From Candidatus Kaiserbacteria bacterium CG10_big_fil_rev_8_21_14_0_10_59_10 (lineage in GTDB: Bacteria > Patescibacteriota > Minisyncoccia > Phycocordibacterales > UBA2100): DNA of 48,208 bases. Position numbers and translations under genes: made by a program. Shown piece after piece: positions 1 to 48,208 of the stretch. The notes beneath the pieces are model-generated. The model saw only the letters and a program-made list of their open reading frames with translations. It ran no database searches and was not told the origin of the DNA. The stretch is from assembly GCA_002773285.1 (NCBI GenBank), contig PFBM01000014.1, positions 1-48,208 of the forward strand. Direction: 5' to 3'. Position 1 is the stretch's first letter; each line of letters starts with the position of its first letter.

Positions 1-939
1 GCCGACCATCGGCGCAGCGCGCTCCCGCTCGATGATGCGTTCGACCACAGGGTGGTTCGTAACGAACACCGCTGCCGGCGAAGCGTCCCCAATGCTAGTC
101 GGTACAATATCGGGACTTCGAGGAACTATCTCAACCACAACGCTGCCACGCTCAATGCCTGTCCCGCGGAAAAGGTATTCCTCCACCATGGAATCAACAT
201 ACTTGTTTACCGAACGCGCGATGGACGAAAGCGGCAACAGCGCATGGCCAACTGACGCGAGTGATCGTTCCGGTTCCTGTGCGACGTCCGCGACAGATTC
301 GCGTACGGCAGCGGCAAGTGCTGCATAATCCGCGCCCATCACCCTGTGCGCCGCATCTTTAACATACGCGACATGCGCACGAGCAGTGTCGACTGCAAAG
401 CGAGCGTACTGACCGTCAACGATCGCATACGTACCGAACGTAAGCATGAACGCTGTGACAAGCGCGGCTACACGGTTCAGGAACTCAAGAAGCGGGCTCG
501 TCGCATACAGCGGCGCATGCGCACGCGTCTCCACTGCGCGGGCTACCGGCCGTGCATGTAGCGCCCGCAAGAGCGCCGCATGCACCATGTCGACAGGTTC
601 CGAAGAACTTCCCCCCGATAGTGCTCCCCCTTGAGAAGCAATAGCGGTATGCGCAGGCACTCCGCCAGCGTGCACTCTCGCCGACGCCGCATTACCGTGA
701 TACTCGCGGGACCTCTCCGCTGATAAACTTTCCTTCCGCTTTTTTCTTTCGATCGCCTGTTGGTGCATGTAGGCGCGGAACCCGTTGATATCGATATACC
801 AATTTCGCCCGACCCGTCTTCCCCTCACCTTGCCCAGACGTGCAAGTCGCGCGACATAGTCCTGGGTCAACGAGAACTCATCTCCCACCTCGCGCGCGGA
901 AATGTAACGGACACCATCAAAAAGTATTTCGTCACTCAT
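1..939 (-). CDS. Membrane-anchored protein with N-terminal excisionase/MerR-like helix-turn-helix domain (C-terminus runs off the left edge)
   Basis: Manual minus-strand translation from ATG (CAT at 937-939): MSDEILFDGVRYISAREVGDEFSLTQDYVARLARLGKVRGRRVGRNWYIDINGFRAYMHQQ..., in frame with a hydrophobic segment LLEFLNRVAALVTAFMLTFGTYA. Not in the ORF track because no stop lies inside the window. Paralogous to the HTH repeats in the next gene. Confidence 0.8.
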   Translation of the reverse strand, partial: MSDEILFDGVRYISAREVGDEFSLTQDYVARLARLGKVRGRRVGRNWYIDINGFRAYMHQQAIERKKRKESLSAERSREYHGNAASARVHAGGVPAHTAIASQGGALSGGSSSEPVDMVHAALLRALHARPVARAVETRAHAPLYATSPLLEFLNRVAALVTAFMLTFGTYAIVDGQYARFAVDTARAHVAYVKDAAHRVMGADYAALAAAVRESVADVAQEPERSLASVGHALLPLSSIARSVNKYVDSMVEEYLFRGTGIERGSVVVEIVPRSPDIVPTSIGDASPAAVFVTNHPVVERIIERERAAPMVG

Positions 940-1225
940 GGAAATAGCAGAGCCGATTTATCTATAATTGTACTAGTCATTTCGGCTATCCGGACTCTGT
1001 CCGATTGTGAGTGTGGGGATAAAAGACACAGATCCCACATGGGGACTTTATGCCGCTACGCGCGCCGCGGCCTCGTCGACAATTCCTGCAAACGCATGTA
1101 TCTCGCTTGTCACCCGAGGTTGAAAGGGAAAAATAGAGTACGGCTTAGCCGTTGCCGAGCATTTGTGCAAGTAATTATTTCTTTTAATCGTACTTTCCCG
1201 CTTCTAACACGCCTAAAAACTGTAT

Positions 1226-1254
1226 AAAAACGTCCCTCGGCTTGCCGAGAGACG
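1226..1254 (-). terminator. Intrinsic terminator downstream of the HTH membrane protein gene
   Basis: Minus strand CGTCTCTCGGCAAGCCGAGGGACG (stem CGTC-CTCGGC / GCCGAG-GACG) followed by TTTTTATA. Confidence 0.75.
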
Positions 1255-1288
1255 GATAATTCCGGAGGAGGAGACAGTCAAGACTCAC

Positions 1289-2248
1289 CTATCTACGATA
1301 CTCTAGTGACTTTGAGAAATACTGCCTGACTCTTTCTGCCGCGACGCTCTCACTTAATACCGCAGACACTACGGATGCCTGCTGCATTACCCCCGACACC
1401 CGCACGGCAAAGGTAGGGTTCTGCGGAAATGCCACTAGTGCTACGTATACCGTTATAACTAAGGCACTTAGAGACCCTGCAAGAACCCAACCGAGCCCTT
1501 TTTTCCTGATCGTCCTGGCTGCTGCGTCCCCACCGCGCTCAACGGCTACCAGCGGTACTGTGTCGCCTCCAGCCACTGATCGGTGCAATACGCGTATCGG
1601 GATGCGCTGTATGAGCTCGTCCTCAACGTAGGGCTTATTTTCTCTTGTTATTTCACCACCTTTCACCTTATTCAGTATAGGGAGTGCTACGTGTTCAACC
1701 GTATGGTACGAGTAGTGGACTCCACCGGCAGGAATTGCGCTCCCGATAGGATCTCCCCCTGTGCTCGGCTGCATAGTCCGCACAAGACCTACTGATTCGG
1801 CCTGCACTCGTGCAAGCAGTGCATCCTTCTCGGCCTTGTGCGCGCGCAGTTGCTCAAGGTCCACATACCATCGCGTACCTATCTGTCGCGCCATGATAGT
1901 GCCGCTCCGGGCGAGTTGCCCAACGTAGTCCGGATTATAGCCGCACAGTTCTGCAGCTCGGTTAGCCGAGATATAGCTTCTACCCTCGAATGACACGACG
2001 GATTCCACTTGTGGCTTCTCAAACCTGACCTGTGGTCTCGATTGCAGAACCCTATCTCGCTCGATCTCACCGGCGTGATGCTTTTCAATGGAATCCTTTC
2101 CCACATACCAAAGTCCGCCAATTCTGCGTGCATCAATTTTGCCAGCGCGCGCCAGCTGCCCGATGTAATCCTGCGCGTAGCCCGTTAATTGCGCGGCTCG
2201 CCTAGACGAGATATATTCGGCACCCTCGAAAACGACTGTATCGGTCAT
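1289..2248 (-). CDS. Membrane-anchored protein with two tandem excisionase/MerR-like HTH domains
   Basis: Two repeats: AEYISSRRAAQLTGYAQDYIGQLARAGKIDARRIGGLWYV and RSYISANRAAELCGYNPDYVGQLARSGTIMARQIGTRWYVD; one TM segment GLGWVLAGSLSALVITVYVALVAF near the C-terminus. Confidence 0.8.
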   Translation of the reverse strand: MTDTVVFEGAEYISSRRAAQLTGYAQDYIGQLARAGKIDARRIGGLWYVGKDSIEKHHAGEIERDRVLQSRPQVRFEKPQVESVVSFEGRSYISANRAAELCGYNPDYVGQLARSGTIMARQIGTRWYVDLEQLRAHKAEKDALLARVQAESVGLVRTMQPSTGGDPIGSAIPAGGVHYSYHTVEHVALPILNKVKGGEITRENKPYVEDELIQRIPIRVLHRSVAGGDTVPLVAVERGGDAAARTIRKKGLGWVLAGSLSALVITVYVALVAFPQNPTFAVRVSGVMQQASVVSAVLSESVAAERVRQYFSKSLEYRR

Positions 2249-2306
2249 ACAGGAAAGTATACGCCCGATTCTACCGAAGGTGCGAGAATTGCACTCCTTG
2301 TGTGGA

Positions 2307-3779
2307 TTACGCGGTATGACTACCCTTCTGTATCTCCTCCACCAGTATCTTCTTCAAAAGCTCCGGATCTGCCGCACCCTTAGTCGCAGCCATGCCCTTG
2401 CCTACAAGGAACATGAGCGCCGCCTCTTTTCCCGCGGCGTAGTCCGCCGCCACACTACTATTTTCCTCGAGGACACGCCTCACGACCGCTAGCAACGCGT
2501 CATTATCCTGCATCTTGAATAGGCCCAGCTGCGTGGCGAGCGTTACAGGGTCCTTGCCCGTACGGACCATCTCCCGCAATACATCCTTCGCGCCGCGAGA
2601 GGAAACCTCTCCGGCCTCGGTGATACGCACCAGCTCGGCAAAATCCGCGGGTACTATCGGAATCTCGGATTGGATCTCCGTATCTCGCTCGGCAAAATCT
2701 CGGATTATATTCGCAAGATCATTGGCTATGTAATTGGAGGCCAGCGCCACGGTGTTTGGTCGGTCCTGCAGCTCGCCCACCACCTTGTCCACGAACCCTC
2801 CTAGGAGCGGGTCCCGCACGTATTGCTTGGCATCGGACTCCTTGATTCCTAGTGCGACATATCGGGCATACCTCTGCCATGGCAGCTCTTGCAGAGTCCG
2901 ACGAAGATCTTCCGGAGCGAAGTCAGGCAACTCGGATAGTCGTAGTGACGGCAAATCAGGATCGGGGAAATATCGATAATCTGCAGAGACCTCCTTCACG
3001 CGCTGCGTGAACGTGGCTTGCTTCTTCTCATCCCAGCCGCGCGTTTCCTGCGGCACCGACTCCCCTTTTTCAAGAAGTGCCGTTTGCCTCTCTATCTCAT
3101 ACCGCACTGCACGCTCCATGGCATTGAAGGAATTCAAATTCTTTATCTCAACTTTGGTTCCGGATGGATGGCGTGCACCGTTCACTGCTTCCTGGCTACT
3201 CACGCTTATATTGGCCTCAACACGCATCTCGCCGCGCTCCATCTCGGCATCCGAGGCGCCAAGGTAGCGCAGAAGAAGCTGCAGTTCCCGCGCAAACTCG
3301 CCCGCTTGCTCTGCACTTCCAATGACCGGCTCCGTCACAAGCTCCATAAGCGGCACGCCCGCGCGGTTGTAGTCAATGAGCGTTTCCCCCGTGGATTCAT
3401 CGTGCATCGAGCTCGCGGTGTCCTCTTCGAGGTGTATCCTGGTAAGCGCGACTCCTGCGAGTTCACCGCCGGAGACCAGCGGATGCTCATACTGGCTTAT
3501 CTGATACCCCTTCGGTAAATCGGGGTAGAAGTAATTCTTGCGGTCGAATTCCGTGTAGTCCGCGAGCGTCCCGCCGACCGCGACACCCACGCGCAGCACG
3601 TGCCGCACCGCTTCCCTATTGACGACGGGGAGCGTCCCGGGATGCGCCATGCATACCGGGCACACGTTCACGTTCGGCCGCACTTCGCGCGTATCGTTTT
3701 TGGACGAGCAGAACATTTTCGTCCGCGTCTTGAGTTCGGCGTGTATCTCCAATCCTATAGTGGGACGATACTCTGACAT
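2307..3779 (-). CDS. gatB: Aspartyl/glutamyl-tRNA(Asn/Gln) amidotransferase subunit B
   Basis: MSEYRPTIGLEIHAELKTRTKMFCSSKND...NVCPVCMAHPGTLPVVN...RKNYFYPDLPKGYQISQYEHPL: classic GatB motifs. Start taken at MSEYRP. Confidence 0.97.
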   Translation of the reverse strand: MSEYRPTIGLEIHAELKTRTKMFCSSKNDTREVRPNVNVCPVCMAHPGTLPVVNREAVRHVLRVGVAVGGTLADYTEFDRKNYFYPDLPKGYQISQYEHPLVSGGELAGVALTRIHLEEDTASSMHDESTGETLIDYNRAGVPLMELVTEPVIGSAEQAGEFARELQLLLRYLGASDAEMERGEMRVEANISVSSQEAVNGARHPSGTKVEIKNLNSFNAMERAVRYEIERQTALLEKGESVPQETRGWDEKKQATFTQRVKEVSADYRYFPDPDLPSLRLSELPDFAPEDLRRTLQELPWQRYARYVALGIKESDAKQYVRDPLLGGFVDKVVGELQDRPNTVALASNYIANDLANIIRDFAERDTEIQSEIPIVPADFAELVRITEAGEVSSRGAKDVLREMVRTGKDPVTLATQLGLFKMQDNDALLAVVRRVLEENSSVAADYAAGKEAALMFLVGKGMAATKGAADPELLKKILVEEIQKGSHTA

Positions 3780-3861
3780 GGCTAGTGTATGGCCTCTCGG
3801 CACATCACGGACAATGTACCACACCGAGGCGGCGAGCAGAACATGGCAGCGCGGAGTCGAG

Positions 3862-4542
3862 TCACTGCTGCGTCTCGTCACTGCCCTGCTCCTTTACCGC
3901 AGCCCTTCCCCGAGCACGCAGCATATACCACGCAAGAGCGAATACGGTGGCGCCAACTACGACCATACCGGCTAAGAGCAAAAAGTTTCCGCCAATAAGT
4001 ATTGAGCCGCCGTATGCAAATATGAAAGAAAACGGTGCAACACCGATGAGCGTCGCGAGCGTGTAGGTGCCGAGCGGAATGGTGCTTACCAATCCGATGG
4101 CGTAGCTCAAAAAATCGACAGGAACGACCATGCGCAGCAGAACGAGCGTGAAGAAGTTGAGCCGTGCCGGTACGCGCCGCTCGTACCGTGCCACTTCATC
4201 AAGGGAGACGAAACGTGCAACAAGCGGCCTGCCCCAGCGGCGCGCTATGACAAACGCGACCACGGCCCCCGCCGTCCACCCTAATACACTGAGCGTGCCG
4301 ACAAGCGCTGGATGCAAAAATGCGGCGGCTACAGGGATGGCGGGCGTGGCAGTGATCGGCGCGACGACAGTCGCGATAAACATAAGAAGCGTGAACGAGA
4401 TGCCCACCAAGAAGGGCCTTCCTTCGGCGAGTGCGATGATTTCCTCGGGTGAGAAGCCCCACATAAACAGGAGCGCGGGAACGACAAAAAAGAGCGTAAG
4501 TACGCCCGCCGCGAGAATACCGAGTTCCATCTTTCTCGTCAT
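3862..4542 (-). CDS. TVP38/TMEM64 (VTT/SNARE-associated domain) family membrane protein
   Basis: Polytopic protein with GWTAGAVVAFVIARRWGRPLVARF ... LLRMVVPVDFLSYAIGLVSTIPLGTYTLATLIGVAPFSFIFAYGG, typical of VTT-domain proteins. Confidence 0.85.
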   Translation of the reverse strand: MTRKMELGILAAGVLTLFFVVPALLFMWGFSPEEIIALAEGRPFLVGISFTLLMFIATVVAPITATPAIPVAAAFLHPALVGTLSVLGWTAGAVVAFVIARRWGRPLVARFVSLDEVARYERRVPARLNFFTLVLLRMVVPVDFLSYAIGLVSTIPLGTYTLATLIGVAPFSFIFAYGGSILIGGNFLLLAGMVVVGATVFALAWYMLRARGRAAVKEQGSDETQQ

Positions 4543-4627
4543 ATAAAGAGGCGCTTTACCAGTGTACATCCTCTTTGCGTTTCGACGACACCGAGATGGG
4601 ACATCCTCGCCCCCCCTCTGCTGCCCC

Positions 4628-7168
4628 TTAGGACGAGACGATGCGCCAGCCGGAGGCGAGAAGCGGCTCGGCCTTTTTGTATTTCATCTCCTTTTTCTCC
4701 TTGCCGTCCGTAACGACGACCTTGTCGTTGCGACCGTACGTCTTTTTCATCGGCGCCGCGCTGCGTGCCGTTATCGCGCTCGCCTGCCGCATGACGGCGT
4801 TCGCTTGCGGAGCCGCGCCAAAAGTAACGATAGGTGACGGCGGCGACCGTAGGAAATCAGACAAAAGCTTCCCCACCTGCGCCGTGTAGGACTCCTCCAT
4901 CTGTTGGAAGAGGCGCAGGCCTTCTTTCTTGTATTCGACCAACGGATCGCGCTGGCCATACGCGCGCAAATTGACGCTCGAGCGCAAGTATTCCATTTGC
5001 TCGAGATGCTCCACCCAGAGAAAATCTATCGACTGAAGCAGAAAGCGCCGCGCGGATGTATAAAACTCCTCGCCGAGCGACTCGCGCTTCTCCTCTATGA
5101 GCGCGGCAAGCTCTTTGTTCTCCGCCGTTATATCGGCAAGCTCTTGCTCGAGCGCTTCTTTGCCACCCGTGAGTATCGCGCGTCGGCGCTTATACACGCT
5201 TCGCCGCTGAATGTTCAACACGTCGTCGTACGACAAGACATGTTTGCGCGCGTCGAAATTCAGCTCCTCGATGCGCGTCTGCGCCTTCTCCAGGGAGCGC
5301 GTTATCATCTTGTTGTAAATGGGTTCGTCCTCCGGAATGCCGAAGGTACCCATGACCCGCTTTATCACGTCGGATGCGAAAATACGCATGAGCGCATCCT
5401 CGAGAGACACGAAGAACTGCGTCTCGCCGGGATCGCCCTGCCGGCCGGCGCGCCCGCGCAGCTGGTTGTCTATGCGCCGCGCGTCGTGCCGCTCCGTCCC
5501 GAGCACATAGAGGCCGCCGAGGCGTTTCACCTCCTCGTACTCCTCATCCGTCGCCGGATTGCCGCCAAGCTTGATGTCCACGCCACGGCCGGCCATGTTG
5601 GTCGCGATAGTCACCATGCCCTTGCGTCCCGCTTGCGCGATTATCTCTCCCTCGCGCTCGTGGTTCTTTGCGTTCAGAACCTCGTGCGGTATGCCCGCCT
5701 GCTTGAAATGGGCCGCAAGAAGCTCGTTCTTCTCGACGGACACCGTACCGACCAAAACCGGCTGCCCCTTTTGCTGAAGCTCTTTCACCTGCCGCGCGAT
5801 AGCTTTGAACTTCCCCTCCTCCGTTTGGAAGATGAGGTCTTCGTGGTCCAATCGCGCCGTCGGCTTATTGGTAGGTACCGTCACCGTGTTCAACCCATAC
5901 ACGGTGAAGAATTCCTCCGCCGACGTCGCCGCCGTTCCTGTCATGCCCGAGAGTTTGCCGTAGAGGCGGAAATAGTTTTGATAGGTAATGGACGCGAACG
6001 TGCGGCTCTCCTGCTGGATGCGCACGCCCTCTTTCGCCTCTATCGCCTGATGCAGCCCATCGCTCCAGCGGCGCCCGGGCTGCAGCCGCCCCGTAAACTC
6101 ATCCACGATGATTATTTCGCCATTGCGCACCACGTATTCCTTGTCGCGGTGGAATAGCGCCTTCGCCCGCACGGCGGTCTCAAGATGATGCACGTTCTTG
6201 ATGCCTGCGTCCGTGTACAGATTATCGACCCCGAGAGCCGCTTCCGCCTTCTCGATACCCGCGTCCGTAAGCGCGACCTGCTTGTGCTTCTCGTCTATCG
6301 TGTAATCTTCTTCCGGCACCAGCGTGCGGGCGATAGAAGCGAAGCGCTCGTATAGGTTCTCCGCATCGGCCACCGGCGCGGAGATAATAAGCGGGGTGCG
6401 CGCCTCGTCTATCAGAATGGAGTCTATTTCGTCGACGATGGCATAGTGGAATTTTCCGTCCTCGGACATGCGCTGCCTGAGTTTTTGCGGCTCGTATTCC
6501 AAGTTGTCGCGCAGGTAATCAAAGCCGAACTCACTGTTCGTACCGTAAGTGATATCCGCTTCGTACGCTTCGCGGCGTGTGCAAGGCCGCAGATACTCGT
6601 GCACGATCTTGTAGGAACCGAGTGCGTCGCGTTCGGCATCCGCCTCACGCTCCTCGCTGGAAGGCACCGCGCTCGGATCATAGAGATACGACACCTCGTG
6701 GTTCAAGACGGCGACCGAGAGGCCGAGCGCGTGGTACACCTGCCCCATCCACGCGGCGTCGCGGCGGGCGAGATAATCGTTCACCGTAATAATATGCACG
6801 CCCTTGCCGGTGAGCGCGTTGAGGTAGGCGGGGAGCGTCGCGACCAAGGTCTTGCCTTCGCCGGTGCGCATCTCCGCTATCCCTCCCTGATGCAGCACCA
6901 TGCCACCGATAAGCTGCACGTCGAAATGCCGCTGCTGGAGTGTGCGGCGCGCGGCCTCGCGCGCCGCGGCAAATGCCTCCGGCGCGAGCGAATCGAGCGT
7001 ATCGCCCGTCATGAGCCGGTTCCTGAAATCGTGCGTTTTAGTGTGGAGCTCCTCATCAGAGAGCGCCTTCATGTCCTCTTCAAGCGCATTTACCTGCGCC
7101 ACAATAGGCTCCGCACGCTTCAGCGCGCGCGCATTCTCATCCCCGAACAAACGCTTGATGAACGACAT
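4628..7168 (-). CDS. secA: Preprotein translocase subunit SecA
   Basis: MRTGEGKTLVATLPAYLNALTGKGVHIITVNDYLARRDAAWMGQVY, IVDEIDSILIDEARTPLIIS, GTERHDARRIDNQLRGRAGRQGDPG. Confidence 0.98.
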   Translation of the reverse strand: MSFIKRLFGDENARALKRAEPIVAQVNALEEDMKALSDEELHTKTHDFRNRLMTGDTLDSLAPEAFAAAREAARRTLQQRHFDVQLIGGMVLHQGGIAEMRTGEGKTLVATLPAYLNALTGKGVHIITVNDYLARRDAAWMGQVYHALGLSVAVLNHEVSYLYDPSAVPSSEEREADAERDALGSYKIVHEYLRPCTRREAYEADITYGTNSEFGFDYLRDNLEYEPQKLRQRMSEDGKFHYAIVDEIDSILIDEARTPLIISAPVADAENLYERFASIARTLVPEEDYTIDEKHKQVALTDAGIEKAEAALGVDNLYTDAGIKNVHHLETAVRAKALFHRDKEYVVRNGEIIIVDEFTGRLQPGRRWSDGLHQAIEAKEGVRIQQESRTFASITYQNYFRLYGKLSGMTGTAATSAEEFFTVYGLNTVTVPTNKPTARLDHEDLIFQTEEGKFKAIARQVKELQQKGQPVLVGTVSVEKNELLAAHFKQAGIPHEVLNAKNHEREGEIIAQAGRKGMVTIATNMAGRGVDIKLGGNPATDEEYEEVKRLGGLYVLGTERHDARRIDNQLRGRAGRQGDPGETQFFVSLEDALMRIFASDVIKRVMGTFGIPEDEPIYNKMITRSLEKAQTRIEELNFDARKHVLSYDDVLNIQRRSVYKRRRAILTGGKEALEQELADITAENKELAALIEEKRESLGEEFYTSARRFLLQSIDFLWVEHLEQMEYLRSSVNLRAYGQRDPLVEYKKEGLRLFQQMEESYTAQVGKLLSDFLRSPPSPIVTFGAAPQANAVMRQASAITARSAAPMKKTYGRNDKVVVTDGKEKKEMKYKKAEPLLASGWRIVSS

Positions 7169-7209
7169 ATACCGTATGGTAGGAGCATCCTATCACCAAA
7201 CCAAAAACG

Positions 7210-7234
7210 AAACACCCCTCTACTGAGAGAGGGG
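7210..7234 (-). terminator. Intrinsic terminator of the small basic-peptide gene
   Basis: CCCCTCT...AGAGGGG hairpin at 7215-7234; on the minus strand it is followed by TGTTTCGTTTTTGG. Confidence 0.65.
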
Positions 7235-7256
7235 CATTTCTTATCCGAGAAGAAGA

Positions 7257-7355
7257 CTATCGGCGCTTCTTTTTTGTTGCCTTCTTCTTTGTGGCCTTTC
7301 TCTTTGTGGCCTTCTTCGCGGTCTTCTTCTTTGCCGCCTTTCGCTTTTTTGCCAT
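7257..7355 (-). CDS. Small Lys/Arg/Ala-rich basic peptide (32 aa; histone H1-like/AlgP-like composition)
   Basis: Manual translation: MAKKRKAAKKKTAKKATKRKATKKKATKKKRR*. Followed by an intrinsic terminator. Below the ORF-track length cutoff. Confidence 0.65.
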   Translation of the reverse strand: MAKKRKAAKKKTAKKATKRKATKKKATKKKRR

Positions 7356-7479
7356 GGTATGTGTAAATTCGTTTTCGACTAACATCGACCCGCATCTGTG
7401 CGCTTGCGTGCGCGAGCGTCAATGCGTTTTATTAATTATTGCATTCACTTGCGCGTACAAATGTTTTTTGCACATATTA

Positions 7480-7488
7480 TGTGGATAA
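7480..7488 (-). promoter_or_regulatory. DnaA-box-like 9-mer (TGTGGATAA, i.e. TTATCCACA on minus)
   Basis: Exact match to TTATCCACA in an AT-rich intergenic region. Confidence 0.4.
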
Positions 7489-7524
7489 GTCGACGCAAAC
7501 AAAAAACTTTCTCGCGCGCGCAGT

Positions 7525-7564
7525 AAAAACATTTCATCCTATTTTCAAAATCAAAAATGTTTTT
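7525..7564. repeat. Inverted repeat AAAAACATTT ... AAATGTTTTT
   Basis: Perfect 10-bp arms (7525-7534, 7555-7564) in the AT-rich intergenic region. Confidence 0.6.
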
Positions 7565-7710
7565 GCTCACAAACCTGAAATCTCTCAGTGTGCGAATGCA
7601 TCGCACCCCTTAGCGAGAACGCCGCGCTCGGAGAGTCGCGCGAAGTGTGGTTCATCCCACGAGCATTCTTCTACAAAGACACTGCGCCATGCGAGCGTGA
7701 TGCTTGATGA

Positions 7711-7760
7711 ATGATTCGCGCGCATCTTGCACACAATGAATCGTACGTATCTTGCACACA
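7711..7760. repeat. Two tandem 25-bp iteron-like repeats
   Basis: ATGATTCGCGCGCATCTTGCACACA followed directly by ATGAATCGTACGTATCTTGCACACA; 21/25 identical, with a 12-bp identical core ATCTTGCACACA. Confidence 0.7.
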
Positions 7761-7789
7761 CTCATGCACATGGGAATTCCCCTAACCCC

Positions 7790-7798
7790 TGTGGATAA
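7790..7798 (-). promoter_or_regulatory. Second DnaA-box-like 9-mer (TGTGGATAA)
   Basis: Exact match to TTATCCACA on minus; same orientation as the site at 7480. Confidence 0.4.
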
Positions 7799-7825
7799 AA
7801 CCCACGAGGTGACACCTCGTGGGTT
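7799..7825. repeat. REP-like palindrome, copy 1 (AACCCACGAGGTGACACCTCGTGGGTT)
   Basis: Perfect palindrome CCCACGAGGTG-A-CACCTCGTGGG; identical 23-mer recurs at 8542-8564 on the other side of the transposase. Confidence 0.9.
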
Positions 7826-7835
7826 AGGATGGGGT

Positions 7836-8507
7836 ATGGCTTACAGGCGCGTTCCCTTCCAAGTGGACGAGTGGTTCCATTGCTATAATCGCGGGATCGA
7901 CAAACGCACAGTGTTCGAATCAGAGGATGACTCTGAGAGATTTCTACAACTGCTGTATCTCGCAAATTCGGAGGAGAAACTACACCTTGCCGACATCTCT
8001 CTTACAACCGATGAGATTATGTGGCATGAGCGGGGCGCACCGCTTGTGTCAGTTGGTGCGTACTGTCTTATGCCAAACCACTTCCACCTAATGCTAAAGG
8101 AAATCCGCGAGAACGGCATTACCCAATTTATGCGAAAACTCGGGACTGCCTACACTATGTATTTTAACCTTCGGCATGAACGCACAGGCAACCTTTTTTT
8201 GAAACCGTTCCGTTCCCGACATGTCGACTCAGACAGGTACTTCCAGCACGTGGTCAATTACATACACTGCAATCCGGCCGAGAGAATCGACGCTGGTTGG
8301 AAGGAAGGTAGGATAAACAGTATGAACAGATTGGAGCGTGAATTGCGAGCATATCGCTATTCGAGTTTTCCTGACTACGTAGGTAACAGGCGACCGATAT
8401 CTGCGATTTTATCTGATGATGTCCGCGAGACGTATCGTCATGTTCCTGCTCGCAAAATGCTCAAAGAAGCGCACGCATACTACCGCGACCTAACCTTCGC
8501 ACTGTAG
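7836..8507 (+). CDS. REP-associated tyrosine transposase (RAYT; Y1_Tnp/IS200-like)
   Basis: MAYRRVPFQVDEWFHCYNRGIDKRTVF...VGAYCLMPNHFHLMLKE...GNLFLKPFRSRHVDSDRYFQHVVNYIHCNPAE: HUH motif (HFH) and RAYT signature. Start taken at MAYRRV. Confidence 0.92.
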   Translation: MAYRRVPFQVDEWFHCYNRGIDKRTVFESEDDSERFLQLLYLANSEEKLHLADISLTTDEIMWHERGAPLVSVGAYCLMPNHFHLMLKEIRENGITQFMRKLGTAYTMYFNLRHERTGNLFLKPFRSRHVDSDRYFQHVVNYIHCNPAERIDAGWKEGRINSMNRLERELRAYRYSSFPDYVGNRRPISAILSDDVRETYRHVPARKMLKEAHAYYRDLTFAL

Positions 8508-8540
8508 GCCGCGCACTCTAGCCTGCCTCACACCCACGAC

Positions 8541-8565
8541 ACCCACGAGGTGACACCTCGTGGGT
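8541..8565. repeat. REP-like palindrome, copy 2
   Basis: ACCCACGAGGTGACACCTCGTGGGT; identical core to copy 1. Confidence 0.9.
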
Positions 8566-8609
8566 TTAGCATAATGTTGTAGGAAAAGAACCAAGAGTAT
8601 ACAGGTAAC

Positions 8610-8683
8610 GGCGCAGTGCGGAGGACGGGTGCGAGCTCCAAAGTGAAAGTCTATGTGAGTGCCGCCGCCCTCCGCACTGTGCC
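8610..8683. repeat. 15-bp inverted repeat forming a possible long stem (candidate structured RNA or terminator)
   Basis: GGCGCAGTGCGGAGG (8610-8624) vs CCTCCGCACTGTGCC (8669-8683), complementary except one G-U; followed on + by CTTTT. Confidence 0.55.
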
Positions 8684-8766
8684 CTTTTCGGTACGCGACG
8701 CGTGAAGATTCTCTTATTACAAGGTACCACGGCCACCTACAGAGGCAATTAGCGGGAGCCATAATA

Positions 8767-8796
8767 CCGAACACCCCCCGGAGGGGGGTGCTTCGG
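8767..8796. repeat. Very stable GC-rich hairpin
   Basis: CCGAA-CACCCCCC-GGA-GGGGGGTG-C-TTCGG: 13 bp with one bulged nucleotide. Confidence 0.7.
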
Positions 8797-8905
8797 CGAC
8801 TTTCTGCGGAGCCACAACTTTTGAAGTGGCACTCACACGAACAGTATATGCAGCGGTGCAAAAAATGCAAAGAGGCGATCAGATCTGCCGTATGAGCGCT
8901 TCGTG

Positions 8906-11251
8906 CTACTCAAAGTTGAACGTGCCCGCGCGCATCTCCGCAATGAGCGCGCTGATATCCAGCGCGCTCGCCGGCGCGACTTCGCGCAGCGCTTCGAGCT
9001 CCTCTATCGCCTGTGCCCTCTGGCCTGCAGCATAGAGCGCAATTGCATACTGCACGCGCGCCTGCACGTCGTTTTGGTTCTGCTCTGCATATCCGCGGTA
9101 CAGACCCGCAATGCGCGCGAAGTCGCGCTTGCCTGCAAGGAGCGAGAGAATTCGCCTATCCGGCGCCTCTCCCCGCGCGACGAGCGGCGCAAGAAGCTCG
9201 TCGCCCAGCGTGTTGCGCCCTGTTTCGAACGCAGTCAGTGCATACAGTACGCGCGCCTCGCGATACGCCGGCGCCAGATTGTACGCCTCTTCGAAGTGTC
9301 GCAGTGCTTCGTTCGCCTCGTCGCGCGAGAGCGCGTTCACGCCGAGCTGAAATAGAACGGCTTGCTTGCGCGGGCTCAGCTCGCGCGCACGCTCCAAGAC
9401 GGGCTTCGCCTCGTCGTGAAATCCCGCACTGTCGAGAAATCCTCCGAAGAGCAGCAGGAACCGAAGCGTGTGCGGCATTTCCTCCATCTGCTGCCGCATT
9501 TCATTTGCGGCGCTGGCAAGGAACTCCCGCTTCACCTCTTGCGGGAAATCCGCCGCAAGCACACGCGACGCGAATTGAAGCAGCTGCTCGCGCGCTTCCT
9601 GTGTGCCGAAGGTATCGCGCTCTATCGCCTCATTGAAAAACGCGAGGTTGCTCATGATGTCCTGTTGCGGAGATATCGCGCGGATGATGGCGCGATTCGC
9701 GGCTAGCGCGTCCGCATTCACATACCACGCGACGCCCCATGCGCCCACGACGGCAAAAAGGGCGAGTATCGGCAATGCACCGCGCGAGAGCGTGTGCTTC
9801 TCAAGGAGCGGGGGCGCACCCTGGTGCGCGCGCGCCGCGATATAGGCGAGCACCGTGACGAACAACATGTAGCTCGTAATGTTGTCAAAGACGGTGAGAT
9901 TGTTGAAGAAGTAGCCGGCGAGAAGCCCCGTGAGTATGGCGCGTTCGTATGCGGCAAAGGCGGGCGAGCGCCAGAGGGCCCAGAGCGCCGCAGCGAAGAG
10001 CGCGAGGTAGCCGAGAAGACCGAATACGCCTCCGGCAATGAGCCAATCAAACACCGCATTGTGCACGCGGTCGAACCACGGCTCCTGCGCATACATGCGC
10101 GGGTCGTAGTATTTGTCGAAGACCACCGCGTAATTCTCCTGCCCCCACCCCAGCACGGGCCGCTCTTTGAACCCCTCCCACGCAATGCCCCAGTTAAGGA
10201 ATCGTGCAGTAACCGTCGTCTCGGAAAGCGAGATGGAGGCAAGACGCTGCAGCGGCTCCACCTTTTGCACCCAGGCGGCGTCCCGCGCGAACCACAGGCC
10301 TCCCGCCATGACGAGCGCGACAGCGAGCAGAACAACAATGCGCTTCAAGAGCCGCGCCCGGGGCGCCTGCACGATATACGCGAGCGCCGCCACAAGCGCT
10401 CCTACGGCGAGCCCCAGCATGGCGCCGCGCGCGAGCGTGAAGGCAAGGATGAATGTAAACAGCGCGAGCGCGAGCGCGAGCGCCACGCGCGCGAGCGCAT
10501 AGCTTCCGGAGCGCATCCACGCGTAGAGCCAAACACCCAGAGAAATGATGACGAGAACGACACTCGCGCCGCTCTCATGCGCTTGCGACACCGCGTACGC
10601 ATGCCACACGGCAAATACCTGCAGCGCCGCCGCCGCGCCAAAGAGCGCCGCGGGGTTGCCGATGCCCTTCCCCTCTATCTTCTCGCGCCCCCATACCAGC
10701 GCGGCGATAAAGATGTGGAAGAGCATGTAGACGGCAAGGTAGATGGCGTTCCCCAAAGTCGCGTCGAGGCGCACCCCGCCTTGATTGATGGTGATGAATC
10801 CCGCCAGTTGCAGCATGCCGTAGAGCCCGACGAACACCGCAACAGAGAGCGATACCTGCCAGAGCGCGTTCCACAGCCGCTCCGTGTTGAGGATAGATAC
10901 GGCAGCGAGAAAGTATGCAAAGAGATGCGCCAAAGTCACCCAGCCCTCCATCCGCTCAAAGTTGGACCAAATGCTTTTCTCCGGATACACGCCAAAAAGC
11001 GCCGCCGCACCGATGACGAGTAAGAAGAACGCGAAGGCGAGCAGTACCCAATTCCATCGCGGCCGATACTCGGGATTCACCGCGGCAAGCGCAAGCCAGG
11101 CAAAAAAGACCACCTCCGTAATGAGCCGGAACACGAAACCCTTCCCCGTGATGAACGGAAAAAAGAGCGCACTCGAGACATAGAGCACGACAAAAGGGAG
11201 CGCAAACACCCCCGCCAGGACGATATTCCGCAGCCCCCTCTCAAGCGCCAT
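8906..11251 (-). CDS. O-antigen ligase/Wzy_C-like polytopic membrane protein with C-terminal TPR-like repeats
   Basis: Multiple TM segments; RPVLGWGQENYAVVFDKYYDPRMY (Wzy/WaaL-type loop); C-terminal helical repeats ALRHFEEAYNLAPAYREARVLYALTAFE. Start taken at MALERGLRN. Confidence 0.88.
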   Translation of the reverse strand: MALERGLRNIVLAGVFALPFVVLYVSSALFFPFITGKGFVFRLITEVVFFAWLALAAVNPEYRPRWNWVLLAFAFFLLVIGAAALFGVYPEKSIWSNFERMEGWVTLAHLFAYFLAAVSILNTERLWNALWQVSLSVAVFVGLYGMLQLAGFITINQGGVRLDATLGNAIYLAVYMLFHIFIAALVWGREKIEGKGIGNPAALFGAAAALQVFAVWHAYAVSQAHESGASVVLVIISLGVWLYAWMRSGSYALARVALALALALFTFILAFTLARGAMLGLAVGALVAALAYIVQAPRARLLKRIVVLLAVALVMAGGLWFARDAAWVQKVEPLQRLASISLSETTVTARFLNWGIAWEGFKERPVLGWGQENYAVVFDKYYDPRMYAQEPWFDRVHNAVFDWLIAGGVFGLLGYLALFAAALWALWRSPAFAAYERAILTGLLAGYFFNNLTVFDNITSYMLFVTVLAYIAARAHQGAPPLLEKHTLSRGALPILALFAVVGAWGVAWYVNADALAANRAIIRAISPQQDIMSNLAFFNEAIERDTFGTQEAREQLLQFASRVLAADFPQEVKREFLASAANEMRQQMEEMPHTLRFLLLFGGFLDSAGFHDEAKPVLERARELSPRKQAVLFQLGVNALSRDEANEALRHFEEAYNLAPAYREARVLYALTAFETGRNTLGDELLAPLVARGEAPDRRILSLLAGKRDFARIAGLYRGYAEQNQNDVQARVQYAIALYAAGQRAQAIEELEALREVAPASALDISALIAEMRAGTFNFE

Positions 11252-11345
11252 CACCGGGATTGTATCACGCATGACGTGGTGCTTAAGATGCATCGAGGTC
11301 TCGGGGTTGTTTCCCCGTGCTCCTTTTTGTTGCGTCATGCCTCGG

Positions 11346-12371
11346 CTACTCCACGTCTTGCTCAAGAATCAACTCATCCGAGGCAATGCTGCGTAGCGAT
11401 TTCTTGCCTAGTACCGAATCTAACTTATCTGGGCCAAGGCCGGTACCCGGTCGCTTCAGTGCGATTTTCTCCCTCGTTATAACCTCGCCTTTTCTCACAT
11501 CAACCGCTGCTACGATACTCTGTCGTGCCCACTTCCGCGCCGCATCGAGCTCTGCCGCCCTTGCACGAGACGAATGTTCCATCGATGCCTCTATGTCGCG
11601 TATCTGCTGGACCATTACGACCAGCTCTTCGGGGGTGGTAGAGACCGGGCAATCAAAGGAGCGCGTGTCCGTTTTATCGAACGATTGATGTTTTTCTATC
11701 ATCGAGGCGCCCAGCGCAACGGCTGCGAGCGGTATATGCCACCCGACCGTGTGATCGGAATATCCTATGGGGTAGTCGAACATATCCTTATAACGCGTTA
11801 TCATCCGCAGGTCGCTTTTCTCCGGCGGAGTAGGATATACCGTGTTGCAGTGAAGGATTACGATCTCACGGCAACCGCCGCGTTCAAGTGCGGCGACGGA
11901 CGTACGAACCTCATCCTCCGTTTTGTGGAGACCGAAGGAAATAACGACGGGCTTCCCGCGCGATCCCACGCTCTCAAGAAACTCAAGGTTTAAGGATTCG
12001 CCTGAACCGACTTTAAAGAACGGGGCGTTAAGCTCCTTATCTAGAAAATCGAGGTCCACTTCCGTATGCGCCGTAATAAAACACTGTATGCCCCGTTTCT
12101 TGGCGTAGGTGTAGAGTTTGGCGAGTTCATCGTGACTCAGTTCTTTATATTTGAGCCGATCATACCAGTAGGGCGACACTTTCCGCGAAATGAGCACCTC
12201 GGTAGTTTGGGCTTGGAACTTAATGGCGTCACATTTGGCAATTGCAGCCGCATCTATTTGCTTCTTTGCTAACTGTACATCTCCCCAGTTGGTAAGGCCC
12301 CCCTCAGATACGATATAGACGGGTTCTCCTTCTCCCACTGCGCGTCCTGCGAGTAGAACCTTTTTTGCCAT
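11346..12371 (-). CDS. N-acetylneuraminate synthase family protein (NeuB-like, with C-terminal SAF domain)
   Basis: VYIVSEGGLTNWGDVQLAKKQIDAAAIAKCDAIKFQAQ...KVGSGESLNLEFLE...GKPVVISFGLHKTEDEV...GYSDHT...ALGASMIEKHQSFDK; SAF-like C-terminus. Confidence 0.9.
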   Translation of the reverse strand: MAKKVLLAGRAVGEGEPVYIVSEGGLTNWGDVQLAKKQIDAAAIAKCDAIKFQAQTTEVLISRKVSPYWYDRLKYKELSHDELAKLYTYAKKRGIQCFITAHTEVDLDFLDKELNAPFFKVGSGESLNLEFLESVGSRGKPVVISFGLHKTEDEVRTSVAALERGGCREIVILHCNTVYPTPPEKSDLRMITRYKDMFDYPIGYSDHTVGWHIPLAAVALGASMIEKHQSFDKTDTRSFDCPVSTTPEELVVMVQQIRDIEASMEHSSRARAAELDAARKWARQSIVAAVDVRKGEVITREKIALKRPGTGLGPDKLDSVLGKKSLRSIASDELILEQDVE

Positions 12372-12408
12372 ACATACACTATATCGTACACACAAAAGAC
12401 CCCGATGG

Positions 12409-13578
12409 TTACTCCGTTTTAGATACCCACAAAACACGCGGCATAATGATCTCTTCGTTGATGAGATCTTTGTGCTCAATGATCTTCGCAAGCATGCTTT
12501 CTACGAGCACATCCGAGAGCAGATGCGGCTTGAGACCAAGCTTCGGAAGCGCTCTGTGAACAGGGTTGTAATAGTGCTGTTCAAGCTCCGTACGAGGATT
12601 CCGTACATGCCGTATTTTTGCGCGGATGCCCATGTCCGCAGCGGCACTCTTCACTTTTTCTGCAAGCTCTCTGATGCTGAACACTTCTGTAAATTGATTA
12701 AATACGCGGAACTCGCCCTTTTTGGCCGGATGCAAAGCCGCCAATTCCACGCATCGAAGCGTATCAACAATGTTGAGGAATCCGCGTTTCTGGCCACCTT
12801 TCCCATAGGGCGTAATGGGTACACCGGCCACCGCCTGTACACAGAAACGGTTCAGGGCGGTGCCAAAAATATCGTCGTAGTGGAAACTTGTGTGCAAACC
12901 GTCGGCAAGCTTCGTTTCTTCAGTTTCCATGCCGTACACCACACCCTGGTTGAGATCAGTCACCCGCAAACCCCACACGCGGCAGGCGAACTCGAGGTTA
13001 TTGCTGTCGTGCACTTTGGAGAGATGGTAAAAGGAACCGGGTTTTTTAGGAAATAGCATTCTGTCTTTTCTCCCCTTGTGCGTAATGGTTATCCACCCTT
13101 CTTCAATGTCTATGTTCGGTGTTCCATATTCGCCCATAGTACCCAGCTTGATGAGATGCGCCTCGGGTGTACTGCGCTTCATCGAGTAGATGACGTTCAG
13201 CGTGCCAACGACGTTGTTTATCTGCGTCTCATTCGTACGCTCGTTCCCCATCATGGAAAACGGGGCGGACGGCTGCTCGCCATAGTGAATGATGACGTCC
13301 GGCTTGAAATCCCGGAAAATACGGGCAACGAAGCGCTCGTGTGCCAAGTTTCCGACGTACATCCTTATCTTTTTACCCGTCGCTTGCTTCCAGATGCGAA
13401 TGCGCTGCTGGAGCGAAGGGATAGGGATAAGGGGTTCCGCCTCTACTTCCGCCTCCCACTGGCGTTTTATAAAATTATCGACGACCGCGACGTCGTGTCC
13501 CTTCCGGGAGAAATACATGGCGGTCGGCCAGCCCAAGTAGCCGTCACCGCCGAGAATAAGCACCTTTTTCTTGACCAT
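12409..13578 (-). CDS. sqdB: UDP-sulfoquinovose synthase (SQD1/SqdB/Agl3-like) family SDR
   Basis: MVKKKVLILGGDGYLGWPTAMYFSRKGHDVAVVDN...HYGEQPSAPFSMM...LIKLGTMGEYGTPNIDIEEGWITITHKGR...SSFYHLSKVHDS-like...TDLNQGVVYG...FGTALNRFCVQAVAG...GEFRVFNQFTE: motifs very similar to plant SQD1. Confidence 0.88.
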   Translation of the reverse strand: MVKKKVLILGGDGYLGWPTAMYFSRKGHDVAVVDNFIKRQWEAEVEAEPLIPIPSLQQRIRIWKQATGKKIRMYVGNLAHERFVARIFRDFKPDVIIHYGEQPSAPFSMMGNERTNETQINNVVGTLNVIYSMKRSTPEAHLIKLGTMGEYGTPNIDIEEGWITITHKGRKDRMLFPKKPGSFYHLSKVHDSNNLEFACRVWGLRVTDLNQGVVYGMETEETKLADGLHTSFHYDDIFGTALNRFCVQAVAGVPITPYGKGGQKRGFLNIVDTLRCVELAALHPAKKGEFRVFNQFTEVFSIRELAEKVKSAAADMGIRAKIRHVRNPRTELEQHYYNPVHRALPKLGLKPHLLSDVLVESMLAKIIEHKDLINEEIIMPRVLWVSKTE

Positions 13579-13632
13579 AATGTTCCGCACCACAGTATCA
13601 GAAGTCGCCCCTTTTGCAATTTCCGAACCGGG

Positions 13633-14559
13633 TCATTGACCCCGCAAGTGGTCAACTGTTTTTGCGACTCCCTCCTCTACGCTGTATCGCGGGGTCCATC
13701 GCAAATATTGTTTTGCACGCTTATTGGACAGAATACTGCGCTTCACCTCGCCTCGGATGGCAGGCTTAAAGACCAGTTTCGCCTTTTTGCCTATAAATCT
13801 CTCGATGAGCCGTATTACGCGGATGACGCTTGTTTCCACTCCGCCGCTGATATTACACACTAGGTAGTTCCTTTTTCTGCGGCTTAGCGCGCGTACGTTT
13901 GCCCGCGCAACATCCTCGACATAAACAAAATCGCGGGTCTGTTTGCCATTTCCGTTTATATATATTTTCTTGCCGTCACGCACCCGCTGTATGAATGACG
14001 TGACGGCGCCTACGTGCTCTTTCCGCTCGTTGCGAGGTCCGTATACATTACTGTAGCGAAGGATGACGACAGGCAAATCATGTACGTGATGGTAGTAATA
14101 AAGGTACTTTTCACCGGCGAGCTTTGCGACGCCATACGGTGAGATGGGATTTGCGGGCATGTCTTCGACGCATGGCAGTGTCTTTGCGTTCCCGTAGAGC
14201 GCACCGCCGGTCGACGAAAATACGAACTTTTTTACCGGATACTTCTTCGAAGCCAGCTCAAGAAGATGCACAAGCCCAAGAATGTTCGACGTAATGTCCG
14301 CGTACGGATCCGAGAGGGACTCGCGCATGTTTGTCTTTGCTGCCAAGTGACATATTGCATCAAACCTCTCCTTTTTGAATACGTGTTCCAGTTTAGGACT
14401 CGTGAGCGCAACCTTATAGCACTTCACTCCCTGGTGCACATTCATCCGGTGGCCCGACGAAAGGTCATCAACTATAACGACGCGGTGTCCACCTTTTAGG
14501 AGCGCGTCCACGACGTGCGAGCCGACGAACCCCGCCCCCCCTGTAACTAGTACTTTCAT
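13633..14559 (-). CDS. NAD-dependent nucleotide-sugar epimerase/dehydratase (UDP-glucose 4-epimerase-like)
   Basis: MKVLVTGGAGFVGSHVVDALLKGGHRVVIVDDLSSG...SPYGVAKLAGEKYLYYY: extended SDR GXXGXXG and YxxxK. Confidence 0.9.
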   Translation of the reverse strand: MKVLVTGGAGFVGSHVVDALLKGGHRVVIVDDLSSGHRMNVHQGVKCYKVALTSPKLEHVFKKERFDAICHLAAKTNMRESLSDPYADITSNILGLVHLLELASKKYPVKKFVFSSTGGALYGNAKTLPCVEDMPANPISPYGVAKLAGEKYLYYYHHVHDLPVVILRYSNVYGPRNERKEHVGAVTSFIQRVRDGKKIYINGNGKQTRDFVYVEDVARANVRALSRRKRNYLVCNISGGVETSVIRVIRLIERFIGKKAKLVFKPAIRGEVKRSILSNKRAKQYLRWTPRYSVEEGVAKTVDHLRGQ

Positions 14560-14560
14560 A

Positions 14561-15715
14561 TCAATATGTTATTCGTTTTCTCAATAACGTCCCGCCAAGC
14601 TGCACCGTGCGCAGCACGTGCGCGATGCGCTCGCCTGCCCTCCCCCTTCCGAACAGATAATGATTCCTGCATCTTTTCTTGAATGTCGGCGACGTCGCGA
14701 GATTAATCGCGGAAAAAACCTTGGCTGTGGTCGGCTCTTCGACCGCTATGATATTCGTATCGCGTACGCGTCCGTCCTGCCGATGACCGACGGTTATGGA
14801 CGGTAGGTTGAAATACGGTGTTTCCATGAGTCCGCTCGAAGAGTTCCCTACCATAACGCTGGCTCCTGCCATCAACCCCCAGAAGTCCTCCGCCTGTATG
14901 TTCTTGTGCACACTGAACTGGGGTACATTCTCGAATTCCTTAAGTGCCTTCAAGACGAGTGAGTACCCTTGATCGTTGCAGGGCCACACGATAAGCGTGC
15001 GCCATCCTTTTTTCTTAAGCGCCATGTATACGGCTCTTGCCTCTCGGTAAGAATGTTCTTCGTCCAATGTAGTCGGGTGCTGGATGCAGATACAGTACGG
15101 CTCGTCCGGCTTGATACCATATTTCTTCCTCACGATACGCTCCGGCGTATAATCACCCCTGACGACCAGATCGATATAGGTGGAACCGTAATCAAACACG
15201 CGCCACTCCTCTTCCCCGAGGTTCAGAATACGCTCATACGCGTCCCTATTCGCGGGGAAGTGCAGATGCGCCAGCTTTGTGACCGCATGAATGCGCACGC
15301 CGTCCCGATTTCCCGAGACATCGCCTCCCAGAATATGTGCAACGGGAATATTCAGCTCCAGGGCGGCCATACATGCCGCTAAAACTTCCCCGCGGTCGCC
15401 CAGGGTCACCAGTATGTCCGGCTTCGTACGGGCAAAAACTTCCAACAGCCCGTCCACCGTGCGCGCGAGGGCTTTTCCCCGCTCAAGATGAGAGTCCCCT
15501 TTTTGTTTTGTCGGAACTCGGACAGTTTTCCCGTACCATTTCTCCACCTCCTTGACCGTCCCGCCAAAAAAAGAAGAGAGGTGCATATCAGTGGCGATCG
15601 GCACAACCTTGACGGCCGGATCGCGCCGCAGTGACTGGACAAGCGTTATCATGGCGCCGGAGCCCCCACGCTTGCCTGTGAGTACGGCAATAACTCTTTT
15701 TTTTACTTTAGCCAT
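14561..15715 (-). CDS. UDP-N-acetylglucosamine 2-epimerase, hydrolysing type (NeuC/LegG-like)
   Basis: MAKVKKRVIAVLTGKRGGSGAMITLVQSL...PDILVTLGDRGEVLAACMAALELNIPVAHILGGDVSGNRDGVRIHAVTKLAHLHFPAN...VMVGNSSSGLMETPYFNLPSITVGHRQDGR. Confidence 0.9.
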   Translation of the reverse strand: MAKVKKRVIAVLTGKRGGSGAMITLVQSLRRDPAVKVVPIATDMHLSSFFGGTVKEVEKWYGKTVRVPTKQKGDSHLERGKALARTVDGLLEVFARTKPDILVTLGDRGEVLAACMAALELNIPVAHILGGDVSGNRDGVRIHAVTKLAHLHFPANRDAYERILNLGEEEWRVFDYGSTYIDLVVRGDYTPERIVRKKYGIKPDEPYCICIQHPTTLDEEHSYREARAVYMALKKKGWRTLIVWPCNDQGYSLVLKALKEFENVPQFSVHKNIQAEDFWGLMAGASVMVGNSSSGLMETPYFNLPSITVGHRQDGRVRDTNIIAVEEPTTAKVFSAINLATSPTFKKRCRNHYLFGRGRAGERIAHVLRTVQLGGTLLRKRITY

Positions 15716-15782
15716 AAACGGCAAACGTATACTACGCACTACGACGCAACCGCGCAACAAAACGGTATCGCTTGGATTTGCC

Positions 15783-16475
15783 TTACTTCTTCAACCGGAG
15801 AAAGGCCTCTATCCTCTCGAGATCATCCTTATAATCGATGTCAGAAGAGTACTTGGCGGCAACAATGATCGGGTACGTTTTGTTGCCCTCCATCTTCCCT
15901 TCTCGCATCACTGTTTCATAACTCGCGAGCCACAGATTCGCCGCGCGATAGAACTTCGGCCGGTCTTTTCCGGTCACCGTATAGTGGAGTTCGTTTTGCC
16001 AAAAGCGCACCGTGCCATCGGCTGCCATTTCCCGTACATTGTACGGATGGTTGACCGTATCGACTTCCGATACGTTGACGACCGAATCCGCGCCCTTCTC
16101 CTTCGCCAGCGCGACAGCTGCGTCTATCTGTTCCGGTTCGATAAGCGGCGTCGTCGGCTGAAGCAGGACGACGTAGTCGGCGCGGTAGCCATTTTCCTTC
16201 TCCAATTCCGTGAGGACATGCTTCACCGCTTCGATCACGGGGCTTGCGTCTGTCGCGAGCTCTGCAGGGCGTATGATGACCTCTGCACCATACTCTTTCG
16301 CGACCCGCGCTATTTCTTCGCTGTCCGTAGACACGATGACGCGTTCGACTTCTTTTGCCCGCTTCGCCGATTCTATCGGCCAGGCAACGAGCGGTTTTCC
16401 GCCGAGAAGCGCCACGTTCTTGCCGGGAAATCGCTTGCTTCCCCCGCGTGCAGGTATCACCGCAATGCAGTTCAT
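15783..16475 (-). CDS. CMP-nonulosonate (acylneuraminate) cytidylyltransferase
   Basis: MNCIAVIPARGGSKRFPGKNVALLGGKPLVAWPIESAKRAKEVERVIVSTDSEEIA...VLLQPTTPL: NeuA/PseF/LegF signature. Confidence 0.93.
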   Translation of the reverse strand: MNCIAVIPARGGSKRFPGKNVALLGGKPLVAWPIESAKRAKEVERVIVSTDSEEIARVAKEYGAEVIIRPAELATDASPVIEAVKHVLTELEKENGYRADYVVLLQPTTPLIEPEQIDAAVALAKEKGADSVVNVSEVDTVNHPYNVREMAADGTVRFWQNELHYTVTGKDRPKFYRAANLWLASYETVMREGKMEGNKTYPIIVAAKYSSDIDYKDDLERIEAFLRLKK

Positions 16476-17836
16476 AATGATAGTATCTCACGTATTCGGA
16501 AGGCAAGGCGTTCCGCACTTTTCCCGTCGGTAAAATGCACTTGCTCACGCACGAGCGTACGCCTCCCCTCGGTGTCGAGCGCGGGATTTGCATGGTAGGC
16601 GGCAACCGCATCAAGCAGCTCGGCCCGGTCTCGAACGACGCGCACAGCGCCTGTCGCAACGACATTGCTGAAGTGATTCGTGCAATAGTACCGCTCCACT
16701 GAAAGGTAGAACGGCAATTTCTTTTCTCCGTCGAACGCTATGCCTATAGAGGGGCGGTCGAGAATAGCCGCTTCCAGGACTAATGTCGAGGCCATCGTTA
16801 TGAGGGCATCGGCATGAAAGATGGAATTGACGAGGTGTTGTATGTCATCCGTTTCGAATTCCCACCCTCCGGCTGTGTCTTGGATACGTTTGCCCGGCAT
16901 ATCGACGATAACGTTCGAGAGTTCGCTCGCTCGCTCGCACCATGGATAATTCGGATGCGGACGGTAGAGGACCTTTGTGCGTGCATAGCGGGGATCGGAA
17001 CCCATCGCATTCGCTAGCGCCGAGAGAACTTCGCACTCACCGGGAAAAAGGTCCAGGCCCTCGCCGCCAAAGAGTACATAGTGCTCAGTCGGCGCAACCC
17101 CGATCGTACGGAGAAACTCATCTCGCGGCATGAGAATGTTTTTATGGAAGTAGAAATCGAACTGGGGAATGCCGCACACCGTTACCCGCTGCTCGGGGTA
17201 ATCCATGTACGAGACAGCTTCACGACGCAGTAACTCGTTCTGCACCAAGAGGTGGTCCGGATGCACCGCTAAAAAGCACTTTGATGTAATACTGTCCCAT
17301 GACTTAGTCATACCGACAATGCGCACACCCTTTCTGCGTGCTGCTTTCATGAGCCCGAGATCCATGCGATCGTACAGCGTCGTGGCAAAAACGAGATCCG
17401 GCTTATGCGTATCAATGATGGGCATATACGCCGAGCAGGGCGAGAATGAGTAGAGAAAGCGCAGGAAGCGCCGCCATGGCCGCACATGGCCGAGGAGCCA
17501 CATGGCACGCGTCGCACACAGCCAGAACCATCGCACGAAACCTCGCTTTGAATAGAACGCATGCATTTGCCGGTTGTAAATGGTTGTTGTGGGAATACTC
17601 TGGCGCAACACGCGATTTGCCCGCTCTTCGAATTTTTTATAACGATCAGTGGGCGCGGACTCTACAATAACGTCTGTGCGGCCCATGAATTCCTTTTTGT
17701 AATACTCCTCGCGATATGGCGGAACGAGTAGGATGACTCGCACTCCCCCACCTGAGAGCAGGGCCGCCAGGAACCCCGTCCGAAGTAGCCCGTAGGAAAC
17801 CGCTCCGTTCGGGATGGTTACAATGACGGTATGCAT
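16472..17836 (-). CDS. Putative GT-B-like glycan biosynthesis protein (unassigned family)
   Basis: 454 aa; GIPQFDFYF, HYVLFGGEGLDLFPGE, KVLYRPHPNYPW, DALITMASTLVLEAAILDRPSIGIAF, typical of capsule/CDP-glycerol-type GT-B folds. ATGA overlap with the cytidylyltransferase gene. Confidence 0.55.
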   Translation of the reverse strand: MHTVIVTIPNGAVSYGLLRTGFLAALLSGGGVRVILLVPPYREEYYKKEFMGRTDVIVESAPTDRYKKFEERANRVLRQSIPTTTIYNRQMHAFYSKRGFVRWFWLCATRAMWLLGHVRPWRRFLRFLYSFSPCSAYMPIIDTHKPDLVFATTLYDRMDLGLMKAARRKGVRIVGMTKSWDSITSKCFLAVHPDHLLVQNELLRREAVSYMDYPEQRVTVCGIPQFDFYFHKNILMPRDEFLRTIGVAPTEHYVLFGGEGLDLFPGECEVLSALANAMGSDPRYARTKVLYRPHPNYPWCERASELSNVIVDMPGKRIQDTAGGWEFETDDIQHLVNSIFHADALITMASTLVLEAAILDRPSIGIAFDGEKKLPFYLSVERYYCTNHFSNVVATGAVRVVRDRAELLDAVAAYHANPALDTEGRRTLVREQVHFTDGKSAERLAFRIREILSL

Positions 17837-17846
17837 CCAGCCAATA

Positions 17847-19202
17847 CTAGCCCATTTTCCCGAGCTTCTCTATCGCATTCGCGGTGCGCTCCGTAGACCT
17901 GCCGTCAAACATGCCGAGACGCGCACGGTCGTCTCGCCGCGCCTCTCTTTCCTCGCCGGAAAGGACAAATCCCCGTGCCAGCTGCGCCTCGAGTTCTGGA
18001 AGCGTTCGCGCGCGCCGCACGGAAGCGTACGGTTGATAAAATTCGTCGAAGCTCCGAAGCCGGAGCTTATAGGCAATAACGGGCGCGTCCGTTGCGAGTG
18101 CGGCCATCACGAGAGAAGATGTGAACATGCATACAGCGTCCGCAATCGCTGTAAGCCGATATGCGTCCCACTGTGTGTGCACAAGCACCACGTTGCGAGT
18201 TTTGAGTACGCGAAGATACTCATTCCACTCACCCTCAGGAATGCCCGGGTGAAGCTTGATGGCCAGCGTGTGGTTGTCCGGTACAAATGTCTCTATGATG
18301 CCAAACACGCTCCTCAACTCCTCGCGGATCGCTGGAAATTCCGCTGGATCGTACGTTCCCCTGAAATGTGTACCGAGTACGAGAAAGATATTTTCGGCAC
18401 TCGCGTTGAACTCTCTCTCGAATGCGCGTTTCGTTCCGCTGCGATCCCGGCATATCCGAGCCACGATATCGTGCGGCGGAAACCCAACGACTTCCATGCA
18501 CCTTCTCTCCAAACCTTGCACGGCATTTTCCTCGAACTGTGCATTGGAGTTTACGAGTATTTTTGCGATGGCGGAGTTGGAACCGCGAACCCAAGGATTT
18601 TTCGGCAAGAGCGTCCTCCAGAAGAGGACGAACGGAAGGAGCGCGCGAGGTTGATAAAAATGCGCTTCTTTCCCATCGTTCATCCGTACGTTCGCCGAGT
18701 ACATCCTGTGTATTATCAAACGCGCGAGCCGACGGAACGCAGTCAAGTGCGGCACGATGGACGACTTGTCTTCCTTGAGCGCGTCGAGGCGCATAAGCGT
18801 CTCGACGGGCAGAAGAATAGCGGGAATAGTGAGCTTCGATGCAGCGCGGAGAGCTGCCAGGGGATAAAAAAGTGCACGATCATCGGTCACGACGAACACT
18901 TCCGCGCCGCTTCGCTTCAAGTATGCCTTCACGTACCGGTATGATACCCATGCCGAAATAAGCGTGCCGAAAAAGGGTATGTAGCGACCGGCTCGCACTG
19001 CCCGTGCGTGCCAACCGCCGTTAACAAAGCCGTCGATCTGCACGTCTGCGCCATTGAAGTCGCTTACGCGCCTGAAATATTCTTCGCTCGGCTCACGCAG
19101 TATGAGCACGCAGCAGGAGTGCCCCCGCCTTTTGAGTTCATCTCGCACGCAATCAAACATCCGTACGTAGTGCCAATTATGAGCGAAGAAACAGACTACC
19201 AT
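17847..19202 (-). CDS. Putative GT-B-like glycosyltransferase (unassigned family)
   Basis: 451 aa; FVPDNHTLAIKLHPGIPEGEWNEYL, DAVCMFTSSLVMAALATDAPVIAYKL. Confidence 0.5.
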   Translation of the reverse strand: MVVCFFAHNWHYVRMFDCVRDELKRRGHSCCVLILREPSEEYFRRVSDFNGADVQIDGFVNGGWHARAVRAGRYIPFFGTLISAWVSYRYVKAYLKRSGAEVFVVTDDRALFYPLAALRAASKLTIPAILLPVETLMRLDALKEDKSSIVPHLTAFRRLARLIIHRMYSANVRMNDGKEAHFYQPRALLPFVLFWRTLLPKNPWVRGSNSAIAKILVNSNAQFEENAVQGLERRCMEVVGFPPHDIVARICRDRSGTKRAFEREFNASAENIFLVLGTHFRGTYDPAEFPAIREELRSVFGIIETFVPDNHTLAIKLHPGIPEGEWNEYLRVLKTRNVVLVHTQWDAYRLTAIADAVCMFTSSLVMAALATDAPVIAYKLRLRSFDEFYQPYASVRRARTLPELEAQLARGFVLSGEEREARRDDRARLGMFDGRSTERTANAIEKLGKMG

Positions 19203-19213
19203 GAGCGCGGGGT

Positions 19214-21034
19214 TTACGAGTGGTACATGCGTGCGAAATAGGAAGAAGGATCCGTAAGGAGCTGCTCCGGCGCACCTGATTCGACGAGCTTGCCTCTCTC
19301 CAGTACGAGGATGGTGTCGGCTCGCATAACGGTCGAAAGGCGGTGCGCGATGACAAAAACGGTAACATGACCCCTGAGAGCGAAGATCGACTCCTGAATA
19401 AGACGCTCTGACTCGTTATCAAGAGCGCTTGTCGCTTCGTCTAAAATGAGGATGTCCGGCTTTCCGGCCAGCGCGCGCGCGAGAACGAGCCGCTGACGTT
19501 GGCCACCGGAAAGCAATACGCCGCGATCGCCGATCCGCGTTCCGAGGCCGTCTGGCAGCGCCTCAACGACGTCAAGGACGTTCGCCTGCTTGAGCGCCTC
19601 AATAACATCCTCGCGCGAAACGGTCGGTCGATAGAAGCGTATGTTCTCGAAGACCGTATCGTTGAGCAAGAAGCTGTCCTGTGGCACGTACCCTATGTGC
19701 GAACGCCACTCATCAAGACGGATTTCGCGGATCGACACGCCATCAACGAGTATATCTCCCGCAGTGGGAGTGAACAGGCGAAGAATAAGGTCCGCAATGG
19801 ACGTCTTGCCGGCACCCGAGGAACCCACCAGACCGACAAGTGTACCCTTAGGGATACGGAACGACAAACCGGAAAGGACCGGTTTGTCTCCATCATACGC
19901 AAAGTACACATTGTCAAACGTGAGCTCGCCACTGAAGCGGAAATTTCTCCCGCTTGTCACGCTTTCTTCGCGACTTTGGCGAAGCCGTTTTTTAAAGCCG
20001 ACAACACTCTCGGCGAACGGAACGAACTGATTGATGGAATGGAGCGCGCCTTGGCCGGACTGAAGATAAAGAAAAATCTTTTGTATCAGGTACAAAAGCG
20101 CCACGAAAACGGCGATGTTCAAATTGCCGGTTACATACAGAAAGCCAAAAACGATAAGAATGAATATCAAGCTGACGGGCTGGATAATAACCGTTCCTAG
20201 AGCCTGCACGACCGCATTCCTTGTAAAGAGCGATTGGAACCTGGAAAGATAACTCTCGCCGACGTCCAAAACGGCAGTCTCCGCCCCGGCTGCTTTGACG
20301 CTCTTTAAGCCGCCGAGGTGCTCGACCATTAAGTGCGAAAACTCCTTTTCTGCATCACTCGTCTCCTCGCCTATAGACTTCGTCTTTTGCACTAGAGGAC
20401 GTAACACGAGAAGCAATATCCCACCGGCGAGAGCCGTAACGACGGTTATTAGCGGTGATAGAAGAAAGGCGATGACGAAGTACACGATGAATCCGCTCCA
20501 TGATTGGATGAATTGGGCGATGACCTCAAGAAGCCCCTGCGTGCGCCTTATGTCCCAATAGATGGTATTTTGGAGGTACCCGGCTTTTTGCTGCAACAGA
20601 AAACTCCATTGAGAACGCAAGGTTGCGGTAAGTAAGTGCGACATTTCCTTTTTCATAAAGTCGGCGGCGATGTAGGCGCGCAGGTAGGAAAAGGCGATGA
20701 GCGCGAACGCTCTTAGAGTAAAAACAGAAATTATGAGAAAGAAGAGGTACCTGAACTTGAACGGGACGCCGAAGAACGCGAACACTGCCTGGATACTTGA
20801 TGTGACAAAATCACCGGGAAGCGTTGCGTTCCCCATAAGAAAAGAGAGAAGCGGTACGACGGCGCTTATTCCTATACCGTCGAGGAAGGCGCTTACGAAG
20901 CCGAGCGCCGTGAGCGCCGCAATGTGTTTTCGGTAGCCGCCGAACGTCTCCACTAGAACCCGCGCGGAGCCGTCTTTGTAGAATTTCGTAACTGTACTGC
21001 TGTCGAGATTCGCCATGGTATTACTGTACGACAT
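19214..21034 (-). CDS. ABC transporter, fused permease and ATPase (MsbA/PglK-like flippase)
   Basis: N-terminal TM domain; GLVGSSGAGKTSIADLILRLF (Walker A), LLSGGQRQRLVLARALAGKPDILILDEATSALD. Confidence 0.93.
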   Translation of the reverse strand: MSYSNTMANLDSSTVTKFYKDGSARVLVETFGGYRKHIAALTALGFVSAFLDGIGISAVVPLLSFLMGNATLPGDFVTSSIQAVFAFFGVPFKFRYLFFLIISVFTLRAFALIAFSYLRAYIAADFMKKEMSHLLTATLRSQWSFLLQQKAGYLQNTIYWDIRRTQGLLEVIAQFIQSWSGFIVYFVIAFLLSPLITVVTALAGGILLLVLRPLVQKTKSIGEETSDAEKEFSHLMVEHLGGLKSVKAAGAETAVLDVGESYLSRFQSLFTRNAVVQALGTVIIQPVSLIFILIVFGFLYVTGNLNIAVFVALLYLIQKIFLYLQSGQGALHSINQFVPFAESVVGFKKRLRQSREESVTSGRNFRFSGELTFDNVYFAYDGDKPVLSGLSFRIPKGTLVGLVGSSGAGKTSIADLILRLFTPTAGDILVDGVSIREIRLDEWRSHIGYVPQDSFLLNDTVFENIRFYRPTVSREDVIEALKQANVLDVVEALPDGLGTRIGDRGVLLSGGQRQRLVLARALAGKPDILILDEATSALDNESERLIQESIFALRGHVTVFVIAHRLSTVMRADTILVLERGKLVESGAPEQLLTDPSSYFARMYHS

Positions 21035-22103
21035 CTCCCTCAGAGAGAGGCGTTCCGCGTTCGATATCGTGCGCCGCTCGCCTCCCTATCACATCGTCGT
21101 ACCGATTTGGGGAAAGGCCGTACGCCGGGCGAATAACGCGGACGTTCTTGGGGGTGAACACGTCCCCTTTCTTGATATCGGAGACCGCGAACAGAGAGCG
21201 GCGCAGTTTTTTGTAATTTTTCTCGTCCTCGCCTGCCGGGCCGTATCGCACGCGGCCGAGCAGGACTTCTGCACGCCGTATCCCGCGAACCATTTCTGCA
21301 AATTCATCCGGTTCTACGGAAAATCGAGAGTCCGGGCCTCCGGTACTGCGGTCCAACATGAAGTGTTTCTCGACGATAGAAGCGCCCGCGTATACGGACG
21401 CAACAGGGGCCTCAATACCTGCATTATTATCCGAGAAACCGCTGACTACATCGAAGCGCTCTGCGATATCTCGAATTGTGCGCAGATTCATACACTCCGG
21501 CCTCGGCTCATCCGCGTATGCCGTCACGCAATGCAATAATGCGACCTCTCTTGCGCCCGCTTCCCGCACGGTTCTCACGGCTTCCTCGACCTCATGGAGC
21601 TCCGCAAACCCGATAGAAAGAATCACGGGTTTTCCGGTAGACGCGACTTTTTTCAGGAGCGGTATGTCCGTTGCCTCATACGAGGCGATCTTGTAGCATG
21701 GCACATCCATCTCTTCCAAAAAATCAACGGCCGTCTCGTCGAACGGAGTCGAGAAAAAAGCGATGCCCAATTCCTCAGCGAGTTCTTTTAGCTTTGGCTG
21801 CCACTCCCACGGCGTGTAAGCCGTGGCGTACAGATCATAAAGATTTGATTTTTTCCACGACTCCGGCGTGTTTTCCCCCTCCAAAAAAAACCACTTCTTA
21901 TCCGAATCGATCGTCATCGTGTCCGGTGTGTAGGTCTGGAACTTCACGGCATCCGCTCCAGCCGCCTTCGCCGCTTTCACGAGCGCTTCCGCCTCCTCGT
22001 ATTTTTGATGGTGGTTGGCTGAGATTTCGGCAACTATAAAACACGGCTCTCCCGGGCCGATCTTCCTGCCGGAAACAACAAGGGGCACCATATCCACAGC
22101 CAT
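21021..22103 (-). CDS. pseI: Pseudaminic acid synthase (NeuB family)
   Basis: CFIVAEISANHHQKYEEAEALVKAAKAAGADAVKFQTYTPDTMTID...FFSTPFDETAVDFLEEMDVPCYKIASYE...SGFSDNNAG...GASIVEKHFMLDRSTGGPDSRFS. Confidence 0.9.
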   Translation of the reverse strand: MAVDMVPLVVSGRKIGPGEPCFIVAEISANHHQKYEEAEALVKAAKAAGADAVKFQTYTPDTMTIDSDKKWFFLEGENTPESWKKSNLYDLYATAYTPWEWQPKLKELAEELGIAFFSTPFDETAVDFLEEMDVPCYKIASYEATDIPLLKKVASTGKPVILSIGFAELHEVEEAVRTVREAGAREVALLHCVTAYADEPRPECMNLRTIRDIAERFDVVSGFSDNNAGIEAPVASVYAGASIVEKHFMLDRSTGGPDSRFSVEPDEFAEMVRGIRRAEVLLGRVRYGPAGEDEKNYKKLRRSLFAVSDIKKGDVFTPKNVRVIRPAYGLSPNRYDDVIGRRAAHDIERGTPLSEGDVVQ

Positions 22104-22128
22104 ATTACGGCACTATAGCACTCCTTCC

Positions 22129-22770
22129 TTATTTCTCCTTTTTGTAGATCTTTAGTTCGTAGGTATGGCCGCGATGTCTGAAAAAAGCAGGGTACCGCTC
22201 ATTGTCCACGACGCGCAGCAAGTTGAATTGCTCCGCAATGGATTTATCCGGGTCGAGCTCGCTGTCTTTCGGCGTTCGGCGTCGATAGAACGTTTCGGTT
22301 CCTTTCTGTTTCCTCCCCCCTTTCGGCGGAAATGTCTCCAGGAATTCTAGGACAAGAGCTATCGTCAGTTCGCCTTGTCTCTCACGAAGCTCATCTACTA
22401 ATTCATGTCCTTCGAAATGTAACGTGCCTTCCGCGTACACGTCGCCGCTATCAACCGCCTCCCCCGCCTCAAATAGCGTGACGGGAATGTCTGTCCTCCC
22501 CTCGAGTATCTGCCACGTGAGCGGCGACCAGCCTTTCCCCTCGGGCAGAGCGCTTCCGTGCACGACGATATTGTGGGTGTTTCTTGCCCGTATATCAGCA
22601 GGCACCATTTTCTCGCAACTTAAGAAAACTGCGCAGTCGCCCTCTGGCATTGCTTCGGCGCTATTAATGAGTACGACATCGTGCCCTCGTTTCTTCAATT
22701 CCGACGATAACTTCTTGGCATACGGAACTATCCAACTTTTAGGATTGTCAACAAGGAGGGCAATTTTCAT
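22129..22770 (-). CDS. Formyltransferase-like protein (sugar N-formyltransferase candidate)
   Basis: Formyl_trans-like: HNIVVHGSALPEGKGWSPLTWQILEGRTDIPVTLFEAGEAVDSGDVYAEGTLHFEGHEL; C-terminal RVVDNERYPAFFRHRGHTYELKIY. Confidence 0.8.
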   Translation of the reverse strand: MKIALLVDNPKSWIVPYAKKLSSELKKRGHDVVLINSAEAMPEGDCAVFLSCEKMVPADIRARNTHNIVVHGSALPEGKGWSPLTWQILEGRTDIPVTLFEAGEAVDSGDVYAEGTLHFEGHELVDELRERQGELTIALVLEFLETFPPKGGRKQKGTETFYRRRTPKDSELDPDKSIAEQFNLLRVVDNERYPAFFRHRGHTYELKIYKKEK

Positions 22771-23453
22771 ACTCTACGGTACACGAGCTCGAACGCCTCG
22801 GCGGCGGGAAAGCCCGCTTGGCCACCCCTCACCCTCGCGAGCGCCTCCAAATACTCCGCGGAACGCGGATGCGGAAAGCTTCGGATCTCGGACCTGTACG
22901 CGCGCATGGCCGCGATCTTCTTTTTGAGCTGAGCTTCTGTAAGCCCGACGAACACCTGCGGCCGGAATAACGGGCGTGTGAAGTTCCATTCCGTAGAGGA
23001 CGGTACTTCGAACGCACGCACCTCCATCACGCTGCCGTCTTTCGCTGGACGAACTGCGGTGAGAACAGCATCAGATGTTATACGATGGTCCACATTTACA
23101 TCGGAGCCATGGTGAGTATAGACGATGTGCGGCTGCATCTCCTTCATAACCGCCTCGATACCGTGCACCACGGAAAGAAGCGGGACGCTGTCAAAGGCGT
23201 TGTCAGGCAAGCTCTTCTGCACCGGCGCGCCAGCTCCGAGGAACTTGAGTGCCTTCTGAGAGCATGCATAGAGCTTCTTTTGCTCGCGTTCAATGCGCTC
23301 GCGCGGCACTCCGGCGCGTGACGATATGTCTTCGCCGAGAATAAGGACGCGTACGTTGTCCTCCTCCTCAATGTGGCGCGCGATCGCGCCTCCCGCCCCG
23401 AGTATTTCATCATCGGGATGCGCAGCTATAACGAGAATGTTTTGTTTCGACAT
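22767..23453 (-). CDS. PIG-L/LmbE family N-deacetylase
   Basis: NILVIAAHPDDEILGAGGAIARH...VYTHHGSDVNVDHRITSDAVLTAVRP. Confidence 0.93.
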   Translation of the reverse strand: MSKQNILVIAAHPDDEILGAGGAIARHIEEEDNVRVLILGEDISSRAGVPRERIEREQKKLYACSQKALKFLGAGAPVQKSLPDNAFDSVPLLSVVHGIEAVMKEMQPHIVYTHHGSDVNVDHRITSDAVLTAVRPAKDGSVMEVRAFEVPSSTEWNFTRPLFRPQVFVGLTEAQLKKKIAAMRAYRSEIRSFPHPRSAEYLEALARVRGGQAGFPAAEAFELVYRRV

Positions 23454-23456
23454 ACG

Positions 23457-24134
23457 TTAGGTTATTTCGGCGTCAGCAGATACGCTTCCCTTTTTAAGGC
23501 GAGCGTTGCGCAACGTTATGCGCCTATCGCCGCACTCTACGAAGGCCGGAGGGTATTCGGGCGCATCTAGCATCCTAATAAAATCATATGCTTGGCGCAT
23601 TGTCAGTCGAGAAGGAAGTTTGCTCATCTCGGGCGTTCGGCGCTTGAACGTAACAGCTTTTCCTCTCTGCGGTTTGGGCCGCAACTGCTTTGCCACTATG
23701 TCCGTCATCATCGCAAAAGAAAGCGCCGATGCCTCCTTATAGATATCGTGCGCGCTTCCATGTCCAATGTTGAGTGCGCGCTTCATGTATATTGGCCCGG
23801 TATCAAGGCCGCCATCAACCCGAAGTGCTGATATCTTCGTTCTGTATATGCCGCGTGATAAGAGGTTCTGCAAAGGCGAGCCGCCTCGCCCGAACGGTAG
23901 ATCAGTCATGTGAAAGACGACGCACTCGAATTGCTCATGCACGCTTTTTGGGATGATCCACGACCAGTGCGGAAAAAAAATATAGCGCGGATTCAGCTTG
24001 CGCAAACGCTCCGGCGTCAGGTCTTCTTTTCGAGATATAAGGACCTTTCGGCAGCCCTGTGGGGGGTGCCATCGCCGGAATTGCTTCATATTCCATGGTC
24101 GTATGGCGGCAACGACAAGGGTTTCTTTGAGCAT
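23457..24134 (-). CDS. Second formyltransferase-like protein
   Basis: FFPHWSWIIPKSVHEQFECVVFHMTDLPFGRGGSPLQNLLSRGIYRTKISALRVDGGLDTGPIYMKRALNIG; C-terminal RMLDAPEYPPAFVECGDRRITLRNARL. Confidence 0.82.
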   Translation of the reverse strand: MLKETLVVAAIRPWNMKQFRRWHPPQGCRKVLISRKEDLTPERLRKLNPRYIFFPHWSWIIPKSVHEQFECVVFHMTDLPFGRGGSPLQNLLSRGIYRTKISALRVDGGLDTGPIYMKRALNIGHGSAHDIYKEASALSFAMMTDIVAKQLRPKPQRGKAVTFKRRTPEMSKLPSRLTMRQAYDFIRMLDAPEYPPAFVECGDRRITLRNARLKKGSVSADAEIT

Positions 24135-24139
24135 AACCC

Positions 24140-24817
24140 TTACGAGAGCATATAAGAGCGGATTTGTCCAATCTCTTGCGCCCGCTCCGGGTACCTACCG
24201 CGAAGCGCCTGGAGAGCCCGTTCTACAAGATCTTCATCTCCCGTAATACTGTCTTTGCTCCGATGGTACACAAAGACAGGTCTGGAGACGTGCATTCCCC
24301 GCCAGCGCCCCCACGTCCGAAAAAGAATGTCGTACTCTGGAAAGATCGTGTCGTAGGAGTATCCGCCTTCCACAAAAAAACTCTCGCGTCGCCACGCGAA
24401 TGCTCCTGCGGGTGCTGCGAGAGGACTCTTCGGGCGCACGAGTTTTGTATCTCCCTTGTATTCCTCAAAATAATCACCATATACATACGCGACATCGTGT
24501 TGGAATCCCGAAGCAAAGGAGGAGATGGCTTCCGGAGTCGCCTCATCATCGGCATCCAAAAAAATGAGGATTTCTCCGCGTGCTTCCTGTGCACCAGTTT
24601 TCCCCGCCCCGGCAACACCGGCATTTTCCTGGCGAATGAGACGGATCAGGGGCGAGCGGAAGGTAGACACCACCGCACATGTACTGTCCGTCGACCCGTC
24701 GTCGACGACCACTATTTCGTATGACTCTTTGGGAAAGTCCTGCTCGAGCGCGCTTTCCACCGTACGACGGATGGTTGATTCTGCGTTGTGTGCACGAATG
24801 ACAAACGAGGCGCGCAT
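24140..24817 (-). CDS. Glycosyltransferase family 2
   Basis: MRASFVIRAHNAESTIRRTVESALEQDFPKESYEIVVVDDGSTDST...GEILIFLDADDEA. Confidence 0.93.
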   Translation of the reverse strand: MRASFVIRAHNAESTIRRTVESALEQDFPKESYEIVVVDDGSTDSTCAVVSTFRSPLIRLIRQENAGVAGAGKTGAQEARGEILIFLDADDEATPEAISSFASGFQHDVAYVYGDYFEEYKGDTKLVRPKSPLAAPAGAFAWRRESFFVEGGYSYDTIFPEYDILFRTWGRWRGMHVSRPVFVYHRSKDSITGDEDLVERALQALRGRYPERAQEIGQIRSYMLS

Positions 24818-24825
24818 AGTACGGA

Positions 24826-25983
24826 TTACCGCTGTGCCTCTAGTGAATAATCCCCGTACTTCTTGACAAGACTATGGTCGGGAGCCCGCTGCAGCGAACC
24901 ATCCGAATTCACTTCGAACAACATCTTATCGGTGAATGAATCCACTATCGTATCGAATTCTTCGGGAGTCATGTTGAAAAACTCAAGAAACTCAGAAATA
25001 GCGACTTTTGGCCACTTGCCGTCGTACTCGGTCACGAGCTTGACCGCCTCATCGCGTGTAATGCGACCATTTCTGACGTCCAGGCATGCATGATCCGTCG
25101 CGCGGCCGAACCCGAATTTCACGAACTTCAAATAATCGTGAACAGCAACGATGGCGTCATCGAGATTCTCGTAGTTCGTATACGTTCCCTCCACCGGCCC
25201 GTCCTCCTTCACCGAGAAACCGTATTTCTGCATGAGCTGCACCTGCTGCCGCGCGTCCCATTTGAAATAGTACCCAAGGAAGGCACCGAAGAGGCCGGCC
25301 TCTTCGAGCTCTTTATCGCTCGGATAAAAGTACGAGACAAGATCTTCTTTGGTGATGCCCTCAACCCCGATCATATCCTCGACGCGAAGGCCGAGGAGGC
25401 CTCCGAACTCTTCGAGCCATCTGCGGTCAAGCACGTTCTTCATGCGAGCCGCTTTCGGTCCTCCGTATTCAAGTTGTGAATTCTCTCCCCAGAGAACGAG
25501 AGGGATCCTGAACTGAACCGCCACGCGTACCGAAAAGGTAAAAATACCGATATGGTTCGGCCACTCGTGGTCACCCACCTGCTTGAACGCATAGAGGCAC
25601 ATTTTCTTATATATTTCCGGATTCTTCTTAAACTCGAGTAGGTCACCGAATTGCCGAATGTTCTCAAGGTTTTTTCTTCCCAGTTCGTTGCGCAATGTCG
25701 CCTCGAAATTTACCATGAGCGGATTCAGACCGTACTTGCGAGCCATGTATGCCTGGTAGTGACTGTCCTTCCCGCCTGAGATAGGAATGACGCAGTCGTA
25801 ATTCCCGCCGCTTTTATTCTTGAAGCGCGAGACGAGCTCGCGGAATTCCGTTTCGCGCGCTTCCCAATCTATGGTGCCTTTCATCTCCGCAGAACGGCAC
25901 GCATCACATACACCCTCTTCATCGAACGAGAGGTCCGGCTTGGTATTCGGCATCACGCATTTGGTGCAGTACCGGAAAGACAT
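24826..25983 (-). CDS. N-acetyl sugar amidotransferase (WbpG/PseA-like)
   Basis: MSFRYCTKCVMPNTKPDLSFDEEGVCDACRSAE...YDCVIPISGGKDSHYQAYMARKYGLNPLMV...NHIGIFTFSVRVAVQFRIPLVLWGENSQLEYGG. Confidence 0.93.
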   Translation of the reverse strand: MSFRYCTKCVMPNTKPDLSFDEEGVCDACRSAEMKGTIDWEARETEFRELVSRFKNKSGGNYDCVIPISGGKDSHYQAYMARKYGLNPLMVNFEATLRNELGRKNLENIRQFGDLLEFKKNPEIYKKMCLYAFKQVGDHEWPNHIGIFTFSVRVAVQFRIPLVLWGENSQLEYGGPKAARMKNVLDRRWLEEFGGLLGLRVEDMIGVEGITKEDLVSYFYPSDKELEEAGLFGAFLGYYFKWDARQQVQLMQKYGFSVKEDGPVEGTYTNYENLDDAIVAVHDYLKFVKFGFGRATDHACLDVRNGRITRDEAVKLVTEYDGKWPKVAISEFLEFFNMTPEEFDTIVDSFTDKMLFEVNSDGSLQRAPDHSLVKKYGDYSLEAQR

Positions 25984-25984
25984 A

Positions 25985-26635
25985 TCAACGACGTTTCTCA
26001 AGGAGATACATTTGGCTCACGTTCTTTTCGTCCGTCATTCGATATTTCCTTTCCTTAACAACTTTCAGGTCCGCGAACGTGTCCGCGAACAATCCACAGA
26101 AGTCAGCTTTCCAAAGAAGGTCGCTCGTTCCTCGATACGTTACTTCAGTATATTCAGGCGAATAATACTCGAATCCCCAGATGTAATGACTCGATACTCT
26201 GTGCATCTCGGAAATGATGCTCTTAATATCGTCCGGGGAAATATGGATGAGAACGCCCGATGTGTACACGAGATCGAACGCTCCATCACTAAAGGGCACA
26301 TCAAAGCCAGACCCGAGGATGACCTCGACTTCGGGATGGAGCTTTTTCGCCTGTGACACGGCGTACTCATTTATCTCGAGACCCGTTAGGTTCGTGAATC
26401 CCATGCGGCGGAGGAATTCAAGCTGCACGCCAATGTTCGCCCCCACCTCCAGTATCTTTAAGTCCCGCGGAATATCCGCAAGAAACTCTTCATTCATCGC
26501 GGTACGCGACACATCGTAGTCCTTAAGATACAGACGGTCAAACTCCTCGGGAGATTGCGGGTTGCGATCCGTGTACTTTTTCCCCATCTCCCCCGCCCAC
26601 TCAAAGAGCTGCTTTGTGACCTTCGTTTTGCCCAT
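25985..26635 (-). CDS. SAM-dependent methyltransferase, pseudaminic-acid-biosynthesis-associated methylase type
   Basis: MSRTAMNEEFLADIPRDLKILEVGANIGVQLEFLRRMGFTNLTGLEINEYAV (context ...YDVSRTAMNEEFL...) resembles the Pse-associated methylase family; neighbours are pse genes. Confidence 0.8.
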   Translation of the reverse strand: MGKTKVTKQLFEWAGEMGKKYTDRNPQSPEEFDRLYLKDYDVSRTAMNEEFLADIPRDLKILEVGANIGVQLEFLRRMGFTNLTGLEINEYAVSQAKKLHPEVEVILGSGFDVPFSDGAFDLVYTSGVLIHISPDDIKSIISEMHRVSSHYIWGFEYYSPEYTEVTYRGTSDLLWKADFCGLFADTFADLKVVKERKYRMTDEKNVSQMYLLEKRR

Positions 26636-26645
26636 GCGGCAAATC

Positions 26646-27395
26646 CTACCCGATTCGAGCGGGAAATCCAACGTCCGCGAGCGCTCGCTTTATCACATTC
26701 GGCGTTACCTGCGTGTATTGGAACATACTTGCGGCAGCCACCGCCGACGCGCCAGCCTGTACGGCTTTAACGCAGTCGCCGGGGATACCCGCGCCGCCTA
26801 GCGCGATGACCGGGATGCGCACCGCATCAGCGACCGCTCGGATAAGCTCTGTATCGTATCCCTCCATCGTGCCATCAAGATCAATCGAATTAAGTAATAT
26901 CTCACCGGCACCTAAATCTTCGACCTCCTTGGCCCACGATACCGCATCCTTACCGCCATCAGCGGAACCGCCATGCGTGAATACGCGCCAGCCGGCATGT
27001 ACCATCCGCACGTCGATTGAAACAACAACACACTGACTCCCGTAGCGACGCGATGCTTCTGCGATAAGCCGGGGGCATTCAAGTACAGCCGAATTCATGG
27101 CCACCTTATCGGCGCCGGCTGAGAGCAGGAGCTGCACGTCCTCTACCGTTTTTACGCCACCACCGAGCGTTACCGGCATGAAGCACTCCTTGGTAACCGC
27201 TTCAACGATCCATCGCTCTATGCCGCGCTTCCCCGCGTCCAGATCGAGAAAAATGAGTTCGTCCACGTCCCGGGCGTTAAAAACCCTGACGGCCGCTACG
27301 TAGTTACCGATATTTCGATGATCGCGGAATCGGACGCTCTTCACGAGCTTGTGGTCCTTTATGGTCAGACATGGAATGACGCGAACTTTAAGCAT
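26646..27395 (-). CDS. HisF-like amidation protein (WbuZ/HisF2)
   Basis: MLKVRVIPCLTIKDHKLVKSVRFRDHRNIGNYVAAVRVFNARDVDELIFLDLDA...VTLGGGVKTVEDVQLLLSAGADKVAMNSAVLE; adjacent to hisH- and wbpG-like genes; no other his genes seen. Confidence 0.92.
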   Translation of the reverse strand: MLKVRVIPCLTIKDHKLVKSVRFRDHRNIGNYVAAVRVFNARDVDELIFLDLDAGKRGIERWIVEAVTKECFMPVTLGGGVKTVEDVQLLLSAGADKVAMNSAVLECPRLIAEASRRYGSQCVVVSIDVRMVHAGWRVFTHGGSADGGKDAVSWAKEVEDLGAGEILLNSIDLDGTMEGYDTELIRAVADAVRIPVIALGGAGIPGDCVKAVQAGASAVAAASMFQYTQVTPNVIKRALADVGFPARIG

Positions 27396-27999
27396 AGGAA
27401 ATGAAATTCTTAAGGACAGCGAGTCCTCCCTTCTGGCTTTTTTCGGGATGAAATTGCGTGCCGAAAATGTTTCCCTTCTCCACCGCAACCGGGAACGTCT
27501 CGCCATACGCACAGGTACCGACAACGATGTTCGGATCGTTCGGACGCAATACATACGAGTGTACGAAGTAAAAATGACGAGATGGAACGCTCTTGAAAAG
27601 TATCGAGCTTTCAATCGGGGCAACCTCATTCCATCCGATATGCGGAAGCCTGTACGCATCTTCATCGACTCGTAGGCGCTCAACCCGACCCTCGATCCAA
27701 CCTAAACCGGGTGCGCCGCCGGCCTCTTCTCCATAGGTCGCGAGAAACTGCATGCCGAGACAAATGCCAAGAAAGGGCTTTCCCCTTACAAGTACCTCGC
27801 GTTCCATATCCGAGAACCCGGGGCACGACTTCAGTCGCCGCATTCCGTCAGGGAACGCGCCAACGCCGGGCAGAATGATATGAGACGCTTTCTCGAAATC
27901 TGCTCCGTGCGCTGTAACGATCCCTTCCGCGCCTAGAAAACGCAGCGCATTCCGTACGGAACCGACGTTCCCCATACCATAATCGACTATCGCTATCAT
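27388..27999 (-). CDS. HisH-like glutamine amidotransferase (WbuY/HisH2)
   Basis: MIAIVDYGMGNVGSVRNALRFLGAE...HIILPGVGAFPDGM...KPFLGICLGMQFLA...GTQFHPEKSQKGG. Confidence 0.95.
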   Translation of the reverse strand: MIAIVDYGMGNVGSVRNALRFLGAEGIVTAHGADFEKASHIILPGVGAFPDGMRRLKSCPGFSDMEREVLVRGKPFLGICLGMQFLATYGEEAGGAPGLGWIEGRVERLRVDEDAYRLPHIGWNEVAPIESSILFKSVPSRHFYFVHSYVLRPNDPNIVVGTCAYGETFPVAVEKGNIFGTQFHPEKSQKGGLAVLKNFISYA

Positions 28000-28757
28000 G
28001 CGCGTATGCCTTTTGTAGGGTATTCCGCGTCACGAAACGCGTTGAGGGACACCATCTCCGGGTGAGCATCGAGGTAGGCAAGCACATCGGGAACATGAAG
28101 GATGTCCCCTTTCTTCTCATAGAAACGCTCGTACAGATGAGAGAGCAGTTCGTAATCTTCCTCATAGTCGAGCGTCAAGCGGAACTGCGGCCGCGCATAG
28201 ATGTCTCTCGCGACGAGTTGCGGTCCGATCACGAAGTCCTCTTTTTTATTCTCGTGTATATACGGAGTCACATGCTCTCGCTCGTATGGGTTTTTTGCTT
28301 CTCGATGAGCCCTCTCAAGCGCAGCGAAGGAGAAAATCTCGCAATCCAGCCCGCGCGGGAAGGTACGGGTGTTCGGCGCAATATTGCTTTGATAATCATA
28401 CCTACCCGCACCGAAGTTCTGAACAAGTTCAGAGAGGACGCTTGGGTCAATGAGAGGGCAGTCAGAGGTGATTCGGACGACGGGGTCAAATGGACCCGTT
28501 TTTGCCGCTTCGAAGTAGCGAGAAAGCACGTCGTCTTGAGAGCCCCGAAAATGCGTATAGCCATGCTCCGTGCAAAAATCCACTATCTCATCGTCTTCGG
28601 GTGCAACAGACGTCGCGACAATGACGCTGTCTATCCCTGGTGCCCGTTTTACTCGTTCAACAACGTGAAAAAGCGCTGCGTATCCGGCAAGTGGCAGAAG
28701 TACCTTCCCCGGCAGTCTGGTCGAGCTCATCCGCGCCTGAATGATAGCTGCAATCAT
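27996..28757 (-). CDS. SpsF/PseF-like cytidylyltransferase family protein
   Basis: MIAAIIQARMSSTRLPGKVLLPLAGYAALFHVVERVKRAPGIDSVIVATSVAPEDDEIVDFC...VVRITSDCPLIDPSVL. Confidence 0.88.
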   Translation of the reverse strand: MIAAIIQARMSSTRLPGKVLLPLAGYAALFHVVERVKRAPGIDSVIVATSVAPEDDEIVDFCTEHGYTHFRGSQDDVLSRYFEAAKTGPFDPVVRITSDCPLIDPSVLSELVQNFGAGRYDYQSNIAPNTRTFPRGLDCEIFSFAALERAHREAKNPYEREHVTPYIHENKKEDFVIGPQLVARDIYARPQFRLTLDYEEDYELLSHLYERFYEKKGDILHVPDVLAYLDAHPEMVSLNAFRDAEYPTKGIRA

Positions 28758-28775
28758 GAGCGTAGGTGAACACCC

Positions 28776-29909
28776 TTAGAGGACTTTTCGTAGTTCACGA
28801 ATAACCCTGTCCTGTTCGCGGAGGGTGAGATCAGGAAAAAGCGGGATTGAGATCTCGGAGGCATAGAAGCTCTCCGCGCGCGGACATAGCTCCTTTCCGT
28901 AGCCAAGTTTTTGATAGTACGGATGGAGGTATACGGGCAGATAGTGCACCTGCACGGCGATACCGACGTTACGAAGGGCGTTAAAGACTCTCGCGCGCGC
29001 GGACGGCTCGGCGACACGAATAGGAAACAGATGCCACGCCGAGTGCGCATCTTTACTGTCCGAGGGCGGCAGGATGAGGCCAGGAATGCTCGAGGCCAGC
29101 TTTTTGTAGCGATGTGCGAGCGCGCGGCGTTTCGCGATGTGCGCGCGAAGCCGCTTCAGTTGCGAGAGTCCGAGTGCCGCCTGAATGTCAGTGAGCCGAT
29201 AGTTGTAGCCGAGGGACTGCATCTCCTGATGCCACGCAGGCGCGTGTTTTTTCTTAAAAAGCGTCCGGTCCTTCACGATACCGTGGTGACGGAACGCGAG
29301 GAGTTTTATATAAAACTCCTTGCTGTTCGTCGCAATAGCGCCTCCCTCACCCGTCGTGATGGACTTCACCGGATGAAAACTGAACATCGTCATGTCGGCG
29401 AGCGACCCGACGGGGCGACCCTTATATGACGCGCCGAGCGAATGTGCAGCGTCCGCGATGAGAAGAAGCTTGTGTTTTTTTGCGATACGCCGCAGTGCAG
29501 TATAGTCCGCCGGGCGGCCCGCGTAGTCAACGGATATGATAGATCTCGTCCTCTTTGTTATCTTCCTCTCAACGTCGTGTGGATCAATGTTCCCTGTTTC
29601 GATGTCCACATCCGCGAATACTGGCTTGGCGCCAACATACAAAACTGCGTTCGCGCTCGCCGCGAAGGTGAGCGCCGGCACGATAACCTCGTCGCCCTTG
29701 CCGAGCCCCGCTGCAGCGCACGCGCCGTGTAGCGCCGCCGTACCTGAAGAAAAAACCGCGCAGTAACGCGTACCCGCTGTGCGTGCGAGCTCTTTTTCAA
29801 ACGCTGGAATGGCCGGACCCTGCGTGAGAAAGTCAGAGCGTAACACGTTCACAACTGCGCGAATATCCGCGGCTGTAACAGATTGACACGAATACGGAAT
29901 GGATCTCAC
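28776..29909 (-). CDS. pseC: PLP-dependent aminotransferase (UDP-4-amino-4,6-dideoxy-N-acetyl-beta-L-altrosamine transaminase, PseC-like)
   Basis: MRSIPYSCQSVTAADIRAVVNVLRSDFLTQGPAIPAFEKELARTAGTRYCAVFSSGTAALHGACAAAGLGKGDEVIVPALTFAASANAVLYVGAKPVFADVD...MFSFHPVKSITTGEGGAI: DegT family with PseC-like N-terminus. Confidence 0.92.
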   Translation of the reverse strand: MRSIPYSCQSVTAADIRAVVNVLRSDFLTQGPAIPAFEKELARTAGTRYCAVFSSGTAALHGACAAAGLGKGDEVIVPALTFAASANAVLYVGAKPVFADVDIETGNIDPHDVERKITKRTRSIISVDYAGRPADYTALRRIAKKHKLLLIADAAHSLGASYKGRPVGSLADMTMFSFHPVKSITTGEGGAIATNSKEFYIKLLAFRHHGIVKDRTLFKKKHAPAWHQEMQSLGYNYRLTDIQAALGLSQLKRLRAHIAKRRALAHRYKKLASSIPGLILPPSDSKDAHSAWHLFPIRVAEPSARARVFNALRNVGIAVQVHYLPVYLHPYYQKLGYGKELCPRAESFYASEISIPLFPDLTLREQDRVIRELRKVL

Positions 29910-30988
29910 GTTGATTTCCGCGCTTTTGCACGCCCGGGCGATTTGACGCGCGTACGCGCGCTCTTTTTCATGCGGCTCTGTTTCTTCCCGCTACCGCCCT
30001 CGGAACCTCCCGCGAGAATGCGCGGAGCATGTTCGACGGAACGCAGAAAGCGCGGGTTATCGCTCGCGTATATGAAATCTACCCCGACCGGCGCGCCTTG
30101 TACGGGCGGCTCGTCGTCGAACTGGAGTTGTTCCGGGGAGATAACGTACATGCTTCCTATGTCGCGCGTTCTGCCCGCCTCGTGCTGCGTAATGAGCGTT
30201 TCGTGTAGTTTCTCTCCGGGGCGTATCCCTACGACCCTCACGGAGCAATCCGGTGCGAGACATTTGATAATGTCAACAACTTTCACGCTCTCCATTTTCG
30301 GTACGAATATTTCTCCGCCGTGCATTTGCTCTAGCGCCTCGATCACGTAATCCATCACGCGCTCAATGCGCAGCCAAAAGCGCGTCATACGATCGTCGGT
30401 AAGCGTTATCGTGCCGCTCGAACGCTGCTTTTCGACCACCTCAAGAAGCGAACCGCGGCTGCCGAGGATGTTGCCATAGCGCATAACGGAAAAGCGCGGC
30501 TTTTGCGCCCCGCTCCTTCGGTAGACATTTGCTGCTATGGTGAGCCGCTCCGCACAAAGCTTCGTCGCACCGTATAGATTCACCGGGTGAACCGCCTTGT
30601 CTGAGGAGGTAAAAAGTACTCTTGCGACTCCTGCGTCAAGTGCCGCCTCAATGACATTTTGCGTGCCGAGCACGTTCGTTTTTACGGCCTCCATCGGGTT
30701 GTATTCAAGCGCAGGCACCTGTTTCAAGGCAGCGGCGTGCACGACGAAATCCACGTCCCGAAACGCGCGCATGAGCCGTTCTTTATCGCGCACGTCACCC
30801 AAGAAAAAGCGCAAGCGCTCGTCGTCCTCGAAAGCCCGGCGCAGCTCCGACTGCTTGAACTCGTCGCGGCTGAACACGATGATGCGGCTTACTTTCGTCT
30901 GCAGGAGACGCGCGATGAAGGCATAACCGAACGTACCGGTGCCGCCTGTTATTAATACAGATTTCTCCGCCCAAAATGAGGAATTCAT
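29906..30988 (-). CDS. pseB: UDP-N-acetylglucosamine 4,6-dehydratase, inverting (PseB-like), with basic C-terminal tail
   Basis: VLITGGTGTFGYAFIARLLQTKVSRIIVFSRDEFKQSELRRAF...VVHAAALKQVPALEYNPMEAVKTNVLGTQNVI...SSDKAVHPVNLYGATKLCAE; tail GSGKKQSRMKKSARTRVKSPGRAKARKST. Confidence 0.93.
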   Translation of the reverse strand: MNSSFWAEKSVLITGGTGTFGYAFIARLLQTKVSRIIVFSRDEFKQSELRRAFEDDERLRFFLGDVRDKERLMRAFRDVDFVVHAAALKQVPALEYNPMEAVKTNVLGTQNVIEAALDAGVARVLFTSSDKAVHPVNLYGATKLCAERLTIAANVYRRSGAQKPRFSVMRYGNILGSRGSLLEVVEKQRSSGTITLTDDRMTRFWLRIERVMDYVIEALEQMHGGEIFVPKMESVKVVDIIKCLAPDCSVRVVGIRPGEKLHETLITQHEAGRTRDIGSMYVISPEQLQFDDEPPVQGAPVGVDFIYASDNPRFLRSVEHAPRILAGGSEGGSGKKQSRMKKSARTRVKSPGRAKARKST

Positions 30989-31036
30989 GGATAGCGGCAC
31001 TGTACCAAACAGCGCCCCCCTCGGCAACGATCCGCT

Positions 31037-32155
31037 TTACCGTAACGCACGTATGTGCATCAGTATGTTCCGCGCGCGCTTATCCCACGAGAAGGCGCGT
31101 ACCAGTTCGCGGCCGCGTGCGGCACGCGTGGCCGCTTCGCTCGGCTGCACGAGAATGTCCCGAAGCGCTTGGACCAAAGAAGTGGCATCGTCTGGCGCAA
31201 AAAAATGCACGTGTCGTTCGTCCACGATTTCTCGTACGGACGGGAGGTCGGAGGCGACAACAGGCGTGCCTGATGCGAGGTATTCAAAAAGCTTCACGGG
31301 AGAAGTATAGACACGAGACTCGATAGTGGAAGCGGAATTAGGCAATACGAGTATGTCTGCCGCCCGCAAATAGCGCGGGACCAAAGAGTGCCGCTGGTGA
31401 GGCACGAGAAGTATGCTCTCAGCATCTTTATGCTCCTCTCGAAAGCGAACAATGTCACGATCTGTTCCGCCCACGAATACAAATAGTAGTTCAGGAAGCA
31501 TACGTGCGGCATGCGCGAGCGTCTCCACGCCCTTCCAACCGTACACATTGCCCGTATAGAGCACGATGCGCTTGTGCGCTGGGAGCGATAATTCGCGTCG
31601 CAATTCATTTTTATCCGCAGCAAACTCAAACAACTTTGGTTCATATCCGTTCGGGGCGACCAGCACCCGCTTGGGAGATACGCCGAAAATCCGACACAGT
31701 TTATCTGCCTTAAATTGGTTGGTAGAGATGTATCCTCGTGCACCCCGAATGAGACGCCACCAGAAACGTCGGCGCAGACCGGGAAAGTCATGTATCTCAT
31801 AGAATACCTTGCACCGCCGTGAGAGCATCCATGTAACCCACTGACTTCTCGTAATAACCGCATCACATTCTACTCTACCTGCACGGCGAAACACGGACAT
31901 AGCAAAAAGGATTTTCCTCAACACATACCCCAACCGCCCCGGCAAGTGCGGCCCGGCAGGCAAATATTCGATGGAGAAGTTTGAGGTGATGCTGTAATAG
32001 TCGAAAACAGAAACGGTAAGGTGATTCGTCCATGTCGGTACGAGAAGCGTCACTTGTGCACCTTGGTCGCCGAGTGCGGAGCACATGCTTGCGATCTGGA
32101 TGCCGTGCGCCTTTTCCGTCGGCATGCGAGCGTATGCAACATACAGAACTTTCAT
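31037..32155 (-). CDS. Glycosyltransferase family 4-like
   Basis: KVLYVAYARMPTEKAHGIQIASMCSALGDQGAQVTLLVP...ILVLPNSASTIESRVYTSPVKLFEYLASGTPVVASDLPSVREIV. Confidence 0.92.
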   Translation of the reverse strand: MKVLYVAYARMPTEKAHGIQIASMCSALGDQGAQVTLLVPTWTNHLTVSVFDYYSITSNFSIEYLPAGPHLPGRLGYVLRKILFAMSVFRRAGRVECDAVITRSQWVTWMLSRRCKVFYEIHDFPGLRRRFWWRLIRGARGYISTNQFKADKLCRIFGVSPKRVLVAPNGYEPKLFEFAADKNELRRELSLPAHKRIVLYTGNVYGWKGVETLAHAARMLPELLFVFVGGTDRDIVRFREEHKDAESILLVPHQRHSLVPRYLRAADILVLPNSASTIESRVYTSPVKLFEYLASGTPVVASDLPSVREIVDERHVHFFAPDDATSLVQALRDILVQPSEAATRAARGRELVRAFSWDKRARNILMHIRALR

Positions 32156-32775
32156 ACTGAAAGAAGAAAATAATAGTGGCTCGGGTCGTCTGGAGTGTGC
32201 CCTTCTTCTCTTACTGTGAACCCGGCGTCTTTTAGGAGAACATGAAATTGTGAGAGGCTCCTGTCGCGTTTACCTAACTCCCAGTAATGCTGGCCGTCGA
32301 AAACATGTTTCTTCCAAAAATGCGGCATTTTCACCATAACAGACATCCACGGAGTAAGGGGAATTTTTACCGTAAACGCGATAATACTTCCGGCGTACGG
32401 AAGCGTAACGACAACATGCCTGCGCGCTATACGTCGAAGTTCCGCAAGCGCCCGCGGGACTTCTTCCCACGGCAAATGTTCGAGCACTTCAGCCGCAAGT
32501 GCCGTGTCAACAGCTTTGTCCGGCAGAGGAATGGCAGTTACAGAACCGACGATGTCCGGCTGTAGTGCCGGATCAATGTCGAGTGTTTGCACTTGGAGTC
32601 CCATTTTTCGTAGGGCATCTGCGACAATACCGCTCCCGATCCCGACCTCAAGTGTACTTTTAGCGTCGCTTTCCACTACAAGATGTATCTGCCGCCAAAA
32701 GTTCGCCCAACGCTCTTTCTTGACATACCCCAATCGGAAATAGTGCTCCTTGTTTACTTGGATAGAGTGCGCCAT
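32152..32775 (-). CDS. Class I SAM-dependent methyltransferase
   Basis: STLEVGIGSGIVADALRKMGLQVQTLDIDPALQPDIVGSVTAIPLPDKAVDTALAAEVLEHL. Start probably MAHSIQ. Confidence 0.88.
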   Translation of the reverse strand: MAHSIQVNKEHYFRLGYVKKERWANFWRQIHLVVESDAKSTLEVGIGSGIVADALRKMGLQVQTLDIDPALQPDIVGSVTAIPLPDKAVDTALAAEVLEHLPWEEVPRALAELRRIARRHVVVTLPYAGSIIAFTVKIPLTPWMSVMVKMPHFWKKHVFDGQHYWELGKRDRSLSQFHVLLKDAGFTVREEGHTPDDPSHYYFLLSV

Positions 32776-33560
32776 ATTGCTTTGATTATCTCCCATTGAT
32801 AACGGATGCGCACCCACTCGTATGAGAGTGGATACGTGTTCGGACCGGGATGAACTATGTTGTTATAAATAGCACGAATAGCTATGCCCAACATGGCACG
32901 GAGGGCGCGGTATGTTCCGCGCATCCTTTTTCGTGCTGGAGCGTTTTTGTACCCTTCCACATAGATAGCGAGGTGGTGCGGGAGATCTTTTCCATAGTCC
33001 GCATTGTAGGTTCTCGACTCTATGTAGTATTGCCACGGTGATGTTAATGTCCGAATAGGAACGTTCGAATGCGGCGTAAACCGTTCGTGAAGTGGTTTTT
33101 TATATCGCCCCGCATCCCTATGAAAAAAGCGGACTTGGTAGCCGGGATAATTGGATGAACGAAAGATAGGAGTGCCGTCGAGTATGATCCGTGCGGGAGT
33201 CCTGCACACGCCCGGCGGTGGATTGCCGGCTAAGAACACGCGTATCTCGGCAACAAGCCCTTCGCTTGCCGATTCATCGGAGTCAATACTCAAAACCCAC
33301 GGGTACAGTGCCTCTTTGAGAGCAGCGTTTCTGACGCATGCGAAATTCCGTATGGACCCATCTTCGTTGAGGCACGTACGTTCCTGCTCGATAGTACGCG
33401 CGCCGAACTCTCGCGCGATCGCACATGTATCGTCCGTTGAACCACCATCGCAGATGAGAATATCATCAAAATCCTCCACACTATCCAGCGCTCGCCGAAG
33501 CGTCGCCGCGGAGTTGCGCGTAAGAATGAGTGCGGTGGCTGGGATGGAATCGGGATTCAT
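32754..33560 (-). CDS. Glycosyltransferase family 2 (WaaE/KdtX-like)
   Basis: ATALILTRNSAATLRRALDSVEDFDDILICDGGSTDDTCAIAREFGARTI...YPWVLSIDSDE. Confidence 0.9.
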   Translation of the reverse strand: MNPDSIPATALILTRNSAATLRRALDSVEDFDDILICDGGSTDDTCAIAREFGARTIEQERTCLNEDGSIRNFACVRNAALKEALYPWVLSIDSDESASEGLVAEIRVFLAGNPPPGVCRTPARIILDGTPIFRSSNYPGYQVRFFHRDAGRYKKPLHERFTPHSNVPIRTLTSPWQYYIESRTYNADYGKDLPHHLAIYVEGYKNAPARKRMRGTYRALRAMLGIAIRAIYNNIVHPGPNTYPLSYEWVRIRYQWEIIKAIWRTLSK

Positions 33561-34384
33561 AGATATCGACGCATGGCATAGTACCAATCCGCCGCACGTG
33601 TGAGCCGCGCCTTAAATTCCGCAAATGATATTGTCGCGTCTATCTGGATGCGCGGCACCATATACGGTTCTTCACCAACCTGCACAGCGCGCGGTTCGGT
33701 CGTGAACGCAGCATCGTACCCTGCCTCCTTGACCGCCTGCGCGACCGCAGGGGAATGACTGCCTTTCGGATAGGCAAAGAAACTCGGGAGAGCGCCAAAG
33801 CGCTCGCATAGCAACTCTCGCGAACGTATCGCCTCTTCTCGCACTTCATCGACAGAAAGACGTCTTAGTTTACGATGCGTCAGCGCGTGACTTCCAAGTG
33901 TCACAAGAGAGTGCTGCAGGGCTATGGCATCATCCCTGCGCAAAAGTTCGCGTTCTGTGCCGAGTTCGCGACGAGCCGTTTCCTCCAAAGAAACGAACAC
34001 GGTCGCAGGAATACTGAATTTCTTAAGGACGGGTAGCGCGTTGGTGAGAAAGTCTCGGTACCCATCGTCGAAGGTTACTGAAACGGCGCTCCGCGTAAGC
34101 GGCGCACCTCCCATATGCTTGAGTACCTGCTCGAGAGGGATTACATCGTATCGCTCCGCAATGTACTTCATCTGCCGCTCAAATTCGACAGGAGAAACAG
34201 CATACTGCCACGGTTCGTCAGAAACCGAGTGGTAGAGCATGACCGTAAGCCGCGGGGCGCGCTGGAACCGAGCAAAGAATGCGAGCAGCACCAAAGCCGT
34301 TTTGCGCAATAGCTTCACCGTGCCAGTATCCGCTACACAAAGCGGTTGCGCAAGATATTCATACTCTGCATTTCCCGATCGCAA
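33557..34384 (-). CDS. Polysaccharide deacetylase (NodB/CE4 family)
   Basis: LTVMLYHSVSDEPWQYAVSP...AVSVTFDDGYRDFLTNALPVLKKFSIPATVFVS...LGSHALTHRKL. Start position uncertain. Confidence 0.93.
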   Translation of the reverse strand: MRSGNAEYEYLAQPLCVADTGTVKLLRKTALVLLAFFARFQRAPRLTVMLYHSVSDEPWQYAVSPVEFERQMKYIAERYDVIPLEQVLKHMGGAPLTRSAVSVTFDDGYRDFLTNALPVLKKFSIPATVFVSLEETARRELGTERELLRRDDAIALQHSLVTLGSHALTHRKLRRLSVDEVREEAIRSRELLCERFGALPSFFAYPKGSHSPAVAQAVKEAGYDAAFTTEPRAVQVGEEPYMVPRIQIDATISFAEFKARLTRAADWYYAMRRYL

Positions 34385-34468
34385 GCTCCCCTTTAACGGC
34401 TCCTTATGCTATATAGTATGGACCATACGGTGAAATGGACCGGTAGTACGCATGTCGAGCAATGCAAA

Positions 34469-35182
34469 ATGACGCACTCTACAGGTAAAACAATAACAAA
34501 AGAGGAGATTGCTTCAGGTTACGATAGAATCGCTCATAAAATAGGCCTGGATGACGCTTTCTATGAGCGCTGCCTGGACATGCACTCTGCCTATCTGGGA
34601 AAGATTCTCGACATTGGTTGCGGAAAAGGTTCATTGCTCCTAAAACTGGCGGCGCGACGCCCGGCGCTGGATGTTCAGCTGCATGGCGTAGATATATCCC
34701 CTGTTTTATGCAGCATTGCGAGGCAAAACGTTCCTCATGCTGAGATCATCGAGGGTGATGCTGAGCGTTTACCCTACATGAGTGAAATGTTTGACTTTAT
34801 CTTCATGACCGAAGCCCTTGAGCATATGCTTGATTATGATGCCGCAGTTTCCGAACTTGTCCGCGTGCTGAAGTCAGGAGGCATCGCCGTTATCACCGTG
34901 CCCAACCACGACTGGATGTCTTTCGAGTTCTACGACAGGAGGAGGAATAAGAAGCGCCAGCCCGTGGACGACCATTATTTCCGTTTTCAAGAAATCAGCG
35001 AGATACTCAGCACCCACGGTCTTACCATAGTCAACGTGCGAGGTTCTGATAATCTTTTTTACTACGGATGGAAACACAATTTTATAGAGCAACCATTGGC
35101 CTTCTTCTTTCCCTTCCTGCAGAAACGAATGAAGCGCCTGATCTTAAAATGCGTCAAATCGCCTGACAGCAAGAGTGAATGA
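34469..35182 (+). CDS. Class I SAM-dependent methyltransferase (plus strand)
   Basis: ILDIGCGKGSLLLKLAARRPALDVQLHGVDISPVLCSIARQNVPHAEIIEGDAERLPYMSEMFDFIFMTEALEHM. ORF opens at 34406; start likely MTHSTGK. Confidence 0.87.
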   Translation: MTHSTGKTITKEEIASGYDRIAHKIGLDDAFYERCLDMHSAYLGKILDIGCGKGSLLLKLAARRPALDVQLHGVDISPVLCSIARQNVPHAEIIEGDAERLPYMSEMFDFIFMTEALEHMLDYDAAVSELVRVLKSGGIAVITVPNHDWMSFEFYDRRRNKKRQPVDDHYFRFQEISEILSTHGLTIVNVRGSDNLFYYGWKHNFIEQPLAFFFPFLQKRMKRLILKCVKSPDSKSE

Positions 35183-36245
35183 TCTGTAAGAGACTCCTGT
35201 TGTGCAAATCCGGCGCGAATGCTGATTTCGCAAGTTCGTATCCTGCGCGCCCCATCTCTCTTATTTTCACGTGTTCGGAAAACTCACTTTCAATAGCGCG
35301 CGCAAGCGCCTTCGGCGAACGCTCGTTCACCAGAATGCCAGTTTTCTCTGTAACAAACTCCCGTATCCCGGGAATATCAAAAGCAATAACGGGAATAGCC
35401 GCGGCATATGCTTCCAGAACTACATTAGGGCACCCCTCGCGTCGCGAAGGCAATGCTAAGATATCGTGTGATGCATATAGTGCTGCCAAATTCGACGGAG
35501 GCATAGCTCCCGCAAACCGCACACGTCGAGTGACACCAACCTCTGCCGCAACCCGCGCGAGACGGGCACCAAGAACGCCCTTTCCGACTATTGTGAGACT
35601 AAAGTTACCAGGAAGTTGCGCAAGGGCTCGCACAAGCACTTCATGGTCTTTTTTTTCATCCAAGCTACCGACAGACAGTATACGAACGGCGTCATCTTGC
35701 TGACGCACATGCTCCGGCGGATTTAACGGCACATGAACAGCGTTGTGCAGGATACGAACACGGGAAGCGAGATGCGGCGCATACGAAAGAAGAGAATCGC
35801 GCACCGCGCCCGACACGGCAATGATTGCTTGCGAACGAAATCCTGTAAGAACATCCAGTGTCTTGTAAAAAAAGGGTTTAACGTCGGCCATATTAGCTTC
35901 GCGCGTGATGAGGCAGTAACGTGGCGCAACGAACGAAAGTACACGCGCTATTGCATTTGCCTCGTTCAATGTGGAGTACACAACATCAGGCTGTATCGCC
36001 CGGACAAGTCGCCGTGCACGAAAGTAGCCTCCGATATCAAAAACAGAACGGAACGACAGTACATGTACATGATCCGCGGGAATAATGAGCTCATCTCGCA
36101 ACTCGCCTGTCTTAAAAAGAAGCGCGACATGAACACGCCATCCCGCGCGAGAAAGCGTACGTACTTGAGATACAAAGGTGCGCTCCCCGCCACCAATCGT
36201 GAGCGCATTTATCATTAGCAGTACAGTTCTATGTTCTCCTGTCAT
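35154..36245 (-). CDS. Glycosyltransferase family 4-like
   Basis: LMINALTIGGGERTFVSQVRTLSRAGWRVHVALL...HDILALPSRREGCPNVVLEAYAAAIPVIAFDIPGIREFV. Start probably MTGEHR. Confidence 0.92.
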   Translation of the reverse strand: MTGEHRTVLLMINALTIGGGERTFVSQVRTLSRAGWRVHVALLFKTGELRDELIIPADHVHVLSFRSVFDIGGYFRARRLVRAIQPDVVYSTLNEANAIARVLSFVAPRYCLITREANMADVKPFFYKTLDVLTGFRSQAIIAVSGAVRDSLLSYAPHLASRVRILHNAVHVPLNPPEHVRQQDDAVRILSVGSLDEKKDHEVLVRALAQLPGNFSLTIVGKGVLGARLARVAAEVGVTRRVRFAGAMPPSNLAALYASHDILALPSRREGCPNVVLEAYAAAIPVIAFDIPGIREFVTEKTGILVNERSPKALARAIESEFSEHVKIREMGRAGYELAKSAFAPDLHNRSLLQIIHSCCQAI

Positions 36246-38008
36246 ATTCCTGCGTTCTTGAGCGAATGATACAAGAGGAGTGTCTGCCAAAGCATCGACG
36301 GCCGGCGGCGCACCAAAGTAGTGGCCTCTGGTAGGCGTCTGAGGTCGATTAGCCGCTTCTCGCCAAGATACGCAAGCGCGCTCTTGTAATCTCGCTCAAG
36401 GTATCTGGAAGCGGCAAAGAACACGGGAGCATCAAGTCCAAATCCGCGCTTGCCGCGGTACACAAGAGATGATGGCAAGTAAGTGGCGAGCATGCGTTTC
36501 AACAACGGTTTCTTACTTTGAAGCGGGAGCAAAGCAGGCATGCCCGCCTCAGCTGCTGCAACAATCTCTGGATCAAGAAGCGGCATACGTGCCTCCAGCG
36601 ATGAGTACATCGTCGCAATATCGACCTTCCGGAGTATTCCATTCTCGAGGTAAAACTCAGCGTCAAGTGATGTGGGCGATGCATTACGACTCCCGAGAGT
36701 CCGCTTCGCGTGTCGCCACTGCCGCGGACGCATAAGATCTTTCGTCGGAGAAACAGTGAGGAGGTAATAGGAAAGTGGCTTCCTAAAGAACGAGAAAAGC
36801 TTCTCAAAGAGTCGTACTTTGCCCCTAAACCGTGGCGTTCCGATATATAAATAGTCTAATATCGTCATCTCCGCATCAAGCGGCGCGCCGACCATGCGCG
36901 ATAGCACGAGGCTACGTGGATACCCTAAGAAGTACTCATCGCCTCCGTCGCCGGTGAGCACCACCTTCACATGTTCCGCAGCCATACGTGACAAAAAATA
37001 CATAGGAAAAAGTGAGCTGTCGCTGAATGGCTCGTCGATCTGTGCAACTACAGTCGGATAGATCTCGTCGAACTCTTTGATGCCGAAGTACCGCTTGCGG
37101 ATCGAGAGGGCTACGTGCTTCGCTATAGCGTTAAAGTATGCTTTGTCTTCAGGGCGTGCCATGAGCTCTAAACTGAATGCCTCGATCCGGATGTTGCGCG
37201 CAGTGAGAATGGAGGCAATAAGAGAAGAGTCCGTACCGCCCGAAAAGAAAAGACCGACTGGGACATCGGCAACCAGATGTGACTGCACCTTTCTTTCAAT
37301 AAGCGCCTGCAACTCCTCAACCGTCAACGCGTGCGTGGATAACTTCTCATATTCGTGCTCAGTACAGATACCCGTCGCAACATCAACGGTAAGAACGGTG
37401 CGCCGTGGCATGCGACGCACGGCATGAAAGATCGTACGCGGCACGGGCACATACCCAAGTGCCCAGTAGATATCAAGAGCCTCCTCATCAGCGGCGATTT
37501 TTCCACCGACCCCTCTCAACATAGCAATGACTCCTTTAAGTTCCGAGGCGAACATGAACACGCTCCCAACCTGCGCGTAAAAGAGCGGCTTCATGTTCGC
37601 GTAGTCTGTCATAAGAACCAGTGCGCCGGCACTGCGATCGTAGAGCGCAAGCGCATACATACCACGCAGTCGACCAACCATAGCGTTTCCCCATGCCTTA
37701 TACGCATGCAATAACACTTCAGTATCTGATGCAGTAACGCAGAAATGACCGAGGGACTCTAATTCTTGCCGAAGCTCTTTATAATTGTATATTTCTCCGT
37801 TGAATACGATGCGCAAGGTATCATCCGCGTTCGCCATTGGCTGGTTGGCATGTGGGTCGAGGCCGATAATTGAGAGCCTATTGTGACCGAGCGTAACGCG
37901 CCCGTCCGATACAACCGCGGAGAAATCGGGTCCGCGGTACGCAAATGTCTTTGCCGCCTCTCGAATGAGCCCCTCGTGCGCACCGGTTATTCCTATAATT
38001 CCGCACAT
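36242..38008 (-). CDS. asnB: Asparagine synthase (glutamine-hydrolysing), AsnB-type
   Basis: MCGIIGITGAHEGLIREAAKTFAYRGPDFSA...VFNGEIYNYKELRQELESLGH...VGLFFSGGTDSSLIASIL. Confidence 0.96.
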   Translation of the reverse strand: MCGIIGITGAHEGLIREAAKTFAYRGPDFSAVVSDGRVTLGHNRLSIIGLDPHANQPMANADDTLRIVFNGEIYNYKELRQELESLGHFCVTASDTEVLLHAYKAWGNAMVGRLRGMYALALYDRSAGALVLMTDYANMKPLFYAQVGSVFMFASELKGVIAMLRGVGGKIAADEEALDIYWALGYVPVPRTIFHAVRRMPRRTVLTVDVATGICTEHEYEKLSTHALTVEELQALIERKVQSHLVADVPVGLFFSGGTDSSLIASILTARNIRIEAFSLELMARPEDKAYFNAIAKHVALSIRKRYFGIKEFDEIYPTVVAQIDEPFSDSSLFPMYFLSRMAAEHVKVVLTGDGGDEYFLGYPRSLVLSRMVGAPLDAEMTILDYLYIGTPRFRGKVRLFEKLFSFFRKPLSYYLLTVSPTKDLMRPRQWRHAKRTLGSRNASPTSLDAEFYLENGILRKVDIATMYSSLEARMPLLDPEIVAAAEAGMPALLPLQSKKPLLKRMLATYLPSSLVYRGKRGFGLDAPVFFAASRYLERDYKSALAYLGEKRLIDLRRLPEATTLVRRRPSMLWQTLLLYHSLKNAGI

Positions 38009-38014
38009 AGGTGG

Positions 38015-39037
38015 TCAGGATAATCCTACAAATAGTCTTTCCATGAGCGTTCTCAAATTATTTTGCCTAACGAGCGTCTCTAGCGCGATACGCCAGTCGC
38101 GATGCTCCTCCTCGGTCACGGTAAGTGCCGCGGCGATCCTTTCCGCACAATCGTTCGGCTCGACGGTCTCCAGCACAAGCTCCCGGGGAACATGCTCGGC
38201 GAAATCACTGCTTGCAGCAAGGACGAGACAGCCGCAGGCGGCCGCTTCCAGAATGGACTTGTCGTACATGCCGGAGGGCGAGCAATTCACGTAGACTTTG
38301 TGCGCACTGAAGAGGTGCGGCGCTTCCGAGTGCGGAATGCCGTCTTGAAAGACCACACTCTCCGCAATGTCGAACACTCGCACTTTTTCTTTCAGACCGC
38401 CTATATATGTGCCCTCGCCGGGCCCGCAGAAGGTCGCAGCGAAATTAAAGCCCTTCGTTCGCAGAATGCCGAGTGCTTCCAATAACACCCCCGGCCGCTT
38501 TGACGGCGAGATCCGGCCGAAAAAAAGTACTGAGCGCGGTTCTCGAACAACGCCGGGCGCGGGCTTAAATATATCGGTGTCTACGCCCACCGGCATCAAG
38601 ACTGTCTTTTTGTATTTCGCCGTATAGGAATGTTTTGATGTACAAAATACTTTCGTGCAAAATGCGGCGGCAATATCCGTGAGAAACGTGCCGGCGTAAT
38701 GATTTCGCCACAGGTATACCCGTTTTCCCAAAAGCTGCCACAGCAACCCGCCAAGCAGAATATACTCTTGATTCATATGGACAAACACCGCGTCATATTC
38801 GTGACGGAATTTCCATGCGTAGTGATAGAAACGGATAACATACCTCACGCGTGATCTGCGCGTCTCTTTTCCGAGGGAGTGCACCGACACATTTTGCGGC
38901 AGAGAGTATTCTCCTTTTTTGAGGCAAACAACGTGAAGATGATCGTACTGTTTTGCAAACTCCTCTATCCACCGATGAAAAAACCCCAAAATAGGATCGT
39001 TCTTGTCGACTGCTTGAGTGATGATTAGGAGGCGCAT
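38015..39037 (-). CDS. Glycosyltransferase family 4-like
   Basis: RSVLFFGRISPSKRPGVLLEALGILRTKG...HKVYVNCSPSGMYDKSILEAAACGCLVLAAS. Confidence 0.9.
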   Translation of the reverse strand: MRLLIITQAVDKNDPILGFFHRWIEEFAKQYDHLHVVCLKKGEYSLPQNVSVHSLGKETRRSRVRYVIRFYHYAWKFRHEYDAVFVHMNQEYILLGGLLWQLLGKRVYLWRNHYAGTFLTDIAAAFCTKVFCTSKHSYTAKYKKTVLMPVGVDTDIFKPAPGVVREPRSVLFFGRISPSKRPGVLLEALGILRTKGFNFAATFCGPGEGTYIGGLKEKVRVFDIAESVVFQDGIPHSEAPHLFSAHKVYVNCSPSGMYDKSILEAAACGCLVLAASSDFAEHVPRELVLETVEPNDCAERIAAALTVTEEEHRDWRIALETLVRQNNLRTLMERLFVGLS

Positions 39038-39915
39038 ATGTCCTCGGGGTTCTCACCGTACACTCCTTTGAGTAAATCAAGGTCTTTGCCACTCTTGGTA
39101 AGCAAGTCGACGTTTTTACACTCCATTGCGCGCAGGAACGACTGGCCACGAGCGTCATCCGAGAGTCTTCGGGCATAGAGCTCACTCAGCGCCGCCATGT
39201 CTTTTATAAAACAGTGGCCACCCGCTCCCCGACCCTGCTTCGCGCCCGGGTGCCCGCTTGCGTGCACCGGCTTTGCATACCTGTTGCACACGAGGGGATC
39301 GTTCCGGATGGCCTCCTCGATGGTATTCCAATCGCAGCCAAGAGATCGGGCTAGATCGTACATCATGTTGAAAAATACGATTTGGATATAGCCGCTCCCG
39401 TTGTGGGTGTATTTGATCAGCTCTGCCTCCGTGCTCGTACAGGTAAGCGAATACTGTGCCTTGGGCAACACCGAATGCACGAGCTCGGCGGCCGCCCTGT
39501 GCCGCTCGCTCTCCTCAGGCATACCGATGATGTTTGAAAAAGGATGCGCGGCATCCTCGGCAGCCGTCCTCTCGCTCAGGAACTCCGGCGAGTACAGTAT
39601 GGTGACAGTATTGTGCCTATTCTGCAGCTCAGCTGTAGTTCCCGGCAGAACGGTCGATTTAATAACAGCGATCTTTCCTTCCCCGACCAGCTGAAGAACA
39701 CTCTCAACGACGCTCAGGTCAAATTGACCAGATGTTGTTGGCGTCGGCACGGCGATTATCACTACATCGCATTCAGCTACCTTTGCTTTATTGCCATTGT
39801 ACGGCTCCTCCAGGGCGTAGCGCACTACCGCATAGCCGCGACGCTCAAAATCGTCGGCGTAGTTTTTTCCGATGTACCCCTGTCCTATAAACCCAACGAG
39901 CAGCTTGTTTGCCAT
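39025..39915 (-). CDS. UDP-glucose/GDP-mannose dehydrogenase-like protein lacking the C-terminal UDP-binding domain
   Basis: LVGFIGQGYIGKNYADDFERRGYAVVRY...VIIAVPTPT...STVLPGTT...ILYSPEFLSERTA...AELIKYTHNGSGYIQIVFFNMMYDLA...GAGGHCFIKDM; only 296 aa. Confidence 0.85.
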   Translation of the reverse strand: MANKLLVGFIGQGYIGKNYADDFERRGYAVVRYALEEPYNGNKAKVAECDVVIIAVPTPTTSGQFDLSVVESVLQLVGEGKIAVIKSTVLPGTTAELQNRHNTVTILYSPEFLSERTAAEDAAHPFSNIIGMPEESERHRAAAELVHSVLPKAQYSLTCTSTEAELIKYTHNGSGYIQIVFFNMMYDLARSLGCDWNTIEEAIRNDPLVCNRYAKPVHASGHPGAKQGRGAGGHCFIKDMAALSELYARRLSDDARGQSFLRAMECKNVDLLTKSGKDLDLLKGVYGENPEDICAS

Positions 39916-39956
39916 AACGCAGCAGTATAGCCGTTTTCATCCCTCGGCGCACGCCC

Positions 39957-40079
39957 CCACACTAACCCGGCATAATTTCTACGCTGCATTGTAGCCCGCC
40001 ATAAAAAACGGTGGCGTTGTGGAAAAATTGCGTACGTGAATCTGAAAAATCATACCGTGATGCCAGGGTTAGTGTGGAG
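39957..40079. mobile_element. MITE-like non-autonomous insertion with ~17-bp terminal inverted repeats and 8-bp direct repeat (GCACGCCC)
   Basis: Left TIR CCACACTAACCCGGCAT (39957-39973), right TIR ATGCCAGGGTTAGTGTGG (40060-40077, one extra A). Direct repeats GCACGCCC at 39949-39956 and 40080-40087. Confidence 0.6.
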
Positions 40080-41129
40080 GCACGCCCGTATGTCATCGCA
40101 ATATGCTTGCACATACTCATCAAGCGACGCGTACGGATACCGCTTGAGCTCGCCGCGGCACGGCCCTTCCTTGAGCCACTCGCGAAGCGCATCCACGAAC
40201 CCCTCCTCCGTCGTAACGATAGCGCCGGCCTCGCGGGCAACGCCAACGTCCGTGGAAAGCACCGGCGTGCCGGCAGCAAGCGCCTCTATGATGACGAGTC
40301 CATACCCTTCATAGTGCGATGTGACGAGCACAAGATCCGCCAGTTTGTAGTACGACGCCGGATCCCCCTCCCCCTCGAAGAATATTCGATCGTCGCATGC
40401 GCATTCCTTTGCAAAGGACTGCAGCAGCGATCGCTCACTTCCCTCGCCTACAATGATAAGGCACGCATCCCTTGGGGCTACCCGTGCGAAGGCGCTTACA
40501 GCAAGCTTCACGTTTTTCTCCGGCTCGAGGCGCGAAACGACGAGCAATTTCGTCTTGAACGCCGAGAATCGCGCCTTGAGTGCGGCATCCGACGGCGCGC
40601 TGCGATAGCGGGCGACATCAACGTATATCGGGAGAACGGCGGGTACGGCCCGCTGCCCATAGCCCGTAGCTTGCAGCGAGCGTGCGATACGCTCGCTCAC
40701 GACGCGGATACGGGTAGCACGAGCAAGAACATGGGGCATAACGAGAGTCCTGATACGGTTCAGAAAGGAGCGGCGAAATTGCGCCGCAAACGGGTCCGTA
40801 TGCAGTTGCACATGAAGCGGCTTGCCGCGGCGCGCAAGGAGACCGACTAATCCGGATTCGAACGGATCCTGGACGGTCACGACATCGGCTGGCAGGCGGC
40901 GCGCGATGCGCGCAGCGTCAAGAACATATAATGTTTTCAAACGTGAGTTGGTCGGATACAGGTGAAGAGGGCCTGCGTGCACTGTTGCAAGAGCATGCGA
41001 GCGCAACGAAAATACCACCACGTGCATTTCGCCGAATGTTTCCGCATAGCGCGCCGCGCGTACGCGTGCGGCGCTTCCTTCCCGAAACAATGCCCTATCG
41101 GAACCGATAGAAAGCACACGCATAGTCAT
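40050..41129 (-). CDS. Glycosyltransferase family 4-like
   Basis: DVVTVQDPFESGLVGLLARRGKPLHVQLHTDPFA...LLVVSRLEPEKNVKLAVSAFARV...DLVLVTSHYEGYGLVIIEALAAGTPVLSTDVG. 3' end lies inside the MITE-like element. Confidence 0.93.
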   Translation of the reverse strand: MTMRVLSIGSDRALFREGSAARVRAARYAETFGEMHVVVFSLRSHALATVHAGPLHLYPTNSRLKTLYVLDAARIARRLPADVVTVQDPFESGLVGLLARRGKPLHVQLHTDPFAAQFRRSFLNRIRTLVMPHVLARATRIRVVSERIARSLQATGYGQRAVPAVLPIYVDVARYRSAPSDAALKARFSAFKTKLLVVSRLEPEKNVKLAVSAFARVAPRDACLIIVGEGSERSLLQSFAKECACDDRIFFEGEGDPASYYKLADLVLVTSHYEGYGLVIIEALAAGTPVLSTDVGVAREAGAIVTTEEGFVDALREWLKEGPCRGELKRYPYASLDEYVQAYCDDIRACLHTNPGITV

Positions 41130-42130
41130 GTGCGCCTAAGCGCGGTGCATATTTCCCGTGCCATGTCTTCCCATGAGTGTTCGAAGGAGAACGCCCGGCA
41201 GGCGCCCTGCAGTTTTGCGTACACTCCCGGCTCGAGCATCCTCTCCACGGCACCCTCCAGTTCTTTCTCTGAGCGCATGTCGATGAATATCCCGCACTCG
41301 CCCAAGCGCTCCTTCGTGCCGGTGTCCCGCGCCATGATGAACGGTTTCCCGCGCGCCACCGCCTCTATCGCCGTATTCGAACATATCTCGCTGAAGGCCG
41401 GCAGTATGACGGCGTACGATCTCTCCAAGCGCTTCAGGTGCTCGGAATACGGAAGCGCGCGGGCATCGAGCGAAACGCCGCTGTGCTTTGCTGCTATGCG
41501 CGCGACCACTCGCTCGACCATGCCGGCATTCTTGAGGAACATATCTCTGCCCGCGCTCACGAACACAATTCCGTCGGGAGCGCGCTGAGCCGCCTTCGGC
41601 GGATAATAGTTTTCCAGTAGGTGTACTCGGGAATCGGAAAATTCATAGGCGTCCCGCCATACTTCCCGCTGGAAACGCGTCGTAAAGAAGAGGGCATCCG
41701 CGCCTCGCACGAGGGAGCGTATGCCGCGGAACGTACACCGTTCCCGTATCGTGAACCTCCTCTTCGCCGAATAAAACTCAGAGAGCAGTATCGGCTCTCT
41801 CGTCCGCTCCACATATATTTCCCACAAAAAATCTCCCCCGATGCGCACCGCGAAACGTTTCCTGCATAGGCGTGCAGCGACAAAAGCGGGAAAACCGACA
41901 CTCCATGTATCAAGCGCGAATACGACATCGCTTCGCAACACTCGTGGAATGATGCGTATCCCATACATAAGATGCCGCAACCCAGACGGAAGCATTCTCT
42001 CCAGTGCATTACGCTCGACAAGGTCGACCGTATGCCCTGCCGATTCAAGCCCGCCCGTAAGGCCCCGCGCGTAAACGCTTAGTGCTTCTATCGACCTATC
42101 CGTAAAGGGTGTCGCGACGAGGAACCTCAT
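41126..42130 (-). CDS. Glycosyltransferase family 4-like
   Basis: MRFLVATPFTDRSIEALSVYARGLTGGLESAGHTVDLVERN...AVILPAFSEICSNTAIEAVARGKPFIMARDTG. Confidence 0.88.
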   Translation of the reverse strand: MRFLVATPFTDRSIEALSVYARGLTGGLESAGHTVDLVERNALERMLPSGLRHLMYGIRIIPRVLRSDVVFALDTWSVGFPAFVAARLCRKRFAVRIGGDFLWEIYVERTREPILLSEFYSAKRRFTIRERCTFRGIRSLVRGADALFFTTRFQREVWRDAYEFSDSRVHLLENYYPPKAAQRAPDGIVFVSAGRDMFLKNAGMVERVVARIAAKHSGVSLDARALPYSEHLKRLERSYAVILPAFSEICSNTAIEAVARGKPFIMARDTGTKERLGECGIFIDMRSEKELEGAVERMLEPGVYAKLQGACRAFSFEHSWEDMAREICTALRRT

Positions 42131-42168
42131 TATTGAATACTCTAGCGCAGGGTGAAATGAATAGCGAG

Positions 42169-42190
42169 GAGGCGCCCGAAGGGGCGCCTC
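42169..42190 (-). terminator. GC-rich hairpin downstream of the 62-aa ORF (possible terminator, weak T-tract)
   Basis: GAGGCGCCC-GAAG-GGGCGCCTC: perfect 9-bp stem. Confidence 0.5.
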
Positions 42191-42209
42191 AACACGTATG
42201 GCGTGGCGT

Positions 42210-42398
42210 TCACCGAAACGCCGCGTGGATAACTCGGTGGGACCCGTCAACATCCACGCTTTGGATCGCGCGCTCAGCGCGCGATGGCCCTTCGTGTACG
42301 ACGAGGCGATTAGGTAAGGTCATAGATCGCCAAACCGCGACCTGGAGACCAAGCATCGCCTCTATCCAACGCCAATAAGCAACCTGGAACTCCAACAT
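42210..42398 (-). CDS. Small Trp-rich protein of unknown function (62 aa)
   Basis: MLEFQVAYWRWIEAMLGLQVAVWRSMTLPNRLVVHEGPSRAERAIQSVDVDGSHRVIHAAFR; strong Shine-Dalgarno AGAAAGGAGG just upstream of the ATG; hairpin 20 nt after the stop. Confidence 0.6.
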   Translation of the reverse strand: MLEFQVAYWRWIEAMLGLQVAVWRSMTLPNRLVVHEGPSRAERAIQSVDVDGSHRVIHAAFR

Positions 42399-42478
42399 GG
42401 AGGTTCCTCCTTTCTGTGCTTGCGGTTGCGCTGCCTTCAGCTAACACCCTTGCGACCGATTCTCCAAGGGCACTTATC

Positions 42479-42795
42479 CCCGCACACTTAACCTCCTATT
42501 GCAAACTAAAAGATAAGCGTTCCATCAGAAATCTTCTTGCGTTGCCCCGTAACTTCAGTGCCTTCTCTCGTCGCACGGCGTCACGTTCGTCTCTATACGC
42601 TTCGTAATAAAGCAGTGTAAAGGGGCGCCGAAAGGCCGTTGAGAAACTTTCTCCATTGTTGTGTTTTTTCAGTCTGCGCCTCAAATCATTCGTCCTGCCG
42701 ATATACAGTCGGGAGTCACGCTCGCTCCCAAGAACATAGACGTAATACATGGCACAAGTATGCGATTCGAGGCGATAGGAGGTTAAGTGTGCGGG
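42479..42795. mobile_element. GIY-YIG gene unit bounded by 21-bp perfect inverted repeats
   Basis: CCCGCACACTTAACCTCCTAT (42479-42499) and ATAGGAGGTTAAGTGTGCGGG (42775-42795). Direct repeat TTATCCCCGC at 42474-42483 and 42796-42805. Confidence 0.6.
42496..42750 (-). CDS. GIY-YIG nuclease family protein (UPF0213/YhbQ-like)
   Basis: MYYVYVLGSERDSRLYIGRTNDLRRRLKKHNNGESFSTAFRRPFTLLYYEAYRDERDAVRREKALK. Confidence 0.95.
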   Translation of the reverse strand: MYYVYVLGSERDSRLYIGRTNDLRRRLKKHNNGESFSTAFRRPFTLLYYEAYRDERDAVRREKALKLRGNARRFLMERLSFSLQ

Positions 42796-44007
42796 TTATC
42801 CCCGCCCGAAAAGCGGCACGAACACCTTCTCGTGCATGTCTTTCGCAACGAGGTCCCAGTCGTATTTTTCGACGACCATTGCCTTCGCCGTAGCGACGAC
42901 TGCCCGCACTTTCTCCGGATGCGCCGTGATGTCTTTTACCGCTTCGGCTATCTGCTCCGGCGAATCCTTGTCTACCGCCCAGCCCGTCACGGGCTTGTCG
43001 GGGTCGCGTGTCTGGTCGAAAAGAAAGTCCGCAATGCCGCCCTCTTGCGTCGCAATGACGGGGAGGCCTGCGGCCATCGCCTCCACGAACGAATTCCCCA
43101 TTCCCTCCGAGCGGCTCGGGCGCGTAAAAATGTCGCACGCCTTGAGATACTTCGGCAATTCATCGTGCTCTATTTGCCCGAGAAATTGGACACGCTTTTG
43201 CAGCCCGTGGCTTGTAACCAACAACTTGAGCTCTTTTTCCAGAGGGCCGGTGCCGAGAATGATAAAGTGCACATTCTCCGATAGCAGGGGCAATGCGCGT
43301 ATCACGTCATCGAGCGCGTTTTTATGCACAAGGCGCGACGTGGTGATTATGAATACGTCCCCCATCTTTTTGCCGAGGCGGTCTTTTATCTCGTCTATCG
43401 CGCGCGCTGGATACTCTTGCGAAAAGTGCGCCACATTGACGGCATTCGGGACGAGGACGGGCTTACCGGGAAATCCACGCCTCTTCGCCCAACGTCCGAG
43501 GAAGGTGGAGATGGCCGACACCGCATCGGCCGACGTAAAGGCGCTCTTAAAGAGCGGCCAAAGCGGCAGCATCCTGCGCTCGATATACTCCGGGGGATCA
43601 CCCTCTTGGAGCTCAAGCACGTAGGACACGCGCGGATGGAAGAGCTTGAAAAGCGCCGCCGGCACGCCGCAGGAGTGCGCCATCATCGCCCATATGCAGT
43701 CATAGCGGTGCTTCCGGTGCAGCCGCAGGGCTTTCCACGCGGCGAGGAACTGGAAGAGCAGCTTATTGAGATGCAGCGGCCAGCGACGCAACTCTGCCAT
43801 AGAGGGGCTCGGCCGCGCGATACCAATGCGGTGGACGAGTACGTTGCCGATCTGCTCGACCGTCGGCAGGGTGGAATCGAAACGATTCGTCACCATGTGG
43901 AACTCTATGTCCGGCATTCTGTCGGTCTTTTCTTTTATCGCCACTTCCGCACCCCCGACATGCTTTGGGTAGTACGCGAGCGAGAAAATAAGTACTTTTC
44001 TTTTCAT
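42796..44007 (-). CDS. Glycosyltransferase family 4-like
   Basis: VLIFSLAYYPKHVGGAEVAIKEKTDRM...DIFTRPSRSEGMGNSFVEAMAAGLPVIATQEGGIADFL. Confidence 0.93.
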   Translation of the reverse strand: MKRKVLIFSLAYYPKHVGGAEVAIKEKTDRMPDIEFHMVTNRFDSTLPTVEQIGNVLVHRIGIARPSPSMAELRRWPLHLNKLLFQFLAAWKALRLHRKHRYDCIWAMMAHSCGVPAALFKLFHPRVSYVLELQEGDPPEYIERRMLPLWPLFKSAFTSADAVSAISTFLGRWAKRRGFPGKPVLVPNAVNVAHFSQEYPARAIDEIKDRLGKKMGDVFIITTSRLVHKNALDDVIRALPLLSENVHFIILGTGPLEKELKLLVTSHGLQKRVQFLGQIEHDELPKYLKACDIFTRPSRSEGMGNSFVEAMAAGLPVIATQEGGIADFLFDQTRDPDKPVTGWAVDKDSPEQIAEAVKDITAHPEKVRAVVATAKAMVVEKYDWDLVAKDMHEKVFVPLFGRG

Positions 44008-45464
44008 TGCGTTTTGCCTTTGTGCAGCAAGACCTCAGCATACGCATACCGGAGCTGGTTGGCGAATGCGTCGCCCTCGCCCATGGAATGCCGCCTAAGC
44101 GCTCCGGCGGTTATGTCTCCCGCGCGGCGCTCTTGCGCGGCGCTCGTGCCATAGACCTGGTCCGCATCGGAGAGCACCGTCGCGATGAGGCCTCGCTTAA
44201 AGCGCGACACGTCGTCCAGGTCGTGATCCGCAAGCGTGATGAGAAGCGGCAGCCGCGCGTAGCGCTTAAGGAGGACCCCCGCGAGCGCGGCGTAGCTCGC
44301 AAGAAGCGACCATGCGAAGAGATAGCGATGCGCTCTGTGCAACCGGCGCGCTTTCCAGTAACCCAAAAGCGGGAGAAAGAACTTATCGAGCGCGCCGCCG
44401 AAGCCGACGCGGTGTATGTGCACATTGGGAGAGGGCGGCGCGATGCCGCGCGCGCTCGGCGTAAAGACGGTCGTGACAACGTCGAAGGTTACGTCCGGCA
44501 TCGCGCGCGCGAGCGCAAGAAGCGCCTCTTCGGCTAGGCCCACCGTCGGATAGAACGTCGTCGAGAACACGAGCACGCGCTTCTCGCGGGAAGCGCCGCG
44601 CGAGTGCGTCGACACGAATTCCGCTATGTATGCGTCAAGCGCGCGCTTCGGCTGCCAGCCGAGCGCGCGCGATTTCGCCGTATCCAGGCCGGAGCTCATG
44701 CGATTGCCGCCGCGCGCGGGAAGCATGATGATTTCTCCGCCGAAGAGCTCCGCCACCTCGCGTATCGAATAGGCGCGCTCCGCACCGAGCCCATACTCGT
44801 CCCCCTGCCCCCTTTCGCCGATGAGCAATAATCCGTCCACGATGTCGTCCACGTGCGTAAAATTCCTCGTCTGGGTGCCCGGCGCGGTAACTGCGATCGG
44901 CGCTCCGGCGAGGTACATCTGCTTGAACACTTCAATGACGGTACCGTAGAGGCCCGCCCGCTCCCCCGGCCCGTACACGTTGTAAAAATAGGCAATGGCG
45001 TACGGCAGACCGTGGCGCTCTCCACACTCATTCACGCGCTCCGTGTTCGCCGCCTTCGTCGATGCATATGGCGTACGCTCCCGCGCGAGCCCGCCGTCCC
45101 CGAATTTTGTGGACGAGCCGGCGTAGACCAATTTGCAGCCGCGTTTTTTCCAAAACTCAAGCACCGCCCCCGTGCCGACGACGTTCAGGTCGTGAACGGC
45201 ATCCGGCTCCAAAACACTTTGCTCCACGCGCGCATACTCTCCGAGATGGTAGATGATGCCCGGTGTCTCGGGAATGTGCTTTTCAATATCCTTCGTATGC
45301 CCCTCGCGATATTCAACGCCCGCGACATGGTTCGCGCGCGAGCCGGCAAAATAGTTGTCGAGCGATATCACCCGCTTTCCTTCTCCCGCAAGGCGCGCGC
45401 ACAGGCGTGCGCCGATAAACCCGGCCCCGCCCGTGACAACGATTATTTCTTCTCCTTTTTCCAT
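44004..45464 (-). CDS. Fusion: NAD-dependent epimerase/dehydratase (N-terminal) plus GT-B N-terminal-like domain (C-terminal)
   Basis: N-terminal VTGGAGFIGARLCARLAGEGKRVISLDNYFAGSRANH...TPYASTKAANTERVN; C-terminal KRVLVFSTTFYPTVGLAEEALLALARAMPDVTFDVVTTVFTP...FFLPLLGYWKARRLHRAHRYLFAWSLLASYAALAG. Confidence 0.85.
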   Translation of the reverse strand: MEKGEEIIVVTGGAGFIGARLCARLAGEGKRVISLDNYFAGSRANHVAGVEYREGHTKDIEKHIPETPGIIYHLGEYARVEQSVLEPDAVHDLNVVGTGAVLEFWKKRGCKLVYAGSSTKFGDGGLARERTPYASTKAANTERVNECGERHGLPYAIAYFYNVYGPGERAGLYGTVIEVFKQMYLAGAPIAVTAPGTQTRNFTHVDDIVDGLLLIGERGQGDEYGLGAERAYSIREVAELFGGEIIMLPARGGNRMSSGLDTAKSRALGWQPKRALDAYIAEFVSTHSRGASREKRVLVFSTTFYPTVGLAEEALLALARAMPDVTFDVVTTVFTPSARGIAPPSPNVHIHRVGFGGALDKFFLPLLGYWKARRLHRAHRYLFAWSLLASYAALAGVLLKRYARLPLLITLADHDLDDVSRFKRGLIATVLSDADQVYGTSAAQERRAGDITAGALRRHSMGEGDAFANQLRYAYAEVLLHKGKTQ

Positions 45465-45473
45465 GCCCGCTAT

Positions 45474-46706
45474 TTATCCTTCCTCGATATCCCACTCTTT
45501 TCTATTGTACCGCCGCACGATGAGCGTCGCTGCAACGCCGGTGAGCATAACGCCGAGAAGACTCACCCACCAGCCGCCGGAGCCGCCGCCGGCTGCTGCC
45601 GCCGCCGCTGCCGCGTAGCGCCCGCGCTCACCAGAAGCGTCGAGGGAATCGAGCGCATGCTCCCCCTCGATAGTGGAAGACGCCCCGGCCGGAGGCAAGG
45701 GTGCAGGCGCTTGTACCGCCTGCGTTGCGCCGCGTATGCGCGCCGCAGGAGAAGGCGCTCGAGGAGCGGCCCGCTCACTCGCGCTCTGCGCCGGGGAAGG
45801 CGCGGGAGAGGCGCCCGCAGGCGCCTCCTCGACCTCGGCGGCAGACGTGACGACCTCTCCGCTCGGAAAGCGGAGCTCGACCAAACTCGATGCGGCAAAA
45901 CGAAGTACGGCAGGAGAGAGACGCAGCGCGCCGTCGGGCAGGAGCATCGTTCCCTCGGGCAGGGCAAACTCCTGCGTGCGATCGGCTACCTTCCAGTGCG
46001 ACACATCCACCTCGCGCCCTGTGCGATTCTCCAGAAGAACGCCGCCGTCCGCCAGGAGCGTGAGGCCGAATTGCGGCGCATCCGCAGTTACCGTAATGCG
46101 GTGCGTCGCGGAAGTATCATAGTGCGACGCTTTCACCACCACAGCGTACCGCCCCGGGTGCATCCATCGATGCGTCACCGCTCGCCCTGTGCCTGTCGTG
46201 CCGTCGCCGAAATTCCAGAAGAAATGCACGCGCTCATCCGCCGGCTTGCGCTCGCCATCAAGCGCACGCGCAATGAGCGAGACCTCCGCACCGGCGACGA
46301 TCGTGCGATCGCCTCCGGCGGTGACGAAGAGTGACGTAATGGGAGCCGATGTGCTCGCTCCGCTCGCGCGCTGCGCGAGCGCCTCCTGCTCACCCTCTCC
46401 TCCGGGGGGTAGACCGGAAGAGTGTCCGCCCTCTATTGTGATGTGGTCTTTGATGTTGCTGAAGATCACTGCGCCAATTCCGCTCACGTTCTGAATCTCC
46501 TCGATGGCCGCGAAGGGACCGTACTGCTGCCGGTAGTCGACGATGCGCTGCGCGATGACCGTACCTATGCCTACCAGCTGGGTAAGCGTCTCCGCATCCG
46601 CCGTATTGATGTTGATAGCATGCGCTGCGTGCGTGAAGGGTGCGGTGCACAGGAGGAGCGCGAGCGCAAAAAGGGCTGCCCTGCCGGTATGTCTAACCGT
46701 TGCCAT
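45474..46706 (-). CDS. Secreted/anchored ComEA-like HhH protein with PKD and lamin-tail-like domains and C-terminal TM
   Basis: Signal peptide; ININTADAETLTQLVGIGTVIAQRIVDYRQQYGPFAAIEEIQNVSGIG (HhH); VHFFWNFGDGTTGTGRAVTHRWMHPGRYAVVVKA (PKD); GGVLLENRTGREVDVSHWKVADRTQEFALPEGTMLLPDG (LTD-like); WWVSLLGVMLTGVAATLIVRR (TM). Confidence 0.85.
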   Translation of the reverse strand: MATVRHTGRAALFALALLLCTAPFTHAAHAININTADAETLTQLVGIGTVIAQRIVDYRQQYGPFAAIEEIQNVSGIGAVIFSNIKDHITIEGGHSSGLPPGGEGEQEALAQRASGASTSAPITSLFVTAGGDRTIVAGAEVSLIARALDGERKPADERVHFFWNFGDGTTGTGRAVTHRWMHPGRYAVVVKASHYDTSATHRITVTADAPQFGLTLLADGGVLLENRTGREVDVSHWKVADRTQEFALPEGTMLLPDGALRLSPAVLRFAASSLVELRFPSGEVVTSAAEVEEAPAGASPAPSPAQSASERAAPRAPSPAARIRGATQAVQAPAPLPPAGASSTIEGEHALDSLDASGERGRYAAAAAAAAGGGSGGWWVSLLGVMLTGVAATLIVRRYNRKEWDIEEG

Positions 46707-48208
46707 TGAGCACACGTTGTAGCACCTCCGGGGAAACCTCGCCATGTGCCCCTTCGCGCGGCTTTTCGGAGCCGGCGGTCTCTCCTTTCGGCTCTGTGCG
46801 CCTCTCGCCTGGCGCGCTCTGCGTATTCGCACCGCCGCGCTTTGCGCGCAGAATTTCGGCCGGCGACGTGCCGGCGCCTGCGGAAGCGTTCCGAGATGCG
46901 GCGGCCAGCGCCGCGCGAAGCGCGGCGCGCTCGTCTTCCCTGTCTGCTTGGCGCGGCTCTCTTTTCTCCTGGGGCGCTAATTTTTGCACCGGTTCGTGCG
47001 GTGCTGCCTCTCTCGGCGCCGGGCGCGGAGCGCGGGAACCCTCGCCGCGCCTATCAGCCGAAACGCTTTCGCGCCTCGCGCCAGGCGCATAATCGCGCCG
47101 CGCACTCTCCCGCGGCGGCTTCGGCGGCATGGCGAACTCCAACTGCCGTTTATTTATGAGCGCTTCCACTTCCGCGCGCGACCGGCCGTAGGTAGCGCGC
47201 GAGTATTGCGCGATATCCTCGCGATACGACACCGACGGCGTTTCGATGGGGGGAATGGTTTCCGCTGAGAACGGCGGCGAGCCGACGCCGTCTATCATGA
47301 GCGTAAGGTATATCTGGCCGATGCCGAGGTTGATGAGGTCTTCGGCGTGGAACGTCGGCTCGAATACCGTCTTCAACACCTCCGCGTCGAACGGCCCGAC
47401 GCGGAACGCTACCAGCGTACCCACGTTGCCGAACACCGCATTGCGGACGTTCTCCTCCATTTGCTCGATATACTGGTTCGCGAGCGTAAGGGCGAGCTTG
47501 TATTTCCGCGCCTCCGAGAGAATATCGGCAAACGCTTCGTTCATCATGGATTGGAACTCGTCAACGTAAAAATACGAGCGCGGTAGTTGCATCAAACGGG
47601 CCGCGGGCTCCTCTGCCCGCGACATCGCGGCAAGGTATACCTTGACGGTAAGCATCGAGCCGAGAAGCGCAGCGTTCGTCTCGCCCATCCGCCCTTTCGA
47701 GAGGTTCACGATGAAAATCTTCCGCTCGTCCATCATCTTCCGCAGGTCGAACGTCGAGCGCGGCTGCCCGACAATGTTCCTGATGAGCGGGTTCGCGACG
47801 AACTGCCCGACCTTGTTTTGAATGGCTGGCGTCGCCTCGCGCGTGTAGCTATCGGTATAGTTCGCGAATTCCTCCGTCCAGAACGAACGCACCAAGGGGT
47901 CCGTCACGCGCGCCGTAACGGCAGCGCGAAAACTCTTATTGGTGAGCATGCGGTTCACGTCCAGGAGCGTCGAGCCGGGATACTCGAGGAGTGCGAGGAG
48001 CGTGTTCTGCAAAATGTACTCCATGCGCGCGCTCCATGCATCCACCCAGATGCGCCGGAACGCACCCATAAGGCCGGAGACGACCAAGTGCCGCCTGTCA
48101 TAGCCCACGTCCTCCATCACGTTGAACCCTATCGGATGCTCAGTGTCGAAGGGAGCAAAATACAGTACGTCTTTAATGCGATCGTGCGGCACGAAATCCA
48201 AGAGCTTT
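46693..48208 (-). CDS. VirD4/TraG/TraD-like type IV secretion or conjugation-type ATPase (N-terminus off the right edge)
   Basis: RKIFIVNLSKGRMGETNAALLGSMLTVKVYLAAMSR...RSYFYVDEFQSMMNEAFADILSEARKYKLALTLANQYIEQ...RNAVFGNVGTLVAFRVG; long charged low-complexity C-terminal tail. Frame is open to the window edge. Confidence 0.88.
   Translation of the reverse strand, partial: KLLDFVPHDRIKDVLYFAPFDTEHPIGFNVMEDVGYDRRHLVVSGLMGAFRRIWVDAWSARMEYILQNTLLALLEYPGSTLLDVNRMLTNKSFRAAVTARVTDPLVRSFWTEEFANYTDSYTREATPAIQNKVGQFVANPLIRNIVGQPRSTFDLRKMMDERKIFIVNLSKGRMGETNAALLGSMLTVKVYLAAMSRAEEPAARLMQLPRSYFYVDEFQSMMNEAFADILSEARKYKLALTLANQYIEQMEENVRNAVFGNVGTLVAFRVGPFDAEVLKTVFEPTFHAEDLINLGIGQIYLTLMIDGVGSPPFSAETIPPIETPSVSYREDIAQYSRATYGRSRAEVEALINKRQLEFAMPPKPPRESARRDYAPGARRESVSADRRGEGSRAPRPAPREAAPHEPVQKLAPQEKREPRQADREDERAALRAALAAASRNASAGAGTSPAEILRAKRGGANTQSAPGERRTEPKGETAGSEKPREGAHGEVSPEVLQRVLNGNG

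Follow-up and report, generated by a model that had tools for sequence, protein, structure and literature searches.

The closest described route is the PseB-C-H-G-I-F pathway, by which Helicobacter and Campylobacter make the pseudaminic acid (Pse) derivative Pse5Ac7Ac. The hexose C4 nitrogen becomes the C7 nitrogen of the nonulosonic acid, and the hexose C2 nitrogen becomes its C5 nitrogen. An N-formyltransferase named PseJ has reportedly been found for Pse5Ac7Fo in Anoxybacillus. Formylated and 5-N-acylated nonulosonic acids are already known. Pse with a 7-N-formyl (7-formamido) group occurs, for example, in Pseudoalteromonas distincta KMM 638 (PMC7281560), where formyl sits on the nitrogen that we predict for FT2 below, whereas the C5 nitrogen is still acetylated there and no PIG-L step is implied. 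The 5-N-formyl-legionaminic acid of Halorubrum sp. PV6 carries formyl on the GlcNAc-derived C5 nitrogen, but belongs to the legionaminic series, and the available text of its description names a candidate formyltransferase and no deacetylase (PMC6137143). Psychrobacter marincola makes Pse with 5-N-(R)-lactoyl and 7-N-acetyl groups (PMC7281560); its non-acetyl group on the C5 nitrogen, albeit a hydroxyacyl one, also calls for acyl exchange or an equivalent. The C5 nitrogen arrives acetylated from UDP-GlcNAc, and in the open-licence literature searched we found no description of its exchange or of a PIG-L acyl-swap cassette.

The window analyzed here is the whole 48,208-nucleotide stretch of contig PFBM01000014.1 from Candidatus Kaiserbacteria bacterium CG10_big_fil_rev_8_21_14_0_10_59_10, whose genome comprises 760 kb in 24 contigs and is 98.95% complete. 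Like the canonical pathway, it has PseB, PseC, PseI and PseF homologues in one cluster, but instead of PseH and PseG there are two formyltransferases (FT1 and FT2) and a de-N-acetylase (PIG-L). The best explanation, which we favor with moderate confidence, is that the cluster directs the synthesis of a pseudaminic acid bearing formyl groups: FT2 would act on the 4-amine, PIG-L and FT1 would exchange the group on the C5 nitrogen, and the product would be CMP-Pse5Fo7Fo.

Results

The FT1, PIG-L and FT2 genes are contiguous on the minus strand and transcribed in that order, with 3 bp between FT1 and PIG-L and a 4-bp overlap between PIG-L and FT2. They belong to a minus-strand run of pseB, pseC, pseF, hisH-like, hisF-like, methyltransferase, wbuX, GT2, FT1, PIG-L, FT2 and pseI genes (Table 1). 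Coordinates and Pfam/NCBIfam matches bear out the initial annotation, which had described three near-overlapping genes beside pseI and the amidotransferase genes.

Table 1. Features of the window and of comparison loci. Pfam curated cut-offs were used for FT1, PIG-L and FT2, and NCBIfam cut-offs for the pse-type neighbors. L-numbers denote comparison loci; all other coordinates are those of the window.
Feature	Position	Strand	Basis
PseI, pseudaminic acid synthase	21021-22103	-	TIGR03586 431.8 bits, over cut-off (340)
FT2, predicted sugar N-formyltransferase, PseG-fused in many other genomes	22129-22770	-	213 aa; PF00551
PIG-L/LmbE-type de-N-acetylase	22767-23453	-	228 aa; PF02585; AHPDDE...DVNVDH
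FT1, predicted sugar N-formyltransferase of 1ZGH/PF21553 family, partner of PIG-L	23457-24134	-	225 aa; PF00551 + PF21553
Family-2-like glycosyltransferase (GT2)	24140-24817	-	sequence; marks insertion boundary relative to L006
WbuX/PseA-type N-acetyl sugar amidotransferase	24826-25983	-	TIGR03573 386.5 bits, over cut-off
Putative SAM-dependent methyltransferase	25985-26635	-	sequence; 70% identity to L006 counterpart
WbuZ/HisF2-like ammonia-using subunit	26646-27395	-	TIGR03572 289.4 bits, just below cut-off (299.7)
HisH-like glutaminase subunit	27388-27999	-	TIGR01855 227.4 bits, over cut-off
PseF/SpsF-type CMP-sugar cytidylyltransferase	27996-28757	-	PF02348 110 bits
PseC, 4-aminotransferase	28776-29909	-	TIGR03588 470.5 bits, over cut-off (423.5)
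PseB-like UDP-GlcNAc 4,6-dehydratase (inverting)	29906-30988	-	TIGR03589 406.3 bits, 1.5 bits short of cut-off (407.75)
NeuB	11346-12371		
NeuC	14561-15715		
NeuA	15783-16475		
Large protein	16472-17836		58% identity to L006 counterpart
Large protein	17847-19202		45% identity to L006 counterpart
DUF218-like gene next to FT2	L005, L007, L008, L009, L031, L139		
TIM-barrel gene next to FT2	L012 9216-10001; L038 2794-3558; L137 8998-9819		

The absence of PseH and PseG from the window, noted in the initial annotation, extends to the whole genome, in which profile searches gave no match to TIGR03585 (PseH) or TIGR03590 (PseG). PseG likewise had no match in the genomes of L004-L010, L016 and L031, which are mostly candidate-phylum bacteria with FT2 clusters. 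Since no PseG-type UDP-sugar hydrolase was found, the linear pathway has a gap, and formylation does not explain it. In PseG-less pseudaminic acid clusters, a DUF218-like gene or a sugar-isomerase-like TIM-barrel gene adjoins FT2, in most cases immediately on its 5' side, in the slot that PseG occupies elsewhere; these genes are candidate non-orthologous replacements for PseG. DUF218 is not present in the window genome and was rejected as a substitute there, and the TIM-barrel candidate had no match in that genome in a search run without a positive control. Nor did we adopt NeuC as the missing hydrolase, since hydrolysing 2-epimerases invert C2 and the gene sits with a second NeuB/NeuA set.

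Both FT1 and FT2 have the formyltransferase catalytic-domain fold. FT1 matches PF00551 (29.9 bits) and PF21553 (Formyl_trans_C_2, 58.9 bits) above the curated cut-offs and is 47% identical to PDB 1ZGH across 218 aligned positions (E 4e-67). FT2 matches PF00551 (29.6 bits, above the curated cut-off), and its AF2 model (pLDDT 96.2) has 1ZGH, Rv3404c and ArnA as nearest folds. The C-terminal module that the initial annotation had seen in both proteins (RMLDAPEYPPAF in FT1, RVVDNERYPAFF in FT2) has its R, D, Y and P invariant within each family. The genome has a third PF00551 protein on a separate contig, an ordinary Met-tRNA formyltransferase that retains NMH; neither FT1 nor FT2 is therefore the housekeeping enzyme, and that identity was rejected for both. 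This bears on 1ZGH itself, a Clostridium thermocellum protein annotated as a Met-tRNA formyltransferase: it carries the conserved FT1 motifs, the FT1 family resides in sugar clusters, and 1ZGH, as a member of that family, is probably a mislabelled sugar N-formyltransferase.

The initial annotation had held that loss of the catalytic Asn, His or Asp would speak against its proposal. The His and Asp are invariant, as H75 and D111 among 30 FT1 homologues (in which D78 and R83 are invariant too) and as H71 and D107 among 73 FT2 homologues, but the Asn, two residues ahead of the His, is missing from both, and N-x-H reads V-x-H in the window proteins and throughout both families. As judged from these alignments, the valine is a family trait rather than damage to the window copy, and catalysis must therefore differ in detail from that of canonical formyltransferases. 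The same substitution could be taken to mean that one or both proteins are inactive, or bind a sugar without transferring formyl, so that PIG-L would leave a free amine. We consider this very unlikely, given that decaying enzymes would not keep an invariant His and Asp and long conserved motifs in many phyla, and that a different formyltransferase (FT3), which neighbors PIG-L in locus L021, also lacks the Asn yet gives strong matches to PF00551 and PF02911. FT1 and FT2 are predicted sugar N-formyltransferases, with 10-formyl-THF and an amino sugar nucleotide as presumed substrates.

PIG-L, the sole PF02585 protein of the genome (72.8 bits, above the curated cut-off), has both the LmbE fold and the LmbE/PIG-L signature, in which HXDD and a further His provide the metal site and general base (PMC4101496). 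Its metal-site residues H12, D14, D15 and D122-H123 are invariant in the family alignment. The nearest folds to its AF2 model (pLDDT 94.8) are BshB (TM 0.77), diacetylchitobiose deacetylase and MshB, all of which deacetylate 2-acetamido sugars and share the HPDD...DH metal-site motif. The window protein differs from them in belonging to a distinct subfamily with invariant NxDH and PHxR and near-invariant SxTEW. A bacillithiol-type BshB identity was rejected on scores far below the NCBIfam cut-offs and on the recurring cluster context. At locus L136, a member of the same subfamily (ORF from 7439) adjoins NeuC, with NeuA one gene off, so the subfamily may also serve a sugar of the legionaminic or neuraminic type.

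The FT1/PIG-L/FT2 triad is not special to the window and recurs across bacteria and archaea. Comparative loci were located through FT2, which gave 73 loci from many bacterial phyla and some archaea (72 with enough FT2 to count, related genomes among them not being independent), and most are pseB/C/F/I clusters. Many genomes encode FT2 as a fusion with PseG (e.g. L020, L055, L067, L072 and L073), PseG-GNAT-FT2 fusions also occur (e.g. L034, L036, L048, L056 and L063), and FT2 is present in clusters without PIG-L, 16 of 19 such genomes having no PIG-L of the window type elsewhere either. Its fusion to PseG and its occurrence without PIG-L suggest that FT2 belongs with the PseG/PseH step, where it most likely formylates the 4-amine, the future C7 nitrogen, in lieu of PseH.

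The general acid proposed for PseH is Tyr138 (PMC4363471), and the aligned position is Phe in most PseG-linked GNAT domains, which suggests that acetyl transfer has been lost in them. PseG-linked PseH-like GNATs with this Phe were seen at L032, L034, L036, L043, L048, L050, L056, L062, L063, L064, L065 and L070. Among FT2 loci, the presence of a PseH-like GNAT does not separate those with and without PIG-L (p 0.8), and three loci (L042, L045 and L058) hold such a GNAT besides FT2, FT1 and PIG-L, more acyltransferases than two amines explain.

FT1, for its part, is tied to PIG-L. The two genes occur together in 27 of 29 FT1 loci and lie directly side by side in 20 of these 27. Of the 24 well-covered FT1 loci, those flanked by 3 kb or more in both directions, 23 hold PIG-L (Fisher p 5.5e-4 among FT2-bearing loci). 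The exceptions are L004, where PIG-L lies on another contig of the genome, and L075, in whose genome no PIG-L was seen. PIG-L occurs without FT1 at 19 loci. FT1 was found in 0 of 26 genomes whose locus lacks it, by a search run without a positive control. Of 380 genomes drawn evenly from the phylum, 2 encode window-type FT1, 7 window-type PIG-L and 4 FT2; the 2 with FT1 carry PIG-L right beside it. One of these, G178, carries pseB-pseC-FT1-PIG-L-pseF and no FT2, so FT1 and PIG-L do not depend on FT2 for their pairing. The sample includes a second member of the window's genus, G280, in which none of the three genes is seen at the thresholds used, and the module is therefore accessory.

The nearest syntenic cluster, on another Kaiserbacteria contig (L006), keeps the order of the window genes, with identities of 44-78%. 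There, GT2 (58% identical to that of the window) directly precedes FT2, and exactly FT1 and PIG-L are missing, which makes this pair an optional unit at the GT2-FT2 junction. Neither FT1 nor window-type PIG-L was found elsewhere in the L006 genome, the FT1 search again having no positive control.

These distributions bear on the assignment of the two formyltransferases. Both belong to PF00551, and the position that each modifies does not follow from homology; G178 holds FT1 and PIG-L beside pseB and pseC without FT2, and some loci combine a PseH-like GNAT with FT2 and PIG-L. FT1 might therefore formylate the 4-amine for PseH, leaving FT2 to re-formylate the 2-amine exposed by PIG-L. Such an exchange of roles is improbable in our judgment, as FT1 almost never occurs without PIG-L, whereas FT2 is fused to PseG and resides in PIG-L-free loci where only the 4-amine is free. 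The initial annotation had posed replacement of PseH and acetyl-to-formyl exchange as two options; comparative genomics lends support to both, not as alternatives but as the work of separate enzymes, FT2 in the first case and PIG-L with FT1 in the second.

At PIG-L loci without FT1, there is usually an ATP-grasp protein that matches PF15632/PF02655 and has a PylC-like N-terminal domain (PylC-like_N). Well-covered PIG-L loci carry FT1 only (23), ATP-grasp only (11), neither (5) or both (0) (p 2.6e-6), and ATP-grasp never occurs without PIG-L (0/15). L021, with its FT3, is one of the five loci with neither. On the PIG-L tree, FT1 labels require at least 13 changes and ATP-grasp labels at least 10 (counting only branches with strong support, at least 7 and 6, respectively); with the labels so interspersed, relatedness alone does not explain the pattern, although a sign test restricted to independent pairs gives no more than a suggestive result (median p 0.06). 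G178, which lies outside the counted set, combines the two partners in a single region, with FT1 and PIG-L on one strand and an ATP-grasp gene on the other. FT1 and PIG-L would thus appear to form an add-on cassette, in which an ATP-grasp ligase elsewhere follows PIG-L in FT1's place.

Discussion

From this gene content we infer the following substrates, modified nitrogens and order of steps. PseB and PseC would yield UDP-4-amino-4,6-dideoxy-L-AltNAc, whose 4-amine would then be formylated by FT2 in place of PseH. PIG-L would hydrolyse the 2-acetamido group inherited from UDP-GlcNAc, and FT1 would formylate the amine so exposed; since the only N-acetyl group present is at C2, PIG-L fits that position and FT1 the amine freed there. 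This stage could take place on the UDP-sugar, the free hexose or the CMP-sugar. UDP would be lost through a putative hydrolase, and PseI and PseF would complete CMP-Pse5Fo7Fo; amidination of this product by the WbuX/HisH/HisF set may follow.

The window also contains a second nonulosonic acid set (11346-16475) of NeuB, NeuC, NeuA and two epimerase-like genes, parts of which are kept in L006. With glycosyltransferases and this set encoded in the same region, the target of PIG-L and FT1 could conceivably be a different amino sugar in the glycan, such as one of the GlcNAc or bacillosamine type, their place in the cluster being incidental. Several 2-acetamido sugars serve as substrates for relatives of PIG-L, and in genome G206 a PIG-L of the window type adjoins NeuC in a cluster with NeuA. 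FT1 and PIG-L are nevertheless found beside PseI, PseF or PseC in many phyla, irrespective of the other sugar genes around them, and we regard action on a different sugar as unlikely.

Beyond this locus, in bacteria and archaea alike, the PIG-L subfamily may be the constant part of a cassette with exchangeable components that swaps the C5-N acyl group of nonulosonic acids, a reading that we hold to be about evenly balanced. The amine inherited from GlcNAc would be unmasked by PIG-L, and a swappable partner would load the new group: FT1 a formyl group, as in the Pse5Fo7Fo proposed here, an ATP-grasp ligase an amino- or hydroxy-acyl group, or another formyltransferase in their place. The 5-N-lactoyl Pse of P. 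marincola is perhaps a product of the ATP-grasp version. At L005 (9035-11654), an ATP-grasp ligase gene, a gene that resembles 2-hydroxyacid dehydrogenases (assigned by eye from sequence) and PIG-L lie side by side, a trio that would suit a 5-N-hydroxyacyl nonulosonic acid.

Such a cassette provides named genes with predictions attached, namely a C7-N formyl group for FT2, a C5-N formyl group for PIG-L with FT1, and a C5-N amino- or hydroxy-acyl group for PIG-L with ATP-grasp. It would allow the C5 and C7 groups to be predicted from sequence and would correct the label of a solved structure, 1ZGH. Cultivable organisms are among the loci, for example Maribacter, Fodinibius and Propionispira.

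Beside the cluster, the window encodes two large proteins that are also present in L006 (Table 1). One matches PF04464 and the other has no Pfam family match; both are candidate nonulosonic acid transferases.

Follow-up and report, generated by a model that had tools for sequence, protein, structure and literature searches.

GIY-YIG genes bounded by terminal inverted repeats form a putative family of very small transposon-like elements in Patescibacteria

The window analysed here is a whole contig of 48,208 bases from a genome of 759,674 bases (~760 kb). On its minus strand, the TAA stop of a glycosyltransferase gene is followed directly by CCCGCACACTTAACCTCCTAT, a 24-base spacer, a GIY-YIG ORF and the reverse-complement arm (Table 1). 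The sequence-only reading had described perfect 21-bp inverted repeats that enclose just this ORF and take in its stop at one end, and both points are borne out: on the forward strand, CCCGCACACTTAACCTCCTAT at 42479-42499 and ATAGGAGGTTAAGTGTGCGGG at 42775-42795 form perfect 21-bp inverted repeats, and the 84-aa ORF ends on a TAG inside one arm. The direct repeat TTATCCCCGC reported for both ends is also present, with TTATC (GATAA on the minus strand) as the part strictly beyond the arms, and its outer copy does hold the glycosyltransferase stop, the TAA of ORF 42796-44007. The proposed end of the unit at 42805 needs correction, as it lies 5 bases too far; with both repeats included, the unit spans 42474-42800. 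The arm pair is unique in the 759,674-base genome, in a search allowing up to 3 mismatches. A second GIY-YIG copy in the same genome has arms ACCCCCACACCGATATTTTCAT and an ORF 57% identical to that of the window. Adjoining the right end of this second element is a partial left end, ACCCCCACACCGA (locus L033, G000:C14), as if two insertions had taken place side by side. The window also holds a gene-less relative of the element, flanked by CACG on both sides (39950-39953 and 40081-40084), which lies at the 3' end of another glycosyltransferase gene (40050-41129, minus) and covers its stop codon. At 8046-8267 there is an IS200/RAYT-like Y1_Tnp match (PF01797), and two more are found in the same genome.

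Table 1 Coordinates of the GIY-YIG element and related features in the window.
Feature	Position	Strand	Details
Whole element	42479..42795	minus	317 bp, termini CCC...GGG
TIR 5' of ORF (left arm in gene orientation)	42775..42795	minus	CCCGCACACTTAACCTCCTAT on minus
TIR 3' of ORF	42479..42499	minus	ATAGGAGGTTAAGTGTGCGGG on minus; includes the TAG stop of the ORF
GIY-YIG nuclease ORF	42496..42750	minus	84 aa, single domain, no further domain
Target duplication copy 1, GATAA	42796..42800	minus	holds the glycosyltransferase stop codon
Target duplication copy 2, GATAA	42474..42478	minus	orthologous loci have one site only
Glycosyltransferase gene, insertion at its stop codon	42796..44007	minus	PF00534, 8.5e-37
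MITE-like gene-less relative	39954..40080	.	127 bp; ends CCCCCACACTAACCC... ...GGGTTAGTGTGGAGG
Joined empty site of the window locus			GGGCGGGGATAAGTGCCC

The GIY-YIG fold of the encoded protein is settled by Pfam and PDB sequence matches. PF01541 matches residues 1-71 of the 84-aa ORF (E=1.6e-17), and the nearest solved structures by sequence are the UPF0213 proteins 1zg2 (E 5e-13) and 1ywl (E 7e-10), whose likeness spans the whole domain. Like the window protein, these are single-domain proteins of comparable size; they were deposited as hypothetical proteins in records without an assigned function, and are not described as TIR-bounded. The structure-specific nuclease SLX1 comes next, with a weak match in the GIY-YIG core, but is a larger, cellular repair enzyme. 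Close homologues with names come from Candidatus Kaiserbacteria and other Patescibacteria. Among TIR-bearing copies, the catalytic residues are almost invariant (Y5, Y16 and R26 in 99/99, H30 in 98/99 and E62 in 97/99). With dN of 0.04-0.20 against dS of 0.9-2.1, well below it, the gene is, judging from these substitution rates, under purifying selection.

Homologues of the GIY-YIG gene occur in 56 of 60 related genomes, at up to 9 copies per genome, and in 170 of 240 genomes drawn from across the phylum, at up to 15 copies. Flanking repeats were scored at 117 homologous loci from Patescibacteria, sampled via similarity to a few queries; for the arm score, the 75 bases 5' of the ORF were compared with the region around its stop, and the best inverted repeat without gaps was taken. 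In 59% of the loci, the score was 12 or more. The corresponding figure was 1.2% when each upstream flank was paired with the downstream flank of another locus, and 1.1% for 355 other ORFs in those loci. The window element itself scores 21. The sequence-only reading had proposed looking for flanking repeats around homologous genes, and had named as refutation either homologues without repeats or repeats that serve as ordinary terminators. The first check gives a clear positive, 59% against about 1%, and neither refuting outcome was seen, with gene-less copies being MITE-like and bearing target duplications. No TIR was detected around ~40% of homologues, and the presence of TIRs is clustered on the tree (25 changes, compared to 63.6 when shuffled), so that some GIY-YIG clades may not be mobile, or their ends may have escaped detection.

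Arm sequences vary between elements, even inside one genome, while the two arms of each element match. Pairing extends over 20 positions and falls sharply at position 20. The inner arm positions show almost no sequence conservation across elements, yet are 58-77% paired, and the reason for these matched inner arms is not explained. Arm distance correlates with protein distance (Mantel r 0.47, shuffled maximum 0.12), with a flank control giving r 0.0007. The correlation shows joint inheritance of the arms and gene of each unit. By itself, it does not show that the arms are recognised by the protein, and since it is expected from linkage alone, we do not use it as proof of recognition.

Orthologues of the window glycosyltransferase are found within the genus, with up to 80% identity over the last 89 residues, and none of the 19 orthologous loci examined has a GIY-YIG gene at this position. 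When the element is removed from the window and one GATAA retained, the sequence aligns straight across the junction with nine orthologues, including the downstream stretch at GGGTGTTTGCTGA, and a lone GGATAA-like site lies at the junction in six of these nine uninterrupted orthologues. Empty sites of the kind that the sequence-only reading had suggested searching for are thus found at the predicted place. Other junctions are filled in one genome and empty in another: that between hisS and an exonuclease gene is filled in L053 and empty in L054, with proteins 88% identical, and that between pheS and pheT is filled in L083 and empty in L085 and L098. Within the genus, these two junctions (L053-L112) are highly variable: the inserted material differs and ranges in length from 1 base to more than 1 kb. 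The pheS match in the genome of the window (G000:C17:1918-2339) is in two pieces, covering residues 1-110 and 125-150, perhaps due to a frameshift or an assembly error. The stretch 3' of the glycosyltransferase stop (~42400-42478, around GGGTGTTTGCTGA) is conserved in relatives, at loci L281, L283, L287, L292, L293 and L295, and is perhaps the leader of the downstream unit.

Target duplications were counted for 89 elements, taking the CCC...GGG core as the element boundary. An exact 4-bp direct repeat adjoins the core in 20 of them (compared to 2.4 on average and at most 9 in 2000 shuffles), the repeats being TATG (10 cases), TTGA, TGTG, TGAA, TACA, TAAA, TTTA and ATGA. With an offset allowed, the count rises to 37/89, compared to a shuffle mean of 7.1 and a maximum of 15 (300 shuffles). 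In the GIY-YIG elements, target sites are used in a single orientation: we see TATG and never CATA. A co-oriented ORF starts no more than 12 bases from the right end in 47/85 elements, with the mirror case in 4/85. As these non-palindromic sites are used one way, the element lies mostly co-oriented with host genes. Intergenic insertions at start codons read TATG, CCC...GGG, TATG, and with a start or stop codon as the target, the duplication provides a second copy of the codon and neither neighbouring gene is lost. In two start-codon duplications, in genes that we take from their protein sequences to be glmS (L013) and zwf (L005), the downstream gene uses the right copy, and the old upstream context stays with the left one. 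Three elements of one subtype (L009, L013 and L020) have 71-74% DNA identity, near-exact common arms and a TATG duplication, in unrelated flanks. No clear target duplication was seen for the CCCTGTTAAATA subtype, the ends of which are well conserved, nor for most insertions in rRNA and RNase P genes. TIR-bearing copies also occur in MAGs labelled Planctomycetota (L200, L240), Desulfobacterales (L199, L215) and Proteobacteria (L237), although this spread beyond Patescibacteria is provisional because MAG labels and contig placement can err.

Gene-less copies of 68-143 bp have common ends and target duplications. For one subtype, a left-end motif search gave internally deleted, gene-free copies of ~76-142 bp (L262, L264, L266). 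In genome G016, the window end motif CCCSCACACTWA, with 1 mismatch, has 54 forward and 44 reverse matches, whereas the reversed control gives 9 and 10. These ends form 32 TIR pairs, of which 31 are short and gene-less, mostly ~135 or ~74 bp; the remaining pair, at 291 bp, is a GIY-YIG element and the sole gene-sized unit. Exact duplications flank 22 of the 34 such MITEs examined, 4 bp long in 15 cases and 5 bp long in 7 (shuffle means ~1.0 and ~0.5, respectively). Arms of 21-25 bp are seen in 32 of the 34, and two (L349, L356) are flanked by GATAA, as is the window element. The 68-143 bp copies satisfy the criteria for MITEs, having TIRs, duplications, no gene and many copies. At one locus (L362 and L398, G135:C24:46623-47090), a 133-bp MITE and a GIY-YIG element with similar ends are ~42 bp apart.

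TIRs, duplications, empty sites, different genomic locations and gene-less derivatives are demonstrated by these data. Based on the TIRs, duplications, varied sites and gene-less copies, we have little doubt that this is a genuine transposon-like family of mobile elements, with autonomous-type and MITE-type members. The sequence-only reading had raised a homing- or transposition-like unit driven by the nuclease, or a passenger mobilised in trans; a transposition-like unit agrees better with unrelated sites, target duplications and empty loci than a homing-like one does. Our main reading, to which we give a probability of roughly 0.6, is that the family is an undescribed one of very small DNA transposons, representing a new class, with the GIY-YIG protein as the mobilising enzyme. 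That last role is inferred from its being the sole gene between the ends, with catalytic residues kept and under apparent purifying selection. No other gene was found between such ends, in an analysis that did not include a genome-wide DDE search.

It is also possible, though in our view unlikely, that a MITE-like unit owes its movement to an unrelated transposase in trans and that the GIY-YIG gene is mere cargo, serving in repair, anti-phage defence or the cutting of rivals. Gene-less MITEs with the same ends are common, which fits such an arrangement, as does the lack of any known strand-transfer activity for the GIY-YIG domain. In G016, furthermore, the abundant MITEs mostly have CCCGCACACTTA ends, whereas the single TIR-bounded GIY-YIG element has CCCCCACACTAA, so no autonomous element matching these MITEs exactly was found in that genome. 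Against cargo status, only the 291-bp GIY-YIG copy among the 32 TIR pairs in G016 carries a gene, and no transposase was found near the longer or unpaired ends there, where the ORFs encode a trypsin-like protease, a PaaX-type protein, a glycosyltransferase, a HAD hydrolase and similar proteins. The pairing of the gene with TIRs also recurs across several bacterial phyla, if the provisional MAG labels hold. As not all DDE families were covered genome-wide, mobilisation in trans by a transposase remains possible. Whether the GIY-YIG protein drives movement or is carried along is therefore undecided, with the data leaning towards the former.

A different explanation is suggested by insertions in structured RNA genes. 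Elements lie inside 16S rRNA (L012, L014, L044), 23S rRNA (L018) and RNase P RNA (L127, where alignment places the right arm in helix P3); L173 adjoins the same RNase P sequence with a weaker match, and L041 is directly 5' of a tRNA. In these rRNA, RNase P RNA and tRNA-side insertions, the arms can extend a host helix. The arms might then form an RNA stem that encloses the gene and acts in regulation or processing, comparable to the RNase III-cut intervening sequences of rRNA, with mobility incidental; insertion in peripheral helices and the 20 positions that stay paired with near-absent inner conservation would agree with this. We consider it very improbable, as target duplications and MITE copies require movement at the DNA level, and isolated arm mismatches show no clear bias on the sense strand (15 G.U and 10 A.C). 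A regulatory RNA was likewise rejected as the identity of the element on the lack of a clear G.U bias and of any Rfam match at E<=1 in 41000-44000, and the structure criterion for a group I or II intron was not met.

GIY-YIG homing enzymes are well known, and a free-standing endonuclease of this kind could be copied into cut alleles through flanking homology. Similar ORFs do occur in CPR rRNA insertions (PMC11270868), but many unrelated sites with unrelated flanks, and TIRs with short duplications, are not products of homing, and we regard this explanation as extremely improbable. A homing element was also rejected as an identity: the catalytic residues are present, but the copies do not share one homologous site (flank control r 0.0007). 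Finally, Y1 elements lack TIRs and do not duplicate their target, so the duplications seen here make it extremely doubtful that IS200/RAYT-like Y1 transposases move the MITE-type and GIY-YIG elements; Y1_Tnp genes are present in G000, G007, G009, G016 and G242, but G135 and G192 hold elements without any Y1 match. The element is not itself of IS200/IS605 or RAYT type, since it has TIRs and a duplication and no Y1 transposase.

If the GIY-YIG protein is the mobilising enzyme, the layout of the family would be ~20-bp TIRs starting with CCC, a 4-5 bp duplication, and the GIY-YIG gene in the position of a transposase. The protein would bind both TIRs, and cutting would take place at the CCC/GGG ends of the element. 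The target may then be cut with a stagger of 4-5 bases at short sites such as TATG, TGAA, TTGA or (G)ATAA, after which joining or host repair would leave the element between two target copies; this cut-and-join chemistry is an inference. We know of no GIY-YIG enzyme that joins DNA, which leaves the joining step unexplained, and no experiment yet supports this scheme. In its most complete form, it comprises a lone GIY-YIG transposase of ~84 residues in a unit of ~270-320 bp, staggered cuts at non-palindromic 4-5 base sites, insertion in a fixed orientation, start and stop codons duplicated with the neighbours left functional, and a supply of MITE families in ultra-small bacteria. For that entire set of claims we see the odds as evenly balanced. 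Were the lone transposase real, the total length would probably make this the smallest autonomous transposon.

DDE-type IS and their MITEs likewise combine ~20-bp TIRs, 4-5 bp duplications, autonomous-type and gene-less copies, and varied sites. Their criteria are met here for TIRs and short target duplication but not for a DDE transposase between the ends: the element is ~300 bp in total with only an 84-aa GIY-YIG domain, and differs further in its strong orientation bias to non-palindromic targets. Among the bacterial TIR elements described so far, those that make target duplications all rely, to our knowledge, on a DDE-type enzyme, or on Cas1 in the case of casposons. Penelope-like retroelements also use a GIY-YIG nuclease to open target sites for a mobile element (PMC3846280), but are eukaryotic and encode a reverse transcriptase, whereas the window element has no other gene. 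In the open-access PMC literature, we found no description of a TIR-bounded GIY-YIG family. The nearest report (PMC11270868) describes GIY-YIG ORFs in CPR rRNA insertions, treated as insertions outside introns, and the term "inverted repeats" does not occur in its text. Those insertions share protein family and phylum with the window element, and the 16S and 23S rRNA insertions noted above are probably of the same kind; rRNA insertions are a minority here, the GIY-YIG family sitting mostly between protein genes.

If true, a lone GIY-YIG domain driving a TIR element would add to the known chemistries of transposition, and would give a role to small GIY-YIG proteins of unknown function. It would account for the unclassified GIY-YIG insertions in CPR rRNA genes, and at ~300 bp the element offers a very tractable test system. 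It would also mean that genomes regarded as stripped of mobile DNA do carry a mobile load.
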